A stretch of 64,000 nucleotides of DNA from Comamonas avium (GTDB taxonomy: Bacteria > Pseudomonadota > Gammaproteobacteria > Burkholderiales > Burkholderiaceae_C): the NCBI RefSeq assembly GCF_014836675.1, contig NZ_JACSQK010000003.1, forward strand, positions 306,763 through 370,762, written 5' to 3'. Within the stretch, counting starts at the first letter, position 1. Each line of letters begins with the position of its first letter. The notes beneath the pieces were generated by a model. It saw nothing but the letters and a program-made list of their open reading frames with translations. It was not told the origin of the DNA and did no database searches. This document shows, piece after piece, positions 1 to 64,000 of this stretch. A program made the translations under genes and the position numbers.

Positions 1-82
1 TCAGTGACGAAGCGAAATCTTCAGTTTTCATTTTTTATGCAACACCGGTACATGCATCGTGTTGCATTTTTTTGAACATTTC

Positions 83-98
83 GTCCTAAATTTAGGAC
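83..98. promoter_or_regulatory. Perfect 16-bp palindrome, candidate operator
   Basis: GTCCTAAATTTAGGAC reads identically on both strands, with no spacer. A perfect palindrome of this length in an AT-rich leader is typical of a dimeric-regulator binding site. The regulator is unknown. Confidence 0.4.
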
Positions 99-239
99 AG
101 TAAAGGTGATAAATGAGAATTTGACCTCTTTATTGAGTCTATAAAGGTCAAAAATGTGTGGTCTGAAACAGAAAGTGATAAATCTGTAGGACGTTTCCTA
201 GAATTTGTATCAATAGTTGATCTTTTTAGGTCGGCCAAA

Positions 240-271
240 AAGCTCTGCCGTGTGCGGAGCTTCTTTTTTTT
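240..271 (+). terminator. Rho-independent terminator before the DUF11 gene
   Basis: AAGCTC and GAGCTT arms flank an 11-nt loop that can itself form a GC/GC pair. A cytosine and eight T residues follow directly. The hairpin lies upstream of the chosen start at 331, so it either ends an upstream transcript or acts as an attenuator. It argues against translation starting at the in-frame ATG at 217. Confidence 0.6.
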
Positions 272-330
272 GTGTTGCTTTTCCTGGGAGATCACTTGCG
301 TGGTTGTTCCGGGCTGTGGAAAGCCTCCCT

Positions 331-3300
331 ATGCCGAACTTTCGCCTTCTCAATTGGACCAAGCTGCTGCCGTCTGGCACCCAGGGCGCAGCTGTACCCT
401 TTCGTACATGGTGTGCTAGCAGGTCGTTGCGTTATCTGGTGGCCTCTGCGTTGCTAGCGGGGGGGAGCTTCTGGGGGGCGGGCGTATTGATTGCTGCGGA
501 GTTCGCAGATTTCACGGTGTCGTTGGGGGTCAAGGATGTCGCTACCGACAAGTCGAGCCTCAAGCCCGGCGAGACCACCACATTGCGGATCACGCTTGGA
601 AATAACAGCAGTACAACCACTTTGACCAATGTCGGTTTCAGCGAGTTATTGCCCGTGGGAGCGAATGGCTCGCTGGAAGCGGTCGGCAGCCTTGAGATTC
701 TTCCAGTGGGCAGCGGCTGTACCGGCACGGTGGACCTCAGCGATACGAAAACCATTGTTGTTAGCGGTTTCACAGTTCCTCAGAAGTCCGGGGCCGAGGC
801 GGGACCCGTCAGCTGTTACATCGACATTCCGGTGATCGCCAAGTCGAAGACAGGGGTGAAGCAAGAAGGCTTGGTTTATGACCTGACGGGGAAAATCTCC
901 TCTGACCAGGGGAGCAACAAGGGCGATGCATCGAAGTCCTTTGTGGTGGAGTCTGTGGGGCGCCCCACGTGGGATAAAAGCTTTGAGGGGGGCGACGCCG
1001 TCCTGAATGGCGGTACCGTGAACCTGAAGTTGACGGTGACCAATCCCAGCAATGGCGTGCCGCTGACCAATGTCAGTTTCAAAGATATCTTCCCGACGAA
1101 CAGCGGCAGTCTCGGCGGTGCGGTGATTGACCCCGTAGGTACGCCCACATACGCCAATTGCGGCAACCCCTCGATCACTTCGAACTCAGGAGCAGCTGCC
1201 GGCGTGACAGTCAGCAGCGTCAGTGTGGCCGTAGGCCAGACCTGCACGATCACCGTCCCGGTGCAAGCACGCCACACGGGTGGTGAGTACCAACTGAGCA
1301 AGACCAACACATTGCAGGCGACTGATTTCTCGAGTGCGCAAGGGTTGGTGCCCAGCGGGAATGCCAGTGACTCCATCAATGTGCGCTCTCCGCTGCGGGT
1401 GGCCAAAACGGTGAGTCCTGCCACGGTCAGTGCAGGGCAGACTGGCACGTTTACGGTGGAGCTGTTCAACGACAGCAACCAGGCTCTGACCGTGGCGCAG
1501 TTCAATGAAGCGCGCATTAGTAATGCTTCGCCGGGTGGAACGAAGTACCTGGATGCAACCAGTGTCGCCAATAGCTGTGCAGGTGGAAGCCACGGCCTTA
1601 GCGGATCGAGCAATCGTGGCTTTACAACCTCGGGTTACTCCATTCCTGCCAATGGCAGCTGCAAGATCACGGTGACATTCACAGGGGCACTGGATCAGCT
1701 CAACGAACCGCTGACGTACACCAATACGATCAATAAAGGGCAAGTGGATGTTGGCAATGCAGCGATTGTCAGTCAGCCAGCTTCAGCTCCAGTGACGGTG
1801 GTCGATCAGTTCTGGGTCAACAAGACGCAATCGCCTGTGAATGCTGCACCGGGTAATCCTGTGCAGTACAACGTGACAGTGCTCAATTACGACAACAGCG
1901 CTGCTGCCAATGATGTGAAGGTGCGCGATACGCTGCAAAGCGGCAGCACTTTTTTGGTGGATGCGCCTTATGCAGTCAGCAGCACTTGTAGCAGCGGGAA
2001 CGGCAGGGTGGACACAACCAATGTGAAGGGTGATGGCAATCTGCTGTTCACTTTGTCCAGTGTGCCAGCGGCCAGTGGCAATACCCCAGGTTCGTGCACC
2101 ATCACATTTTGGGCACAGACCTCGACCACGGCGGCGATAGGAAACACGGTCAAAAATCGAATTGGCGAGTGTGGTGTTTATACGGGCAGCTCCCCTGCTG
2201 CCGGTACTTGCAATGGCAAAGCGTCGCAAGAGGTTGCTGCGACGGTCATTGCGCCCTTGAAGGCGGAGAAAACCTTCAGCGGTGACTACAGCAAGCCCGA
2301 TTTGGAGGTGCGCGAAGGCGCTCCGGTGACGTTGAAGATTCGCCTGTCCAACTACACCGACCAAAAGCTGACCGGCGTCACGCTGGGTGATGCCTTGCAG
2401 CTTGCAAGCAATGGAACAGCGCAACTGCGCATTGCTTCGCTGCCTAAGGCCAGTACCACCTGCGTGGGCGGTACGGTCACCGCAGCAGCCGATGGGACCT
2501 CGCTGGCGTTGAATGGCGCAGAGGTGCCGGCACGCACCGCCAGCAGCAATGCTCCGGGGCAGTGTGAGATTCAGGTGGATGTGGTCGGCCCCGCCGGCAT
2601 CTATTCCAATACGGCACAGGTGACGCAGGCGACGCAGACATATGCCAATGGCGCAGAGGCAAACACTGCGACCGTAAATTCCAACACGGCAAAGTTGACG
2701 TTCATTGGGTCGTTGACGGCCAGCAAGGCGTTTTCTCCGGATGTGATGACGGTCAATGGCAAGTCCACGGTCACCATCAAGCTCAAAAACAGCGATACCT
2801 CGGCGCCCATTACCGGCATTGCCGTCACCGATAACCTGGCAACGGCGGGCCTGAAGCTGGCCGATCCGGCAAAGATGTACAGCACTTGCGGTGGCAGCCC
2901 CACGTTTGAAGGAGCAGCGGGGGCGGGCAAGGCTGTCATGAAGGGCGCTTCGTTGCCGCCATCGGGCACCTGCGATTTCATCTTTGATGTGGTGGATGAC
3001 GGCAGCAAGACGTCTGGCAACTGGGTCAATATTCTGAAAGCAGGGGACATTCGCGCGGACAACGGTGTGCAAAACCAGCAGGATGTGCAGGCTACGCTGG
3101 CGCGCTCCTCGGAAGAGACACCCAGTATCACCAAGGCTTTTTCACTGACCGATGTGTCGCCGGGGCAGCCGAATCGACTGTCCATCGAGATCAAAAATGG
3201 GCAGCAGAAGTTGACGGGCGTCACGCTGACGGACTGGTTTACCCAGGACGGTACGCAGGCAGGCGCCGATACGGGACTGCGGATTGCCAGCCCTGCGAAT

Positions 3301-4263
3301 GCCGCAACCACCTGTTCGGGCGGCTCTGTGCAGGCGGTCTCTGGTGGTACGTCGGTGACCATACAAGGGGCAACTCTGGAGCAGCGCAACGGCGTGGATG
3401 AGCCTGGCAAGAACACTTGCACCGTCAGTGTTGACGTCATGGCCACCATTCCAGGGGCTTTTAAGAACACCATTCCTGCCAAAGGCTTGGTCAGCAACGA
3501 AGGGCAAAGCAATGGCGGCGCAGCGACCGCCTCGTTCCAGACCGGCAGCAAGGTGGGGGTGAGCAAGCATTTCACGCCGGCCGTGGTGACTGCGGGCGAG
3601 CGCTCGCGTCTGCGCATCAACTTCTACAACCCGACGCCGGTGGCGCTGGGCAATGTGGGCCTAGTGGACCAGTTGCCTGCAGCCGCCTCTGGTGGCGGCC
3701 AGATGACGGTGGCCCCCGGCCCGAATATCGTTCAGACCTGCGGTGATGTGACAAAGGTGGATGTCAGCGACCCCAAGAAGGTCGTCATCAGCAATGCCAA
3801 CCTGGCAGGCGCAGGTACCGGTGTGCAGGTGGTGGTCTGCTATGTGGAACTGGATGTGCTGGCCGATATAGACGGCTCTTACGCCAACAAGATTCTCGAA
3901 AACAGTCTGACCGTGCAGGACAAGCCGGTCAAGCATCCTCCGGCAGAGAACACGATGCACGCGGTGCAGCCACTGGTGGTGCACAAGGCCTTTGACCTGA
4001 AAACGCTGGACTCCGGCACCTTGCCTGGCGGTTGGAGCAAAGGTGTAGCCACACACAAGGCCGGTGAAGTGGCCACGCTGACCATCCATGTGGAGAACAA
4101 AAACCCCGACCTGGCGCTGACGGCGTTAACTTTTACCGACGTGCTGCCAGATGGTGTGGTGGTTGCACAGGTTTGCGACAGCGTGGGACTGGCGTTGGCC
4201 ACCGTCATCTCACGCTTGTCGTGGCGCACGGCCGCAGTGGTGCTCCACTGCTCATCCCATTGA
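331..4263 (+). CDS. DUF11-repeat surface protein, N-terminal part (cut by inversion at 4158)
   Basis: This is the N-terminal part of a very large secreted repeat protein. The ATG at 331 is preferred over 217 because a terminator hairpin lies between them and a GGAAAG sequence precedes 331. A long N-terminal segment ending in a hydrophobic stretch (RYLVASALLAGGSFWGAGV) looks like an export signal. About nine repeats of roughly 110-150 residues follow. Each has a KxxxPxxxxxGxxxxxxIxxxN opening, a conserved (T)TC(x)GG cysteine near its middle and a C-x-I/V-x-V-x-V stretch, as in DUF11 (CARDB/isopeptide-like beta-sandwich) domains. Homologous coding ends at 4158 inside a repeat (LPDGV). The remaining 35 codons to 4263 are antisense to the OmpA gene and are not part of the ancestral protein. 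The rest of the protein is encoded on the minus strand from 11211 down to 7101. As it stands the product is truncated and lacks its SdrD-B modules. Confidence 0.75.
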   Translation: MPNFRLLNWTKLLPSGTQGAAVPFRTWCASRSLRYLVASALLAGGSFWGAGVLIAAEFADFTVSLGVKDVATDKSSLKPGETTTLRITLGNNSSTTTLTNVGFSELLPVGANGSLEAVGSLEILPVGSGCTGTVDLSDTKTIVVSGFTVPQKSGAEAGPVSCYIDIPVIAKSKTGVKQEGLVYDLTGKISSDQGSNKGDASKSFVVESVGRPTWDKSFEGGDAVLNGGTVNLKLTVTNPSNGVPLTNVSFKDIFPTNSGSLGGAVIDPVGTPTYANCGNPSITSNSGAAAGVTVSSVSVAVGQTCTITVPVQARHTGGEYQLSKTNTLQATDFSSAQGLVPSGNASDSINVRSPLRVAKTVSPATVSAGQTGTFTVELFNDSNQALTVAQFNEARISNASPGGTKYLDATSVANSCAGGSHGLSGSSNRGFTTSGYSIPANGSCKITVTFTGALDQLNEPLTYTNTINKGQVDVGNAAIVSQPASAPVTVVDQFWVNKTQSPVNAAPGNPVQYNVTVLNYDNSAAANDVKVRDTLQSGSTFLVDAPYAVSSTCSSGNGRVDTTNVKGDGNLLFTLSSVPAASGNTPGSCTITFWAQTSTTAAIGNTVKNRIGECGVYTGSSPAAGTCNGKASQEVAATVIAPLKAEKTFSGDYSKPDLEVREGAPVTLKIRLSNYTDQKLTGVTLGDALQLASNGTAQLRIASLPKASTTCVGGTVTAAADGTSLALNGAEVPARTASSNAPGQCEIQVDVVGPAGIYSNTAQVTQATQTYANGAEANTATVNSNTAKLTFIGSLTASKAFSPDVMTVNGKSTVTIKLKNSDTSAPITGIAVTDNLATAGLKLADPAKMYSTCGGSPTFEGAAGAGKAVMKGASLPPSGTCDFIFDVVDDGSKTSGNWVNILKAGDIRADNGVQNQQDVQATLARSSEETPSITKAFSLTDVSPGQPNRLSIEIKNGQQKLTGVTLTDWFTQDGTQAGADTGLRIASPANAATTCSGGSVQAVSGGTSVTIQGATLEQRNGVDEPGKNTCTVSVDVMATIPGAFKNTIPAKGLVSNEGQSNGGAATASFQTGSKVGVSKHFTPAVVTAGERSRLRINFYNPTPVALGNVGLVDQLPAAASGGGQMTVAPGPNIVQTCGDVTKVDVSDPKKVVISNANLAGAGTGVQVVVCYVELDVLADIDGSYANKILENSLTVQDKPVKHPPAENTMHAVQPLVVHKAFDLKTLDSGTLPGGWSKGVATHKAGEVATLTIHVENKNPDLALTALTFTDVLPDGVVVAQVCDSVGLALATVISRLSWRTAAVVLHCSSH

Positions 4264-7100
4264 TGACGCAGACCCAGCTCAACGTTGCTGGAGGTCTGGT
4301 AGTCGCCTGCACGGTCATCGGCCTTGGCCTGCACCGTGGTGCGCTCTGTCAGCGGAATCTGTACCTTCACTCCAGCCTGGCGAATCGCTTCGCCGTTGTA
4401 GGCAATCTGGCCGGGGGCGGAATAGCCTTTTTCCTTGTCCTGCACATAGGCGCTGAGCGTGCCCTTGTGGCTGTCGGTCACCTCGGCCAGGTCCAGCGTC
4501 GCTTCCACACGGTAGGCCTTGGCCTCGTTGGGGCTGGCGCCGTTGATAGCGTTGAAGCCATAACCGCCATCCACCGATGAGGTGGTGCTGATATCGCTCA
4601 CGCCGCTGGAGCGGGCAACTTCGGCTTTCACCTGGGTACCAGCGGCAAGGCGCACTGTGGCATCCAGACCCTGCAGGGTCTGGCGGTACTCCTTCTCACC
4701 CTGCCGGTAACCGGTCAGCCCCACGCGCAGATGGTCGTTCATCCAGTGGCTGACACGGCCACCGTAGGCCATGGAATCCACGGCACTGACGCCCGGCACG
4801 TATTCATAGGTCACCACCAGATGCAGCGGATTACCCGACAGAGAGCTGGTGTAGATCAGGCCGCCACCCGAAGCGGTCGACGGCAGCGGCGCGCTCAGCA
4901 TGATGCGGCCCTGCAGGTAATTGACCTCGTAGTCCTGACCGGCTGCCAGCTGGCGGCGCTCGATCACCATGCCCGAATCACGGTCACGCACTTCGACCCA
5001 CACGCGCTCGGAGCCAACGGTCACATCCTGATGGCGCATGTAATAGAGTGAGCCGCCGGTGCCTCGAAATTCTTCGCGGGCACCCATGGTGCCCGGGTCG
5101 GCCGCGAAGGCATCCAGACCGGTGCGACGCTCGCCAAACGAGGTTGCATCATTCGAGCGCAGCTTGGCACGCGCGCCGTACAGGCCACGCGAATACTGGA
5201 TCAGCTCTGAGCCACTCCACGAGGTTTGGAAGTTACCCCACATGACCTGGGAGTCACCCTTGTCCAGACGCACAAAGAACTTGCCCTGGGTTGGGGCGTC
5301 GTCCACCGTGGTGCTGTCGTCCCCATAGACGGGGTAGTACACATCGGGATCGATGCGGCGCAGCAGATAGCGCGGGTCTTTCTCGCTGAAGTTATGAAAG
5401 AGGTCTTTCAGCGGCTGTTCGCGCGTGTCGGCTGCCGCCGTCAACAGCCAATCACCCTTGATCTTGCCCTTCAGGTAGAAAGCCCCGCGTCCATCCACAT
5501 AGGTTTCGTTGCGGTAGTGCTGCAGGTCGCTGGTGACCAGCTGTGCCGGGCCGGTGGTCTGGTTTTTGCCCACCGTTAAATCGCCCACTGCGACATAGAA
5601 CCAGTCGCTGTCCGGGATAGATACATTGCGGCGGAACGTGGCCGTGCGGCCATCGGTGCCAGTCACACTGACATCCACGCTATGTGGGCCTGTAGACAGA
5701 ATCTGGCGCGCCACAAAGCGGCCCTTGTCATCCACCGGAATCTGCTGGCCCAGCACCGTGACAGCTTCGCCCGGCTTGATCTGCGTGCCGCTGACGGTGA
5801 TGGTGCCACCGCGCACGGGAATATTGCTGACCTGCAGCGCGTTCTCGCCCCATCCCACCAGCGCTTCGCGGCTGGGTGTGTCCAGATCGTTCAAAGGCCG
5901 CTCGCGGGTGGCGACATTGAGCGACTTGGTGGCGGTCTCGTCAAAGCGCCCCTTGGCGTCGTACACGCGCAGCACGTAGATGTATTCGTCCTGCTCCAGC
6001 CCTTGCGACTGCACAGGCACAGTCCAGGCGGTGGTCTGGGCCCACTGCAGCGGCAACACGGCCAGAGCCTTGCCATCGGTGGGCTCGCCCTTGCGCAAGA
6101 TGCGTACCTCAGCCTTATCGATCCAGCTGACGTAGTTGCTCCAGCCTCGGAACTGCGCAGCCTCGCCACGCAGCGTCAGATCCTTGGTAGCCCAGACATT
6201 CAACGCTGGCTTGGCAGCCAGATCGTCGTACTTGATCTGAATGTCGGCGCGCTCCAGCGCCACGTCGACACAACGCTGACGATCGGCTTCATTGATGGCC
6301 GCGCCAGAAATATCTGCACCATCCACCGTCACGCGAAATGGCAAGTCTTCGGTGCTTTGCACAGCCGCACACTCGTCGGCAGACACAGGCTGCGCAGGCA
6401 CAACGGCTGCAGGTTCGCTGTCCCACCACATCGCAATTTCCACGCGGCGGTTCTGTGCCATGCCTTGCTGGCTGGCATTGCTAGCCACTGGCATGGTCTG
6501 TCCCTTGCCGTCCATGGCTACCGCCTCTGCGGGCAGGCCCAGGCCTTTGCGCAAAAAGCTGGCTACCGCCAAAGAGCGCGCCTCCGACAGCCCCTGATTG
6601 TCTGTGAAACGGCGCTTGGCGCGTGGCGACAGACGCTGGCTGTCGGTGTGGCCCACTACAGAAATCTTGACGTTGTGCTTGCCCTTCAACTGCGCCACAA
6701 CGGCATCGAGCGCAGCCACGGCACCCGGCGTCAGGTCTGCATAACCGGACTCAAACAAAGCGCCCGACTGCCCGCTCTCTGACAAAGCCAGCATCTGCTG
6801 TGCAGACCTGGTCGGCAAATGATCTTTGGCAGCACGCATCGCCAGCGCATCGCTGCGCGTCACCCCTGAGGGCAGCTCGTAGGCAAAGCCCTGTGGCACC
6901 AGCTCCGCTGGCGGCGGCGTCACTACCACCACCTGGCGTGCGTTGTCCACGCGCTTGCCTTGCTCTGCATGCGCATCCACCGCTTCGGCGGCCCAACTGC
7001 TCATGCTGCCCATTAAAACCAGGGTCACGGCACAAGCTACAGACGAACGAGTCCATTCGGGGTGCATCTGAGTGCACCCTTTTTGCATCAACGATTCCAT
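3879..7100 (-). CDS. OmpA-domain outer-membrane protein, N-terminal part (real coding ends at 4159)
   Basis: The ATG at 7100 directly abuts the TAA of the repeat-protein gene (7103-7101). The downstream ATG at 7067 has a better AAGGG ribosome site and leaves a clean signal peptide ending in SWAAEA. Residues about 110-225 form an OmpA/MotB peptidoglycan-binding domain (FESGYADLTPGA, VGHTDSQRLS, RRVEIAMWWD). A beta-sandwich and plug-like region follows, then the start of a C-terminal beta-barrel rich in alternating aromatic strands (LYYMRHQDV, LVVTYEYVPG, VSHWMNDHLRVGLTGYRQG). The homologous sequence stops at 4159 (residue 981, NASPTLSQ region). The frame stays open to 3879 only because it runs antisense through the DUF11 gene. 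The missing barrel half lies at 11212-12466 on the plus strand. DUF11 repeat proteins are often paired with OmpA-type barrels, which suggests an anchor or secretion partner. Confidence 0.75.
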   Translation of the reverse strand: MESLMQKGCTQMHPEWTRSSVACAVTLVLMGSMSSWAAEAVDAHAEQGKRVDNARQVVVVTPPPAELVPQGFAYELPSGVTRSDALAMRAAKDHLPTRSAQQMLALSESGQSGALFESGYADLTPGAVAALDAVVAQLKGKHNVKISVVGHTDSQRLSPRAKRRFTDNQGLSEARSLAVASFLRKGLGLPAEAVAMDGKGQTMPVASNASQQGMAQNRRVEIAMWWDSEPAAVVPAQPVSADECAAVQSTEDLPFRVTVDGADISGAAINEADRQRCVDVALERADIQIKYDDLAAKPALNVWATKDLTLRGEAAQFRGWSNYVSWIDKAEVRILRKGEPTDGKALAVLPLQWAQTTAWTVPVQSQGLEQDEYIYVLRVYDAKGRFDETATKSLNVATRERPLNDLDTPSREALVGWGENALQVSNIPVRGGTITVSGTQIKPGEAVTVLGQQIPVDDKGRFVARQILSTGPHSVDVSVTGTDGRTATFRRNVSIPDSDWFYVAVGDLTVGKNQTTGPAQLVTSDLQHYRNETYVDGRGAFYLKGKIKGDWLLTAAADTREQPLKDLFHNFSEKDPRYLLRRIDPDVYYPVYGDDSTTVDDAPTQGKFFVRLDKGDSQVMWGNFQTSWSGSELIQYSRGLYGARAKLRSNDATSFGERRTGLDAFAADPGTMGAREEFRGTGGSLYYMRHQDVTVGSERVWVEVRDRDSGMVIERRQLAAGQDYEVNYLQGRIMLSAPLPSTASGGGLIYTSSLSGNPLHLVVTYEYVPGVSAVDSMAYGGRVSHWMNDHLRVGLTGYRQGEKEYRQTLQGLDATVRLAAGTQVKAEVARSSGVSDISTTSSVDGGYGFNAINGASPNEAKAYRVEATLDLAEVTDSHKGTLSAYVQDKEKGYSAPGQIAYNGEAIRQAGVKVQIPLTERTTVQAKADDRAGDYQTSSNVELGLRHQWDEQWSTTAAVRHDKREMTVANASPTLSQTCATTTPSGSTSVKVNAVSARSGFLFSTWMVSVATSPALCVATPLLQPPGKVPESSVFRSKALCTTSGCTACIVFSAGGCLTGLSCTVRLFSRILLA

Positions 7101-10100
7101 TTAACGCACTCCCTGTCCCTGGTTGTTTTCGAAGGACTCCGTTTCAATCACCAGGGGTGGTGCTTCGTCCTCTTGATCTTTGCTTTGACGCTGCTTGGCC
7201 TGCTGCGCATAGCCCGCTTGAATACGCTGGGTCAACGCCTTCAGCCGCTGCTGCGCCACATCCTTGCCTTCACCCGTCATGCGGTAGGCCAGGCGCAGCA
7301 CCGTGGGGCGTTCTGCCAGCTGCATCAACAACTGCTCCAGCTGGCTGTCCCACTGCGTCGACAGTTGCTTGCCGTCCTGTGCAAAAGCACGGGCATCTAC
7401 CTCCAGACGCAGCACCTTGTGCACGGTGGCACCAAAGTTCAGCTTCACCATCTTTCCTCGGGTCACCCGCACATCGCGCGGGTTCTCCGTCGTCACGCGG
7501 TAGCCAGAAGGCAAGGTGCGCTCATCGAGCTTCATCACAAAGTTGCTGCCACGGTCCGCTTGCGGAATGGCGGCACACGCCACGTGAAAGCGACCATCCG
7601 CATCGGTCGTCACCAGCAGGCCACGGGCCGTCACCACGCGCACATTGGGAATGCCGGGCTCGCCCTGGTCCTGGTAGCCGTTGGCATTCTTGTCGTCGAA
7701 CACCTTGCCGATCAGGTCAGAACAGTCAAACAGCGGGTCTGGCACTACGCGCACCATGGCATTGGCTACGTTCGATATGCGGTCCCCCACAACGTTGTTC
7801 AGCGCCCAGGCCTGGTTGATGTATTCACCTTCGCCCACACCAGCACCCACCATCAGCAGCAGCTTGAAGGTTTTTCTCTCGCCGGCAGTAAAGGTCTGGT
7901 TCTTCCAGTCCAGCAGACGGCCGCTGACCTCTGGCTCCAGCGGCATACCGTTGTACGTCGCCGAACCCGTGCGATAGCGGAAACCTGGCGGAATGTGGTC
8001 CTGCACATTGACGTTACTCAGCGCCGACTGCAGCGTGTTGGTCGCCGTGATGGTGTAGGGCACCAGTTCACCCTTGGTCACATTGACCTTGGGCGATGTC
8101 TTGCTCACCACAATGGCTCCGCCCAGGATGGGGTCCAGCGGGATGTGGTTGTTGAGCACGTTATGCGAGTTCATCGCATCAATCTCGAAGCTGAAGTAGT
8201 ACTGCGTCGTCACCGGCGCTGTCCCGCCCACGCAAGGCACAGACCCCGCAGGTGCATGCAACGGTACGCTGGCTGCAGGCGCATAGCTGCTGGCCTGGAT
8301 GAGCTCCGGATTGTTCGCGCCTGCACGCACATCCAGTGTGTCGGGCACACAGGCCGGAATCATGGTCGAAGGCGCGGGCAAATACCCGGCTGGCGCTGTC
8401 ACAGTCAAGGTGTACTTGCCGACCGGTGCGTTGGCATTCAGCCAGAACTGGTACAGGCCATCTGCACCGGTGATTTGGGTGCCGGAACCCGTGCCAAAAA
8501 TATGCAGTGCCGGATCAAACCCAGCAGGTCCGCTGATCGTTACCACCGCACCCTTGACAGGCTGGCGCGTCACCGCGTCATACACCACACCACTGGGGTC
8601 CAGTGGCAGGCTTTGCTGCGTGATGTTGTCACCCGGCAGCAAGGTCAGCCCCGTCAGCACCCCATTTTTGATGGTGGCGCCAGCAGGATTGCCACTGTTG
8701 GAGCCTGCTTCATTGGCCTCCTCCGTATCCCGCTCACCCGGCTTTACCGTCGCACCACTCTCATTGGTCACGCCACCCGCATAGATCACACCACCGCTGG
8801 CAGGATCCCGGAAGCGCAGCTCATAGCCAGAGCCTGGCGGCAAATCGTTGATCTGGTATTTGCCGTTTTCGTCTGTCAGTACGGAAGCCACCACCACACC
8901 ATTGCGCACCAGCTCCACCAGCACGCCAGCCACTTTGGGCTCCCCGCCATCGAGCTGGCGGTTGTGGTTGTTGTCACGCCATACAGTGCCACTGATGCGA
9001 GCGCCCTTGGCCCACGGGCACGGGGTCTTTCACCGTATTGTTGCTGTCCAGCCCCGGCGGCTCGTTCACATTGCGCACTTGCGCCGTGTTCACTGCAATC
9101 GTGCCGTCCAGGGCATCGTCCGAGCGAACTTTGATGGTGATGGGGTTGCCATCGCTGCCAGCCTCAATCGGCGTGTTACTGGTGCAGGTAATCACTACCG
9201 CGCCCACTGCTCCCGTACAGGCCCACCCTGTGCCATACGCCGCAGCCCCCAGCGTCATGCCGTGGGGCAAGGTATCCACCACCGTAATGGTGCCCTGCGT
9301 GGGCTGTCCGCCCACGTTGTGCGGGGTGATGGTAAACACACCCAAAATGTCCGAGCCAGCGGCAAACGACTCGCCCTCATGCGTCTTCTTGATAGCAAGG
9401 TCAGCCGCGTCACCGGGTTTTTCTGCGAAATTATTTTCTGCAGACGCTTTGTTATTGCCTTTTAGATCGATAGTGGCAATCGTGCTGACCTTGCCAGCAC
9501 TCGGGTCTGCAGCTGTAACCAAGCCACCTGTGGTGCCCGGAACCGTCCTGCCTTCGGCCGTACCTTGAGGCTGGTTGGGCTGGGTGACGGTATACGTGCC
9601 TTCCGGCAAATTTTCGAAGCGGTAGTTACCGCTGGCATCCGTGTCCACTTCGCGGTAAATGGGGTTGCCCGCAACATCTGTGCCGTTCAAGACAATTTTT
9701 TGCTTGGCAATGCCATAGTCCTTGTCGTTGAACAGTCCATCGTCACCGAAGTCCAAGAACACCTTGCCCGCAATGCTGCGCGAGGAAGGGATCTCTGCGA
9801 AATTGTTCTCCTTGGACACCGTGTTGGGCGGCAGCGTGACATCAGTAATCCGGCTGGTATTGCCTTCGGTATTCGGATTCGACGGCGTGCCTCCTGTTGT
9901 CCCTGGCACAGTCTTTCCATTGCTGGTTCCTGCAGGCTGTTCAGGCTGCACCACGGTGTATTTACCGGGTGGCAGGTCATCCAAGCGGTAGCTGCCGTCG
10001 GGGCCCGTGGTTGTCGTACACGGTGTTCTGGACACACCAGCCACCGAGCACGTCGCAGGCTGGCCCTGTTCATTGAGCAACTCAATGGGAACACCCGCAA

Positions 10101-11211
10101 TCCCCTGATCCGATCCGTCGAGCAAGCCATTGTTGTTCGAATCGACAAACACCTTGCCGGTGATGCTGGAGTAGCCAATTTCCGGGAAATCATTGCCCGT
10201 GCTGCCCGCCACTTGGCCTGCCGTATCAACCAATATGATGCCGGCAATCTGGCTGCTGGTCGTGGATGCATTGGATGCAGTTCCCGGGGTGCCAGAACCC
10301 ACGCTGATTGAACCCGCCTGCGGCACCGCGTTGGCAGTTCCTGCTGGCTGTCCGGGTTGGCACACGGTGTACTCACCTGCATCCAAATCGGCAAACAGAT
10401 AATTGCCCAAGGCATCGGTTTTGACCGTCTTCAGCGGTGTGCCCGAACAGCTGCTTCCCTGGTGCAAATTGATGGTCTCTCCGGCAAGCGGGGTGTCCTT
10501 ACCCGGGTCAAACTGACCACCCGTCAGTTCGTTGTCCTTGAACACCTTGCCGGAAATCGCCCCCTTGGCACTCACACTCAGCACAGCATTGGCTGGCTCA
10601 GGGTTCTTGCCCACATTGGTCTCCAGCCCACCGGCAGGAATGGTGTTGTTGTAATTACCAGCCACGCTTCCGGCCAGTACCTGCACAGTGATGTAGCAAC
10701 CGCCCGCTGGCACCGTAGCACCGCTCTTGAATGTGATGGACGATGCGCCGGCCACCGCAGTGACTTGTGTTTGCACGCTTGGGCAGGTACCTGCCACCCC
10801 AGGCGTACTGGCAACCTTCATCTGTTGCGGCATGGCAGGCAGGGCGTCCACCATGTCTTTGCTCAAGGTAATGGCCGCTGCGTTGTCATTGGTGATGCGG
10901 ATCGTCAAAGTGGATTCGCCATTGGCGGCCACCACAGCCGGAGAGAACTGCTTGCTGACCAATGGCGGCGTGCTCACCACCAGCTCGGCGCTGGTGCTGT
11001 CCTCATTGCGTACGCCTTCCTGGCTGGTCACCCCTCCGCTAGGGATGGTGTTCACGTACGTGCCAGGCGTATTGCTCAGCACATCCACTGTCACCGTGCA
11101 ACTGCCTTTGGCAGGCAAGCTGGCGCCCGTCAGTCGCACTTCGCGCGCAGATGCCGGGGCCGTAACCACACCACCGCTGCAGGTTGTGGAGGCCTTGGGA
11201 AACGGTACACG
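4159..11211. other. 7,053-bp inverted block breaking two genes
   Basis: The left edge falls in the DUF11 gene and the right edge in the OmpA-barrel gene. At both edges the coding strand switches in mid-domain. Rejoining 4158 to 11211 (minus) gives ...LPDGV-RVPFPKASTTC..., a normal DUF11 motif. Rejoining 4159 (minus) to 11212 gives ...SPTLSQTCATTTDLQLR..., a continuous barrel. Both joins are in frame. The edges share only GTG (4156-4158 and the complement of 11212-11214). There are no long inverted repeats and no recombinase gene nearby. An assembly or library artefact cannot be excluded from the sequence alone. Confidence 0.85.
7101..8933 (-). CDS. DUF11/SdrD-B surface protein, C-terminal part (separated by frameshift)
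   Basis: This is the C-terminal third of the large repeat protein. The listed GTG at 8933 is only the first usable start. Homologous coding is open from about 8999, where an SdrD-B (Cna-B-like) module begins (ISGTVWRDNNHNRQLD). The module continues with a GKYQINDLPPGSGYEL strand, and further modules follow. These include a PVKGAVVTISGPAGFD carboxypeptidase-regulatory-like domain, a DUF11-like KTSPKVNVTKGELVPYTITA domain and a GKVFDDKNANGYQDQGEPG SdrD-B module that looks Ca-binding-like. The end is a charged, possibly helical tail. One extra base near 9001-9004 separates it from 8974-11214. Removing one base gives a single frame through to the TAA at 7101. The stop is immediately followed by the OmpA gene's ATG, so the two would be translationally coupled. 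Confidence 0.7.
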   Translation of the reverse strand: MAGVLVELVRNGVVVASVLTDENGKYQINDLPPGSGYELRFRDPASGGVIYAGGVTNESGATVKPGERDTEEANEAGSNSGNPAGATIKNGVLTGLTLLPGDNITQQSLPLDPSGVVYDAVTRQPVKGAVVTISGPAGFDPALHIFGTGSGTQITGADGLYQFWLNANAPVGKYTLTVTAPAGYLPAPSTMIPACVPDTLDVRAGANNPELIQASSYAPAASVPLHAPAGSVPCVGGTAPVTTQYYFSFEIDAMNSHNVLNNHIPLDPILGGAIVVSKTSPKVNVTKGELVPYTITATNTLQSALSNVNVQDHIPPGFRYRTGSATYNGMPLEPEVSGRLLDWKNQTFTAGERKTFKLLLMVGAGVGEGEYINQAWALNNVVGDRISNVANAMVRVVPDPLFDCSDLIGKVFDDKNANGYQDQGEPGIPNVRVVTARGLLVTTDADGRFHVACAAIPQADRGSNFVMKLDERTLPSGYRVTTENPRDVRVTRGKMVKLNFGATVHKVLRLEVDARAFAQDGKQLSTQWDSQLEQLLMQLAERPTVLRLAYRMTGEGKDVAQQRLKALTQRIQAGYAQQAKQRQSKDQEDEAPPLVIETESFENNQGQGVR

Positions 11212-11214
11212 CAC
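8974..11214 (-). CDS. DUF11/SdrD-B surface protein, middle part (no native start or stop)
   Basis: This internal segment of the giant repeat protein lies inside the inverted block. It opens directly in a DUF11 motif (RVPFPKASTTCSGG) whose first half is at the end of the 331-4263 gene. It continues through two DUF11 repeats and then three SdrD-B modules (GKVFKDNELTGGQFDPGKD, GKVFVDSNNNGLLDGSDQG, GKVFLDFGDDGLFNDKDYG). The modules are spaced by Gly/Thr-rich linkers of the form QPAGTxxxxxVPGTTGG. A final DUF11-like domain (DLAIKKTHEGESFAAGSD) then runs into the frameshift. The GTG at 11214 is only the junction codon, not a natural start, and the last residues before 8974 (SHQWHCMA) are out of frame. 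It is unlikely to be translated on its own in this orientation. Confidence 0.7.
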   Translation of the reverse strand: MRVPFPKASTTCSGGVVTAPASAREVRLTGASLPAKGSCTVTVDVLSNTPGTYVNTIPSGGVTSQEGVRNEDSTSAELVVSTPPLVSKQFSPAVVAANGESTLTIRITNDNAAAITLSKDMVDALPAMPQQMKVASTPGVAGTCPSVQTQVTAVAGASSITFKSGATVPAGGCYITVQVLAGSVAGNYNNTIPAGGLETNVGKNPEPANAVLSVSAKGAISGKVFKDNELTGGQFDPGKDTPLAGETINLHQGSSCSGTPLKTVKTDALGNYLFADLDAGEYTVCQPGQPAGTANAVPQAGSISVGSGTPGTASNASTTSSQIAGIILVDTAGQVAGSTGNDFPEIGYSSITGKVFVDSNNNGLLDGSDQGIAGVPIELLNEQGQPATCSVAGVSRTPCTTTTGPDGSYRLDDLPPGKYTVVQPEQPAGTSNGKTVPGTTGGTPSNPNTEGNTSRITDVTLPPNTVSKENNFAEIPSSRSIAGKVFLDFGDDGLFNDKDYGIAKQKIVLNGTDVAGNPIYREVDTDASGNYRFENLPEGTYTVTQPNQPQGTAEGRTVPGTTGGLVTAADPSAGKVSTIATIDLKGNNKASAENNFAEKPGDAADLAIKKTHEGESFAAGSDILGVFTITPHNVGGQPTQGTITVVDTLPHGMTLGAAAYGTGWACTGAVGAVVITCTSNTPIEAGSDGNPITIKVRSDDALDGTIAVNTAQVRNVNEPPGLDSNNTVKDPVPVGQGRSHQWHCMA

Positions 11215-12466
11215 CGACTTGCAACTGCGTGCCGATTACGTGCCGCTCAAAGACGGTGGCAAGCCCGCAGAGAAGGAAGACTGGTCGCTCTATGGCTTTG
11301 TGCAAGGCACGCTGGAGCGCAGTCAAGAGCGTGACGCGAACAACCGCGCTGGTGTTGGTGGCCAGTTGCGTCTGAATGATCGCTGGGCACTGAATGCCGA
11401 GGCCTCGGGCGGCAACCTGGGTGCAGGCGGCATGCTGGGTGCGGACTACCGCATCAGCGATCGCAGCAATGCGTATCTGAACTACCGTCTGGAAAGTGAA
11501 AACCCCGACACTAACTACCGTGGCCGCTACGGCAGCTGGGTGACTGGCAGCAACTATCGCTTGAACGACACCACCCGCCTCTTTGGTGAGGTACGCGCTA
11601 CCGATGGTGCAGGCTCGCAAAGTCTGGTGCAGGCTTTTGGCGTGGATCTGGCACCCAACGACCGCTGGAGCTTCGGAACCAAGATGGAGTTTGGCACCAT
11701 CAGCGACGCGCTGGGTGGCGACTACGACCGCAAGGCCGTGGGTTTTTCGACCAGCTACAAGTTTGACGGTGTGAAGTACGCAGGTGCTGTAGAACTGCGC
11801 CGCGACAAGAACACCAATGGCCAGACGCGTGACACCTGGCTGATGCGTAACAGCTATGGCCAGCAGCTGACACCGGCGTGGCGTCTGCTGGGCAAGTTCA
11901 ATATTTCGCGCAGCAGCAATTCAGAGGGTGCGTTCTACGACGGCAACTTCCACGAAGCCGTGATTGGCGCGGCTTACCGCCCGGTGGACAATGACCGCTG
12001 GAACACTTTGGTCAAGCTGACCAGTTACAACAACGTGCCCACGGCTGGTCAGCTCGATAGCAACGGGCAAGTGGCCGACTATGCACAAAAGAGCCAGATT
12101 TTCGCGGTGGACACCATCTGGGACGTCAAACCGTGGGTCTCTCTGGGCTTCAAGTACGGCCTGCGCGTGGGCAAGCTGCGCATGAACAAGGTGGATGGCC
12201 CCTGGTTCTCCAGCCGAGCAGATCTGGTGGTATTGCGCGCCGACTGGCACTGGGTGCATGAGTGGGACATCGTGACCGAGGTGCGCAATCTGCGCGCCAA
12301 GGAAGCGCAAGATGCTCGCGCGGGCGCACTGGTCGCTGTCTACAGGCATGTGGGCAAGCATGTGAAGGCGGGCGTGGGCTACAACTTCACCAACTATTCT
12401 GACGACTTGACCGATCTTTCCTACCGCAGCCGTGGCTGGTTCATCAATGTGCTGAGTACGTTCTGA
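11212..12466 (+). pseudogene. C-terminal beta-barrel half of the OmpA-domain protein (orphaned)
   Basis: The 418 codons from the inversion edge to the TGA at 12466 encode a run of amphipathic antiparallel strands (TDLQLRADYVPL, WSLYGFVQGTLERSQ, GVGGQLRLNDRWALNAEAS and so on). They end in WFINVLSTF, with the terminal phenylalanine typical of BAM-assembled outer-membrane barrels. The fragment has no start codon or signal peptide. Upstream in the same frame the DNA (back to 10727) is antisense to the DUF11 gene. Joined to the minus-strand OmpA part it would give a protein of about 1,398 residues. Its natural terminator follows at 12506. Confidence 0.75.
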
Positions 12467-12505
12467 GCTGGCGCATCTGCGCGTTGTTTCTGGGCTCTAG
12501 TAAGT

Positions 12506-12536
12506 GCCTTCCCGCTCAGGCGGGAAGGCTTTTTTT
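12506..12536 (+). terminator. Strong Rho-independent terminator after the OmpA-barrel gene
   Basis: A perfect 10-bp GC-rich stem (GCCTTCCCGC with GCGGGAAGGC) has a TCAG loop and is followed by seven T residues. It ends the plus-strand DUF11/OmpA transcription unit and supports plus as the ancestral orientation of both broken genes. Confidence 0.9.
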
Positions 12537-12678
12537 ATGAGCCGGATAAAAACGGCGAAAGGTAAATGCTCTGGCCTGGACGTTTGCAGGACGGGCCTGT
12601 TGAATGGGTCTTCGCATGGAGCGACCAGCGGCTTGAGCGATGGGAGGCCTTGTGTCACCCGGTGGTTTTTAACGGTCT

Positions 12679-13704
12679 TCAGATATACAGAGGTTCGTCT
12701 TGCATGGCCTGCAGCTGCTCTTGCAGGGTGGCGGTTTGTTCGAGCCAATATGTTTCAGTCCCGAACCAGGGAAAGGCACGCGGAAAAGCGGGATCGCTCC
12801 AGCGCTGGTCCAGCCATGCACTGTAGTGAATCAGGCGCAGTGTGCGAAGTGGCTCAATCAGTGCCAGCTCTCGCCGGTCAAACGCACGCATTTGTTCATA
12901 ACCTTCTACCAAGGTCGAAAGTTGCTGGCTGCGCTGCATGCGATCGCCTGACAGCAGCATCCACAGGTCCTGCACGGCAGGGCCCATGCGTGCATCGTCC
13001 AGATCCACAAAATGCGGGCCACCTCTGCCATCCGCATCTACGGGGGACCACAGAATGTTGCCCGGGTGGCAGTCACCATGCAGGCGAATGCTGCGGTAAG
13101 GGGTAGATTGCAGCGTGTGTGCAGCTTGCGCAAGGGCGGCTTCGCATGCCGGTTGCCAGCGCTGGCGCACATGAGGCGGCATGTCGGCATGCTGCAAGAG
13201 CCATTGCATGGGCTGCATACCCATGGTTTGCACGTCCAGCGGCGGGCGGGAGGTGAAACTTTTTTTCTCACCAGTCACATGCAAGCGGGCCAGAAAGCGG
13301 CCAATCCACTCCAGGGTGTCCCAGTCTTCCAGCTCGGGCGTTCGTCCACCGCGCCAAGGGCTGATGCTGAACGCAAAACCTGCGTGGTGGTGCAGCGTGG
13401 CAGCCTGCAATGGCAGGGGGGCGATCACCGGCACTTCGGCCTGTTGCAGCTCTTTGGCAAACGCATGTTCTTCTTGAATCTGTGCGTCGCTCCAGCGGCC
13501 AGGTCGATAGAACTTGGCAACCACTTTGTCGCAGCCCTCTACCGGCTTGTCCAGACAAGCCTGGTACACACGGTTTTCGTAGGAGCCAAGCGCCTGCAAA
13601 CGACCATCTGGCCATAAGCCTGCGGCATTGAGCGCGTCCAGCACGCAGTCGGGCGTCAGGGCGTCGTAGGGATGAGAGGCGTCAGCAGTTTGGGTGTGGC
13701 TCAT
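12679..13704 (-). CDS. srkA: Stress-response protein kinase SrkA (YihE)
   Basis: This is a cytosolic Ser/Thr kinase of the choline-kinase-like fold. In E. coli SrkA (YihE) protects cells from programmed death under envelope and oxidative stress. The ATG at 13704 (MSHTQTADAS) is chosen over an upstream ATG that would add 12 unconserved residues. ATP-site lysine 64 lies in VVAKFYRPGRW. The catalytic loop HGDCHPGNILW and the metal-binding FVDLDDARMGPAVQDLWM are intact and close to the E. coli sequence. The length (341 residues) is normal for the family. It is transcribed alone, convergent with the terminator at 12506. The regulator gene at 13909-14574 lies upstream on the same strand with a 204-bp gap. 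Confidence 0.9.
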   Translation of the reverse strand: MSHTQTADASHPYDALTPDCVLDALNAAGLWPDGRLQALGSYENRVYQACLDKPVEGCDKVVAKFYRPGRWSDAQIQEEHAFAKELQQAEVPVIAPLPLQAATLHHHAGFAFSISPWRGGRTPELEDWDTLEWIGRFLARLHVTGEKKSFTSRPPLDVQTMGMQPMQWLLQHADMPPHVRQRWQPACEAALAQAAHTLQSTPYRSIRLHGDCHPGNILWSPVDADGRGGPHFVDLDDARMGPAVQDLWMLLSGDRMQRSQQLSTLVEGYEQMRAFDRRELALIEPLRTLRLIHYSAWLDQRWSDPAFPRAFPWFGTETYWLEQTATLQEQLQAMQDEPLYI

Positions 13705-13908
13705 ACGATCAGATTGTCGTGCGCCTTCAATGATGGACAAGCTCAGTACGTTTCAATCTGTATGCTGCGTCAGGTGATTGGCCCGCAGGCGATCCTGTGC
13801 CGGCACTCAGCGGTGCTCGATGTGAAGATCAAGCGTGCTGCAGACGCTGCCCCGGCTGCGCAGTTGCGCCTTCAAAGATGGAATGTCTCGTGGGTGCTGA
13901 GAGGGGGC

Positions 13909-14574
13909 TCAGAGGGTGCTGACGGCACTGCGGGCGGGGCGTATCTGATAGACGCAGCGCTGGCCACCTTCCAGCAGGTATTCTCCACGCTCTACCGTAG
14001 CCAGGTGGCCCACGACTTCCTGGAAGAGACATTGTTCGGATCTGCAAAATCCACGGCAGCTCTGTGCTGCGGCACAGATCGGGCAGTGGTTTTCCACCAG
14101 AAGCCAGCCCTCGCCATGTGGCTCCACATGTGCCATGTAGCCTTCAAGGGTTCGAATTTTGGCCAGCTGCTCGAGCCGTTGCGGTAAATCTTGCGCCGTG
14201 CATGCCTGGGCGTAGCGTGTACGGGCATCGACTTCTCTGTCTGTAATGAGTTCATCGAGTCCGCGTTCACCAAACAATTTCCGGATGGAACCAATGAGCT
14301 GCACGGTCAGCTGGGCATGTGCATCGGGAAAGTAACGCTGCCCGGCTGGCGTCAAAGTCCATAACTGGCGGGGACGCCCGGCCCCCTTTGGTGGCTGCGT
14401 TGTGCCCTGTACCAGCTCTTGCTCCACCAGCTTGTTGATCTGCTGTCGCGCTGCTTCCGGGGTCATTTGCAGCGCCTTTGCCAAGGCGCTGGTGCTGACG
14501 GGTGCCAGGCGCTTCATCGTTTCGAGCATGCGCAATGCAGAAGGTGCATCAGAAGAGGTGGCGTGTGATGGCAT
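13909..14574 (-). CDS. Cysteine-cluster winged-helix regulator (SufR/ArsR-like)
   Basis: This DNA-binding regulator is divergent from the MFS transporter at 14663. Residues about 24-60 form a winged helix-turn-helix (VSTSALAKALQMTPEAARQQ), followed by a GxGRPRxLWxLTxxG wing as in SufR and DeoR/ArsR-type repressors. The C-terminal half has a dense cysteine set, C164-x2-C167-x5-C173-x3-C177-x4-C182 (within ENHCPICAAA and CRGFC), plus C207. This suggests an Fe-S or metal cofactor that senses redox or metal state. The 88-bp shared intergenic region with the transporter makes it the likely regulator of that gene. The ligand is unknown. Confidence 0.75.
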   Translation of the reverse strand: MPSHATSSDAPSALRMLETMKRLAPVSTSALAKALQMTPEAARQQINKLVEQELVQGTTQPPKGAGRPRQLWTLTPAGQRYFPDAHAQLTVQLIGSIRKLFGERGLDELITDREVDARTRYAQACTAQDLPQRLEQLAKIRTLEGYMAHVEPHGEGWLLVENHCPICAAAQSCRGFCRSEQCLFQEVVGHLATVERGEYLLEGGQRCVYQIRPARSAVSTL

Positions 14575-14662
14575 TTATTTATGCAAGTTATTGCTTTGTT
14601 TATTTGGGGCTTGCTCTTTTATCAAAGAGAATACTTGCATTATTCTGGTGCAAAAGAAACAT

Positions 14663-16114
14663 ATGACAAGCATGACATCCAAAGAGCCCACCATTGCAGT
14701 GGCAGACGGTCCATCTGGCAGCTGGGGCGCATTGCTGGGGCGAGCACACGGGCTGACGGCGCTGGCACTGACCGGAGCCGTCGCAATGCACGCGATCAAT
14801 GTGCATATTGTGACCACAGTCCTGCCCTCGGTAGTGCAGGAAATTGGTGGTCTGCAGTGGTATGCATGGAGCACAACGCTGTTTGTCGTGGGATCGATCA
14901 TCGGTGCTGCACTGTCTGTGAAGCTGATGGCTTGCAGTACGGCCAGAGGCGCGATGGTGGGAGCGTTGCTGGTGTTTGCGCTGGGTACGCTGGTCTGTGC
15001 CACCGCAGCCAGCATGCCTGCCATGTTGCTGGGGCGCACGGTGCAAGGGCTAGGTGGCGGTGTGGTGGGGGCCTTGAGCTATACCTTGATTCGCATGGTG
15101 TTTCCACCGCATTTGTGGCCGCGAGCGATTGCACTGGTCTCGGGGATGTGGGGTATTGCAACCTTGAGCGGGCCTGCAGTGGGGGGCTTGTTTGCACAGT
15201 CCGGCCACTGGCGCTGGGCTTTCTGGGCCTTGTTGCCCCTGCTGGCGGCACAGATGCTTTTGGTGTTTCGGCAGTTGAACCCTGAGCGCATGCTGCAGCC
15301 CGTCAGCGTGACTGGCAGCGGTATTGCAACGCGGCAGATTGCTTTCCTGGCGCTGTCTGTCTTGCTGATTGCAACGGCCAGTGTGGTGACGGGTTCGGCA
15401 CTGCAATGGCTCAGTGTCTTGGCGGGCTTGCTGGTGGGTGGCCTGGCGCTGAGCACTGAGCGGCAGGCCGCAGCTCGTTTGCTGCCACGAGGTGGTACGT
15501 CCATTGGGCACCCGCTGGGCATGCTCTATGCCGTGGTGGCCCTGCTTTTGATGGGCACGATGACCGAGATTTTTGTCCCTTATTTTCTGCAGCATCTGCA
15601 TGGGCTTCAGCCTTTGACAGCGGGCTACGTCACTGCGTTGCTGGCAGGCGGGTGGTCATTGGCCTCCGTGTTTTTCTCCGGAAAATCAGGTGCCACGGTA
15701 CGCAGACTGATGGTTGCCGGGCCTGCGATAGGTGCTACTGGTTTGGTTGTGCTTGCAATGGCCATACCTTCCCAGGGAACGTGGGCACTGAGCATCTGCG
15801 CAGTGGCGTTGGCGGCCATTGGCCTGGGAGTAGGGATGGCCTGGCCCCATGTGCTCAATGCCATCATGCACAGCGCTGACAAGGATGATGCCGACGTGGC
15901 TGCATCTGCGATCACTACGGTGCAGCTGTATGGCATGGCCGTGGGGGCAGCTTTGGTGGGCTTGGTGGCCAATGCCACGGGGGTGTCTACACAGACGGAG
16001 CCGGGTGCGCTGGGCAATGGCGCAATGTGGATTTTTGGCTTGTTTGCACTGTTTCCTGCAATGGGCGTTTTCTACATGTGGCGCTTCTTGAAAGCCTCGC
16101 ACAGATCGGTGTGA
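14663..16114 (+). CDS. MFS transporter (DHA2-like drug/solute exporter)
   Basis: This is an inner-membrane major facilitator protein of 483 residues with about 14 hydrophobic segments. Motif A is degenerate. GRTVQGLGGGVVGAL after the third-fourth helices and GPAVGGLFAQ (motif C-like, helix 5) place it with H+-driven drug exporters of the DHA2 type. The start is ATG 14663 (MTSMTSKEP). An in-frame alternative lies at 14672, and the frame is open back to 14402 only through the divergent regulator's coding region. The divergent SufR-like regulator probably controls it, so the substrate may be linked to redox or metal stress. The specificity cannot be read from the sequence. Confidence 0.8.
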   Translation: MTSMTSKEPTIAVADGPSGSWGALLGRAHGLTALALTGAVAMHAINVHIVTTVLPSVVQEIGGLQWYAWSTTLFVVGSIIGAALSVKLMACSTARGAMVGALLVFALGTLVCATAASMPAMLLGRTVQGLGGGVVGALSYTLIRMVFPPHLWPRAIALVSGMWGIATLSGPAVGGLFAQSGHWRWAFWALLPLLAAQMLLVFRQLNPERMLQPVSVTGSGIATRQIAFLALSVLLIATASVVTGSALQWLSVLAGLLVGGLALSTERQAAARLLPRGGTSIGHPLGMLYAVVALLLMGTMTEIFVPYFLQHLHGLQPLTAGYVTALLAGGWSLASVFFSGKSGATVRRLMVAGPAIGATGLVVLAMAIPSQGTWALSICAVALAAIGLGVGMAWPHVLNAIMHSADKDDADVAASAITTVQLYGMAVGAALVGLVANATGVSTQTEPGALGNGAMWIFGLFALFPAMGVFYMWRFLKASHRSV

Positions 16115-16331
16115 CGCAAGCGCCGGGTTGCGTGTATTGAGCGTTTGAGCTGCACCCGAGCGAACCACATGCAGCTGGTTCTAGCTCGTACATGAGCGTA
16201 GATTGTGGCCAAAGACACATAGCCAAAGGCATCAGCGTGCTTTGCGTGGTGCCCAAGAGTCAAAGTCACTGGAACCTGTGGTGGTCAAGTGTGGTGCCAG
16301 CTACTGATTTGAATTGAATTTGAAGTGCTGC

Positions 16332-16362
16332 TTGACCTTCTCACGGTGGTAAGCCTTAGTCT
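16332..16362 (+). promoter_or_regulatory. CueR-type promoter of copZ (19-bp spacer)
   Basis: TTGACC (16332-16337) and TAGTCT (16357-16362) are separated by 19 bp, the over-long spacer that MerR-family activators need. The spacer begins with TTCTC and ends with GTAAGCCT, giving an imperfect dyad. It shares the TTGACCTTC core with the copA promoter at 19754-19784, so both are probably activated by the CueR encoded here. Confidence 0.7.
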
Positions 16363-16393
16363 GCTGCTACTACATTTTTCAAGGAGTTTTCTG

Positions 16394-16588
16394 ATGCAAT
16401 TTCAAATCAACAGCATGACTTGCGGTGGCTGTGCAGGCAAAGTGACAAAAGTGATTCATTCGATCGATGCCGATGCCAAGGTGACCATCGATATACCTGC
16501 GCACCTGGTGCAAGTTCAGACATCTGCTTCGCAAGACGCAGTAGCAGCGGCCCTGACAGAGGCCGGTTATCCGCCAGCAGTGGCCTGA
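16394..16588 (+). CDS. copZ: Copper chaperone CopZ-like HMA-domain protein
   Basis: This small cytosolic protein of 64 residues is a single heavy-metal-associated domain. The Cu(I)-binding MTCGGC motif (C10, C13) sits at the end of the first beta strand. The domain continues with the expected helix (KVTKVIHSI) and strand order, ending EAGYPP. The start at ATG 16394 has a strong AAGGAG site seven bases upstream. It would deliver Cu(I) to the CopA ATPase encoded nearby on the other strand. The CueR-type promoter upstream and the terminator downstream make it a single-gene unit. Confidence 0.9.
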   Translation: MQFQINSMTCGGCAGKVTKVIHSIDADAKVTIDIPAHLVQVQTSASQDAVAAALTEAGYPPAVA

Positions 16589-16638
16589 AAGACATAGCCC
16601 GTCTGCGTGTGAGCGCAAACGGGCTATGTGGAAAAAAT

Positions 16639-16663
16639 AATGGCGCTATCTTGCGCCATTTTT
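16639..16663. terminator. Bidirectional terminator between copZ and cueR
   Basis: AATGGCGC and GCGCCATT form an 8-bp stem around a 6-nt loop. T residues follow on the plus strand, and an A-rich tract before the stem gives a T run on the minus strand. It serves copZ (plus) and the copA-cueR unit (minus). A second hairpin (TAGCCCG with CGGGCTA, about 16597-16626) lies just upstream. Confidence 0.75.
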
Positions 16664-16754
16664 GTATCCAGAACACCTTGCCGAGTGTCTAGTCGTTCGC
16701 GCGCTAGAGGTGCGCGCTGCATGCGTAAATTTGAGGCCCAGCCTCACTGCTATT

Positions 16755-17201
16755 TCAATGCCGCAGAGCGGATACAGAGCGCTGTTTTTTTGCCGAATCT
16801 GCCTGCATATTTTCTGGCTTTTCAAGGCCTGCAAGGATGGGGCAATCTGGTCGATCGTCCCCTGCACAGCAAGCGGTCAAGGCCTGCAAGGTGTCGGCCA
16901 TCTGGCGCAGGTCTTCGATGCGGCGATGAAGATCGTCAATGTGCTGCTGCGCCACGCGCTTGACGTCAGCGCTCTTGCGTGAACGGTCACGCCACAATCC
17001 CAGCAGGTCATGGATTTCTGCGACAGCAAACCCCAGGTCTCGGGCTCTGCGGATGAAGCGCAGCATATGAATATCGGATTCAGTGTAAGCACGGTAACCT
17101 GAGTCCGTGCGGCTGGCGGCTGGGATCAGACCCACAGATTCGTAGTAACGAATCATCTTGGCCGAAACTCCGCAAGCCTTGGCGGCTTGACCAATATTCA
17201 T
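16755..17201 (-). CDS. cueR: Copper-responsive MerR-family regulator CueR
   Basis: This MerR-family activator of 148 residues starts MNIGQAAKACGVSAKMIRYY, the classic CueR/HmrR N-terminal helix-turn-helix. A coiled dimerisation helix follows (RVAQQHIDDLHRRIEDL). The C-terminal metal loop has C112 and C120 in a CCAGDDRPDCPIL context, the two cysteines that hold linear Cu(I). It lies 21 bp downstream of copA on the same strand, so it is probably co-transcribed from the CueR-type copA promoter and autoregulated. The tail after the metal loop is somewhat longer than in E. coli CueR. Confidence 0.92.
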   Translation of the reverse strand: MNIGQAAKACGVSAKMIRYYESVGLIPAASRTDSGYRAYTESDIHMLRFIRRARDLGFAVAEIHDLLGLWRDRSRKSADVKRVAQQHIDDLHRRIEDLRQMADTLQALTACCAGDDRPDCPILAGLEKPENMQADSAKKQRSVSALRH

Positions 17202-17222
17202 AAGTACTCCTTGGCTGTCTGA

Positions 17223-19721
17223 TCAAGCCTGGGCATCAGCGCTTTGCGGTGCCTTGAACCCACGCAGGCGCAAGGCATTGCCCAGAACAAAGACGCTGGA
17301 TAAAGCCATGGCACCTGCCGCATATATGGGTGACAGCAATACGCCATAGGCGGGGTAGAGGACGCCAGCGGCCACGGGAATCAACAGGGTGTTGTAAGCA
17401 AACGCCCAGAAGAGATTCTGGTGAATATTTCCAATCGTGGCTTTTGACAGGGCAATGGCGTTGGGGACGCCTTGCAGGCTGCCGGACATCAATACGACGT
17501 CAGCGGCCTCTATGGCCACATCTGTGCCCGTTCCAATCGCCAGGCCCACATCAGCAACCGCCAGTGCTGGGGCATCGTTGATGCCGTCACCGACAAACGC
17601 TACATGACCATGTGCCTGCTTCAGGCGCTCGATGGTCTGAACTTTGCCCTCGGGCATCACCTCGGCCACCACCTCGTCAATACCGAGCTTGGCGGCAATA
17701 GCTTGCGCGGTGCGCTGGTTGTCGCCGGTGATCATGATGACCTTGAGGCCCAGTGCGTGCAGTGCAGCAATGGCATCTGGCGTACTCGCTTTGATGGGGT
17801 CTGCAACGGCAACCACTGCAGCCAGCTTGCCATCCACCGCAACGTACAGGGGGGATTTGCCTTCTGCTGCCAAACGTTGTGCGGTGCTGTCAAACACGGT
17901 GACGTCCAAGCTCAGTGAACGCATGTAGCGGTCGGCGCCCACTTCAACGCGCTGGCCGTCAGCGATGGCGTGCACGCCCATGCCCGTGATGGATTCAAAG
18001 TCAGTCAGCTCAGGCAGCGTAAGGCCCTCTTGCTGCGCCGCCTCTACGATGGCGCGGGCGATGGGGTGCTCCGAGCGAGACTCCACAGCCGCCATGAGCG
18101 CCAGCACTTGTGCGCGCTCAAAGCCTTGCAGCACTTCCAGATCGGTCAATGCGGGGCGCCCTTCGGTCAGGGTGCCGGTTTTGTCAACGGCAATCGCCTT
18201 GGCGTTCTTGAGCAGCTGCAAGGCTTCGCCTTTGCGAAACAAGATGCCCAGCTCTGCGCCGCGCCCAGTGCCCACCATGATGGAGGTCGGGGTAGCCAGT
18301 CCCATGGCGCATGGGCAGGCAATGATCAGAACCGCCACAGCGTTGACCAGTGCGAAGCTCAGCGCGGGGGATGGGCCAAACACCAGCCATACGAGAAACG
18401 TCAGCAAAGCTGCGCCGATGACCGCTGGCACAAACCATAAAGTGACTTTGTCCACCACCGCCTGAATAGGCAGCTTGGCCCCCTGGGCTTGCTCGACCAG
18501 ACGGATGATCTGGGCCAGCACGGTATGCCCGCCGACAGCGGTTGCCTGCATGGTGAAGGCACCTTTTTGGTTGACGGTGCCGCCGACCAGCGAACTGCTG
18601 GGGATTTTCTCGACAGGAACAGGCTCGCCGGTAATCATGGACTCGTCCACATAGCTTCGGCCTTCCAGCACGGTGCCGTCCACAGGTACACGTTCGCCGG
18701 GGCGCACTTCGACTGTGTCGCCAGTCACCACTTCTGCCAGCGCAATGTCCATGCGCTGGCCATTGCGGATGACGTGTGCTGTCTTGGCTTGCAGTCCGAC
18801 CAGCCTCTGGATGGCTTGCGAGGTACGCCCTTTGGCGCGAGCTTCCAGAAAACGACCCAGCAATATCAGGGCCACAATGACCGCTGCCGCCTCATAGTAG
18901 ACATTGACGGTGCCTGCGGGCAGCAGGTGGGGCAGGAACGTTGCCACGACCGAATACATATACGCAGCCAAAGTGCCAACGGCCACCAGGGAGTTCATAT
19001 CCGGGGCGGCCCGCAGCAGGGCGGGAATGCCCTTGAGATAAAACCGGCGACCGGGGATCAGCAGCACGAGGGTGGTCAACGCAAACTGCAAATACCAGCT
19101 CGCTTGCATGCCCAAAGAGGTCATGACCCAATGGTGCATGGCCGGAATCATGTGGGAGCCCATTTCCAGCACAAAGACCGGCAGCGCCAGCACCGTGGCA
19201 ATCAGCAGGTCGCGTTGCAGGGCTGCGCGCTCTGCATCTTTCTGCGCAGTGGCAGCCTCATCGGTATTTTGTGCAAAGGCGTCGATGGCCCGGCCCGGAT
19301 AGCCGGCCTTTTCGAGCGCGGCCAGCAGATGCTCTACTGGCGCCACGCCGCGCACCGTTGCCCGCTCGGTGGCCAGATTCACGCTGGCTTCAGAGACACC
19401 GGGGACTGCCTTGAGGGCCCGTTCGACGCGCCCCACGCAGGAGGCGCAGGTCATGCCCTCGATGGCCAGCTCTGTGGTGCGGGCGGGTACTTCGTAGCCA
19501 GCTTTTTCGATGGTGTGAACGACAGCCATGATGTCCAGACCGCCATTCGATGCAAGATGAACCCGCTCGGTGGCTAAGTTGACAGACACCTGGTCAATAC
19601 CGCTGAGTTTGCGCAGTGCCGATTCAACCCTGCCGACACAGCTGGCACAGCTCATGCCTTCGACAGGCAGGCTGATCTCTGCGGCACGGGACAGGCTTTG
19701 ATTTTGACTTGGCTGGTTCAT
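17223..19721 (-). CDS. copA: Cu(I)-exporting P1B-type ATPase CopA
   Basis: This inner-membrane copper exporter of 832 residues has two N-terminal HMA domains (GMSCASC near residue 20 and GMTCASC near residue 90). Membrane segments follow. The actuator TGE loop lies in [12 protein letters not shown]. The membrane CPC metal site is in [11 protein letters not shown], the phosphorylation site is DKTGTLTEG, the nucleotide-domain HP motif is SEHPIARAI and the hinge is [10 protein letters not shown]. All catalytic motifs are present. Length and order match the CopA/ActP family. It is the first gene of the copA-cueR unit, preceded by a 19-bp-spacer promoter, and it works with CopZ to pump Cu(I) to the periplasm. 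Confidence 0.95.
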
Positions 19722-19753
19722 GTTCTTTACTCATGCTCATTGCAATGGTGCGT

Positions 19754-19784
19754 AGCGTAAAGGTTGACATCATTGGAAGGTCAA
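19754..19784 (-). promoter_or_regulatory. CueR-type promoter of copA (19-bp spacer)
   Basis: On the minus strand, TTGACC (complement of 19779-19784) and TACGCT (complement of 19754-19759) are separated by exactly 19 bp. TTGAC and GTCAA form a dyad within this interval. The arrangement and the TTGACCTTCC start match MerR/CueR-activated promoters and the copZ promoter at 16332. Confidence 0.75.
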
Positions 19785-19804
19785 GCGCAGGGGGTAAAAA
19801 ATAA

Positions 19805-19833
19805 CCTTCCTTCCTTCCTTCCTTCCTTCCTTC
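19805..19833. repeat. Tetranucleotide microsatellite (CCTT)7
   Basis: Seven tandem CCTT units plus one base, then a T-rich tract. It lies about 21 bp upstream of the copA -35 element (GGAA repeats when read with copA). Slippage here would alter the upstream promoter region without touching coding sequence. Confidence 0.9.
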
Positions 19834-20088
19834 TTTTTTCTAGTCTGTCTGGCATGGCATGGGCGGCAGAGCGGGCAGCGTGCAGCAGCCACAACCAGTG
19901 CATGACAACTTTTTGCCAGCACGGGTACGCCAAAAATCACAAAAACACATGCTGTGCAGCCTGGGTACAAGCTTTGCGGTGGCCGGTCAGCAAGCCCGTC
20001 TTGATGCCTGCAGGAGGTGCGTGGTCATGACTTTACGGTACATGCGGGCATGGGCCTTGTTTTTAAAGACACAGGTGCCTGGGATGCT

Positions 20089-21267
20089 TTATGGCAACCA
20101 TGGGCCGATCAGTGCTGCCGTGCCAAGCCCGCCTGCACCGGCTGCGCAGGCCATGGCATAAGGCTGCTGTGCCGTGGCGCAGTGGCTCCAGGTGGCGAGG
20201 GCGCGCACAAACGCGATGGCTGCAGATGCGCCAATGGGGTGGCCGCGCGCCAGGCCGCCGCCTGCGGGGTTGAGCTGCTCGCTGCGTAGTCCCAGCGCAC
20301 GGGCAAAGAGCAAGCCTTGAACGGCAAAAGCATCGTGCAGTTCGACGTTGCTCAATGCCTGCGCACTCAGTGCGTGGCGCTGCAGCAAGTGCTGAGCGGC
20401 GATATGTGCGCACAGAAGTGGTGCTTCAGGGGCTGCGCCCAGGTTGCTGGCACCTAGCCATGCCGCTTTGGGCTGCAAGTTCCAGCGTTTACAGGCCTGC
20501 GGGCTGGCCAGCAACACCAGTGCTGCGCCATCCGCCTGTGCAGAAATGGCCACAGCCTGCAAGCTGCAATCAATGCGGGCAGCCGAGTGGATGCCTCGCA
20601 CCACAGGCATGCGTGCCACGCGCTGTGCTTGCAATGAACGGGGATAAACGTCTTGCGTGATGCCGGCAATGGGGACGATCTCTTGCATCAGCTGCGCCGC
20701 GTGGGATACGGCACGTTCGTGGCTGGCAATGGCATAGCGGTTTTGTTCAGCGCGGCTGATCTGCATGCGCTGGGCCACGGCCGCTGCGGCATCGAGCATG
20801 TCGGGGTCACGCTCGGGCCACGGGCTGAAAGCGGGTTGCAGGTAGGCCTGCGCAGGCTGGTCCGCGTTCAACGGGCGGTGCATGCGCAGCGGTGCGCGGC
20901 TCCACGCTTCGACACCGCCAGCGATGACGATGTCTGCATGACCCAGTGCCAGCCAGCCACAGGCCAGCGTGATGGCGTCCAGGCCCGAGCAGCACTGGGT
21001 GTCCACCGTGACGGCAGGCACCGATTGCGGCAATCCTGCGGCCAGCGCCAGCAGCCTTGCGGGGTTGCCGCCTGCGGCCAGGGCATTGCCAATGACCACG
21101 CCATCGACGGCATGCGCTGGCACGCCACTTTGCTGCAGCAAATGCTGCAGCACAGGCGCTGCCAGGGCGTGGGGCGACAGTGCTTTGAAGGCCCCGTTGA
21201 CAGGCACCACCGGCGTGCGCGCGCAGCCCACAATGGGCCATGCGGTGGTGGCTGGATTTATCGCCAT
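20089..21267 (-). CDS. Thiolase-family acetyl-CoA acyltransferase (YhfS-like)
   Basis: This thiolase of 392 residues probably makes or cleaves a 3-ketoacyl-CoA. The nucleophile is C92 in DTQCCSGLDAI. The general-base His is in ARGHPIGASAA, and the second catalytic Cys is in CAAGAGGLG near the C terminus. VELHDAFAVQ replaces the usual NEAFA motif. It is the last gene of a four-gene overlapping operon with bioB, bioY and an acyl-CoA ligase, and its first codons overlap the ligase by 10 bp. The same trio (bioY, ligase, thiolase) is the biotin-repressed yhfU-yhfT-yhfS operon in Bacillus subtilis, so a role in using a biotin precursor or related acid is likely. The exact reaction is not established. 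Confidence 0.85.
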   Translation of the reverse strand: MAINPATTAWPIVGCARTPVVPVNGAFKALSPHALAAPVLQHLLQQSGVPAHAVDGVVIGNALAAGGNPARLLALAAGLPQSVPAVTVDTQCCSGLDAITLACGWLALGHADIVIAGGVEAWSRAPLRMHRPLNADQPAQAYLQPAFSPWPERDPDMLDAAAAVAQRMQISRAEQNRYAIASHERAVSHAAQLMQEIVPIAGITQDVYPRSLQAQRVARMPVVRGIHSAARIDCSLQAVAISAQADGAALVLLASPQACKRWNLQPKAAWLGASNLGAAPEAPLLCAHIAAQHLLQRHALSAQALSNVELHDAFAVQGLLFARALGLRSEQLNPAGGGLARGHPIGASAAIAFVRALATWSHCATAQQPYAMACAAGAGGLGTAALIGPWLP

Positions 21268-22766
21268 GGCTGTAAGTGGGGCGAAGGGCGCCCTTGGTGG
21301 GCTGCCTGCAGGGTGGCCAGCAATGTCTCATGGTCTGTCTTGCCGCTGCGTGTCTGGGGCCATGGACCTTGCCAGACCCACCACCGCCGGGGCGCTTTGT
21401 AAGCATCCAGAGTGCTGCGGCACCATTGCACGAGCGCCAAAGCGCCCGGCCAAGGTTCAGCGGCTGCTGCATCGGGGGTGCGCCACTGCAAGACGGCGTG
21501 CACCTGTGTGCCGCGCAAGGTATCAGGCAATGCCTGTACGCTGGCGTGGGCCACGTCAGGGTGGCTGAGCAGGTGTTGCTCCACCTCTTCGGGGAACAGG
21601 TTTTTTCCCTTGGTGACCAGCATGCGTTTTTCGCGCCCATACAGATGCAGTTGCCCGTTTGCGTCGATACGGCCCATGTCTCTGACGGACAGCCAGGGCC
21701 CTGACTGCTGTGCAGCAGAGCCGTCTGCAGCATGTACATAGTCCATGAACTGCATAGGACTGCGCACCCAGATGGGTTGTGCCTGGGTGGTTTCAGCGCT
21801 GTGCTCGGGGTGCTGGGCAGCGCGCAGCTGCACGTTGCTAAAGGGCTGGCCTACCGCTTGCGCAGGGGTGTCGGCCCGGGCCTCCATCCATGTGATGAAG
21901 CTGGCCTCTGATGCCCCGTAAAACTCAATGATGCGTGCCTGTGGAAAGAGGGCTTTGAGTGCGCCAGAGTGCTCCCGCAGCCAGCGTGCGCCACTGATCA
22001 GTACCAGTTTGACTTGGGGCTGCGGGGGCAGCGCATGGCGCTGTGCGTACTGCAGCACCAGCAGCAGCTGGCTGGGCACAGCCACCACAGCGCATGCGCT
22101 TGTGGATGCCACGTCCAGCAAGGTCTGTGCGACAGAAAACTGGTTTTGCACCGTGGCACCTGTGCCCATCCAGATGCCCATCAAGGCACCAAACAGGAAC
22201 AGAGAATGCGTCATCTGCCCGGGCGAGAGGATGTGCTGGTGCATGTCCTGCCCCAGGTCCGCTAGGCCCACGCGAAAGCTTTCTGCCCATGACAGGTGAT
22301 GGCGTCTGAAGCCCTTGGGCTGGCCTGTGCTGCCCGAGGTAAAACCCACGTAAAACGGCTGAAGCTGTGCGGGCGTATCCGGGGGGGCGGCAGGCAGGCT
22401 GGTCAGGCTGGCCTGTACGGCATGCAGCACGTGATCGGGCCACTGTGCATCGCCAATGGCAGCACAGCGCCCGCTGCAGTTGGTGGCCAAAAACTCGATG
22501 ACCATTTCGCACGCGCTCAGGTGCATGGGCAGCAGCGGCGTGTGCCCTGGAGCCTGGCGCTCAATGTCTGCTGCGCGCGTTTGTACCAGCGCATGCAACT
22601 GGGCATAGCTCCATTGCTGGGTGTCGCAGCGCAAAGCCGTGGCCTCACCCTGCGTGCCAGCCCAGTAAGCCAGTGGGCCGTGCATGGTCTGGAAGGCGGC
22701 AGGCAGTGCGTGGATGCCGCCTGCCGCATCAAACGGCAAGGCTGGCGCAGGCCTCAGGCATGGCAT
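21258..22766 (-). CDS. AMP-binding acyl-CoA ligase (YhfT-like)
   Basis: This ATP-dependent carboxylate-CoA ligase has about 502 residues from ATG 22766 (MPCLRPAPAL). That start overlaps the bioY stop by 13 bp. The longer frame would add 22 residues from inside bioY. Motifs are the P-loop FTSGSTGQPKG, EFYGASEAS (A5), the YGREKRMLVTKGKNLFPEEVE hinge and the C-terminal catalytic lysine in RSGKTD. The core is shorter and more divergent than in fatty-acid ligases, as in YhfT. The context with bioB, bioY and a thiolase suggests activation of an acid feeding biotin synthesis, perhaps pimelate or a longer dicarboxylate. The substrate is inferred, not shown. Confidence 0.85.
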   Translation of the reverse strand: MPCLRPAPALPFDAAGGIHALPAAFQTMHGPLAYWAGTQGEATALRCDTQQWSYAQLHALVQTRAADIERQAPGHTPLLPMHLSACEMVIEFLATNCSGRCAAIGDAQWPDHVLHAVQASLTSLPAAPPDTPAQLQPFYVGFTSGSTGQPKGFRRHHLSWAESFRVGLADLGQDMHQHILSPGQMTHSLFLFGALMGIWMGTGATVQNQFSVAQTLLDVASTSACAVVAVPSQLLLVLQYAQRHALPPQPQVKLVLISGARWLREHSGALKALFPQARIIEFYGASEASFITWMEARADTPAQAVGQPFSNVQLRAAQHPEHSAETTQAQPIWVRSPMQFMDYVHAADGSAAQQSGPWLSVRDMGRIDANGQLHLYGREKRMLVTKGKNLFPEEVEQHLLSHPDVAHASVQALPDTLRGTQVHAVLQWRTPDAAAAEPWPGALALVQWCRSTLDAYKAPRRWWVWQGPWPQTRSGKTDHETLLATLQAAHQGRPSPHLQPWR

Positions 22767-23347
22767 GACGTGCGACCCCCCATGCGCCAGTCCGGCATGG
22801 CCTTGGCTACGCTGTGCACAATGGCGGCACACAGCAGCGCCTTGATCAGGTCGCCGGGTACAAACGCCAGGTCAATCCATATCGCTTGTTGCAGTGTCAA
22901 CTTGGCAAACAGCATCAAGCCTGCAATGCCCAGCAGGTGCAAAAACACAATGCCGCCGAGCGCTGATGCGATGAAAGCGCTGGTTGCTGCCCGGCGTGGG
23001 CTGTGTACGGGCAGCCAGCGCATCAGCCAGCCGGTGACGCCAGCGGCCAGTGCGTATCCAACCAGATAGCCTGATGACGGTGTCAGGAAGACGCCCATGC
23101 CACCCCGCCCGCCTGCAAGCAAGGGCAGGCCCGCAGCGACAGCAATCAGGAACAGGGTGATGGCCTGAAAGCCGCGCAAACCGCCCAGCAGGCAGCCAGC
23201 CAGCATGACGCCCAGTGACTGCAAGGTAATGGGAACGCCAAAGGGCAGATCAATCTTGGGCACCAGGCCCAGTACCGCCATCAGTGCGGCGAAGAGTCCC
23301 ACATAGGCGACCGATGTCGCATGGTGTCGGCTCAGTGGTGCAGACAT
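22754..23347 (-). CDS. bioY: Biotin transporter BioY
   Basis: This is the S component (substrate-binding membrane subunit) of an ECF-type biotin transporter, 197 residues and about six membrane helices. The BioY hallmarks PFGVPITLQSLGVMLAG and GxxGMGVFLTPSSGYLVGY are present, as is a WIDLAFVPGDLIKALLCA C-terminal helix. The ATG at 23347 (MSAPLSRHH) is chosen over an upstream start inside bioB. It lies 13 bp after bioB and overlaps the ligase gene. No bioM or bioN is nearby, so it would act alone or share a general ECF module. Confidence 0.93.
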   Translation of the reverse strand: MSAPLSRHHATSVAYVGLFAALMAVLGLVPKIDLPFGVPITLQSLGVMLAGCLLGGLRGFQAITLFLIAVAAGLPLLAGGRGGMGVFLTPSSGYLVGYALAAGVTGWLMRWLPVHSPRRAATSAFIASALGGIVFLHLLGIAGLMLFAKLTLQQAIWIDLAFVPGDLIKALLCAAIVHSVAKAMPDWRMGGRTSCHA

Positions 23348-23360
23348 GGCGTACTTTCTT

Positions 23361-24440
23361 TCACGCTTGGCTGGGTGTGCCAGTGGAGGCACCGCGCAGG
23401 CCAAGTTTTTGCATCAGGGCTTTGTCGGCGTCAAAGCTGGGGTTGCCGGTGACCAGTAGCTTGTCGCCGTAGAAGATGGAGTTGGCTCCGGCAAGAAAGC
23501 ACAGCGTCTGAACCGTCTCGCCCAGTTGCTGGCGGCCTGCAGACAGGCGTACACGGGCTTGCGGCATGGTGATGCGAGCAAGTGCAATCACGCGCACAAA
23601 GTCCAGCGGGTCAACGGGTTCGCTGTCTGCCAGCGGAGTGCCTGGCACGCGCACCAGGCTGTTGATGGGAACGGAGTCCGGGTAGGGCTGCATATTGGCC
23701 AGCTGCGCAATCAGGCCCGCACGGTGCACGGGCAATTCGCCCATGCCAATGATGCCGCCGCAGCACACGCTGATGCCTGAATCGCGCACGGCCTGCAGCG
23801 TGTCCAGGCGGTCCTGATACTGGCGCGTGCTGACCACGTCCTGGTAGTACTCGGGGGCTGTGTCCAGGTTGTGGTTGTAGTAGTCCAGGCCGGCAGCGCG
23901 CAATGACTGGGCCTGATGGGGCTGGAGCATGCCCAGCGTGGCGCAGGTCTGAAGGCCCAGGCTTTTAACCTCAGCGATGAGTGCGCCCATTTTTTCAATG
24001 TCGCGATCCTTGGGCGCTCGCCAGGCGGCCCCCATGCAAAAGCGTGAGGCTCCGGCATCTTTGGCGGCCTGCGCTGCGCTGCGCACCGCATCAATGTCCA
24101 TCAACTTCTGTGCTTGCACCCCGGTGTCAAATTCTGCGGACTGCGGGCAATAACCGCAGTTTTCCGGGCACCCGCCGGTTTTGACTGACAGCAGCGTTGC
24201 CAGCTCAATTTCATTGGCTGGCCAGTGGGCGCGGTGCACCTGCTGCGCTTGAAAGAGCAAATCCATCAGCGGCAAATCCAGCAACGCCTGAATGGCAGGA
24301 ATCGACCATGTGGATGGCTGCTTGCTGGCAGGTAAATCACTGGCTGCCCGGTGCAGCACGATGGGCTGAGACTGTGCGTGGCCTGCTTCGGATGCGCAGT
24401 GGAGAGCGGTGGTGTTGGACATGGCAATGGAAAGTGGCAA
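23361..24440 (-). CDS. bioB: Biotin synthase BioB (radical SAM)
   Basis: This enzyme converts dethiobiotin to biotin by inserting sulfur. Its 359 residues carry the radical-SAM cluster motif C91-x3-C95-x2-C98 ([10 protein letters not shown]), the YNHNLDT motif, the [2Fe-2S] ligand [10 protein letters not shown] and the R ligand region RLSAGRQ. The first 45 residues are a variable extension. An alternative ATG at 24422 would remove six residues. It leads the operon bioB-bioY-ligase-thiolase. The other biotin genes (bioF, bioA, bioD) are absent from the window. Control by biotin (BirA or BioR) is likely, but I could not identify an operator by eye. Confidence 0.96.
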
Positions 24441-25383
24441 AGACTTTTTCCATTCTGGAGCAACCCGGCGAAATGCAAAACGCTGCTGGCTGGCGTTGCT
24501 GTTTTCTTGTACTTGGTGGGTTTTTGTGGGGTTTGTGGGTGAAATTAGCGCTTTTTAAGCGACGTTATTGTTTTTCAATTTTCGCAAAAATGTTTTGTCG
24601 TTATCTTGGTGTGATCTGTCTGTAAAAAGCTTTATTTCGGCGGGAGTAAAAAATCAGGGTTACAAATCCTGCGAAAGCTATTTTTGAATTTGAGTGCTGA
24701 TGCATGTTTTTTGATGGTGTTTTGATTGCTTTTGGTTGGTTTTGCTGTTGCATGTCTTTTTGGTTTTTTTGATTAGTTGATTCGTTTGTAAGGTTTTTTA
24801 CATTTTTGAGGGGGGTGTTGCTGGGCTGGTTTTTGATGGGGAGGGTGACCTTGTGCGGCAGGCCTGCTGGCTGCAATGTGTACACAGAGTTAGAAAACAT
24901 GAGCTGTTAGCGCTTGATGAAAAATGTTTTCAAAGTGTTTTGTATTTGAAAAGACCAGTGCGTAAGCGCTGGAAGCTCTCTTTTTTGTTATGCATGGAGC
25001 CCTGCCAGCCTTTGCCCGGTGCGAGGGGGCGTGAAGCCGCCTTGTGTACGCAGGCGAGGTTGCGAGGGCGCTGCTGCCTGCGGTGCTGGGCGCGTTGGGT
25101 GTATGTGGCGCATGCCCAGCACAACGCAGTGTGTGGCGGGGGTAATGCGGTCGCGGTGAATGGCCGTGCGCTAGGCAGGTGCGCTTTCGCCCAAGCAGGG
25201 GCATGGGCGCTTGCGTCAGATTTTTGCGACAAGTGCGCCGCGTATTTACAAAGTCTTTACAATGCGATCGATTATGCAATTGAGACTTGTTATCAGTTGC
25301 ATTGCCTGCCAGCCAAACGGTGTTTTTCCGTTCTAGCCACAGCAATTACTGGCAGCTCCTAGCAAGCGCACCGTGCGGTTTCT
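24441..25383. other. 943-bp AT-rich, strand-asymmetric intergenic region
   Basis: No convincing gene is present. From about 24500 to 24860 the plus strand is dominated by T and G, with long T runs and few C residues, and the GC content is far below the flanks. From about 25000 to 25220 the composition returns to normal. A 99-codon minus-strand frame at 24601-24900 exists but has low-complexity Asn/Gln/Lys-rich content and no family resemblance. The region separates the divergent bioB operon and siderophore-receptor operon and should hold both promoters and possibly a long bioB leader. Confidence 0.5.
25274..25302. promoter_or_regulatory. Candidate Fur-type operator upstream of the siderophore receptor
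   Basis: ATGCAA (25274-25279) and TTGCAT (25297-25302) form a perfect 6-bp inverted repeat. Between them, TTGAGACTTGTTATCA resembles a degenerate Fur box. The position, about 80-110 bp upstream of the receptor gene, fits iron repression. The match to consensus is modest. Confidence 0.35.
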
Positions 25384-27654
25384 ATGGGCTTTTTCATAGA
25401 TTTCGCTCTTTTCCCGCTCATGCTGTCCCATTCTTTCAGCGCGTTTTCCCGTGCCGTGCCCGGCCCTTTGCATGCCCACGCCGTGGCGGCATCTCTGGCT
25501 TTTGCCTTGCCCTGTGCGGCCTGGGCACAAGCTGCATCCACGCCTTCAGCTGCGGCTGCGCTGGATGAGGTGACGGTGACCGAAAAGCTGGCCCCTAGCG
25601 TCTACAGCGAAGCCAGCGACTCTTACGTGCCCAAGGCTGTGGAAGTGGGGAAGGCGGCGCAGTCCTTGCGCGAAATTGCGCAATCCGTCACGGTCATCAC
25701 GCGCCAGCGCATGGACGATCAGGCGCTGCGCACGCTGGATGACGTCATGAACCAGACCACGGGCGTGACACGCGAGGAGAGCTGGCTGGATACCACCTAC
25801 CTTTCGCGGGGTCTGCAGATCAGCAATGTGCGCTATGACGGTGGTGCGGCAGGCTCTACCCGCTCGGGCACGCGCAGTCTGGACATGGCGCAGTTTGACA
25901 GTGTCAGCCTGCTGCGTGGTGCCGATGGGATGTTTGGCGCTGGCGAGGCTGGCGGTGTCATCAACTTCACCTACAAGCGCCCTTTGGCGCAGCGCCAGAC
26001 GCAGGTGCTGCTGTCTGGCGGCACGATGAATAACTACCGCGCAGAGCTGGATACCACCGGCGCACTCAACGCCGAAGGCAGCTTACGCGGGCGTTTTGTG
26101 GCGGTCAATCACGACCGCCGCGAAATGGCCAAGCCGTCGCGCCTGAAGCGGCAAATGCTTTACGGCGCGCTGGAGATGGATGTTGCTCCGGAAACCACGC
26201 TGATGCTGGGTGCCAGCTACCAAAAAGACCGCAACACAGGTTTTAACGCCAGCTTGCCGCGCTATGCAGATGGCAGTGATATCGGTTTGCCACGTGACAC
26301 GAACATGGGCGCGCCGTGGAACTGGATTGAGCGTGAAAACAAAACCGTGTTTGCCAAGCTGGAGCACCAGCTGACATCCAACTGGCAACTGAAAACACAG
26401 CTGCGGCATACCCGCTTCAATGAGGGTGTGAATGGCGCTGAAATTGAGAATGCACCAGACCCCGTCACTTTGGATGGTACTGACTGGTGGATTCACCAGA
26501 GCAAATCCAATGCGCGTGAAACCAGTCTGGATGTGAATGTGCAAGGCGGCTTTGATGCCTTTGGCCAACGCCACGATGTGATCGTGGGCTGGGACATGCA
26601 CCGCACCAGCGATTTCAATCGCAACCTGTGGCCCCGCATTGGCCCCGCCGATGTGTTTGATCGTACCCCTCCGGCAGACCCTGGCTACCCTTTGGGCGCA
26701 TGGACGGGGGGCTCGCAGACCCGCACGCAAAAGTCGGGTGTCTATGGCTCATTGCGCTTGCGGCCCATTGAGGATTTTGCAGTGATCCTGGGTGGTCGCT
26801 ATACCCTGAAAGATAACAACACCCAGCACGATATGCAGGGCCTGCTCACGTCAAAAAGCCGTGAAAGCCATGTGTTTGTGCCCTATGTAGGGGTGGTGTA
26901 TGACCTGTCCAAAACAACCAGTGTGTACGCCAGCACGGCAGAAATTTACCAGTCGCAAGCAGGCAAGTTCTCGGCGCCGCTGCCGGGGGTGCCGCTGGAC
27001 CCTGTGCGCGGGCGCACCTATGAACTGGGTATCAAGGGTGAGTGGGGCCGTGATCTGATGGCCAGCGCGGCCCTGTTCCGTACCGAGAAAAAAGGTCAGG
27101 GCGTGGTGGACCCCGCTTACCCGCAGACCGACTGGCGCGGTGGCTGCTGCTACTTCCGTGATGGTTATCAGCTCAGCCAGGGCATCGACCTGGAGGTGAC
27201 GGGGCGCATCACCCCCAACCTGCAGGTGGCGGTGGGCTACACGTACAACGACAACGAAGACAAGCGCAAAGACAGCGCGCAATTTAGCACCGTCACACCG
27301 CGCCATCTGTTCAAGGCGTGGGCCGATTACCGCATGAGCGGTGCCCTGCGTGGCTGGAGTCTGGGCGCTGGCGTTGTGGCGCAAGGCTCGACCTTCCGCG
27401 CATCGGGCATCAATGCCTACAACCCCGTCAGTGGCCGCTATGACGGTGCGTGGACGCCGTACCAGTTCACATCGGCAGGCTATGCCATCTGGTCTGCCCG
27501 TCTGGGCTATGTGATCAACAAGGACTGGAGCGTTGCATTGAACGTTGGCAACCTGTTTGACAAGACGTACTACAGCACCGTGGGCTACGCCGGCTATGGC
27601 AATTTCTATGGTGAAAAACGCACCATGGCAGTGACCCTGAAGGGTCGGTTCTGA
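25384..27654 (+). CDS. TonB-dependent ferri-siderophore receptor (FpvA/FhuE-like)
   Basis: This outer-membrane importer of 756 residues (744 if the ATG at 25420 is used) has a signal peptide ending in AAWAQA. A TonB-box-like LDEVTVTE follows near residue 60, and no signalling domain precedes the plug, so it is not a transducer of the FecA/FpvA sigma type. The plug motifs VITRQRMDDQ, TTGVTREES, SRGLQISNVRYDG and LRGADGMFGAGEAGGVINF fit the siderophore-receptor family (TIGR01783 type). The GGCCYF motif in an extracellular loop is typical of hydroxamate and pyoverdine-like receptors. The barrel ends TMAVTLKGRF with the C-terminal Phe. Three accessory genes follow at once, an arrangement common for iron-uptake operons in this family. 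Confidence 0.92.
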   Translation: MGFFIDFALFPLMLSHSFSAFSRAVPGPLHAHAVAASLAFALPCAAWAQAASTPSAAAALDEVTVTEKLAPSVYSEASDSYVPKAVEVGKAAQSLREIAQSVTVITRQRMDDQALRTLDDVMNQTTGVTREESWLDTTYLSRGLQISNVRYDGGAAGSTRSGTRSLDMAQFDSVSLLRGADGMFGAGEAGGVINFTYKRPLAQRQTQVLLSGGTMNNYRAELDTTGALNAEGSLRGRFVAVNHDRREMAKPSRLKRQMLYGALEMDVAPETTLMLGASYQKDRNTGFNASLPRYADGSDIGLPRDTNMGAPWNWIERENKTVFAKLEHQLTSNWQLKTQLRHTRFNEGVNGAEIENAPDPVTLDGTDWWIHQSKSNARETSLDVNVQGGFDAFGQRHDVIVGWDMHRTSDFNRNLWPRIGPADVFDRTPPADPGYPLGAWTGGSQTRTQKSGVYGSLRLRPIEDFAVILGGRYTLKDNNTQHDMQGLLTSKSRESHVFVPYVGVVYDLSKTTSVYASTAEIYQSQAGKFSAPLPGVPLDPVRGRTYELGIKGEWGRDLMASAALFRTEKKGQGVVDPAYPQTDWRGGCCYFRDGYQLSQGIDLEVTGRITPNLQVAVGYTYNDNEDKRKDSAQFSTVTPRHLFKAWADYRMSGALRGWSLGAGVVAQGSTFRASGINAYNPVSGRYDGAWTPYQFTSAGYAIWSARLGYVINKDWSVALNVGNLFDKTYYSTVGYAGYGNFYGEKRTMAVTLKGRF

Positions 27655-27658
27655 TGGG

Positions 27659-27958
27659 ATGGCAGTGATGGATCAGTTTTCTGACAGATACCCGAGCTGG
27701 GCGACTGTTTCGCGCATAGCGGCCGCTGTGCTGGGGGGCTATGGGCTGTCCAGCGCCTGGGTCGTGCTGTGGGGGGCCATGCAGGCCAGCAAAGTGGAGG
27801 CCATTTTGGCGGGTGTGCAAACCAGTTTTGTGCTGTACGTTGCGGCGGTCATCTGGGCGTTTGCACCGGTGCCATTGGGCCGTGTCTGGGGCGTATTGCT
27901 CACTGCGGTGGTGGCGCTGCTGGGTGCTGCCATGCTGCTTTCGGTTGTGTGGGGTTGA
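27659..27958 (+). CDS. DUF3649 small membrane protein (iron-uptake accessory)
   Basis: This protein of 99 residues has three hydrophobic helices (GYGLSSAWVVLWGAM, FVLYVAAVIWAFAPVP, VWGVLLTAVVALLGAA), matching the DUF3649 family found next to PepSY proteins and siderophore receptors. It begins five bases after the receptor stop. A second in-frame ATG at 27668 is an equally good start. Its function is unproven. The conserved neighbourhood suggests a part in reducing or releasing iron from siderophores at the inner membrane. Confidence 0.8.
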   Translation: MAVMDQFSDRYPSWATVSRIAAAVLGGYGLSSAWVVLWGAMQASKVEAILAGVQTSFVLYVAAVIWAFAPVPLGRVWGVLLTAVVALLGAAMLLSVVWG

Positions 27959-27961
27959 GTG

Positions 27962-29674
27962 ATGGGTCAGAAAAAGAAAGCCCTGCGCGCAGGGCAAGGT
28001 GGTTTTCGGCAGGCGCAGTCATGGCTGCACACTTGGTGCGGGCTGTGGTTTTCCTGGCTGCTGTTTGCGGTGTTTCTGACCGGCACGCTGGCGGTGTTTC
28101 AAGATCCGATCACCCACTGGATGACCCCGGAGCACCATGCCCAGGAAAAGGCTGCCAATGATGCCAAGGCCACAGCCCAGTCAGCGCCAGCAGCCTCGCT
28201 CAGCCAGCGTCTGGCGTGGGCAACAAACTATATGCAGCAGCAGCACCCCGGTGCAGGCATGTGGGAGCTGTGGCCTGCGGAGGCAGACGGTGCTGGCGAT
28301 TTGCGCGTGTTCTGGTTTGATGCCAATGGCCAGTACGCGTCAGCAGAGCTGGACAGCGCGACCGGAGAGCCGCTCATTGCGCAAAGCGAGCAGCCGGTGC
28401 GCCAGACCATGGGTGGCCATCACTTTGTGGACTTTCACTACCAGCTGCATGCAGGTCAGCTGGGGCTGTGGATCGTGGGGGTTGCGGCCATGGCGATGCT
28501 GGTCGCTTTGGTGAGTGGCGTCATTACGCACCGGCGCATCTTCAAGGATTTCTTTACATTCCGGCCCCGCAAAGGGCAGCGCAGCTGGCTGGATGCACAC
28601 AACGCCGTGGCAGTGCTGACCTTGCCGTTTCAGCTCATGATTGCGTATACGGGCATAGCGATTTCAGGTTTGACGTTCATGCCTGCAGGCATTGCAGCGT
28701 ACTTTGGAGCGGGCGCCGACAGCACCCGCACGTACTTGTCCGAGCTGAACGAGCCGGGCAAGCCACAACGCTCGGGGCACTTCATGGCGGTTCCTGATCT
28801 GGAGCCGTTTGTGGTGCGAGGGCAGGCCTTGATAGGTCAGCCTGTGCGGGCGGTGGTGGTGGACTATCCGGGTGACGCATCGGCACGTATTGGCGTGTAT
28901 GGCTGGAACGCGCAAGACAGCGTGAACCGGCGATTGAGCTCCACCAGCGGCATGGCCATGTTCTCGGGATCGACGGGTGAGGTGCTTCAGGTTCGCGCAC
29001 CCGGCGATACCGATGGTGGCACCGCCAGGCTGGCCCAGTCGGTCATGGGGGGCTTGCACATGGTTCCCTTTGGCGGCTGGATGCTCAAGTGGGTGTACTT
29101 CGTCTGCGGGCTGGCCGGCAGCGCCATGATGGCCACGGGCGCCATTTTGTTCATGGTCAAACGCCGCGGCAAGCATCAGGGTGAGTTTGGCGGCGCAACC
29201 GCGTCGGTTTACCGGTTGATAGAGGGGATGAACGTGGCGGCCATTGCCGGGCTGGCGGTGGCATGCGTGGGCTTCCTGTGGGCCAACCGCGTCATTCCTG
29301 TTCACCTGGCTCACCGCGATGACTGGGAGCTGGGGGCATTTTTTGCGGTGTGGCTGCTCAGCTTGCTGCACGCGCTGGCCCGCCCCCCTGCTGCTGCATG
29401 GCGTGAGCAACTGGGGGTGCTTGCGCTGCTGTGTCTTGCACTGCCCGTACTCAATGCGCTCACTACGGACGAGCACTTGCTTGCCTACCTGCTGGAGGGC
29501 GACTGGGAAAGTGCAGGCGTGGAGCTGTTTGCGGTGGCTGCAGGTCTGTGCGCGCTGTGGGCTTTGCGTGTGCAGCGCCAGCGGCGTGCCATGGGCGCTG
29601 CCCGCGCGCCAAAGAAGCCCAGATCTTTAAGCCATCCGGCCCCGCTGGAGCCAGTGCAGGAGACGACCGCATGA
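27962..29674 (+). CDS. PepSY-associated transmembrane protein (PiuB/FpvG-like)
   Basis: This inner-membrane protein of 570 residues has an N-terminal helix after HTWCGLW, where FSWLLFAVFLTGTLAVF is the first membrane span. A PepSY periplasmic region follows. The conserved membrane core contains RIFKDFFTFRPRKGQRSWLDAHNAVAVL, with the histidine pair seen in PepSY-TM reductase-like proteins. Four or more C-terminal helices complete it. Related proteins (PiuB, FpvG) are implicated in reducing ferric siderophore in the periplasm. It starts at ATG 27962, directly after the preceding TGA, and overlaps the next gene by ATGA. Confidence 0.85.
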   Translation: MGQKKKALRAGQGGFRQAQSWLHTWCGLWFSWLLFAVFLTGTLAVFQDPITHWMTPEHHAQEKAANDAKATAQSAPAASLSQRLAWATNYMQQQHPGAGMWELWPAEADGAGDLRVFWFDANGQYASAELDSATGEPLIAQSEQPVRQTMGGHHFVDFHYQLHAGQLGLWIVGVAAMAMLVALVSGVITHRRIFKDFFTFRPRKGQRSWLDAHNAVAVLTLPFQLMIAYTGIAISGLTFMPAGIAAYFGAGADSTRTYLSELNEPGKPQRSGHFMAVPDLEPFVVRGQALIGQPVRAVVVDYPGDASARIGVYGWNAQDSVNRRLSSTSGMAMFSGSTGEVLQVRAPGDTDGGTARLAQSVMGGLHMVPFGGWMLKWVYFVCGLAGSAMMATGAILFMVKRRGKHQGEFGGATASVYRLIEGMNVAAIAGLAVACVGFLWANRVIPVHLAHRDDWELGAFFAVWLLSLLHALARPPAAAWREQLGVLALLCLALPVLNALTTDEHLLAYLLEGDWESAGVELFAVAAGLCALWALRVQRQRRAMGAARAPKKPRSLSHPAPLEPVQETTA

Positions 29675-30024
29675 GTGCACTTTACGCATCTTTGCAGGCA
29701 TTGGCACTGTCTACGGCAGGCATGGCAGCACTGGCTTTTGCCATCGACCGCCACCATGAGCAGTTAACTGGCGCGGATGCGCAGCCTGCCACGCAGCGTG
29801 TGGTTTTGCGCAGCCTGGGCGCATTGTTTTTGGCGGCAGTCCTGCTGCCCTGTGTGCTGGCCTGGAGTGCATCGGTGGGGGTGGTTGCCATGCTGGGGTT
29901 CTGGTCGCTGGGAGCGCTGCTGGTGGCAGGGCTGATGTCGCTGTCACCGCGCCTGATTGCGTGGATGGGTGCCGGCGCTGGGCTGCTGGGCGCGTGCGCG
30001 GCGGTGTTCGGTCTGGCTGGGTAA
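29671..30024 (+). CDS. DUF3325 small membrane protein (iron-uptake accessory)
   Basis: This protein of 117 residues has three to four hydrophobic helices. The first segment contains the family signature of an AFAIDRHHEQL motif, after which a VVLRSLGALFLAAVLLPCVLAW helix leads on. It fits DUF3325, which accompanies PepSY and DUF3649 genes behind siderophore receptors. It overlaps the PepSY gene by four bases (ATGA), so it is translationally coupled. It is the last gene of the receptor unit. The exporter operon begins 110 bp downstream. Confidence 0.8.
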   Translation: MSALYASLQALALSTAGMAALAFAIDRHHEQLTGADAQPATQRVVLRSLGALFLAAVLLPCVLAWSASVGVVAMLGFWSLGALLVAGLMSLSPRLIAWMGAGAGLLGACAAVFGLAG

Positions 30025-30134
30025 GTCAAGGTGGCGGCAAGGCATGTGCGTGCCGCACAGCGCCGGGCTGATGTGTTTTTTGTGCAGTGGGAAGCCGCAG
30101 GGCTTTCTTGTTTTTCTTTGAAAGTGCCAGGCTG

Positions 30135-31316
30135 ATGTTGTTGGGTAGCAAGAAGCGTTGGGCAATCATTGCCCTGGTGGCGGTGAGTGGGCTGGGTGCC
30201 ATGCTGTGGTGGGCCAGTCGCCCGGTGACGACGTACCAAAGTACGCCGGTGGCGCGAGGTGAGGTGGAGGCAACAGTCACCGCCATAGGTGTGGTTCAGC
30301 CGCGCCGCTATGTGGATGTGGGGGCGCAGGTGTCCGGTCAGATCACCCGGCTGCTGGTGACACCGGGCACCCAGGTACAAAAAGGGGCGCTGCTGGTGGA
30401 GATTGACCCCAGTGTGCAAAAGGCTACGGTGGATGCAGGCCGTGCTTCTCTGGCTGGGCTGAGTGCCCAGCTGGCTGAGCAGCAAGCGCAGCACCGGCTG
30501 GCCCAGCAGCAATGGTCGCGCCAGCAGCAGATGGCCCGCGATGGCGCCACACGCGAAGAAGATCTGCAGATTGCACAGGCGCAACTGGCCGGTGCTGCTG
30601 CCCGGATTGAACACCTCAAGGCGCAAATCACGCAGACACAGGCCACCTTGAAGGCCGACGAAGTCAGACTGAGCTACACGCGCATTTATGCCCCCATGAC
30701 AGGCACCGTTGTTGCGGTGGATGCCCGTGAGGGGCAAACACTCAATGCCACATACCAGACACCGAGCATTTTGCGTATTGCTGATCTGACGGCCATGACC
30801 GTGTGGACCGATGTCTCTGAGGCCGATGTGCGCCGTGTCAAAGAAGATATGCCGGTGTACTTCACCACACTGGGCAGCGCGGACCAGGACAAGCCTCGCC
30901 GCTGGAGCAGTCAGGTTCGCCAGATATTGCCTGCGCCATCGGCCAGTACTGCACCGGCGGGAGCGGCGACAGGCGCGCCCGCACCCGCCACCAAAGCTGT
31001 GGCCTACACCGTGCTATTTGATGTGGACAACCTGGATGCTGAGCTGATGCCGCAGATGACCGCGCAGGTGGTGTTTGTCACAGCCCGTGCACAAGGTGCC
31101 CTGGCCGTGCCATTGATTGCTTTGAAAAGCGATGGAGACAGTGGTGCATATGTGGCGCAGGTGCTGAACGCCAAAAACCAGCCCGAGGCCCGGCAGGTGC
31201 GTGTGGGCGTGCGCAGCCGGCACCAGGTGCAAATACTGGAAGGCCTGAAAGAAGGCGAGCAAGTGGTGACCGGCCAGAGCACCACCGATAGCGCGCTGCG
31301 GTGGCTGCAATGGTAA
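30135..31316 (+). CDS. macA: MacA/PvdR-type periplasmic adaptor
   Basis: This membrane-fusion protein of 393 residues links an ABC exporter to the outer membrane. It starts at ATG 30135 with an N-terminal anchor helix (WAIIALVAVSGLGAMLWW). The lipoyl half-motif VGAQVSGQITRLLVTPGTQVQKG comes next, then a coiled-coil hairpin (residues about 90-165), the second lipoyl half YAPMTGTVVAVDAREGQTL and beta-barrel and membrane-proximal domains. macB follows with a short overlap. A MacAB-type pump next to a ferri-siderophore receptor parallels PvdRT-OpmQ of Pseudomonas, so siderophore or xenobiotic export are both possible. Confidence 0.88.
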   Translation: MLLGSKKRWAIIALVAVSGLGAMLWWASRPVTTYQSTPVARGEVEATVTAIGVVQPRRYVDVGAQVSGQITRLLVTPGTQVQKGALLVEIDPSVQKATVDAGRASLAGLSAQLAEQQAQHRLAQQQWSRQQQMARDGATREEDLQIAQAQLAGAAARIEHLKAQITQTQATLKADEVRLSYTRIYAPMTGTVVAVDAREGQTLNATYQTPSILRIADLTAMTVWTDVSEADVRRVKEDMPVYFTTLGSADQDKPRRWSSQVRQILPAPSASTAPAGAATGAPAPATKAVAYTVLFDVDNLDAELMPQMTAQVVFVTARAQGALAVPLIALKSDGDSGAYVAQVLNAKNQPEARQVRVGVRSRHQVQILEGLKEGEQVVTGQSTTDSALRWLQW

Positions 31317-33328
31317 ATGCAGTACATGACAGCACGCCCTCCTCAGAACCTGCTGCGCCACTGATCAGTCTGCGCGGCATCTGCAAGCACTATGGCGGGG
31401 CTGCGACAGGGCAGCCCGAGGTCACCATATTGCGCGGAATTGATCTGGACATCTACGCGGGCGAGTTCGTGGCGGTGGTGGGCAGTTCGGGGTCAGGCAA
31501 ATCCACACTCATGAACATTCTGGGCTGTCTGGATCGGCCCAGCAGCGGCACCTACTACTTTCAGGGGCAGGACGTTGCGGGGCTGGATGCCGATGCGCTG
31601 GCATGGCTGCGCCGCGAGGCTTTTGGCTTTGTGTTTCAGGGCTACCACCTGATTGCCAGTGAGACGGCGCAAGAAAACGTGGAAATGCCAGCCGTCTATG
31701 CCGGGCTGTCTAAAGAAGAGCGTGCGCAGCGTGCCACCAGCTTGCTGGCAAGGCTGGGGCTGCAGGAGCGCTTGAACAACCGCCCCCACCAGCTTTCAGG
31801 CGGACAGCAGCAGCGTGTGTCGATTGCAAGAGCGCTGATGAATGGCGGCAGCATTATTTTGGCCGACGAGCCGACGGGCGCGCTGGATTCGCACAGCGGT
31901 GCCGAGGTGATGGCCTTGCTGGGCGAGCTAGCCGATGCAGGCCACACTATCTTGCTGATCACCCATGACCGTGAAGTGGCTGCGCAGGCGCGGCGTGTGA
32001 TCGAAGTGCGCGATGGCAGCGTGGTGAGTGACAGTCAGGCCGCCCATGCGCCACAGGCTTTGCCTGCGCCAGAGGGCGCACCGATACCTGCCTTGCCGCA
32101 CTTTCCTGCAGCCACCGACAGCAGCAGTGCCAGCTGGTGGGCCGACCTCATGGAGGCCGCACGCAGCGCCTGGCGTGGCATGCACACCAACCGCGCCCGC
32201 ACCAGCCTGACCTTGCTGGGGATTGTGATTGGCGTGGCTTCAGTGATCGTGATGCTGGCCATTGGTGAGGGTGCGCGCCGCCAGGTCATGGAGCGCATGG
32301 GAACGATGGGAACCGCCATCTTGTACATGGGCAGCAAGCCACCGGCCACGGGCGGGCCTGCAGGCAATCTGACCGAGGAGGACCTGGAGGCCGTGCGCGA
32401 GCTGCCTGACATTCGCCGGGTGCTGCCTGTCATCGGTGACCCCATTACCGTGCGCTATGGCAGCGCCGACAAGCAGATTTACGCTTTTGCGGCCAGCGAG
32501 GAAATGCCCGCCGTGCACCACTGGCCGGTGGCCCTTGGGCGCTTCTACACGGATGCAGAAGATCAGGATCTGGCCCCGCTGGTGGTGCTGGGGCACAAGG
32601 CGCGATTGCACTTTTTCCCGGATGAACCCCATCCGCTGGGGCGCCAGCTCATCATCGGCAATTCGGCTTTTGAGGTGATTGGCGTGATGAGTGAGCGCGG
32701 CGCAGATTCTGGCGCGCAGGACTATGACGACATGGTGTTCATTCCCTACCGCTCGGGCCGGGCGCGGGTCTACCAGAGCCAGACGCAGCCGGACTATGTG
32801 GTGATTGAGGCCATGTCATCCGAGCAGGTGCATGCCGCAGAAAACGCGATGCGCCAGCTGCTGCTGGCCCGCCATGGCGGGCGCGAGGATTTCGGCATTG
32901 GTAATGCGGCAGCACGCATTCAGGCAGAAGCCGCTACCCGCAAGAGCATGACTATGATGCTGGGCCTGATTGCTGCGGTCTCTCTGGTGGTTGGCGGCAT
33001 TGGCGTGATGAATGTGATGCTGATGACCGTCAAGGAGCGCACGCGAGAGATTGGCATCCGCATGGCTGTGGGCGCTCGCCAGCGCGACATCCTGCGGCAA
33101 TTTCTGACCGAAGCCAGCCTGCTGACCTTGGTGGGCGGTGCCGTGGGCCTGCTGGTGGGGCTGGCGGTGGGTGTGGTACTGATTGTGGCCGGGGTTCCTG
33201 TGGTGTTTTCAGTGCGCGCCATGGTGGGGGCGTTTGCGTGCGCCGTCATTACTGGCTTGATTTTTGGTTACATGCCTGCCAAGACGGCTGCGCGTTTAGA
33301 CCCCGTACGGGCATTGGCAGGAGAATGA
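31310..33328 (+). CDS. macB: MacB/PvdT-type ABC exporter (ATPase and permease fused)
   Basis: This inner-membrane transporter of 672 residues has an N-terminal ATPase with Walker A GSSGSGKST (residues 58-66), signature LSGGQQQR and Walker B ILADEPTGALD. It also has a MacB-type periplasmic domain between helix 1 (SLTLLGIVIGVASVIVMLAIGEGARR) and three C-terminal helices (GVMNVMLMTVKERTREIGIR and two more). This is the standard MacB/PvdT order and length. It starts inside the end of macA (ATG 31310; 31301 also possible), and its stop overlaps the outer-membrane factor start by ATGA, so the three genes form one coupled operon. Confidence 0.92.
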   Translation: MVNAVHDSTPSSEPAAPLISLRGICKHYGGAATGQPEVTILRGIDLDIYAGEFVAVVGSSGSGKSTLMNILGCLDRPSSGTYYFQGQDVAGLDADALAWLRREAFGFVFQGYHLIASETAQENVEMPAVYAGLSKEERAQRATSLLARLGLQERLNNRPHQLSGGQQQRVSIARALMNGGSIILADEPTGALDSHSGAEVMALLGELADAGHTILLITHDREVAAQARRVIEVRDGSVVSDSQAAHAPQALPAPEGAPIPALPHFPAATDSSSASWWADLMEAARSAWRGMHTNRARTSLTLLGIVIGVASVIVMLAIGEGARRQVMERMGTMGTAILYMGSKPPATGGPAGNLTEEDLEAVRELPDIRRVLPVIGDPITVRYGSADKQIYAFAASEEMPAVHHWPVALGRFYTDAEDQDLAPLVVLGHKARLHFFPDEPHPLGRQLIIGNSAFEVIGVMSERGADSGAQDYDDMVFIPYRSGRARVYQSQTQPDYVVIEAMSSEQVHAAENAMRQLLLARHGGREDFGIGNAAARIQAEAATRKSMTMMLGLIAAVSLVVGGIGVMNVMLMTVKERTREIGIRMAVGARQRDILRQFLTEASLLTLVGGAVGLLVGLAVGVVLIVAGVPVVFSVRAMVGAFACAVITGLIFGYMPAKTAARLDPVRALAGE

Positions 33329-34755
33329 AAATGGGTATGCATAAGTCAGTGGCTGCGTGGGGCGCGGCGCTGGTACTGGGGGGCTGTGCGGCGCCTGCGA
33401 TCGATACCGACCAGCCAGAGCCTGCCTTGCCACAGCAATGGCCACAGGCTGCTGCTGATGCTGCCAACGCCGACGCTGCGCTGAGCCAGCACTGGTGGCG
33501 CAGCTTTGGCAGCGCCGAGCTCGATAGCGTGGTGGATCGTGCGCGCATACAGAGCTGGAGCGTGGCAGAGGCCGCAGCACGTGTGCGCCAGGCTGCGGCG
33601 CGCTGGAATGAGGCAGGGGCCTCTTTGCTGCCAGAGGTGAGCGGCGGCATGAACGCCACCCGCAACAAATCGCTCAGTGGCAGTGGCGGGGTGGATGCAG
33701 CGCAAAACCGTTTCGCAGTCTCGCTGTCAGCCAGCTATGAGGTGGACTTCTGGGGAAAGAACCGTGCAGGCCGTGATGCCGCCCAGGCCGTCTGGAAAGC
33801 CAGCGTGTTTGACCGCGACACCGTGCAATTGACGGTCACCGCAGGTGCCGCCCAGGCGTGGCTGCACAGCGTGGCTTTGCATGAACGGGTGGATATTGCC
33901 CGGCTGAATCTGCAAAGCGCTGAGCGGCTGGTGCAGCTGGTGGAGTCCAGAGCGCGTGCCGGGGCCGCGTCTGCACTGGAGCTGGCGCAGCAAAAGGGCC
34001 TGGTGGCCAGCCAGCGCCGCAGTTTGCTGACACTGCAGCAGCAGGCACTGGATGCGCAGACCGCGCTGGCCACGCTGCTGGGGCAGGCGGGAGGGGCCGA
34101 GGTGGTCACCACCAGCTTGCTGGGGTTGCAGATGCCTGCCGTGGGGGCGGGTGTGCCAGCCCAGTTGCTGGTGCGCCGCCCAGACATTGCGCGGGCTGAG
34201 GCGCAGCTGGCCGCAGCCCAGGCCAACGTACAGGTGGCCCGTGCCGCCATGCTGCCCCGCCTGACGTTGACCGGCAGTGTGGGGGCGGGGGACGAGCGCT
34301 GGCAGCGCATTTTTGACAACCCGCTGTATGCACTGGCAGCCGGTCTGACAGCGCCTATTTTTGATGCGGGCAGGCTGGCGGCAGGCAATGCGCTGGCCAT
34401 GGCCCAGCGCGAAGAACTGCTGGCCACTTACCGCAAAACCATCATTGAGGCGTTTGCCGATGTCCAGCTGGCGCTGCATGCCGTCAGCGGTGTGCAGGCG
34501 CAGGCGCAGGCGCAGGCCGAGGAGCTTGCGCAGGCGCACAAGGCGCTGAGCCTGGCAGAAACGCGCTACCGCTCTGGGGCCGAGAGTTTGCTGACGCTGC
34601 TCGACGCCCAGCGTACGCTGTACGCCGCACAAGATGTGGCCGTGCAATTGCGGCTGGCGCATCTGCAGGCCCATGTGTCGCTGTACAAAGCATTGGGCGG
34701 CGGCTGGGACATGGCCGCAGCGGTTGGCGCAGGCAATGGCCTGAATACGCAGTAA
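33325..34755 (+). CDS. NodT-family outer-membrane efflux lipoprotein (OpmQ-like)
   Basis: This TolC-like outer-membrane channel of 476 residues starts at ATG 33325 with a lipoprotein signal (LVLGGC, acylated Cys near residue 21). Two tandem repeats of the OEP helical hairpin are visible. The RARAGAASALELAQQKGL and RYRSGAESLLTLLDAQRTL pair are the matching halves, and VRRPDIARAEAQLAAAQANV is the usual central motif. It completes the MacA-MacB tripartite exporter and is the last gene of that operon. Confidence 0.9.
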   Translation: MKMGMHKSVAAWGAALVLGGCAAPAIDTDQPEPALPQQWPQAAADAANADAALSQHWWRSFGSAELDSVVDRARIQSWSVAEAAARVRQAAARWNEAGASLLPEVSGGMNATRNKSLSGSGGVDAAQNRFAVSLSASYEVDFWGKNRAGRDAAQAVWKASVFDRDTVQLTVTAGAAQAWLHSVALHERVDIARLNLQSAERLVQLVESRARAGAASALELAQQKGLVASQRRSLLTLQQQALDAQTALATLLGQAGGAEVVTTSLLGLQMPAVGAGVPAQLLVRRPDIARAEAQLAAAQANVQVARAAMLPRLTLTGSVGAGDERWQRIFDNPLYALAAGLTAPIFDAGRLAAGNALAMAQREELLATYRKTIIEAFADVQLALHAVSGVQAQAQAQAEELAQAHKALSLAETRYRSGAESLLTLLDAQRTLYAAQDVAVQLRLAHLQAHVSLYKALGGGWDMAAAVGAGNGLNTQ

Positions 34756-34927
34756 AGGCTGCGCCCTGCCTGGCACCACTACCAGTTACCAGCACTAGCA
34801 GTGCGGGCGCACCGTATGAGCCGCTAGGCGCTGAAGCTGTATGTCAAGGGCTGCCTTTCGCGCCAGCTATGGCCGCAAAGGAGCGAAGCCTGTAGAGTTG
34901 CGCACTCTTTCAGTGTCTGCTTGTTCC

Positions 34928-35515
34928 ATGTCCCGATCCACATCCCCCATCTCCGCCAGTGACAGCTTTGAAGCATTCCTTGAGCCGTCGGATGTGGAGC
35001 AAATTTACATCGTGCTTTCGCTGGCCAGGCAATCGCACGGCAACGATTTACCGCGCGGTGTACTCGCCATGCTGGAGCAGCCTGCGGCGTTTGCCCGCAG
35101 CGCCATTGCGCACCAGGACCGGATTGCTCGCCGCCATTACGCGATTGCCACGCTGTTCGGTGTGATTGTGCTGGCGATGGTGTATGTGATGTACCAGGCC
35201 TTTACCACCCCGGACGTTGGCGTGCTCGGGCTGGTGCTGCCAGCGGCCATGGCCTGCTTTGCGCTGTGGCGCATGGAGCGTACGGTTCACCGCGCACGGC
35301 AAGGCAATTTGATGCTGCTTCGATTGCTCGATGCGCTGGACGGTCAGCCGTTCACCTATGACGCAGCCGCCTTTACACGCTTCATTGAAACGCAGCCTCT
35401 CCTGCAAGCTGCTGCCCAGCGGCTGGGGGATGCCAGCACGCTGGCGCTCAAGCATCTGGCAGCGCTGAAATACGAAGAAATTGAACAGCGAGGCAAGTCT
35501 CACGTGCATGCATGA
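34928..35515 (+). CDS. Hypothetical membrane protein
   Basis: I do not recognise this family. ATG 34928 (MSRSTSPISASDSF) is chosen. The frame extends upstream to 34841 with no added hydrophobic or conserved character. The product has 195 residues. Two adjacent helices (IATLFGVIVLAMVYVMYQAF and VLGLVLPAAMACFALW) form a central hairpin, and soluble N- and C-terminal regions are rich in Ala, Leu and Gln. It sits after the efflux operon with a gap of about 170 bp and before a palindromic repeat element, so it is probably its own unit. Nothing suggests a function. Confidence 0.6.
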   Translation: MSRSTSPISASDSFEAFLEPSDVEQIYIVLSLARQSHGNDLPRGVLAMLEQPAAFARSAIAHQDRIARRHYAIATLFGVIVLAMVYVMYQAFTTPDVGVLGLVLPAAMACFALWRMERTVHRARQGNLMLLRLLDALDGQPFTYDAAAFTRFIETQPLLQAAAQRLGDASTLALKHLAALKYEEIEQRGKSHVHA

Positions 35516-35565
35516 CGGGTGCTGCATTGCCACACCGCGTGGTACAGGGGGTGAAGTGCACAGAT

Positions 35566-35658
35566 GAAATTAATAGCTTAAAGCGCCCATAACAAAAGGA
35601 CTTCAGATAGTTTTGTATCTGAAGTCCTTGCTGTATAAGCGATATAAGCTCTTATTTT
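35566..35658. repeat. Palindromic intergenic repeat element (about 93 bp)
   Basis: The core is a perfect 14-bp inverted repeat (AAGGACTTCAGATA at 35596-35609 and its complement at 35616-35629) around a GTTTTG loop. The outer arms are also related. AAATTAATAGCTTAAAGCGC on the left resembles the reverse complement of the right arm through AGCGATATAAGCTCTTATTTT. The element overlaps the last codons of ribE. Its AGCTTA...GCGC words match a repeat I associate with Comamonadaceae intergenic regions. Confidence 0.7.
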
Positions 35659-36356
35659 GGTAGTTTTGGCACATCCACAAAGTCATCCAGGTTCAGGCCT
35701 TTTTCCTGCAGCAGGGCCTCCAGCACGGGCTGCAAGCGGCCCAGACTGGCTTGAACGGTTTCGCGCACCGTGTCCACCACCACCTGCGTGCTGCGCTCGA
35801 TTTCGATGTTCACCTCATCGCCCACGCGCTTGTGGCCAAACACCGTCATGCGCAGGGTTTCGGGAATCAGCCATACCTCGAACCAGCCTTGCTTGCGGTC
35901 GACCTCGGCCACGGTCAGGCTGGCGCCGTTGATGGCGATATAGCCTTTGGCAAACACGTAGGGGCGAAATGCTTCAGGAATGCCAAAACGTATCTTGTGG
36001 TTGGTCTCGGTGCTCAGCACCTCCAGCACCGGCGCGGTGAAATCCACGTGGCCCGACAGGGGGTGGCCGCCAATTTCTGCGCCATCTCTGGCGGCACGCT
36101 CAACGTTGAGCACATCGCCCACCTGGTAGCGGCCCAGCGTAGTGATGTTCAGGCTTTGCAGCATCACATCGAACGTGGCGCGGGTGGGCGAGAGCAGCTC
36201 AGTGACCGTCAGGCAGACACCATCGTGCGAAACACTGGCGCCAATGGCCAGGTCCTGGCAAAAGCCTTCGGGAAATTCCATGGTGAAGGTGCGCAGACCT
36301 TCCTGATCGTGCAGCGCGGCAATGCTTGCCACGGCTTGGATGATGCCGGTGAACAC
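35652..36356 (-). CDS. ribE: Riboflavin synthase (alpha subunit)
   Basis: This enzyme dismutates two 6,7-dimethyl-8-ribityllumazine molecules to riboflavin. The 234-residue protein begins with the family signature MFTGIIQ and contains two similar lumazine-binding barrels. The first has VSHDGVCLTVTE and the second IAINGASLTVAEVD, with the GGHPLSGHVD motif between them. A somewhat long C-terminal tail (LQEKGLNLDDFVDVPKLPK) runs into the palindromic repeat. No other rib gene or FMN riboswitch is visible next to it. dgkA lies 67 bp upstream on the same strand. Confidence 0.95.
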   Translation of the reverse strand: MFTGIIQAVASIAALHDQEGLRTFTMEFPEGFCQDLAIGASVSHDGVCLTVTELLSPTRATFDVMLQSLNITTLGRYQVGDVLNVERAARDGAEIGGHPLSGHVDFTAPVLEVLSTETNHKIRFGIPEAFRPYVFAKGYIAINGASLTVAEVDRKQGWFEVWLIPETLRMTVFGHKRVGDEVNIEIERSTQVVVDTVRETVQASLGRLQPVLEALLQEKGLNLDDFVDVPKLPK

Positions 36357-36423
36357 GGGTCGGGGCCTTCAGAGATAGAGAGACAAAAAACAATGCGGCA
36401 CCAGCGTGCCAGCGCACCCAAGT

Positions 36424-36822
36424 TTAGTGCGCAAAGCGCTGCCACAGCGCCGCCAGCCAAATCCCCATGCACAGCAAAAGGCTCAGCAGCACTGCAGCGC
36501 TGCCCATGTCTTTGGCTTTTTTGGACAGGGCATGCCACTGGTCTCCCATGCGGTCAATGGCCGCTTCGATGCCGCTGTTGAGCAGCTCCACCACCAGCAC
36601 CAGTACCACCACGGCTGCCAGCACGGCGGTCTCCAGCCATGTCTGGCCCAGCCAGAACGCAGCAGGTACCAGCACCATGGCCGCCAGCGCTTCCTGGCGG
36701 AACGCGGTCTCTTGCCATGCAGCCCGCAACCCATCCAGTGAGTAGCGCGCGGCATGCCACATGCGCGTCAGGCCTCGGCGCTTTTTCTGGGCGTTGACGG
36801 GTTCGGTGGGAGTGGGTTGCAT
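36424..36822 (-). CDS. dgkA: Diacylglycerol kinase DgkA
   Basis: This small inner-membrane kinase recycles diacylglycerol to phosphatidic acid. It has 132 residues. A basic N-terminal segment is followed by a surface helix containing RQEALAA. Three membrane helices follow, with the catalytic motif VVELLNSGIEAAIDRM (family form ELLNTAIE) after the second. WHALSKKAKDMGSAAVLLS leads to the third helix. Length and order match DgkA. It lies upstream of ribE on the same strand, with no shared function evident. Confidence 0.93.
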   Translation of the reverse strand: MQPTPTEPVNAQKKRRGLTRMWHAARYSLDGLRAAWQETAFRQEALAAMVLVPAAFWLGQTWLETAVLAAVVVLVLVVELLNSGIEAAIDRMGDQWHALSKKAKDMGSAAVLLSLLLCMGIWLAALWQRFAH

Positions 36823-37011
36823 ACAAAAGAGAAAGAAGTGGAAGACCGCAGCGCGCCCTGCTGCAAAGGCACGATTGTAGAAAACATGGCTGCGGCTGTT
36901 TGTCGCAGTGCTTGCTGCCTGCTACTTTCTGCTTCCTGCTGGGAGCGGTGTTGCTGCCAGCATGCCTCATTCCTGCAGCATGCTGGCGCGGTGCGCCACG
37001 CGCGCTACGCT

Positions 37012-38256
37012 TTAGCTGAGCACCTGCTGCACGGCCTGTGCCAGGCGCTGCACCGCTTGTTCAATCTGCGGCACCTCGGGGGCGGCAAAGGACATGCGCA
37101 GGGTGTGAATGTCGGGCTGGCTGGGGTAAAACGCCTTGCCCGGCACATACACCACAGACTGGCTCACCGCCGCATCAAACAGGCGCTGCGGCTCCAGGTC
37201 GCGGTCGATCTGTGCCCACACAAACATGCCGCCTGCGGGCGTGCTGCAGCGGATGGGCTGGCCGGGCAAGGCATTCAAGCCATGCACCAGCGCCTGCATG
37301 CGGCGCTGGTATTCCTGGCGCGCGCGCTGCACTGTGCCGGCATAGCGGCCACTTTGCAGATAGCTGGCCGCCACCATCTGCGCCAGCGGAGAGGTGCACA
37401 AATCCACGGTTTGCTTGGCCACGGTGCAGCGGCGCTGCATGGCGGCATCGGTCAGCATCCAGCCCACGCGCAGTGCCGGGGCCACTGTTTTAGACAGGCT
37501 GGACAGATAGACCACCGGGTTGTGGCCCGGCGCTGCCAGCGTTTGCGCTGTTGCACGCAGGGTGTCGGGCACGGTGACGGCTTGGCCACTGGCAGCGTCA
37601 AAGCGCAGCTCGCCATAAGGGTCGTCTTCGGCAATCCAAAAACCGTATTGCAAGGCCAGCTCGACCAGCGCAGTGCGCCGCTGCGCCGACAGCAGCGTGC
37701 CACGCGGGTTGGAAAAATTGGGCACGGTGTACAGCAGCTTGGGGCGCTGGTGCGCAGGCAGATCGGCCAGCAGCTGGGCCAGCGCGTCGGTTTGCAGGCC
37801 ATGTTCATCCATGGGGATGGAAACGATGTTGGCTTGTGCCAGACGCAGTGCCTGCAAGGTGGCCGGGTAGGCTGGCACTTCTACCAGCACGGTGTCGCCC
37901 GGCTCAATCAGCACGCGCACCAGCAGGTCAAACGCTTGCTGCGATCCGGTGGTGACCAGCACATCGCCAGCGCTGGCCTGCATGCCACGGTCGCGGGCTT
38001 GCTGTGCAAGGGCTTCACGCAGCGCGGGCAGGCCTTCGGTTGCGCCGTATTGCAAGGCGCTGGCACCTTGCGCCATGGCGTGGGTGGCGGCCTGCGCCAG
38101 TCCTTGGGCATCAAACAGGCTGGTGGAGGGGTAGCCCCCGGCCAGCGAGATCATGCCGGGGCGGCTCAGGTACGGAAACAGCTCCCGGATCGGGGAGCCC
38201 GCAGGCTCAGCAAACAACGCCGTGAAGGCAGCCAAAGGTGCAGCGGTGGTTGTCAT
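37012..38256 (-). CDS. PLP-dependent aminotransferase (2-aminoadipate type)
   Basis: This fold-type I aminotransferase has 414 residues from ATG 38256. The longer frame to 38382 adds unconserved residues. The family features of the AAT-I/LysN/PP_4108 group are present. ISLAGGYPST opens the protein, and QYGATEGLPALREALAQ, TVPNFSNPRGTLLSAQRR and the PLP lysine in SLSKTVAPALRVGWM follow. Near the C terminus, PAGGMFVWAQI is also seen. The neighbouring dehydrogenase and HglS genes suggest it removes the amino group of 2-aminoadipate to give 2-oxoadipate. Without biochemistry, another amino-acid donor remains possible. Confidence 0.85.
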   Translation of the reverse strand: MTTTAAPLAAFTALFAEPAGSPIRELFPYLSRPGMISLAGGYPSTSLFDAQGLAQAATHAMAQGASALQYGATEGLPALREALAQQARDRGMQASAGDVLVTTGSQQAFDLLVRVLIEPGDTVLVEVPAYPATLQALRLAQANIVSIPMDEHGLQTDALAQLLADLPAHQRPKLLYTVPNFSNPRGTLLSAQRRTALVELALQYGFWIAEDDPYGELRFDAASGQAVTVPDTLRATAQTLAAPGHNPVVYLSSLSKTVAPALRVGWMLTDAAMQRRCTVAKQTVDLCTSPLAQMVAASYLQSGRYAGTVQRARQEYQRRMQALVHGLNALPGQPIRCSTPAGGMFVWAQIDRDLEPQRLFDAAVSQSVVYVPGKAFYPSQPDIHTLRMSFAAPEVPQIEQAVQRLAQAVQQVLS

Positions 38257-38339
38257 GGTCGTCAAAGATGCAAGAAAAGGCGTAAAAAAGGCCGGTGTGA
38301 GCACCGGCCCAGGAATGTGCGAAATGCTTGAAAACCGCT

Positions 38340-39779
38340 CTAAACCGCGGCGCTGCTGTCGCCAAAATCCACGGTGCCGCACAGTTGCTGCGGGTCCATC
38401 AACTGGCGCAGGCCTTGCGCCAGCCGGCGTGCAGGGGGCGGTGTGTACTGGCGGTAGTAGGCAACGTTGTGCGGGCCCACGCCATGCTCGGCGCTGAAGC
38501 TGCCTGCAAAGTCCTGCACCACCATGGCGTAGATGCGATCGCGCAGTGCGCTGACCACGGCGGGGTCATAGGCCTTGCTGGCATCGCTGCGCCAGATCAC
38601 ATTGAAGTGCACACCGCCGTCGGCAATATGGCCAAAGTCCACCACGTGCAGGAACGGGAAATCCTGCGCCACCACGGCGCGCGCAGCGCGGCAAAAGTCC
38701 ATGATGCGCGAGCGGGGCACCGACACATCAAATGCAATCGGTTTGCCCAGTGCACGGGCACCTTCGCTGATGCTGTGGCGCAGGTGCCACAGCTCATGGC
38801 CGTTGCCAATGACGGCGTTGTCAATCGTCTGCTCAAACTGATCTTGCAGGAACAGGTTCAGGGTGTCCTGCAGATCCAGCCCGGTGTAGGCCTTGCTGCT
38901 GGCCGCTTCCAGCTCAATCAGAATGGCAAAGTCGGGGGCGGGCTCCGGGGCAAAGGGGTTGCGCAGATTGGGCACATGGTCAATGGCCGCCTGCATGGCG
39001 TGGCCAGACAGGCCTTCAAAGGCGCTCAGGTAGTCACCCAGGTCCCGCTCCAGTGCCTGCAGCAGCTGCAGTACGGCCTCGTCCGAGGTGGGGACCACCA
39101 AGGCGGTGGCCGACTGCTGGGGCTTGCGGTGCACCTCCAGCGTGGCGCGGGTGATGATGGCTCCTGCCCCTGAGGTGCCGACAAACAGCTGCTTGAGGTC
39201 GGGTCCGGTGTTGTCTTTGCGCAGGGCGCGGCCCATGTCCAGCAGCTCACCTTGCGGGTTGAGCAGCACGGTTTGCAGTGCCAGCAGGTTGTGGCGCACA
39301 TCGCCGTAGCGAATCAGGCGCGTGCCGCCAGTGTTGGCCGCCACCATGCCGCCCACCGAAGGGTTGGCGCCCAGATCAATCGGGAACCACAGGCCATGCG
39401 GCTCCAACTTTTCGTTCAGTTCCTGCAGCGTAATGCCAGCGTCCACGGTTACGCTGCGGTTGGCGGCATCGACTTCACAGACATTGCGCAGACGGCTGGT
39501 AGACAGCACCACTTGTGTGGCGCTGTCGTCGGGCGTGCTGGAACCAACCAAGCCCGTGTTGGCTCCTTGCGGTACCAGCGCAATGTGGTGCGTAGCGCAC
39601 CAGCGCACCACGGCCTGCACTTCCTGCACATTGGCAGGGCGTACCACGCACAAGGCCTTGCCGTGGCCGTAGCGGGCACCTTGTTCGTAGCTGGCCATGT
39701 CGCTGCCTTGCAGCAGACCGCGATCGCCCACCAGCGGCAGCAGCGCCTGCGCCACAGTGTCAGTGGTCCACATGCTCAT
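38340..39779 (-). CDS. FAD-linked dehydrogenase (D-2-hydroxyglutarate/GlcD type)
   Basis: This flavoprotein of 479 residues is in the vanillyl-alcohol-oxidase/GlcD family. The FAD-binding region has RPANVQEVQAVVRWC and PQGANTGLVGSSTPD. The PIDLGANPSVGGMVAANTGG motif follows, then a C-terminal FAD-oxidase domain ending with SAEHGVGPHNVAYY. It starts inside the hglS stop codon (ATGA overlap), so it is coupled to the 2-oxoadipate enzyme, whose product is D-2-hydroxyglutarate. Oxidation of D-2-hydroxyglutarate to 2-oxoglutarate is therefore the most likely reaction. D-lactate or glycolate are alternatives from family alone. Confidence 0.85.
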   Translation of the reverse strand: MSMWTTDTVAQALLPLVGDRGLLQGSDMASYEQGARYGHGKALCVVRPANVQEVQAVVRWCATHHIALVPQGANTGLVGSSTPDDSATQVVLSTSRLRNVCEVDAANRSVTVDAGITLQELNEKLEPHGLWFPIDLGANPSVGGMVAANTGGTRLIRYGDVRHNLLALQTVLLNPQGELLDMGRALRKDNTGPDLKQLFVGTSGAGAIITRATLEVHRKPQQSATALVVPTSDEAVLQLLQALERDLGDYLSAFEGLSGHAMQAAIDHVPNLRNPFAPEPAPDFAILIELEAASSKAYTGLDLQDTLNLFLQDQFEQTIDNAVIGNGHELWHLRHSISEGARALGKPIAFDVSVPRSRIMDFCRAARAVVAQDFPFLHVVDFGHIADGGVHFNVIWRSDASKAYDPAVVSALRDRIYAMVVQDFAGSFSAEHGVGPHNVAYYRQYTPPPARRLAQGLRQLMDPQQLCGTVDFGDSSAAV

Positions 39780-41179
39780 GCAGCAACTCCGGCCAGCGCA
39801 GCACGCACTGCAGCCATGGAGCGTGCCTGCGCATCGGCGTACAGGGCAATCTCGTCATGCACCTGTGCACCCAGTGCGGTTTCAAACACTTGCTGTGCGG
39901 CGTTGGCCTGGTAGTGTTTCTGCTCGTCCCCACCCAGATTGGACTGGAAGATGCCCGCAGCGCTCACCGGCAAAAAGTCTTCATAGGTGATGGGTTCGGC
40001 ATGCACCAGGCCTTGGGCAATCAGCGCCTCCAGATCGGCGCTGGCGTCCACAGACGCCGCTTGGGCCTGCCCTTGTGCGCTGAGCGTGTAGCGGTAGAAA
40101 GCCAGACCCTGCTTGCGCAGGGCTGTGTGCGTGTCTGGAAACTGCACAAATGCCTGCTGCAGGCGCGTGGTGTAGTCGGGGGCGGCGCTGCCAGCGCTGC
40201 CCATGCTGCGCACCTGGGCCAGCAGTTCGTCGTACAACGCACGGCCTTTGTGGGTCAGTGCCACGCCGCGTTGCTCAATCTCGCCAAAACGGGCGGTGTG
40301 CGCGCCGTTGCTGGTGTCAGCGGCATCGGTAAAGCGAATGGCCTCTTTGAGGGCCTTGAAGCTGGTCTGGCGCAACAAGATGGGGCAGGCGCGGCGCGGC
40401 GGGCCTTCGACCACGTCCTTGGCGTCCATGCCGCGCGCGGGCATGCCGTCTTGCGCGGCATCAATGTCCAGTGTGCGCGGGGTCAGGTGGTTGATGTGCG
40501 GGCCTTTGAAGCACACCACATCGGCAATCAGGCGGTGGGCTTTTTGCAAGGCATCGTAGGTGGCGGCATCTACGGTGGCATCGCTGTGCCAGCGGAAGGT
40601 TTCCAGCGCAGCCTGCACAAAGCGGTTGGCATCGGCATCGCCGAGGCCACCGTCGGTTTCTGCGCGCTCTATCAGGGTCAGCGCTTCAGAGGTAAAGATG
40701 TTGCGGCGCGCCAAGATATCGCTGGCCTGCTGGCGCAGGGCGGGGTCGGCAATCAGCTCCAGACGCAGCAGCGAGGTGAACACGCGAAACGGATTGGCCA
40801 GCAGTGCTGCATCGCTTACGGGGCGAAACGCCGTGGAGTGCACGGGCACGCCCGCGACCGACAGGTCGTAGTAACCCACAGGCTCCATGCCCATGACTGC
40901 AAACAGGCGGCGCAGGGTCGACAGCTCCTGGGGTGTGCCTACGCGGATGGCACCGTGGCGCTCCACATCCAGACGCTCCAGCTCACCCGTGCGCTCCATC
41001 TGTGCGCGCAGCTCGGGGCTGGCCTGCAGGGTCTGGGCATTCACATCGGCCACCAGCTCGATCAGGCTGCCGTACTGCGGCACCTCTTTGCGGTACATCT
41101 CGGACATGGCGCGCGAGAAGCGGGTGCGGATTTCGTTGCTGGAGACAAAGGCGGGCGTGGGTTGATGCGTAGCGCTCAT
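39776..41179 (-). CDS. hglS: 2-oxoadipate dioxygenase/decarboxylase HglS (DUF1338)
   Basis: This Fe(II)-dependent enzyme converts 2-oxoadipate to D-2-hydroxyglutarate and CO2 in lysine catabolism. The 467-residue protein carries the DUF1338/HglS fold. The metal ligands of the Pseudomonas putida enzyme (H70, H226, E294) correspond to H75 (ERHGAIRVG), H231 (INHLTPRTLD) and E300 (ARFGEIEQRG) here. This fits their spacing with a small N-terminal offset. It leads the operon with the FAD dehydrogenase and, 83 bp further on, the aminotransferase. A LysR regulator is divergent. Together these would take 2-aminoadipate to 2-oxoglutarate. Confidence 0.92.
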   Translation of the reverse strand: MSATHQPTPAFVSSNEIRTRFSRAMSEMYRKEVPQYGSLIELVADVNAQTLQASPELRAQMERTGELERLDVERHGAIRVGTPQELSTLRRLFAVMGMEPVGYYDLSVAGVPVHSTAFRPVSDAALLANPFRVFTSLLRLELIADPALRQQASDILARRNIFTSEALTLIERAETDGGLGDADANRFVQAALETFRWHSDATVDAATYDALQKAHRLIADVVCFKGPHINHLTPRTLDIDAAQDGMPARGMDAKDVVEGPPRRACPILLRQTSFKALKEAIRFTDAADTSNGAHTARFGEIEQRGVALTHKGRALYDELLAQVRSMGSAGSAAPDYTTRLQQAFVQFPDTHTALRKQGLAFYRYTLSAQGQAQAASVDASADLEALIAQGLVHAEPITYEDFLPVSAAGIFQSNLGGDEQKHYQANAAQQVFETALGAQVHDEIALYADAQARSMAAVRAALAGVAA

Positions 41180-41358
41180 GACAGTCGAATGCGTAAAAGT
41201 GGGGGGCAGGGTGCATGCACCGTGTAAATACGTATGCCAGCAACCCTATTCACAGTGCATGGTGCGATCAGTATTGACTTTGGTCAAACGATAATCTGGC
41301 ACGCAGGTCATACCTTTTTGGAATGACTGCGTGCCTTCAGACTTTGAGTACCCGTTCC

Positions 41359-42279
41359 ATGCAGCTGTCCCGCCGTTTTTTACCGCCCATGTCCTTGCTG
41401 TGCGCCTTTGAGGCATCGGCCCGCCACCAGAGTTTTACGGCTGCGGCGGGGGAGCTGCACTTGACGCAAAGCGCCGTCAGCCGACAGATCCGGGCGCTGG
41501 AGGAGCGGCTGGGCACCGAGTTGTTTGTGCGCGAGCGCCAGACCGTGCGCCTGAGCCCTGCAGGACAGTCCTATGCGCTGGAGATTCGAGGGGCACTCAT
41601 GCGCATCTCCAACGCCACCCTGGGGTTTCGCACCAACCCGCAAGGCGGCAGCCTCAATCTGGCCATCCTGCCCACCTTTGGCACACGCTGGCTGGCGCCG
41701 CGCCTGCCGCAGTTTTTCAGTGCGCACCCCGGCATCACCATCAACCTGACCACACGGCTGTCACAGTTTGATTTTCAGCTCGAGGCAGTGGACGCGGGCA
41801 TCCACTTTGGCCTGCCGCACTGGCCGGGGGCGGAGCTTGCGTTTTTGATGAGCGAAACGGTGGTGCCCGCCTGCAGCCCCGGCGTGTGGGCACAGCACCA
41901 GTTTGCCCAGCCGCAGGACTTGCTGCGTGCACCGCTCTTGCACTTGGTGTCGCGCCCTGATGCGTGGCGGCGCTGGTTTGACCACCAGGGCTGCCATGTC
42001 AGCGAAATTCAGGGCATGTTGTTTGACCAGTTCGCCACGGCGGCACAGGCGGCCACGGCAGGCGTTGGCGTGGCGCTGCTGCCCAAGTTCCTGATTGAAC
42101 GGGAGCTGGCAAGCGGAGAGCTGGTGCGGGCACTGCCGCAATTGCCGGAAGTTGAGAGTGCTGAGCGCTATTACCTGGCCTGGCCCACCAGCCGTGCGGG
42201 CTATCCGCCGCTGCAGGCGTTTCGGGGCTGGCTGCAGGAGGCAGCCCAAAGCTTCATGACTGGCACCCCCCAGCCCTGA
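41359..42279 (+). CDS. LysR-family regulator (GcvA/AmpR-like)
   Basis: This is a transcription regulator of 306 residues from ATG 41359 (an upstream in-frame ATG at 41323 is possible). The N-terminal helix-turn-helix lies in RHQSFTAAAGELHLTQSAVSR. The effector domain shows the GcvA-like pattern FGTRWLAPRLPQF and ATAGVGVALLPKFLIE. It is divergent from hglS across 179 bp that contain a GGTGCATGCACC palindrome (41210-41221) and a TTGAC-TTTG-GTCAA dyad (41275-41288). It is the probable regulator of the lysine-catabolic operon, with 2-oxoadipate or 2-aminoadipate as a guess for the effector. Confidence 0.87.
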   Translation: MQLSRRFLPPMSLLCAFEASARHQSFTAAAGELHLTQSAVSRQIRALEERLGTELFVRERQTVRLSPAGQSYALEIRGALMRISNATLGFRTNPQGGSLNLAILPTFGTRWLAPRLPQFFSAHPGITINLTTRLSQFDFQLEAVDAGIHFGLPHWPGAELAFLMSETVVPACSPGVWAQHQFAQPQDLLRAPLLHLVSRPDAWRRWFDHQGCHVSEIQGMLFDQFATAAQAATAGVGVALLPKFLIERELASGELVRALPQLPEVESAERYYLAWPTSRAGYPPLQAFRGWLQEAAQSFMTGTPQP

Positions 42280-42508
42280 AAAAGCTGCTCGGGGCAAGCT
42301 GCACAAGCCCGTATCTGCAAGGCCGCGCTGACAGGCGATGTGTGGGTGGCAAAGTGGGATGCAGGCGTTGCTGACAGGCGATGAGCGATCGAGCGTTGCT
42401 GCAGCGCTGACGCATGGGATGGCTGTCAATCGACGTGGTCTGTGGCGACACCACAGCGCTCGCTGCAAGGCCACAGCCGGGGGCCGCCCTAGAAAGCCCG
42501 AGAAAGCG

Positions 42509-43069
42509 TCAAGGCGCTGACACACCACGCAGGAATGTGGTTTCCACAATATGGGCCAGCCCTGCTCGCGCCAGACGGCCACGGCGTTCTGCATCAACCA
42601 GTCCACTAAAGATGCTGAACCACAACTCTGACAGCGTGGCAGCAGTGACGTCGATACGGAAAACACCAGCTTGCTGGCCGCGTAAAAAAAACGCATCCAT
42701 CCTTTGCTCGCACTTTTCAATCGTCTCAGGTGGCATCTCTCGAGCGAGATCGTTCCAGTAATGCGTCAGAAAGGCGGTCAGTTCAGGGTGTTCCAGGTGG
42801 CGAGCGATGAGCTTGCGCAATGCCTCGGCAGGCGGGTCTGTCTCTAAGCAGGCGTCCTCGGTCGCCTGATTCAAGGCCTCACTGGCCTGTGTTGCCAGCC
42901 GCTGAATCAGCTGCTCGCGTGTGCGGCAGAAGCGATACAGCGTAGCCTTGCTAACGCCAGCCGCCTTGGCCAGCTCTTGCAGTGTGGCTCGCGGGTGGTC
43001 AACCAAAGCCAGCGCCAAGGCAGCAAGCATTCGGGAGTCATCGGCTTCGGTGACAGCGTGGGCATTCAT
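42509..43069 (-). CDS. TetR-family repressor of the RND efflux operon
   Basis: This TetR-type repressor of 186 residues starts from ATG 43069 (MNAHAVTEADD). The frame is open 25 codons further upstream, through an AT-rich promoter region that is unlikely to be coding. The helix-turn-helix ATLQELAKAAGVSKATLYRFC is followed by a ligand-binding helical domain with LRKLIARHLEHPELTAFLTHYW. It is divergent from the RND operon at 43249. The region between them holds a 17-bp mirrored repeat that looks like its operators, so it should repress both its own gene and the pump. Confidence 0.87.
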   Translation of the reverse strand: MNAHAVTEADDSRMLAALALALVDHPRATLQELAKAAGVSKATLYRFCRTREQLIQRLATQASEALNQATEDACLETDPPAEALRKLIARHLEHPELTAFLTHYWNDLAREMPPETIEKCEQRMDAFFLRGQQAGVFRIDVTAATLSELWFSIFSGLVDAERRGRLARAGLAHIVETTFLRGVSAP

Positions 43070-43109
43070 CGGTGGGTGGGACTTCTTTTGAGAAAAATTT
43101 TTCACTAAT

Positions 43110-43190
43110 TGAATCACATAAGTTTCTTTTGTGTGCTGCAACACAATTCCAGTGGCTTTTAAAAGGACTATTTGAAACTTATTTGATTCA
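43110..43190. promoter_or_regulatory. Mirrored 17-bp operator pair between tetR and the RND operon
   Basis: TGAATCACATAAGTTTC (43110-43126) and GAAACTTATTTGATTCA (43174-43190) are inverted copies matching at 16 of 17 positions, 47 bp apart. The right copy overlaps a plausible promoter for the RND operon (TTGAAA at 43172, 18-bp spacer, TATTTT at 43196). The left copy is placed in the same way towards the divergent TetR gene. This symmetric layout suggests each site controls one of the divergent genes. Confidence 0.6.
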
Positions 43191-43248
43191 TTTGATATTT
43201 TTTTGTAATCATTGCGGCTCTTTTAAATGCATGCATTGAGACGTTGTG

Positions 43249-44442
43249 ATGTCCATATCTACCCATAAAAGGCGCTTGCTGCCTCTTTCTTTGCTGGCCA
43301 CCGTAGTACTGACTGCCTGCGGCCAGAGTCATCAAGGAGCCTATGAACAGCAGGCACCCGCTGTGGAGACGATGACGGTACAGCCTCGCCCCCTCACGAT
43401 TTCCAGTCAATTACCGGGTCGTATCGAGGCTGCGCGGGTTGCCGAGGTACGGGCACGGGTGGCAGGCATTGTGCTGAGCCGCAACTTTGAGGAGGGGGCG
43501 GATGTCAAGGCGGGGCAAGTCTTGTTCCGTATTGATCCGGCACCTTTTAAAGCCGTCCTCTCGCGTGCACAGGCAGGGCTGGCGCGGGCCGAAGCTACGC
43601 TGGCGGATGCCCAGATGGTGGTGAAGCGCTATACGCCGCTGGTTAGCATTGACGCAGTGAGTCAACAAGATTTTGATGCTGCCCAAACTGCACTGAAGGC
43701 AGCGCAGGCCGAGCGCCAGTCGGCACGGGCCGAAGTAGAGACTGCACAGCTGAACCTTTCCTACGCCACAGTGACAGCACCGATTGCTGGCCGTATTGGC
43801 CGCGCACAAGTGACTGAAGGCGCACTGGTGGGCCAAAACGAAGCCACACCCTTGGCCACCATTCAGCAAATTGATGCGGTGTATGCCGACTTCAGGCAGC
43901 CCGTGGCAGATGCCCAGCAACTGCGGGCAGCCGCTGTTTCGGGGCAGAAAACGGGGGAGGCCAGTGACCGCATCACGCTCAAGGTAGAAGGCTCGGGGCA
44001 GGAGCGTGAGGGGCGTTTGCTGTTCTCCGATATCTCTGTCGATCAGGGCACCGGGCAGGTGCTGCTGCGCGGCAAGTTCCCCAATACCGATGGCATGCTG
44101 CTGCCGGGCATGTATGTGCGTGTAACCACCGTGCAAGGCACGGATCCGAAGGCCATTTTGGTGCCGCAGCGTGCAGTACAACGCAGCGCGGACGGCAGTG
44201 CGCAGGTGCTGGTGATTGGGGCAGACGATGTGGCGCAGTCGCGGCCAGTGAACACGGGCGCCATGTATGGAGCGCAGTGGCACATCACGCAGGGACTGCA
44301 GGCTGGAGACCGCGTGGTGATTGGCGGCAACGCAGCGCCTGGTGCCAAGGTGAAGGTGACTGAAAAAGATGAAGCCCCTCCCGCCGCTTCGGCATTGCCC
44401 GCTGCATCGTCCACCTTGGCACCTGATGCCAAAACGGCCTGA
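43249..44442 (+). CDS. RND efflux periplasmic adaptor lipoprotein (MexA/AcrA-like)
   Basis: This membrane-fusion protein of 397 residues joins the RND pump to the outer-membrane channel. The lipoprotein signal LLATVVLTACGQ gives an acylated Cys near residue 24. It contains the lipoyl motif EVRARVAGIVLSRNFEEGADVKAGQVLF, a coiled-coil hairpin with AGLARAEATLADAQ, the second lipoyl half TAPIAGRIGRAQVTEGALVG and the barrel motif LLFSDISVDQGTGQVLLRG, all typical of the AcrA family. ATG 43249 is chosen. The tail is Ala/Pro-rich. The pump gene follows 105 bp later, with a GC-rich non-coding gap and no terminator. Confidence 0.92.
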   Translation: MSISTHKRRLLPLSLLATVVLTACGQSHQGAYEQQAPAVETMTVQPRPLTISSQLPGRIEAARVAEVRARVAGIVLSRNFEEGADVKAGQVLFRIDPAPFKAVLSRAQAGLARAEATLADAQMVVKRYTPLVSIDAVSQQDFDAAQTALKAAQAERQSARAEVETAQLNLSYATVTAPIAGRIGRAQVTEGALVGQNEATPLATIQQIDAVYADFRQPVADAQQLRAAAVSGQKTGEASDRITLKVEGSGQEREGRLLFSDISVDQGTGQVLLRGKFPNTDGMLLPGMYVRVTTVQGTDPKAILVPQRAVQRSADGSAQVLVIGADDVAQSRPVNTGAMYGAQWHITQGLQAGDRVVIGGNAAPGAKVKVTEKDEAPPAASALPAASSTLAPDAKTA

Positions 44443-44547
44443 GGCCTGCCCCAGTCCCCCAGCTCTTGCATTTGACGTGAATGCCCCCGCACCTGTCGCG
44501 GATTGTGACTGCCCTGCGCTGAACATTTGCGTGTCCTAGGACCCGAC

Positions 44548-47500
44548 ATGCCCCGTTTCTTTATTGACCGCCCCAACTTCGCGTGGGTGGTCGCCATTTT
44601 CATCACGCTGGCTGGCTTGCTGGCTATCCCCGCGCTGCCGGTCTCGCAGTACCCGACCGTGGCGCCACCACAGGTGACGATTTCCGCCACCTATCCGGGC
44701 GCGTCGGCTTCTACGCTGGTCGACTCGGTCACCAGCGTGATCGAAGAAGAGCTCAATGGCTCCAAAGGGCTGATGTACTACGAGTCGTCCAGCAGCTCTT
44801 CGGGGATGGCGGAGATCACCGCCACCTTCGCGCCCGGCACTGATCCCGATCAGGCCCAGGTGGATGTGCAAAACCGCATCAAGAAGGCTGAGTCGCGCCT
44901 GCCGCGCGAGGTGACACAGCAAGGCTTGCAGATTGAGCAGGCCAGCTCAGGTTTTCTGATGATCTATACGCTGGCCTACAAGGACAGCCATTCCACCAAG
45001 GATGTCGTGGGTCTGGCCGATTACGCTGCACGCAAGATCAATCCAGAAGTCAGGCGTCTGCCGGGCGTGGGGAAAGTGCAGTTTTTTGCTGCCGAGGCCG
45101 CCATGCGGATCTGGGTTGATCCGCAAAAGCTGCTGGGTTATGGATTGTCGATCGCCGATGTCAATACGGCGATTGCAGCGCAAAACGTGCAGGTGCCAGC
45201 AGGCAGCTTTGGCGCACGTCCGGGCACGCCCGAGCAGGAGCTGTCGGCCACGATTGCCGTGCAGGGCACGCTGGAGTCGCCCGAAGCATTTGGGCGTATC
45301 GTGCTGCGCGCCAACCCAGACGGCTCACAGGTCACATTGAGCCAGGTGGCTCGTATCGACGTGGGCCGGCAGGACTACAGTTTCGAGATGCTGGAGAGTG
45401 GCAAAAAGGCTGTGGGTGCCGCGGTGCAGCTGGCACCCGGGGCCAATGCACTGCAGACGGCACAAGCCGTCAAGGAGCGGCTGGCGGAGCTGTCCAAAGA
45501 CTTCCCCGCCGACATTGAATATGCCGTGCCTTACGACACATCGCGTTTTGTGGATGTGGCAATCACCAAGGTCATTCAGACATTGGTGGAAGCGGCCTTG
45601 CTGGTGTTCGTTGTGATGTTCCTGTTCCTGCAGAACTTCCGCTACACCACCATTCCCGCCATCGTGGTGCCGGTGTGTCTGGCCGGCACGCTGGCGGTGA
45701 TGTATGCGCTGGGCTTTTCCGTCAACATGATGACGATGTTCGGCATGGTGCTGGCCATCGGTATTTTGGTGGACGATGCCATTGTGGTGGTGGAGAACGT
45801 GGAACGCATCATGGCCAATGAGGGCCTGCCCCCCAAACAGGCAACCATCAAGGCGATGGGGCAGGTCTCGGGTGCCATTGTGGGCATCACGCTGGTGCTG
45901 TCGGCTGTGTTCTTGCCGCTGGCTTTCATGAGCGGATCGGTGGGGGTGATCTATCAACAGTTCTCGCTGTCGCTGGCCGTCTCCATTTTGTTTTCTGGCT
46001 TCCTGGCGCTGACCCTGACGCCTGCCCTGTGCGCGACACTGCTCAAGCCCATTCCTGCAGGTCACCATGACGAGAAGCGTGGTTTCTTTGGCTGGTTCAA
46101 CCGCAGATTTGGTGCGCTGACTGAGCGCTACACATGGCTCAATACGCGTCTGGTGCAGCGCAGCGGCCGTTACATGCTGGTGTATCTGGCTGTCGTCGCT
46201 CTGCTGGCATTTGTGTACACCCGGTTGCCCGAATCGTTCGTTCCTTCCGAAGATCAGGGCTACTACATCGTGGACGTGCAACTGCCCCCCGGTGCGACGC
46301 ATGCGCGCACCGAGCAGGTCGTGAAGTCGATCGATGAGTACCTGCTCTCGCGTCCAGCCACAGAGTCCACCGCGATGGTGATGGGGTTCAGTTTTTCTGG
46401 CACAGGTCAAAATGCGGCCATTGGGTTTCCGGTGCTCAAGGATTGGTCTGTGCGCGCAGCGGGTCAGTCGGCTGACGATGAAGTGGCGGCATTCAACGCG
46501 CACTTTGCGGGCATGACCGACGCCAGCGTCATGGCGGTGTCTCCTCCGCCCATCGAAGGTCTGGGCAATGCCAGCGGTTTCGCCCTGCGGCTGCAAGACC
46601 GTGGCGGTGTGGGCCGTCAAGCGCTGACTGCGGCACGTGACAAGCTGCTGCAGCAAGCCAACACCTCGCCCATGTTCCTCTACGCCATGATGGAAGGCCT
46701 GCAGGATGCACCCCAGCTGCGTCTGGACATTGACCGCGAGAAGGCGCAAGCACTGGGTGTGAACTACGGCACCATCAGCGCGGCCCTCTCAACAGCCTAT
46801 GGCTCAGCTGTGGCGGCGGACTTCGCCAATCAAGGGCGCTTGCAGCGTGTGGTCGTGCAGGCCGACATGGCCAGCCGCATGACGCCAGAGTCCTTGCTCA
46901 CCTTGCATGTGCCAAATGCACGCGGCGAGCAGGTGCCGCTGTCCGCCTTTGCTACGACGGTCTGGGAGACCGGTCCCGTGCAGATTGCGCGCTACAACGG
47001 TTATCCGGCCTTCAAGATATCGGGCGATGCTGCCCCTGGACGCAGTACCGGGGAGGCCATGGCAGAGCTGGAGCGCTTCATGCATGAATTGCCACCGGGT
47101 ATTGGTTACGAGTGGACCGGACTGTCCCTGCAGGAGCGCTCTGCCGGTGCGCAGGCTCCTGTGCTGCTTGTGCTGTCATTCGTGGTGGTGTTTTTGCTGC
47201 TGGTCGCTTTGTATGAGAGCTGGGCCATTCCTGCTGCAGTGATGCTGGTGGTGCCTGTGGGCGCCCTGGGCTCCGTACTGGCGGTGACGGCCTTGGGTAT
47301 GCCCAACGATGTGTACTTCAAGGTGGGGCTGATTACGATCATCGGCCTTGCCGCGAAGAACGCGATTTTGATTGTGGAATTTGCCAAGAGCCTGCGCGAG
47401 CAAGGCATGGGCTTGGCGGAAGCAGCCATCGAAGCTGCGCGCCTGCGTTTTCGCCCGATTGTGATGACGTCGCTGGCCTTCATTTTGGGGGTGGTGCCAC

Positions 47501-47712
47501 TGGCTATTGCTTCAGGGGCCGGCGCGGCCAGCCAGCGTGCCATTGGCACCGGGGTGATTGGCGGCATGCTTACGGCAACGGTGCTGGGTGTGCTGTTTGT
47601 ACCGATCTTCTTTGTCTGGGTGCTGTCACGCTTTCAAGGCCGTAAGTCGACCGGAGCCAGCGCGTCGACTTCCACCTCCCACCAACCTGCGGCCGATGCA
47701 GCAGGAGATTGA
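44548..47712 (+). CDS. RND multidrug efflux permease (MexB/AcrB-like, HAE1)
   Basis: This proton-driven inner-membrane pump of 1,054 residues starts MPRFFIDRPNFAWVVAIFI, the standard HAE1 opening (ATG 44548). Twelve membrane helices are expected, with the paired large periplasmic loops. The proton-relay aspartates are in GILVDDAIVVVENVER (near residues 408-409). GLAAKNAILIVEFAK carries the conserved relay lysine region of the second half. The length matches AcrB/MexB. It is flanked by its adaptor and channel genes and controlled by the divergent TetR. Substrates are likely amphiphilic drugs or solvents, but the sequence does not specify which. Confidence 0.95.
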   Translation: MPRFFIDRPNFAWVVAIFITLAGLLAIPALPVSQYPTVAPPQVTISATYPGASASTLVDSVTSVIEEELNGSKGLMYYESSSSSSGMAEITATFAPGTDPDQAQVDVQNRIKKAESRLPREVTQQGLQIEQASSGFLMIYTLAYKDSHSTKDVVGLADYAARKINPEVRRLPGVGKVQFFAAEAAMRIWVDPQKLLGYGLSIADVNTAIAAQNVQVPAGSFGARPGTPEQELSATIAVQGTLESPEAFGRIVLRANPDGSQVTLSQVARIDVGRQDYSFEMLESGKKAVGAAVQLAPGANALQTAQAVKERLAELSKDFPADIEYAVPYDTSRFVDVAITKVIQTLVEAALLVFVVMFLFLQNFRYTTIPAIVVPVCLAGTLAVMYALGFSVNMMTMFGMVLAIGILVDDAIVVVENVERIMANEGLPPKQATIKAMGQVSGAIVGITLVLSAVFLPLAFMSGSVGVIYQQFSLSLAVSILFSGFLALTLTPALCATLLKPIPAGHHDEKRGFFGWFNRRFGALTERYTWLNTRLVQRSGRYMLVYLAVVALLAFVYTRLPESFVPSEDQGYYIVDVQLPPGATHARTEQVVKSIDEYLLSRPATESTAMVMGFSFSGTGQNAAIGFPVLKDWSVRAAGQSADDEVAAFNAHFAGMTDASVMAVSPPPIEGLGNASGFALRLQDRGGVGRQALTAARDKLLQQANTSPMFLYAMMEGLQDAPQLRLDIDREKAQALGVNYGTISAALSTAYGSAVAADFANQGRLQRVVVQADMASRMTPESLLTLHVPNARGEQVPLSAFATTVWETGPVQIARYNGYPAFKISGDAAPGRSTGEAMAELERFMHELPPGIGYEWTGLSLQERSAGAQAPVLLVLSFVVVFLLLVALYESWAIPAAVMLVVPVGALGSVLAVTALGMPNDVYFKVGLITIIGLAAKNAILIVEFAKSLREQGMGLAEAAIEAARLRFRPIVMTSLAFILGVVPLAIASGAGAASQRAIGTGVIGGMLTATVLGVLFVPIFFVWVLSRFQGRKSTGASASTSTSHQPAADAAGD

Positions 47713-47717
47713 CCGAC

Positions 47718-49181
47718 ATGAACATATTGAACCTTGAACGCACGCCAGCAACTTTGGCAGTGCTCACTTTGAGCGTGCTTTTAGCCGGTTGCTCGTTTGC
47801 CCCTGCACACCAGCGGCCAGACGTGAGTCTTCCTGCGCAGTGGAGCACCGTGCAAAACCCGTCGGATGTGTCCGCAGTTTCTGCGGCTGCATCGCTGCAG
47901 TGGCAGTCGTTTGTCACCGATGACACGCTGCGCGGCTTGGTCACGCAGTCCCTGGCGAACAATCGCAACTTGCGTCAAACCTTGCTGGATGTGGAGGCCG
48001 CACGCGCCACCTATCGTGTTGAGCGCGCGGATCGCTTGCCTGCTGTGGGGTTGCAGGGCAACGGGGCACGGCAGCGTACCCCTGCAGATCTGAGCAGCAC
48101 CGGCAGTTCGCAGGTGCAATCTTCCTACCAGGCGGGCATAGGGCTTGCCGCTTTCGAGCTGGATCTGTGGGGACGTGTTCGCAGCCTGTCGGACGCTGCG
48201 CTCCAGGAGTTTCTGGCGACCGAAGAGGCTGCCCGATCCGTGCAGATCAGTCTGGTGTCTGAAGTCATTCAGGCGTACGTGACACGTGATGGTGCGCTGC
48301 ACCGGCTGTCACTCACATCCAGCACCCTGAAGGCGCGTGAAGCTGGCCTGACGCTGATAAAGCATCGCCGTGAGGCGGGTGCTGCGACGGCGCTGGAGTA
48401 CCAAGATGCCCTGGGTCTGGCTGCGCAGGCAAGGGCTGAGCAGGCTAGCGTAGAGCGGCAAGTGCGTCAGGCCAGCCATGCTTTAGGGCTGCTGGTGGGG
48501 GATGCCGCGGTTGCCCTGCCTGATAGTCCGAGCACTGCGACATTGCTGGTTCAGGACATTGCGGTGGGAGCGCCTTCTGAACTGCTGAACTATCGCCCTG
48601 ACATCAAAGCCGCCGAACACCGGCTGCAGGCGCGCAACGCCAGCATCGGGGCTGCGCGTGCAGCGTTTTTCCCGCGCATTTCACTCACCGGCCTGTTCGG
48701 TTCTTCGAGTGCCGAGCTGTCGGACCTTTTCTCCGGGGGGCAGCGCGCCTGGTCGTTCACGCCACAGATCCATTTGCCGATCTTCGATGGTGGTCGTAAC
48801 CGCGCCAATCTGGAGCTCGCAACGCTGCGGCGCGATAGCGCAGTCGCTGCCTATGAAGGCACGGTTCAGACCGCCTTCCGCGAGGTTGCTGACGCGCTGG
48901 CTGCGACCGATACCCTGCGGCGTGAGGAGAGCGCGCGCGAGCAGCTGGCCCAGTCAGGCATGGAGTCTCTTCGACTGGCCGAGGCTCGCTGGCGAGCAGG
49001 GGTGGATAGCCAACTGCGGTATCTCGATGCCCAGCGCAGTGATTTCTCCAACCGCCTGTCGCTCATTGAAACCTCTACGCAGAGGCAGATTGCCCTTGCC
49101 ACGCTGTTCACGGTGCTTGGTGGGGGCTGGACGCAGCCGGTGCAGGAGACTGCGCCAAGCAGCGCAGCGGCAGCAGGCTGA
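47718..49181 (+). CDS. RND outer-membrane channel lipoprotein (OprM/NodT-like)
   Basis: This outer-membrane factor of 487 residues starts at ATG 47718, five bases after the pump's TGA, with a CAGGAG ribosome site. The lipobox is LSVLLAGC. The two OEP repeats carry RREAGAATALEYQDALG and RWRAGVDSQLRYLDAQRS. The central NYRPDIKAAEHRLQARNASIGAARAAFFPRISLTG motif is typical of OprM. It completes the tripartite pump and precedes a strong terminator. Confidence 0.93.
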   Translation: MNILNLERTPATLAVLTLSVLLAGCSFAPAHQRPDVSLPAQWSTVQNPSDVSAVSAAASLQWQSFVTDDTLRGLVTQSLANNRNLRQTLLDVEAARATYRVERADRLPAVGLQGNGARQRTPADLSSTGSSQVQSSYQAGIGLAAFELDLWGRVRSLSDAALQEFLATEEAARSVQISLVSEVIQAYVTRDGALHRLSLTSSTLKAREAGLTLIKHRREAGAATALEYQDALGLAAQARAEQASVERQVRQASHALGLLVGDAAVALPDSPSTATLLVQDIAVGAPSELLNYRPDIKAAEHRLQARNASIGAARAAFFPRISLTGLFGSSSAELSDLFSGGQRAWSFTPQIHLPIFDGGRNRANLELATLRRDSAVAAYEGTVQTAFREVADALAATDTLRREESAREQLAQSGMESLRLAEARWRAGVDSQLRYLDAQRSDFSNRLSLIETSTQRQIALATLFTVLGGGWTQPVQETAPSSAAAAG

Positions 49182-49184
49182 CGC

Positions 49185-49221
49185 AAAAGCTGCAGCACAG
49201 TGGCTGGGTGCTGCAGCTTTT
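49185..49221 (+). terminator. Terminator after the RND efflux operon
   Basis: A perfect 14-bp stem (AAAAGCTGCAGCAC with GTGCTGCAGCTTTT) encloses a 9-nt loop. The symmetric A and T ends allow use in both directions. It lies directly after the channel gene stop. Confidence 0.8.
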
Positions 49222-49475
49222 GCGGCTTTTAAGTAAAGGCATTTTCAATGCCTTAGCCCTGCAGCGTTTGAGTGCACTGCGCCACGAGTGAGGCATCGGG
49301 TGGTGTGCATTGCAGCCAGCTCACCAAGTAGGGCCAGCGTCGTTCCACCTGTGTCCCCCGGCCATTGCAGGTGTGGGTGTGGGCACGACAGGGTGAAACA
49401 AACAGATCACCTTGTCTGCAAGGCTGTATCCGGCCTGCAAGCTTGCAGTCACTACCTGCGATGTGCCCACAACGC

Positions 49476-50444
49476 TCAAAGCCGGATGCCGGCTTTCTTG
49501 ATGATGGCTGCGTTGTTTTCGCTTTCCTTGCGCAGCAACTCGCCAAAAGCGGCACTGTCTTGCAGCAAGGCGACGTTGTCTGTGGCTTTCAAAATTTCCT
49601 GAATCTCCGGGGTCTGCACCTGCTGCTGCACCACGGCATTGAGCTTTTCCACCACTGCTGCTGGCGTGCCTGCCGGTGCCATGAAGCCGAACATGGAGGT
49701 CAGGTTGGCCTCGGGTACTCCCAGCTCGGCCAGCGTGGCGGCTTTGGGCTGGTTGGGTGCCCGCTGCGGGCCGGTGGTGGCCAGTACGCGCAGCTTGCCT
49801 TGTTCGATCAGGCTGTTAACGGTGGGGAACGGGTTGCCCAGCATGATTTCAAAATGCGCGCCCACCGCATCGGTCACCGTCTGTGCTACGCCTTTGTAAG
49901 GCACATGGATGAACTGCGCGCCGGTCTTGGCCTGAATCTGCTCGACCATGATGTGCCCCACCGAGCCCACGCCCGAGGTGGCAATCCGGATGCTGCCCGG
50001 GCTGGCCTTGGCCTGCGCAATCAGCTCTTGCCAGCTGCTGCCCTTGAAGGCGGTGGTTGCCAGCACGTAGACGGGCGAATACATCATCGGCACGACCGCC
50101 ATGATGTCTTTGAAAGGGTCGTACGACAGCTTCATCAGGTGTGGTGACAGCGTCAGTGGGCTGATGGCGCTGAGCGCCAGCGTGTATCCATCAGGGGCGG
50201 CCTTGGCCACTTCGGCCATGCCCACCGTACCCCCAGCACCGCCCTTGTTTTCCACGACAAAGCTTTGCCCCAGCGCATGACTCATCTTGTCCATGAGCTT
50301 GCGGCCCACGCTGTCCGTCACCCCGCCGGCAACATACGGGATCACCACCCGTACAGGTTTCTGGGGCCAGGGGCTTTGTGCCCATACGGCTGGCAAGCCC
50401 AGCGCGGCGGCGCTTCCGAGCATGAAGTGGCGACGTTGCATCAT
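49476..50444 (-). CDS. Tripartite tricarboxylate transporter binding protein (Bug/TctC)
   Basis: This periplasmic solute receptor of 322 residues starts at ATG 50444 (50441 also possible) after an AAAGGAA site. The signal sequence has a twin-arginine-like QRRHFMLG followed by a hydrophobic stretch ending AVWAQ. Bug hallmarks are VRVVIPYVAGGVTDSVGR, ENKGGAGGTVGMAEVAKAAPDGYT, IHVPYKGVAQ and the C-terminal PAGTPAAVVEKLN. No TctA or TctB gene is nearby. Orphan Bug proteins are common in Bordetella and Comamonadaceae. The ligand is likely a carboxylate or nicotinate-like acid, but is unknown. Confidence 0.9.
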   Translation of the reverse strand: MMQRRHFMLGSAAALGLPAVWAQSPWPQKPVRVVIPYVAGGVTDSVGRKLMDKMSHALGQSFVVENKGGAGGTVGMAEVAKAAPDGYTLALSAISPLTLSPHLMKLSYDPFKDIMAVVPMMYSPVYVLATTAFKGSSWQELIAQAKASPGSIRIATSGVGSVGHIMVEQIQAKTGAQFIHVPYKGVAQTVTDAVGAHFEIMLGNPFPTVNSLIEQGKLRVLATTGPQRAPNQPKAATLAELGVPEANLTSMFGFMAPAGTPAAVVEKLNAVVQQQVQTPEIQEILKATDNVALLQDSAAFGELLRKESENNAAIIKKAGIRL

Positions 50445-50618
50445 GGTGCAATTCCTTTCAGTGTTTGCAGTGTGGCTGCGCGGGGCCTGTACGCATGGTG
50501 TGCATGCTGCACGGCGCCTTGGCGCTTGGCTGGGGTGCTGCAATTTTTATGCCGTGGTATTTGAAAAAGACAACGGCCTGCCAAGGTTGTACCGGGGCAG
50601 GCCGTTCATGCGGTGGGC

Positions 50619-51515
50619 TTAGGAAGCGTAGGCTTCCAGCGGCTTGTCGTTAGGCGCTTGCAGCAGTCCTTTGAGCGTGTCGCTCATGGGCAGGCTCAGA
50701 GACATGTTCTTGGGCGGAATGGGCTGTACAAACCACTTGTCATAAATCTTGGCCACTTCGCCCGACTTCATCATGCCGACCAGGGCATCGTCCACCGCCT
50801 TTTTGAATGCTGGGTCATCTTTGCGAAACAGCAGCGCAATGGGCTCAGCACCCAGCACTTCACCCACAATTTTGTAGCCCTTTGGGTCCTTGGAATTGGC
50901 AATCACGCCAGCCAGCAGGTTGTCATCCAGCACGAAAGCATCAGCGCGGCCTGCTTCCAGCATCATGAAACTTTCAAAGTGGTCTTTGCCCAGTTGCGTG
51001 GGCAGATTCACGTTGTTGTCGCGGGCATATTTGCGCAGCAATTGCACGGCGGTGGTGCCTGCAGAGGCGGCCACGGTCTTGCCATCGAGCTGCTTGAACG
51101 AGGTAACAGGCGAGTCAGCACGCACAGCCATGCGCACTTCGCTGACGTAGGTGGTCACAGCAAAAGAAACCTGCTTTTGACGGCTCAGATTGTTGGTGGT
51201 GGGGCCGCAGCCCAGATCCACGGTGCCGTTTTGCACCAGAGGCAAGGTGTTTTGTGCCGTCATGGCCATGTACTCAATCTTGGCCTTGGGCACGATCTGG
51301 CCCAGCACCTTTTCGCACAGCTCTACGTGATAGCCCACAAATTGGGCGTTGGAGCCCAGCGCGTAGGCCATGGGCGCTGAGCTTTCTCGCACACCAATCA
51401 CCACCTTGCCTTGCTGCTGAATTTTCTCCAGTGTGGTGGCAGTTTGTGCCTGCACGCTGAAAGCGGAGAGCACGGCGGCACAGGCCAGGGTCAAACGGGC
51501 AGACAAGAAACGCAT
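50619..51515 (-). CDS. Amino-acid ABC transporter substrate-binding protein (GltI-like)
   Basis: This periplasmic binding protein of 298 residues has a signal peptide ending SVQAQ (ATG 51515; MEIFLM upstream is less likely). The SBP family 3 pattern is present: GKVVIGVRESSAPMAYALG, YHVELCEKVLG, the PLVQNGTVDLGCGPTTNNLSR hinge and KTVAASAGTTAVQLLRKYA. This is close to the glutamate/aspartate receptor GltI, and SAPMAY is also typical of that group. The permease and ATPase genes are not adjacent, so it may serve a transporter elsewhere. The ligand is probably an acidic amino acid. Confidence 0.9.
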   Translation of the reverse strand: MRFLSARLTLACAAVLSAFSVQAQTATTLEKIQQQGKVVIGVRESSAPMAYALGSNAQFVGYHVELCEKVLGQIVPKAKIEYMAMTAQNTLPLVQNGTVDLGCGPTTNNLSRQKQVSFAVTTYVSEVRMAVRADSPVTSFKQLDGKTVAASAGTTAVQLLRKYARDNNVNLPTQLGKDHFESFMMLEAGRADAFVLDDNLLAGVIANSKDPKGYKIVGEVLGAEPIALLFRKDDPAFKKAVDDALVGMMKSGEVAKIYDKWFVQPIPPKNMSLSLPMSDTLKGLLQAPNDKPLEAYAS

Positions 51516-51957
51516 AAGAAAAATCTCCATGGTGGGGGCTGAGCAATCTCCGTGCCGGTTGGTGAAAACCTGAGAGGCAAGGGGTGCGCGCTGTAGGGAG
51601 TGTCAAGCACTTGCGTCAACTATCTGGCAATTGCCCGTTGCGGCATAACGATGAAATGGAAGAAGGTCATGCGCTGGATGTATGACTAAGGTGTTACACC
51701 TAGCCCCAGCGCCGTCGCAGCCAGGGCTCGGCAGCAGTTGCCAGCGCGTGCAGCGCTGCACGCCTGCCAATCTTCCGTTGGGGCCGCTGGGGCCGTTGTG
51801 TGGGCGGGTGCAGGTGGCCCGAGGTGCCGCCTGTGGGCGCACGCGAAGATCAAGGGGGTGCGTAGCAGCGCTGGCGGAGGCACAGCCAGGCACAACGAAC
51901 CACAAGGACGCACCCTGGAAAAGAAGCTGTGCACCAGAAAGGTGCGTGTGCGTTTTC
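51516..51957. other. Intergenic region, about 440 bp, no gene seen
   Basis: It holds the upstream region of the GltI-like gene and the 3' side of the beta-solenoid gene. Several overlapping open frames exist on both strands (long frames are common at this GC content), but none has a recognisable domain, signal peptide or good ribosome site. The part from about 51530 to 51690 is less GC-rich and probably contains the GltI-like promoter. Confidence 0.4.
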
Positions 51958-52836
51958 TTATGCAGGGCAGGCGGCGGCGTCTTCCCACCAGCCGCTGACC
52001 AGCCCCTGTGGTTTGCGCAGGGCGCGTACCCAGGCGCAATCGGGCCATGCCTGCATCTGTACATTCATGCCTGCAAATACGCCATAGCCTTCGCCCGCGC
52101 TGATTTCGCCATCGGCCTGCAAGCTCTCGCCAGCCCGAATGCTGCAAGCGGCGCGCAGATCGCCCAGCGTCTTGATGCCCCAGCCCGCCTGAATGTGGTT
52201 GCCGCAGTTCACTTCGCCTTGCGTGGCGATGCCCTGGCCAACGTCCAGCAAGCCTTGCACGCAGACATCGCCCCCTGCACGCAGGCCTTTGGTGCATTGC
52301 AGCATGCCTTGCACCTGTACCTCGCGGCCAATGATGGCGTCGCCCTGCAACTGCACCTTGCCCCCGCAGCGCAGCTCCCAGCCGGTGCGCAGCGATTCGG
52401 CATACACGTCGCCTTGCACCTCCACGCTCCAGGCCGTTTTGATGGTGCCGCCTGCCTTGAGCAGGCTGTCGCAAAAAATGGCACCACCGCTTTGAATGTC
52501 TCCGCCCACTTCCACAGTGCCTGCGCGAATGCCAGCCCCCACCTGCAGCTTGCCCCCCACCAGCAACTGCCCGGGCACGCGCACATCACCGCGCACGATC
52601 AGCGTGCCGGCAAAGACAAAGTGCTCGGCCTCCAGATGCTCCAGCTCCAGCACCGAGTGGGTAGCGCCAAAGTTCTCCAGCAGCCAGCGTGCGTCCTCAA
52701 TGCGTCCGGCGGCCACCTGGGTGTCCATGGCGCTTTGGTAGTCCTTGCCACTGAGGTCATTGCGTACAAACCAGCGGTAGCCAGCAGCGCAGGGATTTTT
52801 GCCGCGCAGAAAAGTTTGGGTCAGTTCCATGTCCAT
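51958..52836 (-). CDS. Polymer-forming beta-solenoid protein (bactofilin-like)
   Basis: This protein of 292 residues has no signal peptide. After an N-terminal domain (RGKNPCAAGYRWFVRNDLSGKD, residues 10-60) comes a long run of short repeats with a small residue, often Gly, every six or so positions and alternating hydrophobics (GTLIVRGDVRVPGQLLVGG, VEVQGDVYAESLRTG, VCVQGLLDVGQGIATQGEV). This is the pattern of a right-handed beta-solenoid, similar to bactofilin or polymer-forming cytoskeletal domains but longer. I do not recognise a named family. Several cysteines lie inside the repeats. ATG 52830 is an alternative start. It is followed by a 550-bp region before the Hsp70 locus. Confidence 0.65.
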   Translation of the reverse strand: MDMELTQTFLRGKNPCAAGYRWFVRNDLSGKDYQSAMDTQVAAGRIEDARWLLENFGATHSVLELEHLEAEHFVFAGTLIVRGDVRVPGQLLVGGKLQVGAGIRAGTVEVGGDIQSGGAIFCDSLLKAGGTIKTAWSVEVQGDVYAESLRTGWELRCGGKVQLQGDAIIGREVQVQGMLQCTKGLRAGGDVCVQGLLDVGQGIATQGEVNCGNHIQAGWGIKTLGDLRAACSIRAGESLQADGEISAGEGYGVFAGMNVQMQAWPDCAWVRALRKPQGLVSGWWEDAAACPA

Positions 52837-53386
52837 GGGTCAAGCTCGTCCATTCCGGGTGAATGAGAACAGGCGCATGGCGTGGCTAGGCGGTGTCTGT
52901 ACAGACGTACTGGGGCCGTAGCGGTGTGTATGCGCCCTTGCGGTTGCAAGAGGTTGATGCCGTGCGGAGGAGAGAGTGTGTGGTCTTACACCTTCCGCAC
53001 GGCGGCGGAAAGCATGGCCGTAACGCCACTGAGACTGATGAATGCCGTTGGAACACCATGGCTTTGCGCATGCTGGCGGCGCAAAACGCAGGCACGCGAC
53101 TGTGGCGCTGCGGTCAAGGCAGTGCGGCGCAGGGCGGTGGCGGATGGTGCAAGCGTGGAGTGCATGGTGGGCACACATTATCGGGGGCATTGCTTTTCAG
53201 CATGTTGCAGTGCGACATTCGCTTGCGTGGGGATACCTTGCCCCGCAGCAAGGCATACAGCTTTGGGTAACATCGGCTCCCCTGCGGGCGCGCGCGGTCA
53301 GCGCATCTACCTTTGCCCGGCACCTATTTGTTCGTGCAAGCCCACGCCTTTGAGCTGGTGGTCTTGTGCGAAGTGTTTCGAGAACC
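52837..53386. other. Intergenic region, about 550 bp, upstream of the Hsp70 locus
   Basis: Open frames run through this stretch on both strands, but none shows a recognisable domain, lipobox or membrane helix, and their codon content looks like antisense noise. I searched by eye for a sigma-32-type promoter (CTTGAA with CCCCAT-like -10) before the DUF2760 gene and found no good match. The divergent promoters of the beta-solenoid gene and the Hsp70 locus should lie here. Confidence 0.4.
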
Positions 53387-54058
53387 ATGTCCATGACATC
53401 CCACACCCCTTCCTCGTTTCTCAGTCGCATCGCTATTGCGATCGGCAGTTTCTTTGCCATCTTGGGCAATGGCCGCCTGGCCGCTGACGTGGCCCGCGTG
53501 CGCAATGGCGAAGCCCTGGCCGCCGATGTGGCACCTCAGGAAATCCGCGTTGAAGTGCCCGTCGAGAAAATTGTCGAAGTGCGCGTGGAAGTACCCGTAG
53601 AAAAGATCGTCGAGAAAACCGTGGAAAAACGGGTCGAGGTTCCCGTCGAAAAGCTGATCGAAAAAACCATTGAAGTGCCCACCAGCACTGCCGCGCTGCA
53701 ACTGCTGGGTCTGATGCAGCGCGAAGCGCGTTTTGTGGACTTCATTCAGGAAGACGTAGCCCCTTATACCGATGCCGAAATTGGTGCCGCAGCCCGCGTG
53801 GTGCACGAAGGCTGCCGCAAGGTGCTGCGTGAGCACTTCGCCATCCAGCCTGTGCGCGTGGAGGCAGAAGGCACTCGCGTGACGCTGGAGGCCGGCTTTG
53901 ACGCCGCCGCCGTGCGCCTGACTGGCAATGTGGTTGGGCAGGCACCGTTTACCGGCACCTTGGGCCACCGGGGCTGGCAGGTCACTGAGGTGAAGTTGCC
54001 CCAGCTGACCGACACGCAAGCGGCCAAGGTCATCGCGCAAGCCGAAGTGGAGCTGTAA
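53387..54058 (+). CDS. DUF2760 protein with membrane anchor and coiled-coil repeats
   Basis: This protein of 223 residues is the first gene of the Hsp70 locus. The start is ATG 53387, with 53393 as an alternative. An N-terminal hydrophobic helix (FLSRIAIAIGSFFAILGN) should anchor it. Next is a charged region of repeated VEVPVEKIVE-type units (residues about 55-95), likely an extended coiled coil or beta-rich stalk. The C-terminal DUF2760 domain (LLGLMQREARFVDFIQEDVAPY to AKVIAQAEVEL) fills the rest. Its stop is three bases before the Hsp70 gene start, so the two are translationally coupled. Function is unknown. It may tether the Hsp70 to the membrane. Confidence 0.8.
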   Translation: MSMTSHTPSSFLSRIAIAIGSFFAILGNGRLAADVARVRNGEALAADVAPQEIRVEVPVEKIVEVRVEVPVEKIVEKTVEKRVEVPVEKLIEKTIEVPTSTAALQLLGLMQREARFVDFIQEDVAPYTDAEIGAAARVVHEGCRKVLREHFAIQPVRVEAEGTRVTLEAGFDAAAVRLTGNVVGQAPFTGTLGHRGWQVTEVKLPQLTDTQAAKVIAQAEVEL

Positions 54059-54061
54059 ACC

Positions 54062-56047
54062 ATGAACATGTTTGCCTCGATTGCCGCTTCAGGCAACGCC
54101 GCCGCATCGTCTGCTGGATCTGTTGCAGATGCGCATACCGGCGCAGCCCATGCAAACCCAGCAAGCGCTAACAGCCAAAACGGCTTGCCAGCTGGCACAG
54201 CCCAATACAGCATTGGTATTGACCTTGGCACCACGCACTGCGCGCTGTCGTTTGTCGATAAAACCGCCAGTGATGGTGAAAAAGTCGTGCAAGGCGTGCT
54301 CAACGTGCCCCAGCTCACTGCGCCAGCCAGTGTGGAGGCCAAGCCCCTGTTGCCGTCATTTCTGTACCTGCCGCATGACAGTGAGCTGACCGAAGCCGAG
54401 CGCACCCTGCCCGGCGCACCCGCGGCCGGCTACATCACTGGTGAATTCGCCCGCACACGCGGCGCGGCCACGCCCATCCGCCTGGTCAGCAGCGCTAAAA
54501 GCTGGCTGTGCCACCCCGGTGTGGACCGCCGCGCTGGCATCTTGCCGCCTGACGCGCCAGAAGAAGTCAGCCGTATCTCGCCGCTGACAGCGTCGATTCG
54601 CTATCTGGAGCACCTGCGCTGGGCGTGGGAGCAAGCGCACCCCGAGGCCCCATTTGCGCAGCAAGACATTACCGTCACCATCCCTGCCTCGTTCGACCCT
54701 GCCGCACGCGAGCTGACGGCCGAGGCCTGCAAGGCAGCAGGTTTTCATCACCTGACCCTGCTGGAAGAACCCCAAGCCGCGCTGTACAGCTGGATTCAGG
54801 CCAGCGGCGGCGACTGGCGCAAGCAAGTCAAGCACGGTGATGTGATCCTGGTGGTGGACGTGGGTGGTGGCACCACCGACCTGTCGCTCATCGCCGTGCT
54901 GGAGCGCGATGGCAGTCTGGAGCTGCAGCGCATTGCCGTGGGCGAGCACATCTTGCTGGGCGGCGACAACATGGACCTGGCGCTGGCCTATGGCGTGGCC
55001 CGCAAGCTGGCCGCTGAGGGCAAGCAACTGGACGCATGGCAAACCCGCGCCCTCTCGCATGGCTGCCGCGCAGCCAAGGAGCAGTTGCTGGCCGACGACA
55101 CCTTGCAATCCGTGCCCGTGGTGGTGCCTAGCCGGGGCAGCAAGCTCATCGGTGGCTCCATCCGTACCGAAGTCACGCGCCAGGAAGTGCTGGCCATGCT
55201 GGTGGAGGGCTTCTTTCCCAAAGTGGCTGTCTCCGACAAGCCCCAAACCCGTGCTCGCGCTGCGCTTACACAGCTGGGCCTGCCGTATGCGCAAGACGCG
55301 GCAGTCACACGCCATCTGGCCGCCTTCCTCAGCCGCCAGGTGAATGCCCTGCAGGATATTGACGGCCTGAATGTCGATCAGGTGCAAGGCTCTACCTTCC
55401 TGCACCCGACGGCCATTTTGTTCAACGGCGGCGTGCTCAAGGCTCCGCAGATTGAGCAGCGCATTCTGGAAGTCATCAATGGCTGGCTGGACGACGAGGC
55501 CTGCGAGCCCGCCCGTTTGCTTGTCGGTGCCAATCTTGACCTGGCCGTGGCCCGTGGTGCAGCCTATTACGGCCACATCAGCACCACTGGCCGCGGTGTG
55601 CGCATCCGTGGCGGCACGGCGCAGTCGTACTACGTGGGCGTGGAATCGAACATGCCCGCCATTCCCGGCATGGAGCCACCCATGTCTGCCCTGTGTCTGG
55701 CACCGTTTGGCATGGAAGAGGGCACTGAGGTTGCGTTGAGCGACTTGGAGTTGGGCCTGGTGGTGGGCGAACCTGTGCGCTTGCGCTTCTTTGGCTCATC
55801 CGTGCGCCGTGCAGATGGGGTCGGCACCATGCTGGACTTCTGGGGCCCCGAAGAACTGGTGGAACTGCAGGAAATTGAGTTGAACCTGCCCGCTGCTGGC
55901 CGTGCTGCCGGAGAGGTTGTGCCTGTGACTTTGAAGGCACGGGTGACCGATATCGGGACGCTGCAATTGAATGCGGTTCCAGTCGGCGGCACAGACCGCT
56001 GGAAGGTGGAGTTTGATGTGCGTGCGGAGACTGCTGACGAGGCTTGA
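54062..56047 (+). CDS. Divergent Hsp70-family protein (HscC/DnaK-like)
   Basis: This protein of 661 residues belongs to the actin-like ATPase family. An Ala-rich, probably disordered extension of about 48 residues precedes phosphate-1 loop IGIDLGTTHCAL (DLGTT 54-58). Phosphate 2 is VVDVGGGTTDLSL (266-276). Connect 1 is GGDNMDLALA (300-309), and the adenosine motif region is LFNGGVLKAPQIEQRI with LLVGANLDLAVARGAA. A beta-rich C-terminal region (about 515-661) takes the place of the substrate domain, but the normal helical lid and EEVD-like tail are missing. No DnaJ or GrpE is encoded nearby. It is coupled to the DUF2760 gene and paralogous to the Hsp70 at 57564. The two share near-identical motifs such as SAKSWLxHxGVDRxAxILP. 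Confidence 0.88.
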   Translation: MNMFASIAASGNAAASSAGSVADAHTGAAHANPASANSQNGLPAGTAQYSIGIDLGTTHCALSFVDKTASDGEKVVQGVLNVPQLTAPASVEAKPLLPSFLYLPHDSELTEAERTLPGAPAAGYITGEFARTRGAATPIRLVSSAKSWLCHPGVDRRAGILPPDAPEEVSRISPLTASIRYLEHLRWAWEQAHPEAPFAQQDITVTIPASFDPAARELTAEACKAAGFHHLTLLEEPQAALYSWIQASGGDWRKQVKHGDVILVVDVGGGTTDLSLIAVLERDGSLELQRIAVGEHILLGGDNMDLALAYGVARKLAAEGKQLDAWQTRALSHGCRAAKEQLLADDTLQSVPVVVPSRGSKLIGGSIRTEVTRQEVLAMLVEGFFPKVAVSDKPQTRARAALTQLGLPYAQDAAVTRHLAAFLSRQVNALQDIDGLNVDQVQGSTFLHPTAILFNGGVLKAPQIEQRILEVINGWLDDEACEPARLLVGANLDLAVARGAAYYGHISTTGRGVRIRGGTAQSYYVGVESNMPAIPGMEPPMSALCLAPFGMEEGTEVALSDLELGLVVGEPVRLRFFGSSVRRADGVGTMLDFWGPEELVELQEIELNLPAAGRAAGEVVPVTLKARVTDIGTLQLNAVPVGGTDRWKVEFDVRAETADEA

Positions 56048-56094
56048 TCTTCCTCATCGCTTCAGCGGTTGAATCCAACGGTTGATGTGGTTGC

Positions 56095-56128
56095 AAAGCC
56101 TGCTGGCCGATGGTCAGTGGGCTTTTTT
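56095..56128 (+). terminator. Terminator after the first Hsp70 gene
   Basis: AAAGCC and GGGCTTT arms, with an inner CTGGCC/GGTCAG pairing around a short loop, are followed by six T residues. It separates the DUF2760-Hsp70 unit from the downstream Hsp70 gene, which must therefore have its own promoter. Confidence 0.7.
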
Positions 56129-56566
56129 GTTTGACGAGTTTTTTTTGGCCCTGACGCTTATGCAGCAAGCGAAAGTGGTTCAAATTCTTTAAAAGAGCAC
56201 ACCTGACAAAGCAGATAAAGCAGGCATGCATGCCGTGCCCTTGTACCCGTGCCGAGGCGCACAGAGCGCAGGGTGGGCATGTGTGCCAAGTAGCACGCAT
56301 GCATCGTCATCTAGCTTGCCGCAGTTGTTCGAGCGAAGCGGCCAAGCCGCGCAGCGTGTTCTGCGGCACCACCCTGTGAGTGAGCACCGCAGGTTGCCCG
56401 TAGCGCAGCGAAGGGACACGGGGAGCAGGGTGTGCTTCTTTGCTTAATTTCTTGCACAAGCAAGAAAGTAAGGCTGCGCCGGGGGCGACCCGGTCAGCAA
56501 GTTCAAGTTAAGAAAAGCAAGCCTTCGCCGCGCGATAAGTGGCCAGCACAAGCCAAGACGCGCCGC
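56129..56566. repeat. Non-coding region with dispersed-repeat-like sequence
   Basis: No supported gene. Around 56430-56500 the sequence TTTCTTGC-ACAA-GCAAGAAA (56448-56467, perfect 8-bp inverted repeat), followed by a GCGCCGGGGGCGACCCGG stretch, resembles a dispersed intergenic repeat found in many beta- and gammaproteobacterial genomes. Its conceptual translation contains the typical RLRRGRPGQQVQV tail often mis-called as protein. It lies between the terminator of the first Hsp70 gene and the 3' end of the minus-strand MarR gene. Confidence 0.45.
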
Positions 56567-57007
56567 TCAATTGGAGGGCGGTGTGCCGTGCGCTGCGCTT
56601 TGCAGCGTCTGCAGCAATTGCATGCGCAAGGCCTCGGGCCAATCACCCAGCAGTTCATTGGCTACTTGCTGCTGCACGGCTTGAAGCTGTGCCACCAGTT
56701 GCTGGCCTGCGGGGCTCAGGTGCAGGTGGCGTACCCGTTTGTCTGTCGTGCTGGGGGTGCGCGTGAGCCAGCCTTGCATCTCCAGGCTGGAGAGAATGCG
56801 TGTCATCTGGGCCTTGTCGGTGTGGCTGCGTTCGATCACATCTTTTTGCGTGATGCCCGGGTGGCGAGCGGTGTGCAGCAGCACGCGCGCTTCGTTCAGG
56901 GTGAGCTCAGGGTGGGAGGCCTCCAGATGGCTGCGCGTTCGGGTGCGGAACATGTGCAACAACTCATGCAGGTTTTCAAATATCTGGAGCGAAGATGAAG
57001 TGGTCAT
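56567..57007 (-). CDS. MarR-family transcriptional regulator
   Basis: This MarR-type regulator of 146 residues has a winged helix with the recognition helix in HPGITQKDVIERSHTDKAQMTRILSSLE. The wing RTPSTTDKRVRHLHLSPAGQQLV follows. It is divergent from the DUF2798 membrane-protein gene. Two similar dyads between them (57019-57033 and 57050-57064) are plausible operators. The pair is inserted between two Hsp70 genes that are usually thought of as one locus. The effector is unknown. Confidence 0.87.
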   Translation of the reverse strand: MTTSSSLQIFENLHELLHMFRTRTRSHLEASHPELTLNEARVLLHTARHPGITQKDVIERSHTDKAQMTRILSSLEMQGWLTRTPSTTDKRVRHLHLSPAGQQLVAQLQAVQQQVANELLGDWPEALRMQLLQTLQSAAHGTPPSN

Positions 57008-57018
57008 ACGTCACTTAA

Positions 57019-57064
57019 GTTGACAAAGTCAACCAATTAATTATTATTGATTGACTTTATCAAC
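57019..57064. promoter_or_regulatory. Twin MarR-type operators in the divergent promoter
   Basis: GTTGACAAAGTCAAC (57019-57033) is a perfect inverted repeat with a three-base centre. ATTGACTTTATCAAC (57050-57064), read on the other strand, matches it at 13 of 15 positions. Their centres are 31 bp apart, three helical turns, so two dimers could bind on the same face between the MarR and DUF2798 genes. Confidence 0.6.
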
Positions 57065-57117
57065 CATGTGCGTACCTGTCTACCTTGCGAGGCCAAGGGT
57101 GCGCTGTTATCTGAACG

Positions 57118-57390
57118 ATGAACACTTCTGAATCCCAACCTGTCTCTGCCCGTAAAAAATTGCACCGCCGCTACACGCCCATCGTTTTCTCGCTCTACAT
57201 GGCAGCCATCATGGCGCTGCTGATGTGCTCGACCATTGTGGCGGTGAACCATGGTTTGAGCGCTGGATACGTAGCGCAGGTGTTCAAGGCTTATGTGGTG
57301 GCCATGCCGGTTGCTTTTTTCTGTGTATTGATCGTGCGCCCGGTTGTGATGCGGCTGGTGGCCATGACGGTGGATATGCCCGGCCACTGA
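57118..57390 (+). CDS. DUF2798 small membrane protein
   Basis: This protein of 90 residues has two membrane helices (FSLYMAAIMALLMCSTIVAV and VVAMPVAFFCVLIVRPVVM), a basic N-terminal region (RKKLHRRYTP) and the family's hairpin arrangement with N or H residues between the helices. It matches DUF2798, often found beside MarR or TetR regulators. Control by the divergent MarR regulator is likely. No function is established. Confidence 0.82.
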   Translation: MNTSESQPVSARKKLHRRYTPIVFSLYMAAIMALLMCSTIVAVNHGLSAGYVAQVFKAYVVAMPVAFFCVLIVRPVVMRLVAMTVDMPGH

Positions 57391-57563
57391 TGCATGGTGG
57401 TTGCATGGGCCACGCTGCACGGTATGCCTGTAGCCGGTGCCCCCAGCGCCCGACGGCTTGTCTCAAAGGGATATTGCGGGGCGATCTTTGCCGTGGGTGA
57501 CGCAGTGCAAGGGGGCTTGCTACGATTCCAGCCTCTGTCGCGCACCGTTTGTATTGAGATTTC

Positions 57564-60497
57564 ATGCCCGTAGCCCCGCCGTCTCCTGCTTTCATTGTTG
57601 GTATTGATCTGGGCACCAGCCACACAGTGGTGGCCAGCGTGCCGCTGGGCGGATCGGCCAAAGACATTGCCCTGCTCCAGATCGCACAGCGCAGCACGGC
57701 GGGGGAAGTGCTGGCGCAGCCGCTGCTGCCTTCGGTGCGTTACCAGGCGGCACCCGGTGAGCTGGGTGATGCGTGGCAGTTGCCGTGGCCGCCTCAGGGG
57801 GCAGAAGCCGCCACCCCAGCCGTGATTGGTCGCTGGGCGCGTGATCTGGGCGCTGCTGTACCCATGCGACTGGTGGCCAGTGCCAAAAGCTGGCTCTCGC
57901 ACACGGGGGTAGATCGCACGGCCGCTATCTTGCCGTGGGGGGCGGGGGACGATGTGGCCAAGGTGTCGCCGCTGCAAGCCAGCGCTTCGTACCTGGCCCA
58001 TGTCAAAGCCGCGTGGGATGGGCAGCACCCCAGTGCACCGCTGCATCAGCAAACCGTGGTGCTCACCGTACCTGCCTCATTCGATGAGGGCGCGCGCGCA
58101 CTGACGCTGGAGGCCGCCAGTCTGGCCGGTCTGCAGCAGGTGCATTTGCTGGAAGAACCCAAGGCAGCCTTTCACGACTGGCTGTTGCTGCAAGGCGAGC
58201 AACTGGCCTCTCAACTGGCCGACAGCCGTCTGGTACTGGTGGTGGATGTGGGCGGCGGCACCACCGATTTGACACTGATTCGCGTGGAGGCTGCAGCCTC
58301 TGAGGGCGAACTGCCTGTGCTGACTCGCACTGCCGTAGGCGAGCACCTGATGCTGGGCGGCGACAACATGGATCTGGCGCTGGCGCACCAGCTGGAGCCC
58401 GCACTGGCGGGGGCAGGCCAGCGCTTGCCAGCGGCGCGTTTTGCGCAGCTGGTGCAGCGCTGCCGGATCGCCAAAGAGCAATTGCTGGCGCAGGATGCTC
58501 CCGGGCATGTCACGGTCACGCTGCTGGGGGGCGGCAGCCGTTTGCTGGCCCAGAGCCAGTCCGTCACGCTCACACAGGCGCAGGTGCAGCAATGGGTGGT
58601 GGAAGGTTTTTTACCGCCTGCTGCCATGACCGATCACCCCGCCAAACGCCAGGGCGCGTTGCGCGGCTTTGGTCTGCCGTACCCGGCAGACGCTGCCATC
58701 AGCCGCCATCTGGCGCAGTTTCTGGCGCAGCACGCAGCGGGCGCTTTGCCCGATACCGTGCTGCTCAATGGCGGTGTGTTTCACGCCCATGCGCTGGTAG
58801 AGCGCTTGACACAGCAGCTCAGCGACTGGCGCGGCAGTCCCGTGCGCGTGCTGCACAACCCGCATCCGGACTGGGCCGTGGCCCGGGGTGCTGCCGCCTA
58901 TGGGCTGGCGCGGGTGCAGGCAGAGCACGCAACGGCAGCCGATCGGCTGCCTGCATCCGAGCAGTCAGCACAAACAGCGGCCACAGCCATATTGCCGCAG
59001 ATTGGGGGCGGCTCGGCCCGCAGCTATGGGCTGCTCTTGCCCGGCAAGGCCGGGCAAGCTCCGGATATTCTTTGCTTGCTGCCCAGGGGCACGCCAGAGG
59101 GGGTGCGCATGGTGCTTTCGGGCCGCCGTTTTGCATTGCGGCTGGGGCAGGCGGTGCGCTTTGTGCTGCTGGCTAACAGCCAGCACAGTGCAACCATGCA
59201 GCCGGGGCAGTTGATCAAGCTGGAGGGCGAGGGCTGGGTGGAGCTGCCACCACTGTCCATGGTGCTGCCAGCGCCGCAAGGCCAGACCATGGCGCAGGTG
59301 GAAGTGCAGTTGCAAGCTTGCATGACCGAAGTGGGCACGCTGGAAGTGCGTTGCACCCGCATTCAAGACGGTGTGGCCGACCCAGCGCAGTCCTGGTTGC
59401 TGCCTTTTAGCGTGCGTGGTGCCGTGGGGCAGACGGCACAAGAAAACCCGGCGGCTGACGCTGATGCAGAAAACACTGCAGACCCAAAACACTCAAAAGG
59501 CCTGAAAACAGCCGACACCCTATTGCCCCAAGCAGTGGCGCAGCTGGACCGTATCTTTGGCACGCAAGCGCAAGCAGTCACGAGCAAAGAAGTGCGTCAG
59601 TTGCGCCAGTCGCTGGAGAAATTGCTGGGCGGACGCGAGGGCTGGGATGTGGGCCTGCTGCGGGCCCTGTTTGATGCGCTGCTGGCCCGTGCCAAGCGCC
59701 GCCGCCGCAGCGCAGACCATGAGCGTGTCTGGTTCAATCTGGCTGGCTGGTGCCTGCGCCCCGGTGTGGGGGCGCAGCTCGATAGCTGGCGGATTGCACA
59801 AGTGTGGTCACTGTACGAGCAGGGTCTGGGCCACGCCAAAGAGGCCGCCAACTGGACGGAGTGGTGGGTCTTTTGGCGCCGTGTGGCGGCCGGTCTGAAT
59901 GAAGAGCAGCAAATGCAGGTGCTGGAAGCCGTGGCCGGTGCCATGCAAAAGACTGTGCAGCAAACCACCCAGCGCAGCGTGGCAAGCGGTGGCGGTAAAG
60001 CCAGCTTGGGCAGCTATGACGACATGCTGCGCCTGTTTGCTGCCATGGAGGCTGTGCCGTGGTCCTACCGCCAGGAGATGGGGCAGTGGATGCTGCAGCG
60101 CCTCAAGCGCCCCGATGAATCCGTGCAGACCTGGTGGGCCATTGGGCGCGTGGCTGCACGCCAGCCGCTGGCTGCCAATGCGCATCTGGTCATGCCGCCA
60201 GCGGCTGCGCAAGAGTTTCTGGATGCCACGCTGCAGCAAGACTGGCGCAAGAACGAAACCGCCATGTTTGCGGCTGTACAGATTGCGCGCATGACGGGCG
60301 ACCGTGCACGCGATGTACCCGATGCGGTGCGTCAGCAGGTGCTGGAGAAAATGCGCGCTTCAGGTGCACCTGAACGCTGGGTGACGCTGCTCGAGCAGGT
60401 GGTGCAGATGCAGGCAGAAGACCAAAAACGCAGCCTGGGAGATAGCGTGCCACCAGGGCTGGTGTTGCTGCCACCGGGCAGCCGTGCGCCAGCGTAA
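57564..60497 (+). CDS. Hsp70-family protein with C-terminal DUF3731-type region
   Basis: This protein of 977 residues begins with Hsp70 phosphate-1 loop IVGIDLGTSHTVV (DLGTS 15-19). Phosphate 2 is VVDVGGGTTDLTL (226-238). GGDNMDLALAHQLEPAL and LNGGVFHAHALVERLTQQL follow, so the full nucleotide-binding domain is present. A beta-rich region to about 630 and a charged Ala/Asp/Lys linker separate it from a helical C-terminal region of about 320 residues (VAQLDRIFGTQAQAVTSKEV onwards, with GREGWDVGLLRALFDALLA and NLAGWCLRPGVGAQLDSWR). The C-terminal region resembles DUF3731, the module found on paired Hsp70 proteins. It has its own short 5' gap of 173 bp. It is a paralogue of the Hsp70 at 54062 and is expected to work with it. 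Confidence 0.85.
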   Translation: MPVAPPSPAFIVGIDLGTSHTVVASVPLGGSAKDIALLQIAQRSTAGEVLAQPLLPSVRYQAAPGELGDAWQLPWPPQGAEAATPAVIGRWARDLGAAVPMRLVASAKSWLSHTGVDRTAAILPWGAGDDVAKVSPLQASASYLAHVKAAWDGQHPSAPLHQQTVVLTVPASFDEGARALTLEAASLAGLQQVHLLEEPKAAFHDWLLLQGEQLASQLADSRLVLVVDVGGGTTDLTLIRVEAAASEGELPVLTRTAVGEHLMLGGDNMDLALAHQLEPALAGAGQRLPAARFAQLVQRCRIAKEQLLAQDAPGHVTVTLLGGGSRLLAQSQSVTLTQAQVQQWVVEGFLPPAAMTDHPAKRQGALRGFGLPYPADAAISRHLAQFLAQHAAGALPDTVLLNGGVFHAHALVERLTQQLSDWRGSPVRVLHNPHPDWAVARGAAAYGLARVQAEHATAADRLPASEQSAQTAATAILPQIGGGSARSYGLLLPGKAGQAPDILCLLPRGTPEGVRMVLSGRRFALRLGQAVRFVLLANSQHSATMQPGQLIKLEGEGWVELPPLSMVLPAPQGQTMAQVEVQLQACMTEVGTLEVRCTRIQDGVADPAQSWLLPFSVRGAVGQTAQENPAADADAENTADPKHSKGLKTADTLLPQAVAQLDRIFGTQAQAVTSKEVRQLRQSLEKLLGGREGWDVGLLRALFDALLARAKRRRRSADHERVWFNLAGWCLRPGVGAQLDSWRIAQVWSLYEQGLGHAKEAANWTEWWVFWRRVAAGLNEEQQMQVLEAVAGAMQKTVQQTTQRSVASGGGKASLGSYDDMLRLFAAMEAVPWSYRQEMGQWMLQRLKRPDESVQTWWAIGRVAARQPLAANAHLVMPPAAAQEFLDATLQQDWRKNETAMFAAVQIARMTGDRARDVPDAVRQQVLEKMRASGAPERWVTLLEQVVQMQAEDQKRSLGDSVPPGLVLLPPGSRAPA

Positions 60498-60526
60498 GCG
60501 CTGGTATTCAGTATTTTTTTGAACAT

Positions 60527-60551
60527 GGGCTGAGGAAATCAGCCCTCTTTT
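60527..60551 (+). terminator. Terminator after the second Hsp70 gene
   Basis: GGGCTGA and TCAGCCC form a 7-bp stem around GGAAA, followed by TCTTTT. It ends exactly where the next open frame has its first ATG (60552), which makes the later ATG at 60573 a more likely start for that gene. Confidence 0.75.
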
Positions 60552-60572
60552 ATGCACCAAGGTTGGCTGGGT

Positions 60573-61088
60573 ATGCGATGGTTTTTCGGGTGGCTGGGCT
60601 GTTTTTTTAGCCTGTTTCTGTACAGCAGTGCGGTCTACGGGCTGCTGCATGGAGTGCTGGGACAGACGCTGGTGTTTGGTGCCTTGTATCGCATGTTCAT
60701 GTACCACGAGGCCTATGCCTTTCAATACATTGCGTTGTTTTGTGCAGTGCATGCCTCGGTCGCTATGGCGGCCATCTATGGCCTGCCGCAAAGCCTGCGC
60801 AGTCACCGCTGGCTGCTGGCAGCAGGCACTTTGCTGGTGACCATCGCTGTGGCTTCTGTCCTGGGCGGTGTGCTCTGGAAAATCCATGACATGCTGGCGG
60901 GCTACTTTCCTTCTGGGCCAAGGCTGTGGCAAGACTTGCTGTGGGGCGCTGAAATGGGCTTTTATCTGGGCTGGCAGGTGCTGGCCATGTCGCAGCCCTA
61001 CAGCTTGCTGTGCCTGCTGGGCTTTGTGTGGGTCACGCTCAAGTGCAGCCAGCTGGCGCACGGGCCCCGCAGCGCGCATATGCTCTGA
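60573..61088 (+). CDS. Hypothetical integral membrane protein
   Basis: I do not recognise this family. From ATG 60573 (MRWFFGWLG) it has 171 residues. An ATG at 60552 adds seven residues but lies within the terminator tail. About four hydrophobic segments are visible (GCFFSLFLYSSAVYGLLH, FQYIALFCAVHASVAMAAIY, LLAAGTLLVTIAVASVLGG and a C-terminal YSLLCLLGFVWVTL). WQDLLWGAEMGFYLGWQVLAM is partly amphipathic. Its nearest neighbours are the Hsp70 gene upstream and a DUF2809 membrane protein downstream, with no clear functional link. Confidence 0.65.
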   Translation: MRWFFGWLGCFFSLFLYSSAVYGLLHGVLGQTLVFGALYRMFMYHEAYAFQYIALFCAVHASVAMAAIYGLPQSLRSHRWLLAAGTLLVTIAVASVLGGVLWKIHDMLAGYFPSGPRLWQDLLWGAEMGFYLGWQVLAMSQPYSLLCLLGFVWVTLKCSQLAHGPRSAHML

Positions 61089-61200
61089 CACCGCCTTGCC
61101 TGCAACCAGCCATTGGCCCACGTACTGGCAGCTATGCCTAGGCGCACTCGTGCTGTGGGGCATGGCTCGCCCCGTTGATCTGCTTTGAAATCTTGCTGTG

Positions 61201-61647
61201 ATGTCTGCTTCTAACTCCGTGCCCGTTTCCGTGTTTCGTTCCCGCTTGTGGCTGGCGCTGCTGGCGGTGCTGGTCATCGCTGTGGGACTGGCTTCGCGCC
61301 GTGGCTGGTCGCCGTTTCCTGCGGTGCTGGGCAATTACCCGGGCGACATGCTCTGGGCATGGCTGGTGTTCTTGTGCGTGGCCTGGCTGCGGCCCGCCAT
61401 GGCGCGCGGGCGGCTGGCTGCTGCTGCTTTGCTGATTGCGTTTGCAGTGGAGTTGCTGCAGCTGTACCAGGCACCGTGGATTCAGGCCGTGCGCGCCACC
61501 ACACCGGGTTATCTGGTGCTGGGCAATGGGTTTGATCCTCTGGATCTGCTGGCCTACGTGGCGGGCATAGGTCTGGGCGCATGGGTCGATGCATGCTGGC
61601 CCTGGGCGGTGCCGCGTACGGCTGCAGGGCAATCGATGCAGCCCTGA
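61201..61647 (+). CDS. DUF2809 membrane protein
   Basis: This protein of 148 residues has four hydrophobic helices. It carries the DUF2809 signature LGNYPGDMLWAWLVFLCVAW in the middle and FAVELLQLYQAPWI in the second half. GNGFDPLDLLAYVAGIGLGAWVD is near the end. These proteins are small inner-membrane proteins of unknown role, distantly VanZ-like in shape. ATG 61201 is used, and a GTG three bases upstream is in frame. It is transcribed alone. Confidence 0.82.
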   Translation: MSASNSVPVSVFRSRLWLALLAVLVIAVGLASRRGWSPFPAVLGNYPGDMLWAWLVFLCVAWLRPAMARGRLAAAALLIAFAVELLQLYQAPWIQAVRATTPGYLVLGNGFDPLDLLAYVAGIGLGAWVDACWPWAVPRTAAGQSMQP

Positions 61648-61729
61648 TCTGCGCTGGCCGCTTTGTGACAACGCTCTTGCTCGCACTGCCTAAAATTGGC
61701 GCGTCACAACACGCAGCGAGGGGATTGCA

Positions 61730-62107
61730 ATGGGATTGCTAGATGGCATGCTGGGCAACGCATCCAAGGTGGATGCGGCCAAGTTTGAAACGGAATTTAC
61801 GCAAATTCTGGCTCCGGGCGAGAAGGTAGAGCACGTCTACCAGCTGATTCGTGACTACTTCGTCTTTACAGACAAGCGGCTGGTGCTGGTGGACAAGCAG
61901 GGCATCACCGGCAGCAAGGTGGAATATCACTCGCTGCCGTACAAAAGCATTACCCACTTCAGTGTGGAGACGGGCGGCACCTTCGATCTGGATGCGGAGT
62001 TGAAGATCTGGATTTCCGGCACGGCGGCACCCGTGCAAAAGCAATTCAACAAAAAACTGAGCATCTACGAAGTGCAGTCGGTGCTGGCCAGCTACGTACT
62101 CAAATGA
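61730..62107 (+). CDS. Bacterial PH-domain protein
   Basis: This cytosolic protein of 125 residues is a single bacterial PH fold (bPH_1/DUF1696 type, YvbH-like): LAPGEKVEHVYQLIRDYFVFTDKRLVLVDKQ, then SLPYKSITHFSVETGGTFDLD and a C-terminal helix. The core DYFVFTDKRL and DAELKIWISG motifs are intact. Its TGA overlaps the start of the following Bug gene by four bases, which is unusual pairing since PH proteins and binding proteins have no known link. Its function is unknown. Confidence 0.85.
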   Translation: MGLLDGMLGNASKVDAAKFETEFTQILAPGEKVEHVYQLIRDYFVFTDKRLVLVDKQGITGSKVEYHSLPYKSITHFSVETGGTFDLDAELKIWISGTAAPVQKQFNKKLSIYEVQSVLASYVLK

Positions 62108-63075
62108 CTATGAAACCCTTACTGCGCAGATCTGTTTTCGCCCTTTTGGCTCTGGGTGGACTTGCCCCATTGGCGTGGGCACAACCGGCCACCTGGCCCA
62201 CCAAGCCCATCACCTTTGTCGTGCCGCAAAACCCCGGCGGTGCCAACGATGTGATTGCGCGCGCGGTGGCGCAAAGTCTGGGCACCTCGCTGGGGCAGCC
62301 CGTGATTGTGGAAAACCGCCCCGGTGCCAACGGCAATGTGGGCACCAGCCAGGTGGCCCGCAGTGCTGCCGATGGCTATACGTTTTTGGTGACGGCACAA
62401 AGCGCATACACCATCAACCCGGCGCTGTATTCCAGGGTGCCGTTTGACCCGATCAAGGACTTCACGCCGGTGATGCAGCTGGCTGTAGCGCCTTACCTGC
62501 TGGTGGTGAACCCGAACTTTCCGGCCAAGACGTTGGACGAGCTGGTGGCCTATGCCAAAGCCCACCCCGGCAAGGTTGAATATGCATCGGCAGGCAATGG
62601 CACGCTCAACCACTTGCTGGGAGAGATGCTGAAAAAGCAGCGCGGTGTGGACTTGCTGCATGTGCCTTACAAGGGCGCAGCCGCTGCGGCCACCGATGTG
62701 GTGGCGGGCCAGTTGCCCGTAACGTTTGGCAGCTTTCCCGGTGTAATGCCCTTTGTGACCAGCGGCAAGCTGCGCGTGCTGGGCGTGGCCTCTGACAAGC
62801 CCACGCCGCTGGCCCCTGAGGTTGCAGTGCTCAAGGAGCTGGCGGTCACATCGTGGTACGGCTTGCTGGCCCCGGCTGGCACACCCCAGCCGGTGGTGGA
62901 CAAGGTGTACAAGGCCATCACTCAGGTGCTGGCCACCCCGGCGATGCAAGAGCGCCTCAAAACACTGGGCGCTGAGCCTGTGCAATCGAGCCCCGCCAGT
63001 TTTGCCGCCAGCTTGCCCGCTGAGCTGGCGCACTGGAAAAAGGTGGTGGATGCCTCGGGTGCTCACATTGACTGA
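62104..63075 (+). CDS. Tripartite tricarboxylate transporter binding protein (Bug/TctC)
   Basis: This periplasmic binding protein of 323 residues has a signal peptide ending APLAWAQP. Bug motifs are ITFVVPQNPGGANDVIARAVAQ, VENRPGANGNVGTSQVARSAADGYT, LHVPYKGAAAAATDVVAG and PAGTPQPVVDKVYKA. ATG 62104 overlaps the preceding stop, and a second ATG lies at 62110. No TctA or TctB is encoded nearby. An aldolase gene follows after 140 bp, so the ligand could be a carboxylate of that pathway, which is only a suggestion. Confidence 0.9.
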   Translation: MTMKPLLRRSVFALLALGGLAPLAWAQPATWPTKPITFVVPQNPGGANDVIARAVAQSLGTSLGQPVIVENRPGANGNVGTSQVARSAADGYTFLVTAQSAYTINPALYSRVPFDPIKDFTPVMQLAVAPYLLVVNPNFPAKTLDELVAYAKAHPGKVEYASAGNGTLNHLLGEMLKKQRGVDLLHVPYKGAAAAATDVVAGQLPVTFGSFPGVMPFVTSGKLRVLGVASDKPTPLAPEVAVLKELAVTSWYGLLAPAGTPQPVVDKVYKAITQVLATPAMQERLKTLGAEPVQSSPASFAASLPAELAHWKKVVDASGAHID

Positions 63076-63215
63076 TGCGTAACTGACGGCGGTGCCCAGG
63101 GCCTGCCGTGGCCGCTTGGGCATGCCATATGCTGCGTGGGCGACTGTGAATGGTTTCGGCTGCGCTGCGCATTTGTTATGTTCCAGCGCAGTCGTTTTTT
63201 CTCTGGAGTGCCTCC

Positions 63216-64000
63216 ATGCCAACGCCCAATCTTTTCAAACGTGCCCTTAAAGCAGGCCAGCCACAAATTGGTCTGTGGTCCACACTGCCTTCGCCTTATG
63301 TGAGTGAGCTGGTTGCAGGCAGTGGCTTTGACTGGCTGCTGCTGGACACCGAGCACACGCCCACTGATGTTCCGCAGATGGTGCAGCAACTGCAGGGCGT
63401 GGCGGCGGCGCAGGTGCGCGCAGGATGCGCACCTACACAGGCGGTGGTGCGGCCAGCGTGGAATGACAAAGTGCTGATCAAGCGCTATCTGGACATTGGG
63501 GCGCAAACGCTGCTGCTGCCTTTTGTGCAAAACGCCGATGAAGCCCGGGCTGCGGTCGACGCTGTGCGCTACGCACCGCAAGGGGTACGCGGCATGGGGG
63601 GCAGCATGCGCGCCTCTAACTTTGGACGTGACAGCGAGTATGTGGCCAAGGCGGCCCATGAAATTTGTCTGCTGGTGCAGGTGGAAACGCGCGATGCGCT
63701 GGTGAATCTGGAAGAAATTGCCAGCGTGGAGGGGGTCGATGGCGTATTCATTGGCCCGGCAGATCTGTCGGCCAGCCTGGGCTACGCAGGGCATTCCACG
63801 CACCCGGACATGACGGCCATCATCGACGACGCCTTGCACCGCGTGCGCAGCTGCGGCAAAGCGCCGGGTATTTTGGTGACCAGCCCCGAGCGCGTGCAAA
63901 GCTGCTTGCACCAGGGCGCGCTGTTTGTGGCTGTGGGCATGGACATGCTGCTGCTGCGCGCAGGGGCCGATGCGCTGGCTGCGCGTTTCAAGCCATCGCA
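63216..64000 (+). CDS. HpcH/HpaI-family class II aldolase (partial, runs off the edge)
   Basis: The start ATG 63216 follows a CTCTGGAG ribosome site. The visible 261 codons are almost a whole family member (about 265 residues). Motifs are GLWSTLPSPYVSELVAGSGF, the catalytic-histidine and metal region LLLDTEHTPTD (E46, H47), the active-site arginine in VRPAWND, the metal ligand glutamate in LVQVETRDAL and the aspartate in VFIGPADLSASLGYAG. The protein should be a pyruvate-dependent class II aldolase acting on a 4-hydroxy-2-oxo acid, as HpaI does in 4-hydroxyphenylacetate breakdown or GarL in glucarate breakdown. The stop codon is beyond the window. The Bug gene upstream may serve substrate uptake. 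Confidence 0.88.
   Translation, partial: MPTPNLFKRALKAGQPQIGLWSTLPSPYVSELVAGSGFDWLLLDTEHTPTDVPQMVQQLQGVAAAQVRAGCAPTQAVVRPAWNDKVLIKRYLDIGAQTLLLPFVQNADEARAAVDAVRYAPQGVRGMGGSMRASNFGRDSEYVAKAAHEICLLVQVETRDALVNLEEIASVEGVDGVFIGPADLSASLGYAGHSTHPDMTAIIDDALHRVRSCGKAPGILVTSPERVQSCLHQGALFVAVGMDMLLLRAGADALAARFKPS

Follow-up and report, generated by a model that had tools for sequence, protein, structure and literature searches.

A pair of adjacent genes of Comamonas avium, coding for a long DUF11/DUF7933 repeat protein and an OmpA-type protein, has probably been inactivated by one recent, almost homology-free (illegitimate) inversion. The pair is located in the window, i.e. the whole stretch of 64,000 nucleotides that was analysed, on contig C13 of the draft genome G000 (3.93 Mb in 19 contigs). 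The assembled sequence does contain the inversion. An earlier note, made from the DNA alone, had proposed that it breaks two genes reciprocally, and this was borne out by blastn, which gave flipped blocks, and by blastp of the separate pieces. The positions of the features are collected in Table 1.

The gene pair in related genomes

A scan of the genome contigs identified 18 loci, of which L040 was dropped from the set, as only an OmpA domain matched and none of the pieces. The others and L012, L013 and L014 make up 20 loci that carry at least part of the pair. Since L012 and L027 represent one contig, 19 of these are distinct. Named records among the related loci include Acidovorax, Comamonadaceae, Azoarcus, Oxalobacteraceae and Pseudoalteromonas. 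The same-genus comparison genomes with the pair were G009 and G032, the locus of the latter being L013; more distant same-genus matches with 34-36% identity (G001, G002, G003, G012 and G034) were left out of the comparison of arrangements.

The usual order in the relatives is a DUF11/DUF7933-SdrD-type gene with an OmpA-type gene downstream on the same strand. The pair of the two same-genus relatives codes for a protein of 2641 or 2653 amino acids followed by a protein of 1395 amino acids, and the frames of the two genes overlap by one base. The first protein of L013 contains the Pfam domains DUF7933, SdrD_B, DUF11, SpaA and CarboxypepD_reg, and the second an OmpA domain. The name 'barrel', given earlier to the C-terminal part of the OmpA-type protein, is based on the window piece, which matches PF13505 weakly and below cut-off.

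Among the 19 distinct related loci, 18 have the OmpA pieces in one uninterrupted frame, and the remaining one (L029) ends at a contig edge. The upstream and middle pieces of the DUF11 gene were in one frame in all ten loci in which both were found; the upstream piece was not detected in the other nine distinct related loci, and the upstream DUF11 half of G009 is too divergent for a match. The intact pairs of the relatives (L013, L023, L024 and others) consist of the same two proteins as the window, in the same order once the block in the window is accounted for, whereas inversion and a frame change were observed in the window copy alone. Extra sequence of roughly 265-360 nt between the matched parts was observed in L014, L032 and L039 near the position of the breakpoint in the OmpA-type gene, which marks this place as a variable spot of the protein.

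Table 1 Features of the disrupted gene pair (positions in the window)
Feature	Position	Strand	Location and evidence
DUF11/DUF7933 repeat gene, upstream part	331..4171	+	Outside block; ORF; blastp of 331-4158 to L013 residues 1-1287; Pfam DUF7933, DUF11
Left inversion junction	4171..4172		Within about 2 bp
Inverted block, 7,030 bp	4172..11201		blastn, blastp, related loci
OmpA-type gene, upstream part (start codon at 7100)	4172..7100	-	Inside block; ORF; blastp to residues 1-977 of 1395 in L012 and L013; Pfam OmpA
DUF11/SdrD-type gene, downstream part	7101..11201	-	Inside block; blastp to L013 residues 1293-2022 and 2046-2653; Pfam DUF7933, SdrD_B, DUF11
Frame change in DUF11 gene relative to intact relative (frameshift or sequencing error)	9004..9029	-	blastx against L013 protein
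Right inversion junction	11201..11202		Within about 2 bp
OmpA-type gene, downstream part	11202..12466	+	Outside block; blastp of 11213-12463 to residues 979-1395 of 1395; blastn from 11200
Terminator-like hairpin just past OmpA-type stop, in the pair's original direction	12506..12529	+	Consensus scan; 10 pairs, then T run; says nothing on function

Inversion of the block and position of its ends

When positions 1-16000 of the window were compared with L013 by blastn, the segment 4165-11172 (79% identity) aligned in the orientation opposite to that of 1018-4169 (71%) and 11200-12466 (86%). The residues matched in blastp by the DUF11-type pieces abut along the 2653-residue protein of L013, as do those of the two OmpA-type pieces along the 1395-residue protein (Table 1). 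Flipped blocks together with abutting pieces are the pattern left by one inversion with one end in each gene. Two findings would have overturned the reading of the earlier note, namely four fragments from four different proteins, or relatives with the same broken arrangement conserved. Neither was made: the pieces belong to two proteins, and the broken arrangement occurred in none of the 19 distinct related loci.

A right-junction query against 53 genomes of the genus gave long matches outside the own genome only in G009 and G032, both beginning at 11200, and a left-junction 60-mer, searched in 41 genomes (G032 not among them), matched the own genome and, via the OmpA side only (25-60), G009. 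The inverted order is derived relative to the intact relatives. Megablast of window positions 3500-12500 against a plasmid collection gave no match, and only 56238-56493 of the window was matched by the G032 flanks (16 and 17 kb), in which no synteny around the pair was seen. A literature search covering titles and abstract openings found nothing on this locus.

Cuts at 4158/4159 and 11211/11212, as proposed earlier, keep both frames open but lie about 10 bp off by homology. Plus-strand homology to the DUF11 gene continues beyond 4158 to about 4170 and that to the OmpA-type gene starts already at about 11200; compared with L013, the earlier cuts make the DUF11 gene one codon short and the OmpA-type gene one codon long. 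With the preferred cuts, 4171/4172 and 11201/11202, both gene lengths agree with L013 (counted by eye) and the residues of relatives at the OmpA place are fitted (also by eye). The alternative cuts 4170/4171 and 11202/11203 keep both frames and lengths and are nearly as good; with two neighbouring cut pairs that fit, the uncertainty of the ends is about 2 bp. The block fitted by homology is 7,030 bp long, not 7,053 bp as given before (Table 1). The exact run shared by the ends is 2 bp at the preferred cuts and 3 bp (GTG) at the earlier ones, GTG being an in-frame coincidence at misplaced cuts.

State of the two genes

As read from the open reading frames, about 30 foreign residues would follow the upstream DUF11 half before a stop at 4263, and about 96 would follow the upstream OmpA half, whose frame runs on to 3879. 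The inverted half-genes are, by the predicted layout, severed from the pair's upstream region, and both genes are broken as the sequence stands and, we infer, non-functional. The downstream half of the DUF11 gene additionally changes frame between about 9004 and 9029 relative to the continuous L013 protein, a feature absent from the earlier note, which is either a sequence error or a second lesion separate from the inversion.

The nearby genes at 12682-13740 and 17226-19721 match NCBIfam models nearly end to end, so that sequence errors do not look rife in this small sample of two genes. The latter, on the minus strand, codes for a copper-translocating P-type ATPase of 832 amino acids (TIGR01511, above cut-off).

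Between the window pieces and the same-genus relatives dN/dS (NG86) was 0.12-0.21 for DUF11 and 0.06-0.16 for OmpA, values that are rough because dS was high in several comparisons (up to 1.26). Relative to L024, dN of the two window OmpA pieces was 0.216 and 0.134, and that of the intact relatives 0.197-0.198 and 0.142-0.149. The low dN/dS of all pieces gives no sign of long decay, and the inversion looks recent relative to the divergence of the species.

An artefact of assembly, scaffolding or library construction, with the living strain having the order of its relatives, is an unlikely source of the arrangement. The genome is a draft in 19 contigs, the frame change in the same DUF11 gene could be a sequence error, and random ligation chimeras have junction homology just as short. 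Both junctions, however, are reciprocal, share only 2 bp and show no loss of bases; random chimeras would need to agree at both ends, an assembler would presumably need longer shared sequence to flip the block, and the two nearby genes checked are full length. An artefact is consequently less likely than an illegitimate inversion, and the assembly is inferred to be correct at this locus.

Search for recombination sites and enzymes

Inverted repeats at the ends scored within the range of random pairs with both cut sets and at every flank size, the observed scores being reached by 238 to 996 of 1000 random pairs in a first test and by 447 to about 1635 of about 2000 in a second. These scores and the 2-bp exact run uphold the earlier view that the sequence shared by the ends is too short for homologous recombination. 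For direct repeats, which would not cause an inversion, the fewest random pairs to reach the observed score (62/1000 and 113/2000) were those with 30-bp flanks. No hairpin stood out on any of the four junction strands of 101 bases, with z between -0.82 and 0.97.

At the preferred cuts 13 of 26 bases matched in register, a level attained by 36 of 5000 random pairs. When 961 nearby registers were compared, the best match was ordinary, with 107 of 200 null pairs doing as well, and no conserved paired site was found in the five relatives tested, all of which match at 7-11 of 26 bases at the same places, within the nulls. The dyad matches were 5/13 and 3/13. Since several tests were made, the cut is free by a few bases, nearby registers are ordinary and the relatives are within the nulls, the 13/26 match is a weak lead.

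The earlier statement that no invertase is encoded holds for contig C13 as far as serine (PF00239) and tyrosine (PF00589) recombinases go, neither domain having a match there. Elsewhere in the genome 3 PF00239 and 12 PF00589 matches were found (11 of the 12 above cut-off), the three serine recombinases matching NCBIfam models only below cut-off. One serine recombinase, of 212 amino acids (L041, 1471-2109, on contig C15 of G000), lies directly after an ORF of 285 amino acids that by eye resembles a phage replication protein, and the two are possibly part of a filamentous-phage-like element. Ku (PF02735) had no match in the genome, and in a control one of 14 named genomes, Bacillus subtilis, had one; Ku-dependent end joining was accordingly rejected.

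A reversible phase switch, worked by a recombinase encoded elsewhere in the genome and seen here in its broken (off) state, is improbable. Surface proteins are common targets of such switches, recombinase domains are present outside the contig, and 13/26 bases match in register at the cuts. The absence of inverted repeats above chance speaks against it, however, as known invertible sites have terminal repeats that are typically 10-20 nt long according to PMC5903667; so do the ordinary nearby registers, the relatives within the nulls, the low dyad counts and the further frame change in the same DUF11 gene. Like the site-specific invertons described there, the flipped segment lies next to or in surface-protein genes, but it differs from them in having no above-chance terminal inverted repeat, no serine or tyrosine recombinase match on the contig and no conserved paired sites in the relatives tested (PMC5903667). 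A programmed inversion without recognisable inverted repeats, in which one crossover would split or rejoin two adjacent surface-protein genes and so turn both off or on, is very improbable.

Inversions in bacteria commonly arise by recombination between repeats. Homologous recombination between insertion sequences or other repeats, lost since then, is nevertheless extremely improbable here: neither junction has a scar or repeat, the gene lengths match those in L013, and it is implausible that elements were cleanly lost at both places.

Origin of the inversion

Among the three options of the earlier note, namely a recent illegitimate inversion, a phase switch driven from elsewhere and an assembly or chimeric-read error, the illegitimate inversion fits best and the phase switch is left almost without support. 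In the starting state the gene of a long DUF11/DUF7933-SdrD_B repeat protein would have been followed by that of an OmpA-domain, outer-membrane-type protein. The block of about 7,030 bp (4172-11201), which has its ends in different genes of the pair, would then have been reversed by a single inversion with no base visibly lost. As the ends share about 2 bp, they would have been joined by illegitimate, almost homology-free recombination, either by rejoining of two breaks or by topoisomerase subunit exchange, Ku-dependent joining looking unavailable. The frame change in the DUF11 gene would be expected in a pair freed from selection, without implying an order of the two lesions. The event has the look of a single chance rearrangement of the chromosome, not of a new genetic switch, although the 13/26 in-register match could hint at a degenerate site and counts against an illegitimate inversion.

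Spontaneous microhomology inversions of Salmonella, as presented in a chemostat study (PMC3411829), are likewise single inversions that had neither a dedicated site nor a recombinase where they occurred. In the verified ones, however, junction homology was at least 12 bp, and verification failed for the two tested inversions with 7 and 9 bp (PMC3411829), so that by comparison the 2-bp event described here would be unusual and at the low end.

For the annotation of this genome, the several apparent genes at the locus are two broken ones. If the arrangement is an artefact, the locus marks an assembly error. If the inversion is present in the living strain, it would be a clean and lossless case, joined over about 2 bp of homology in a genome where Ku was not detected, and a useful one for asking how such ends get joined.
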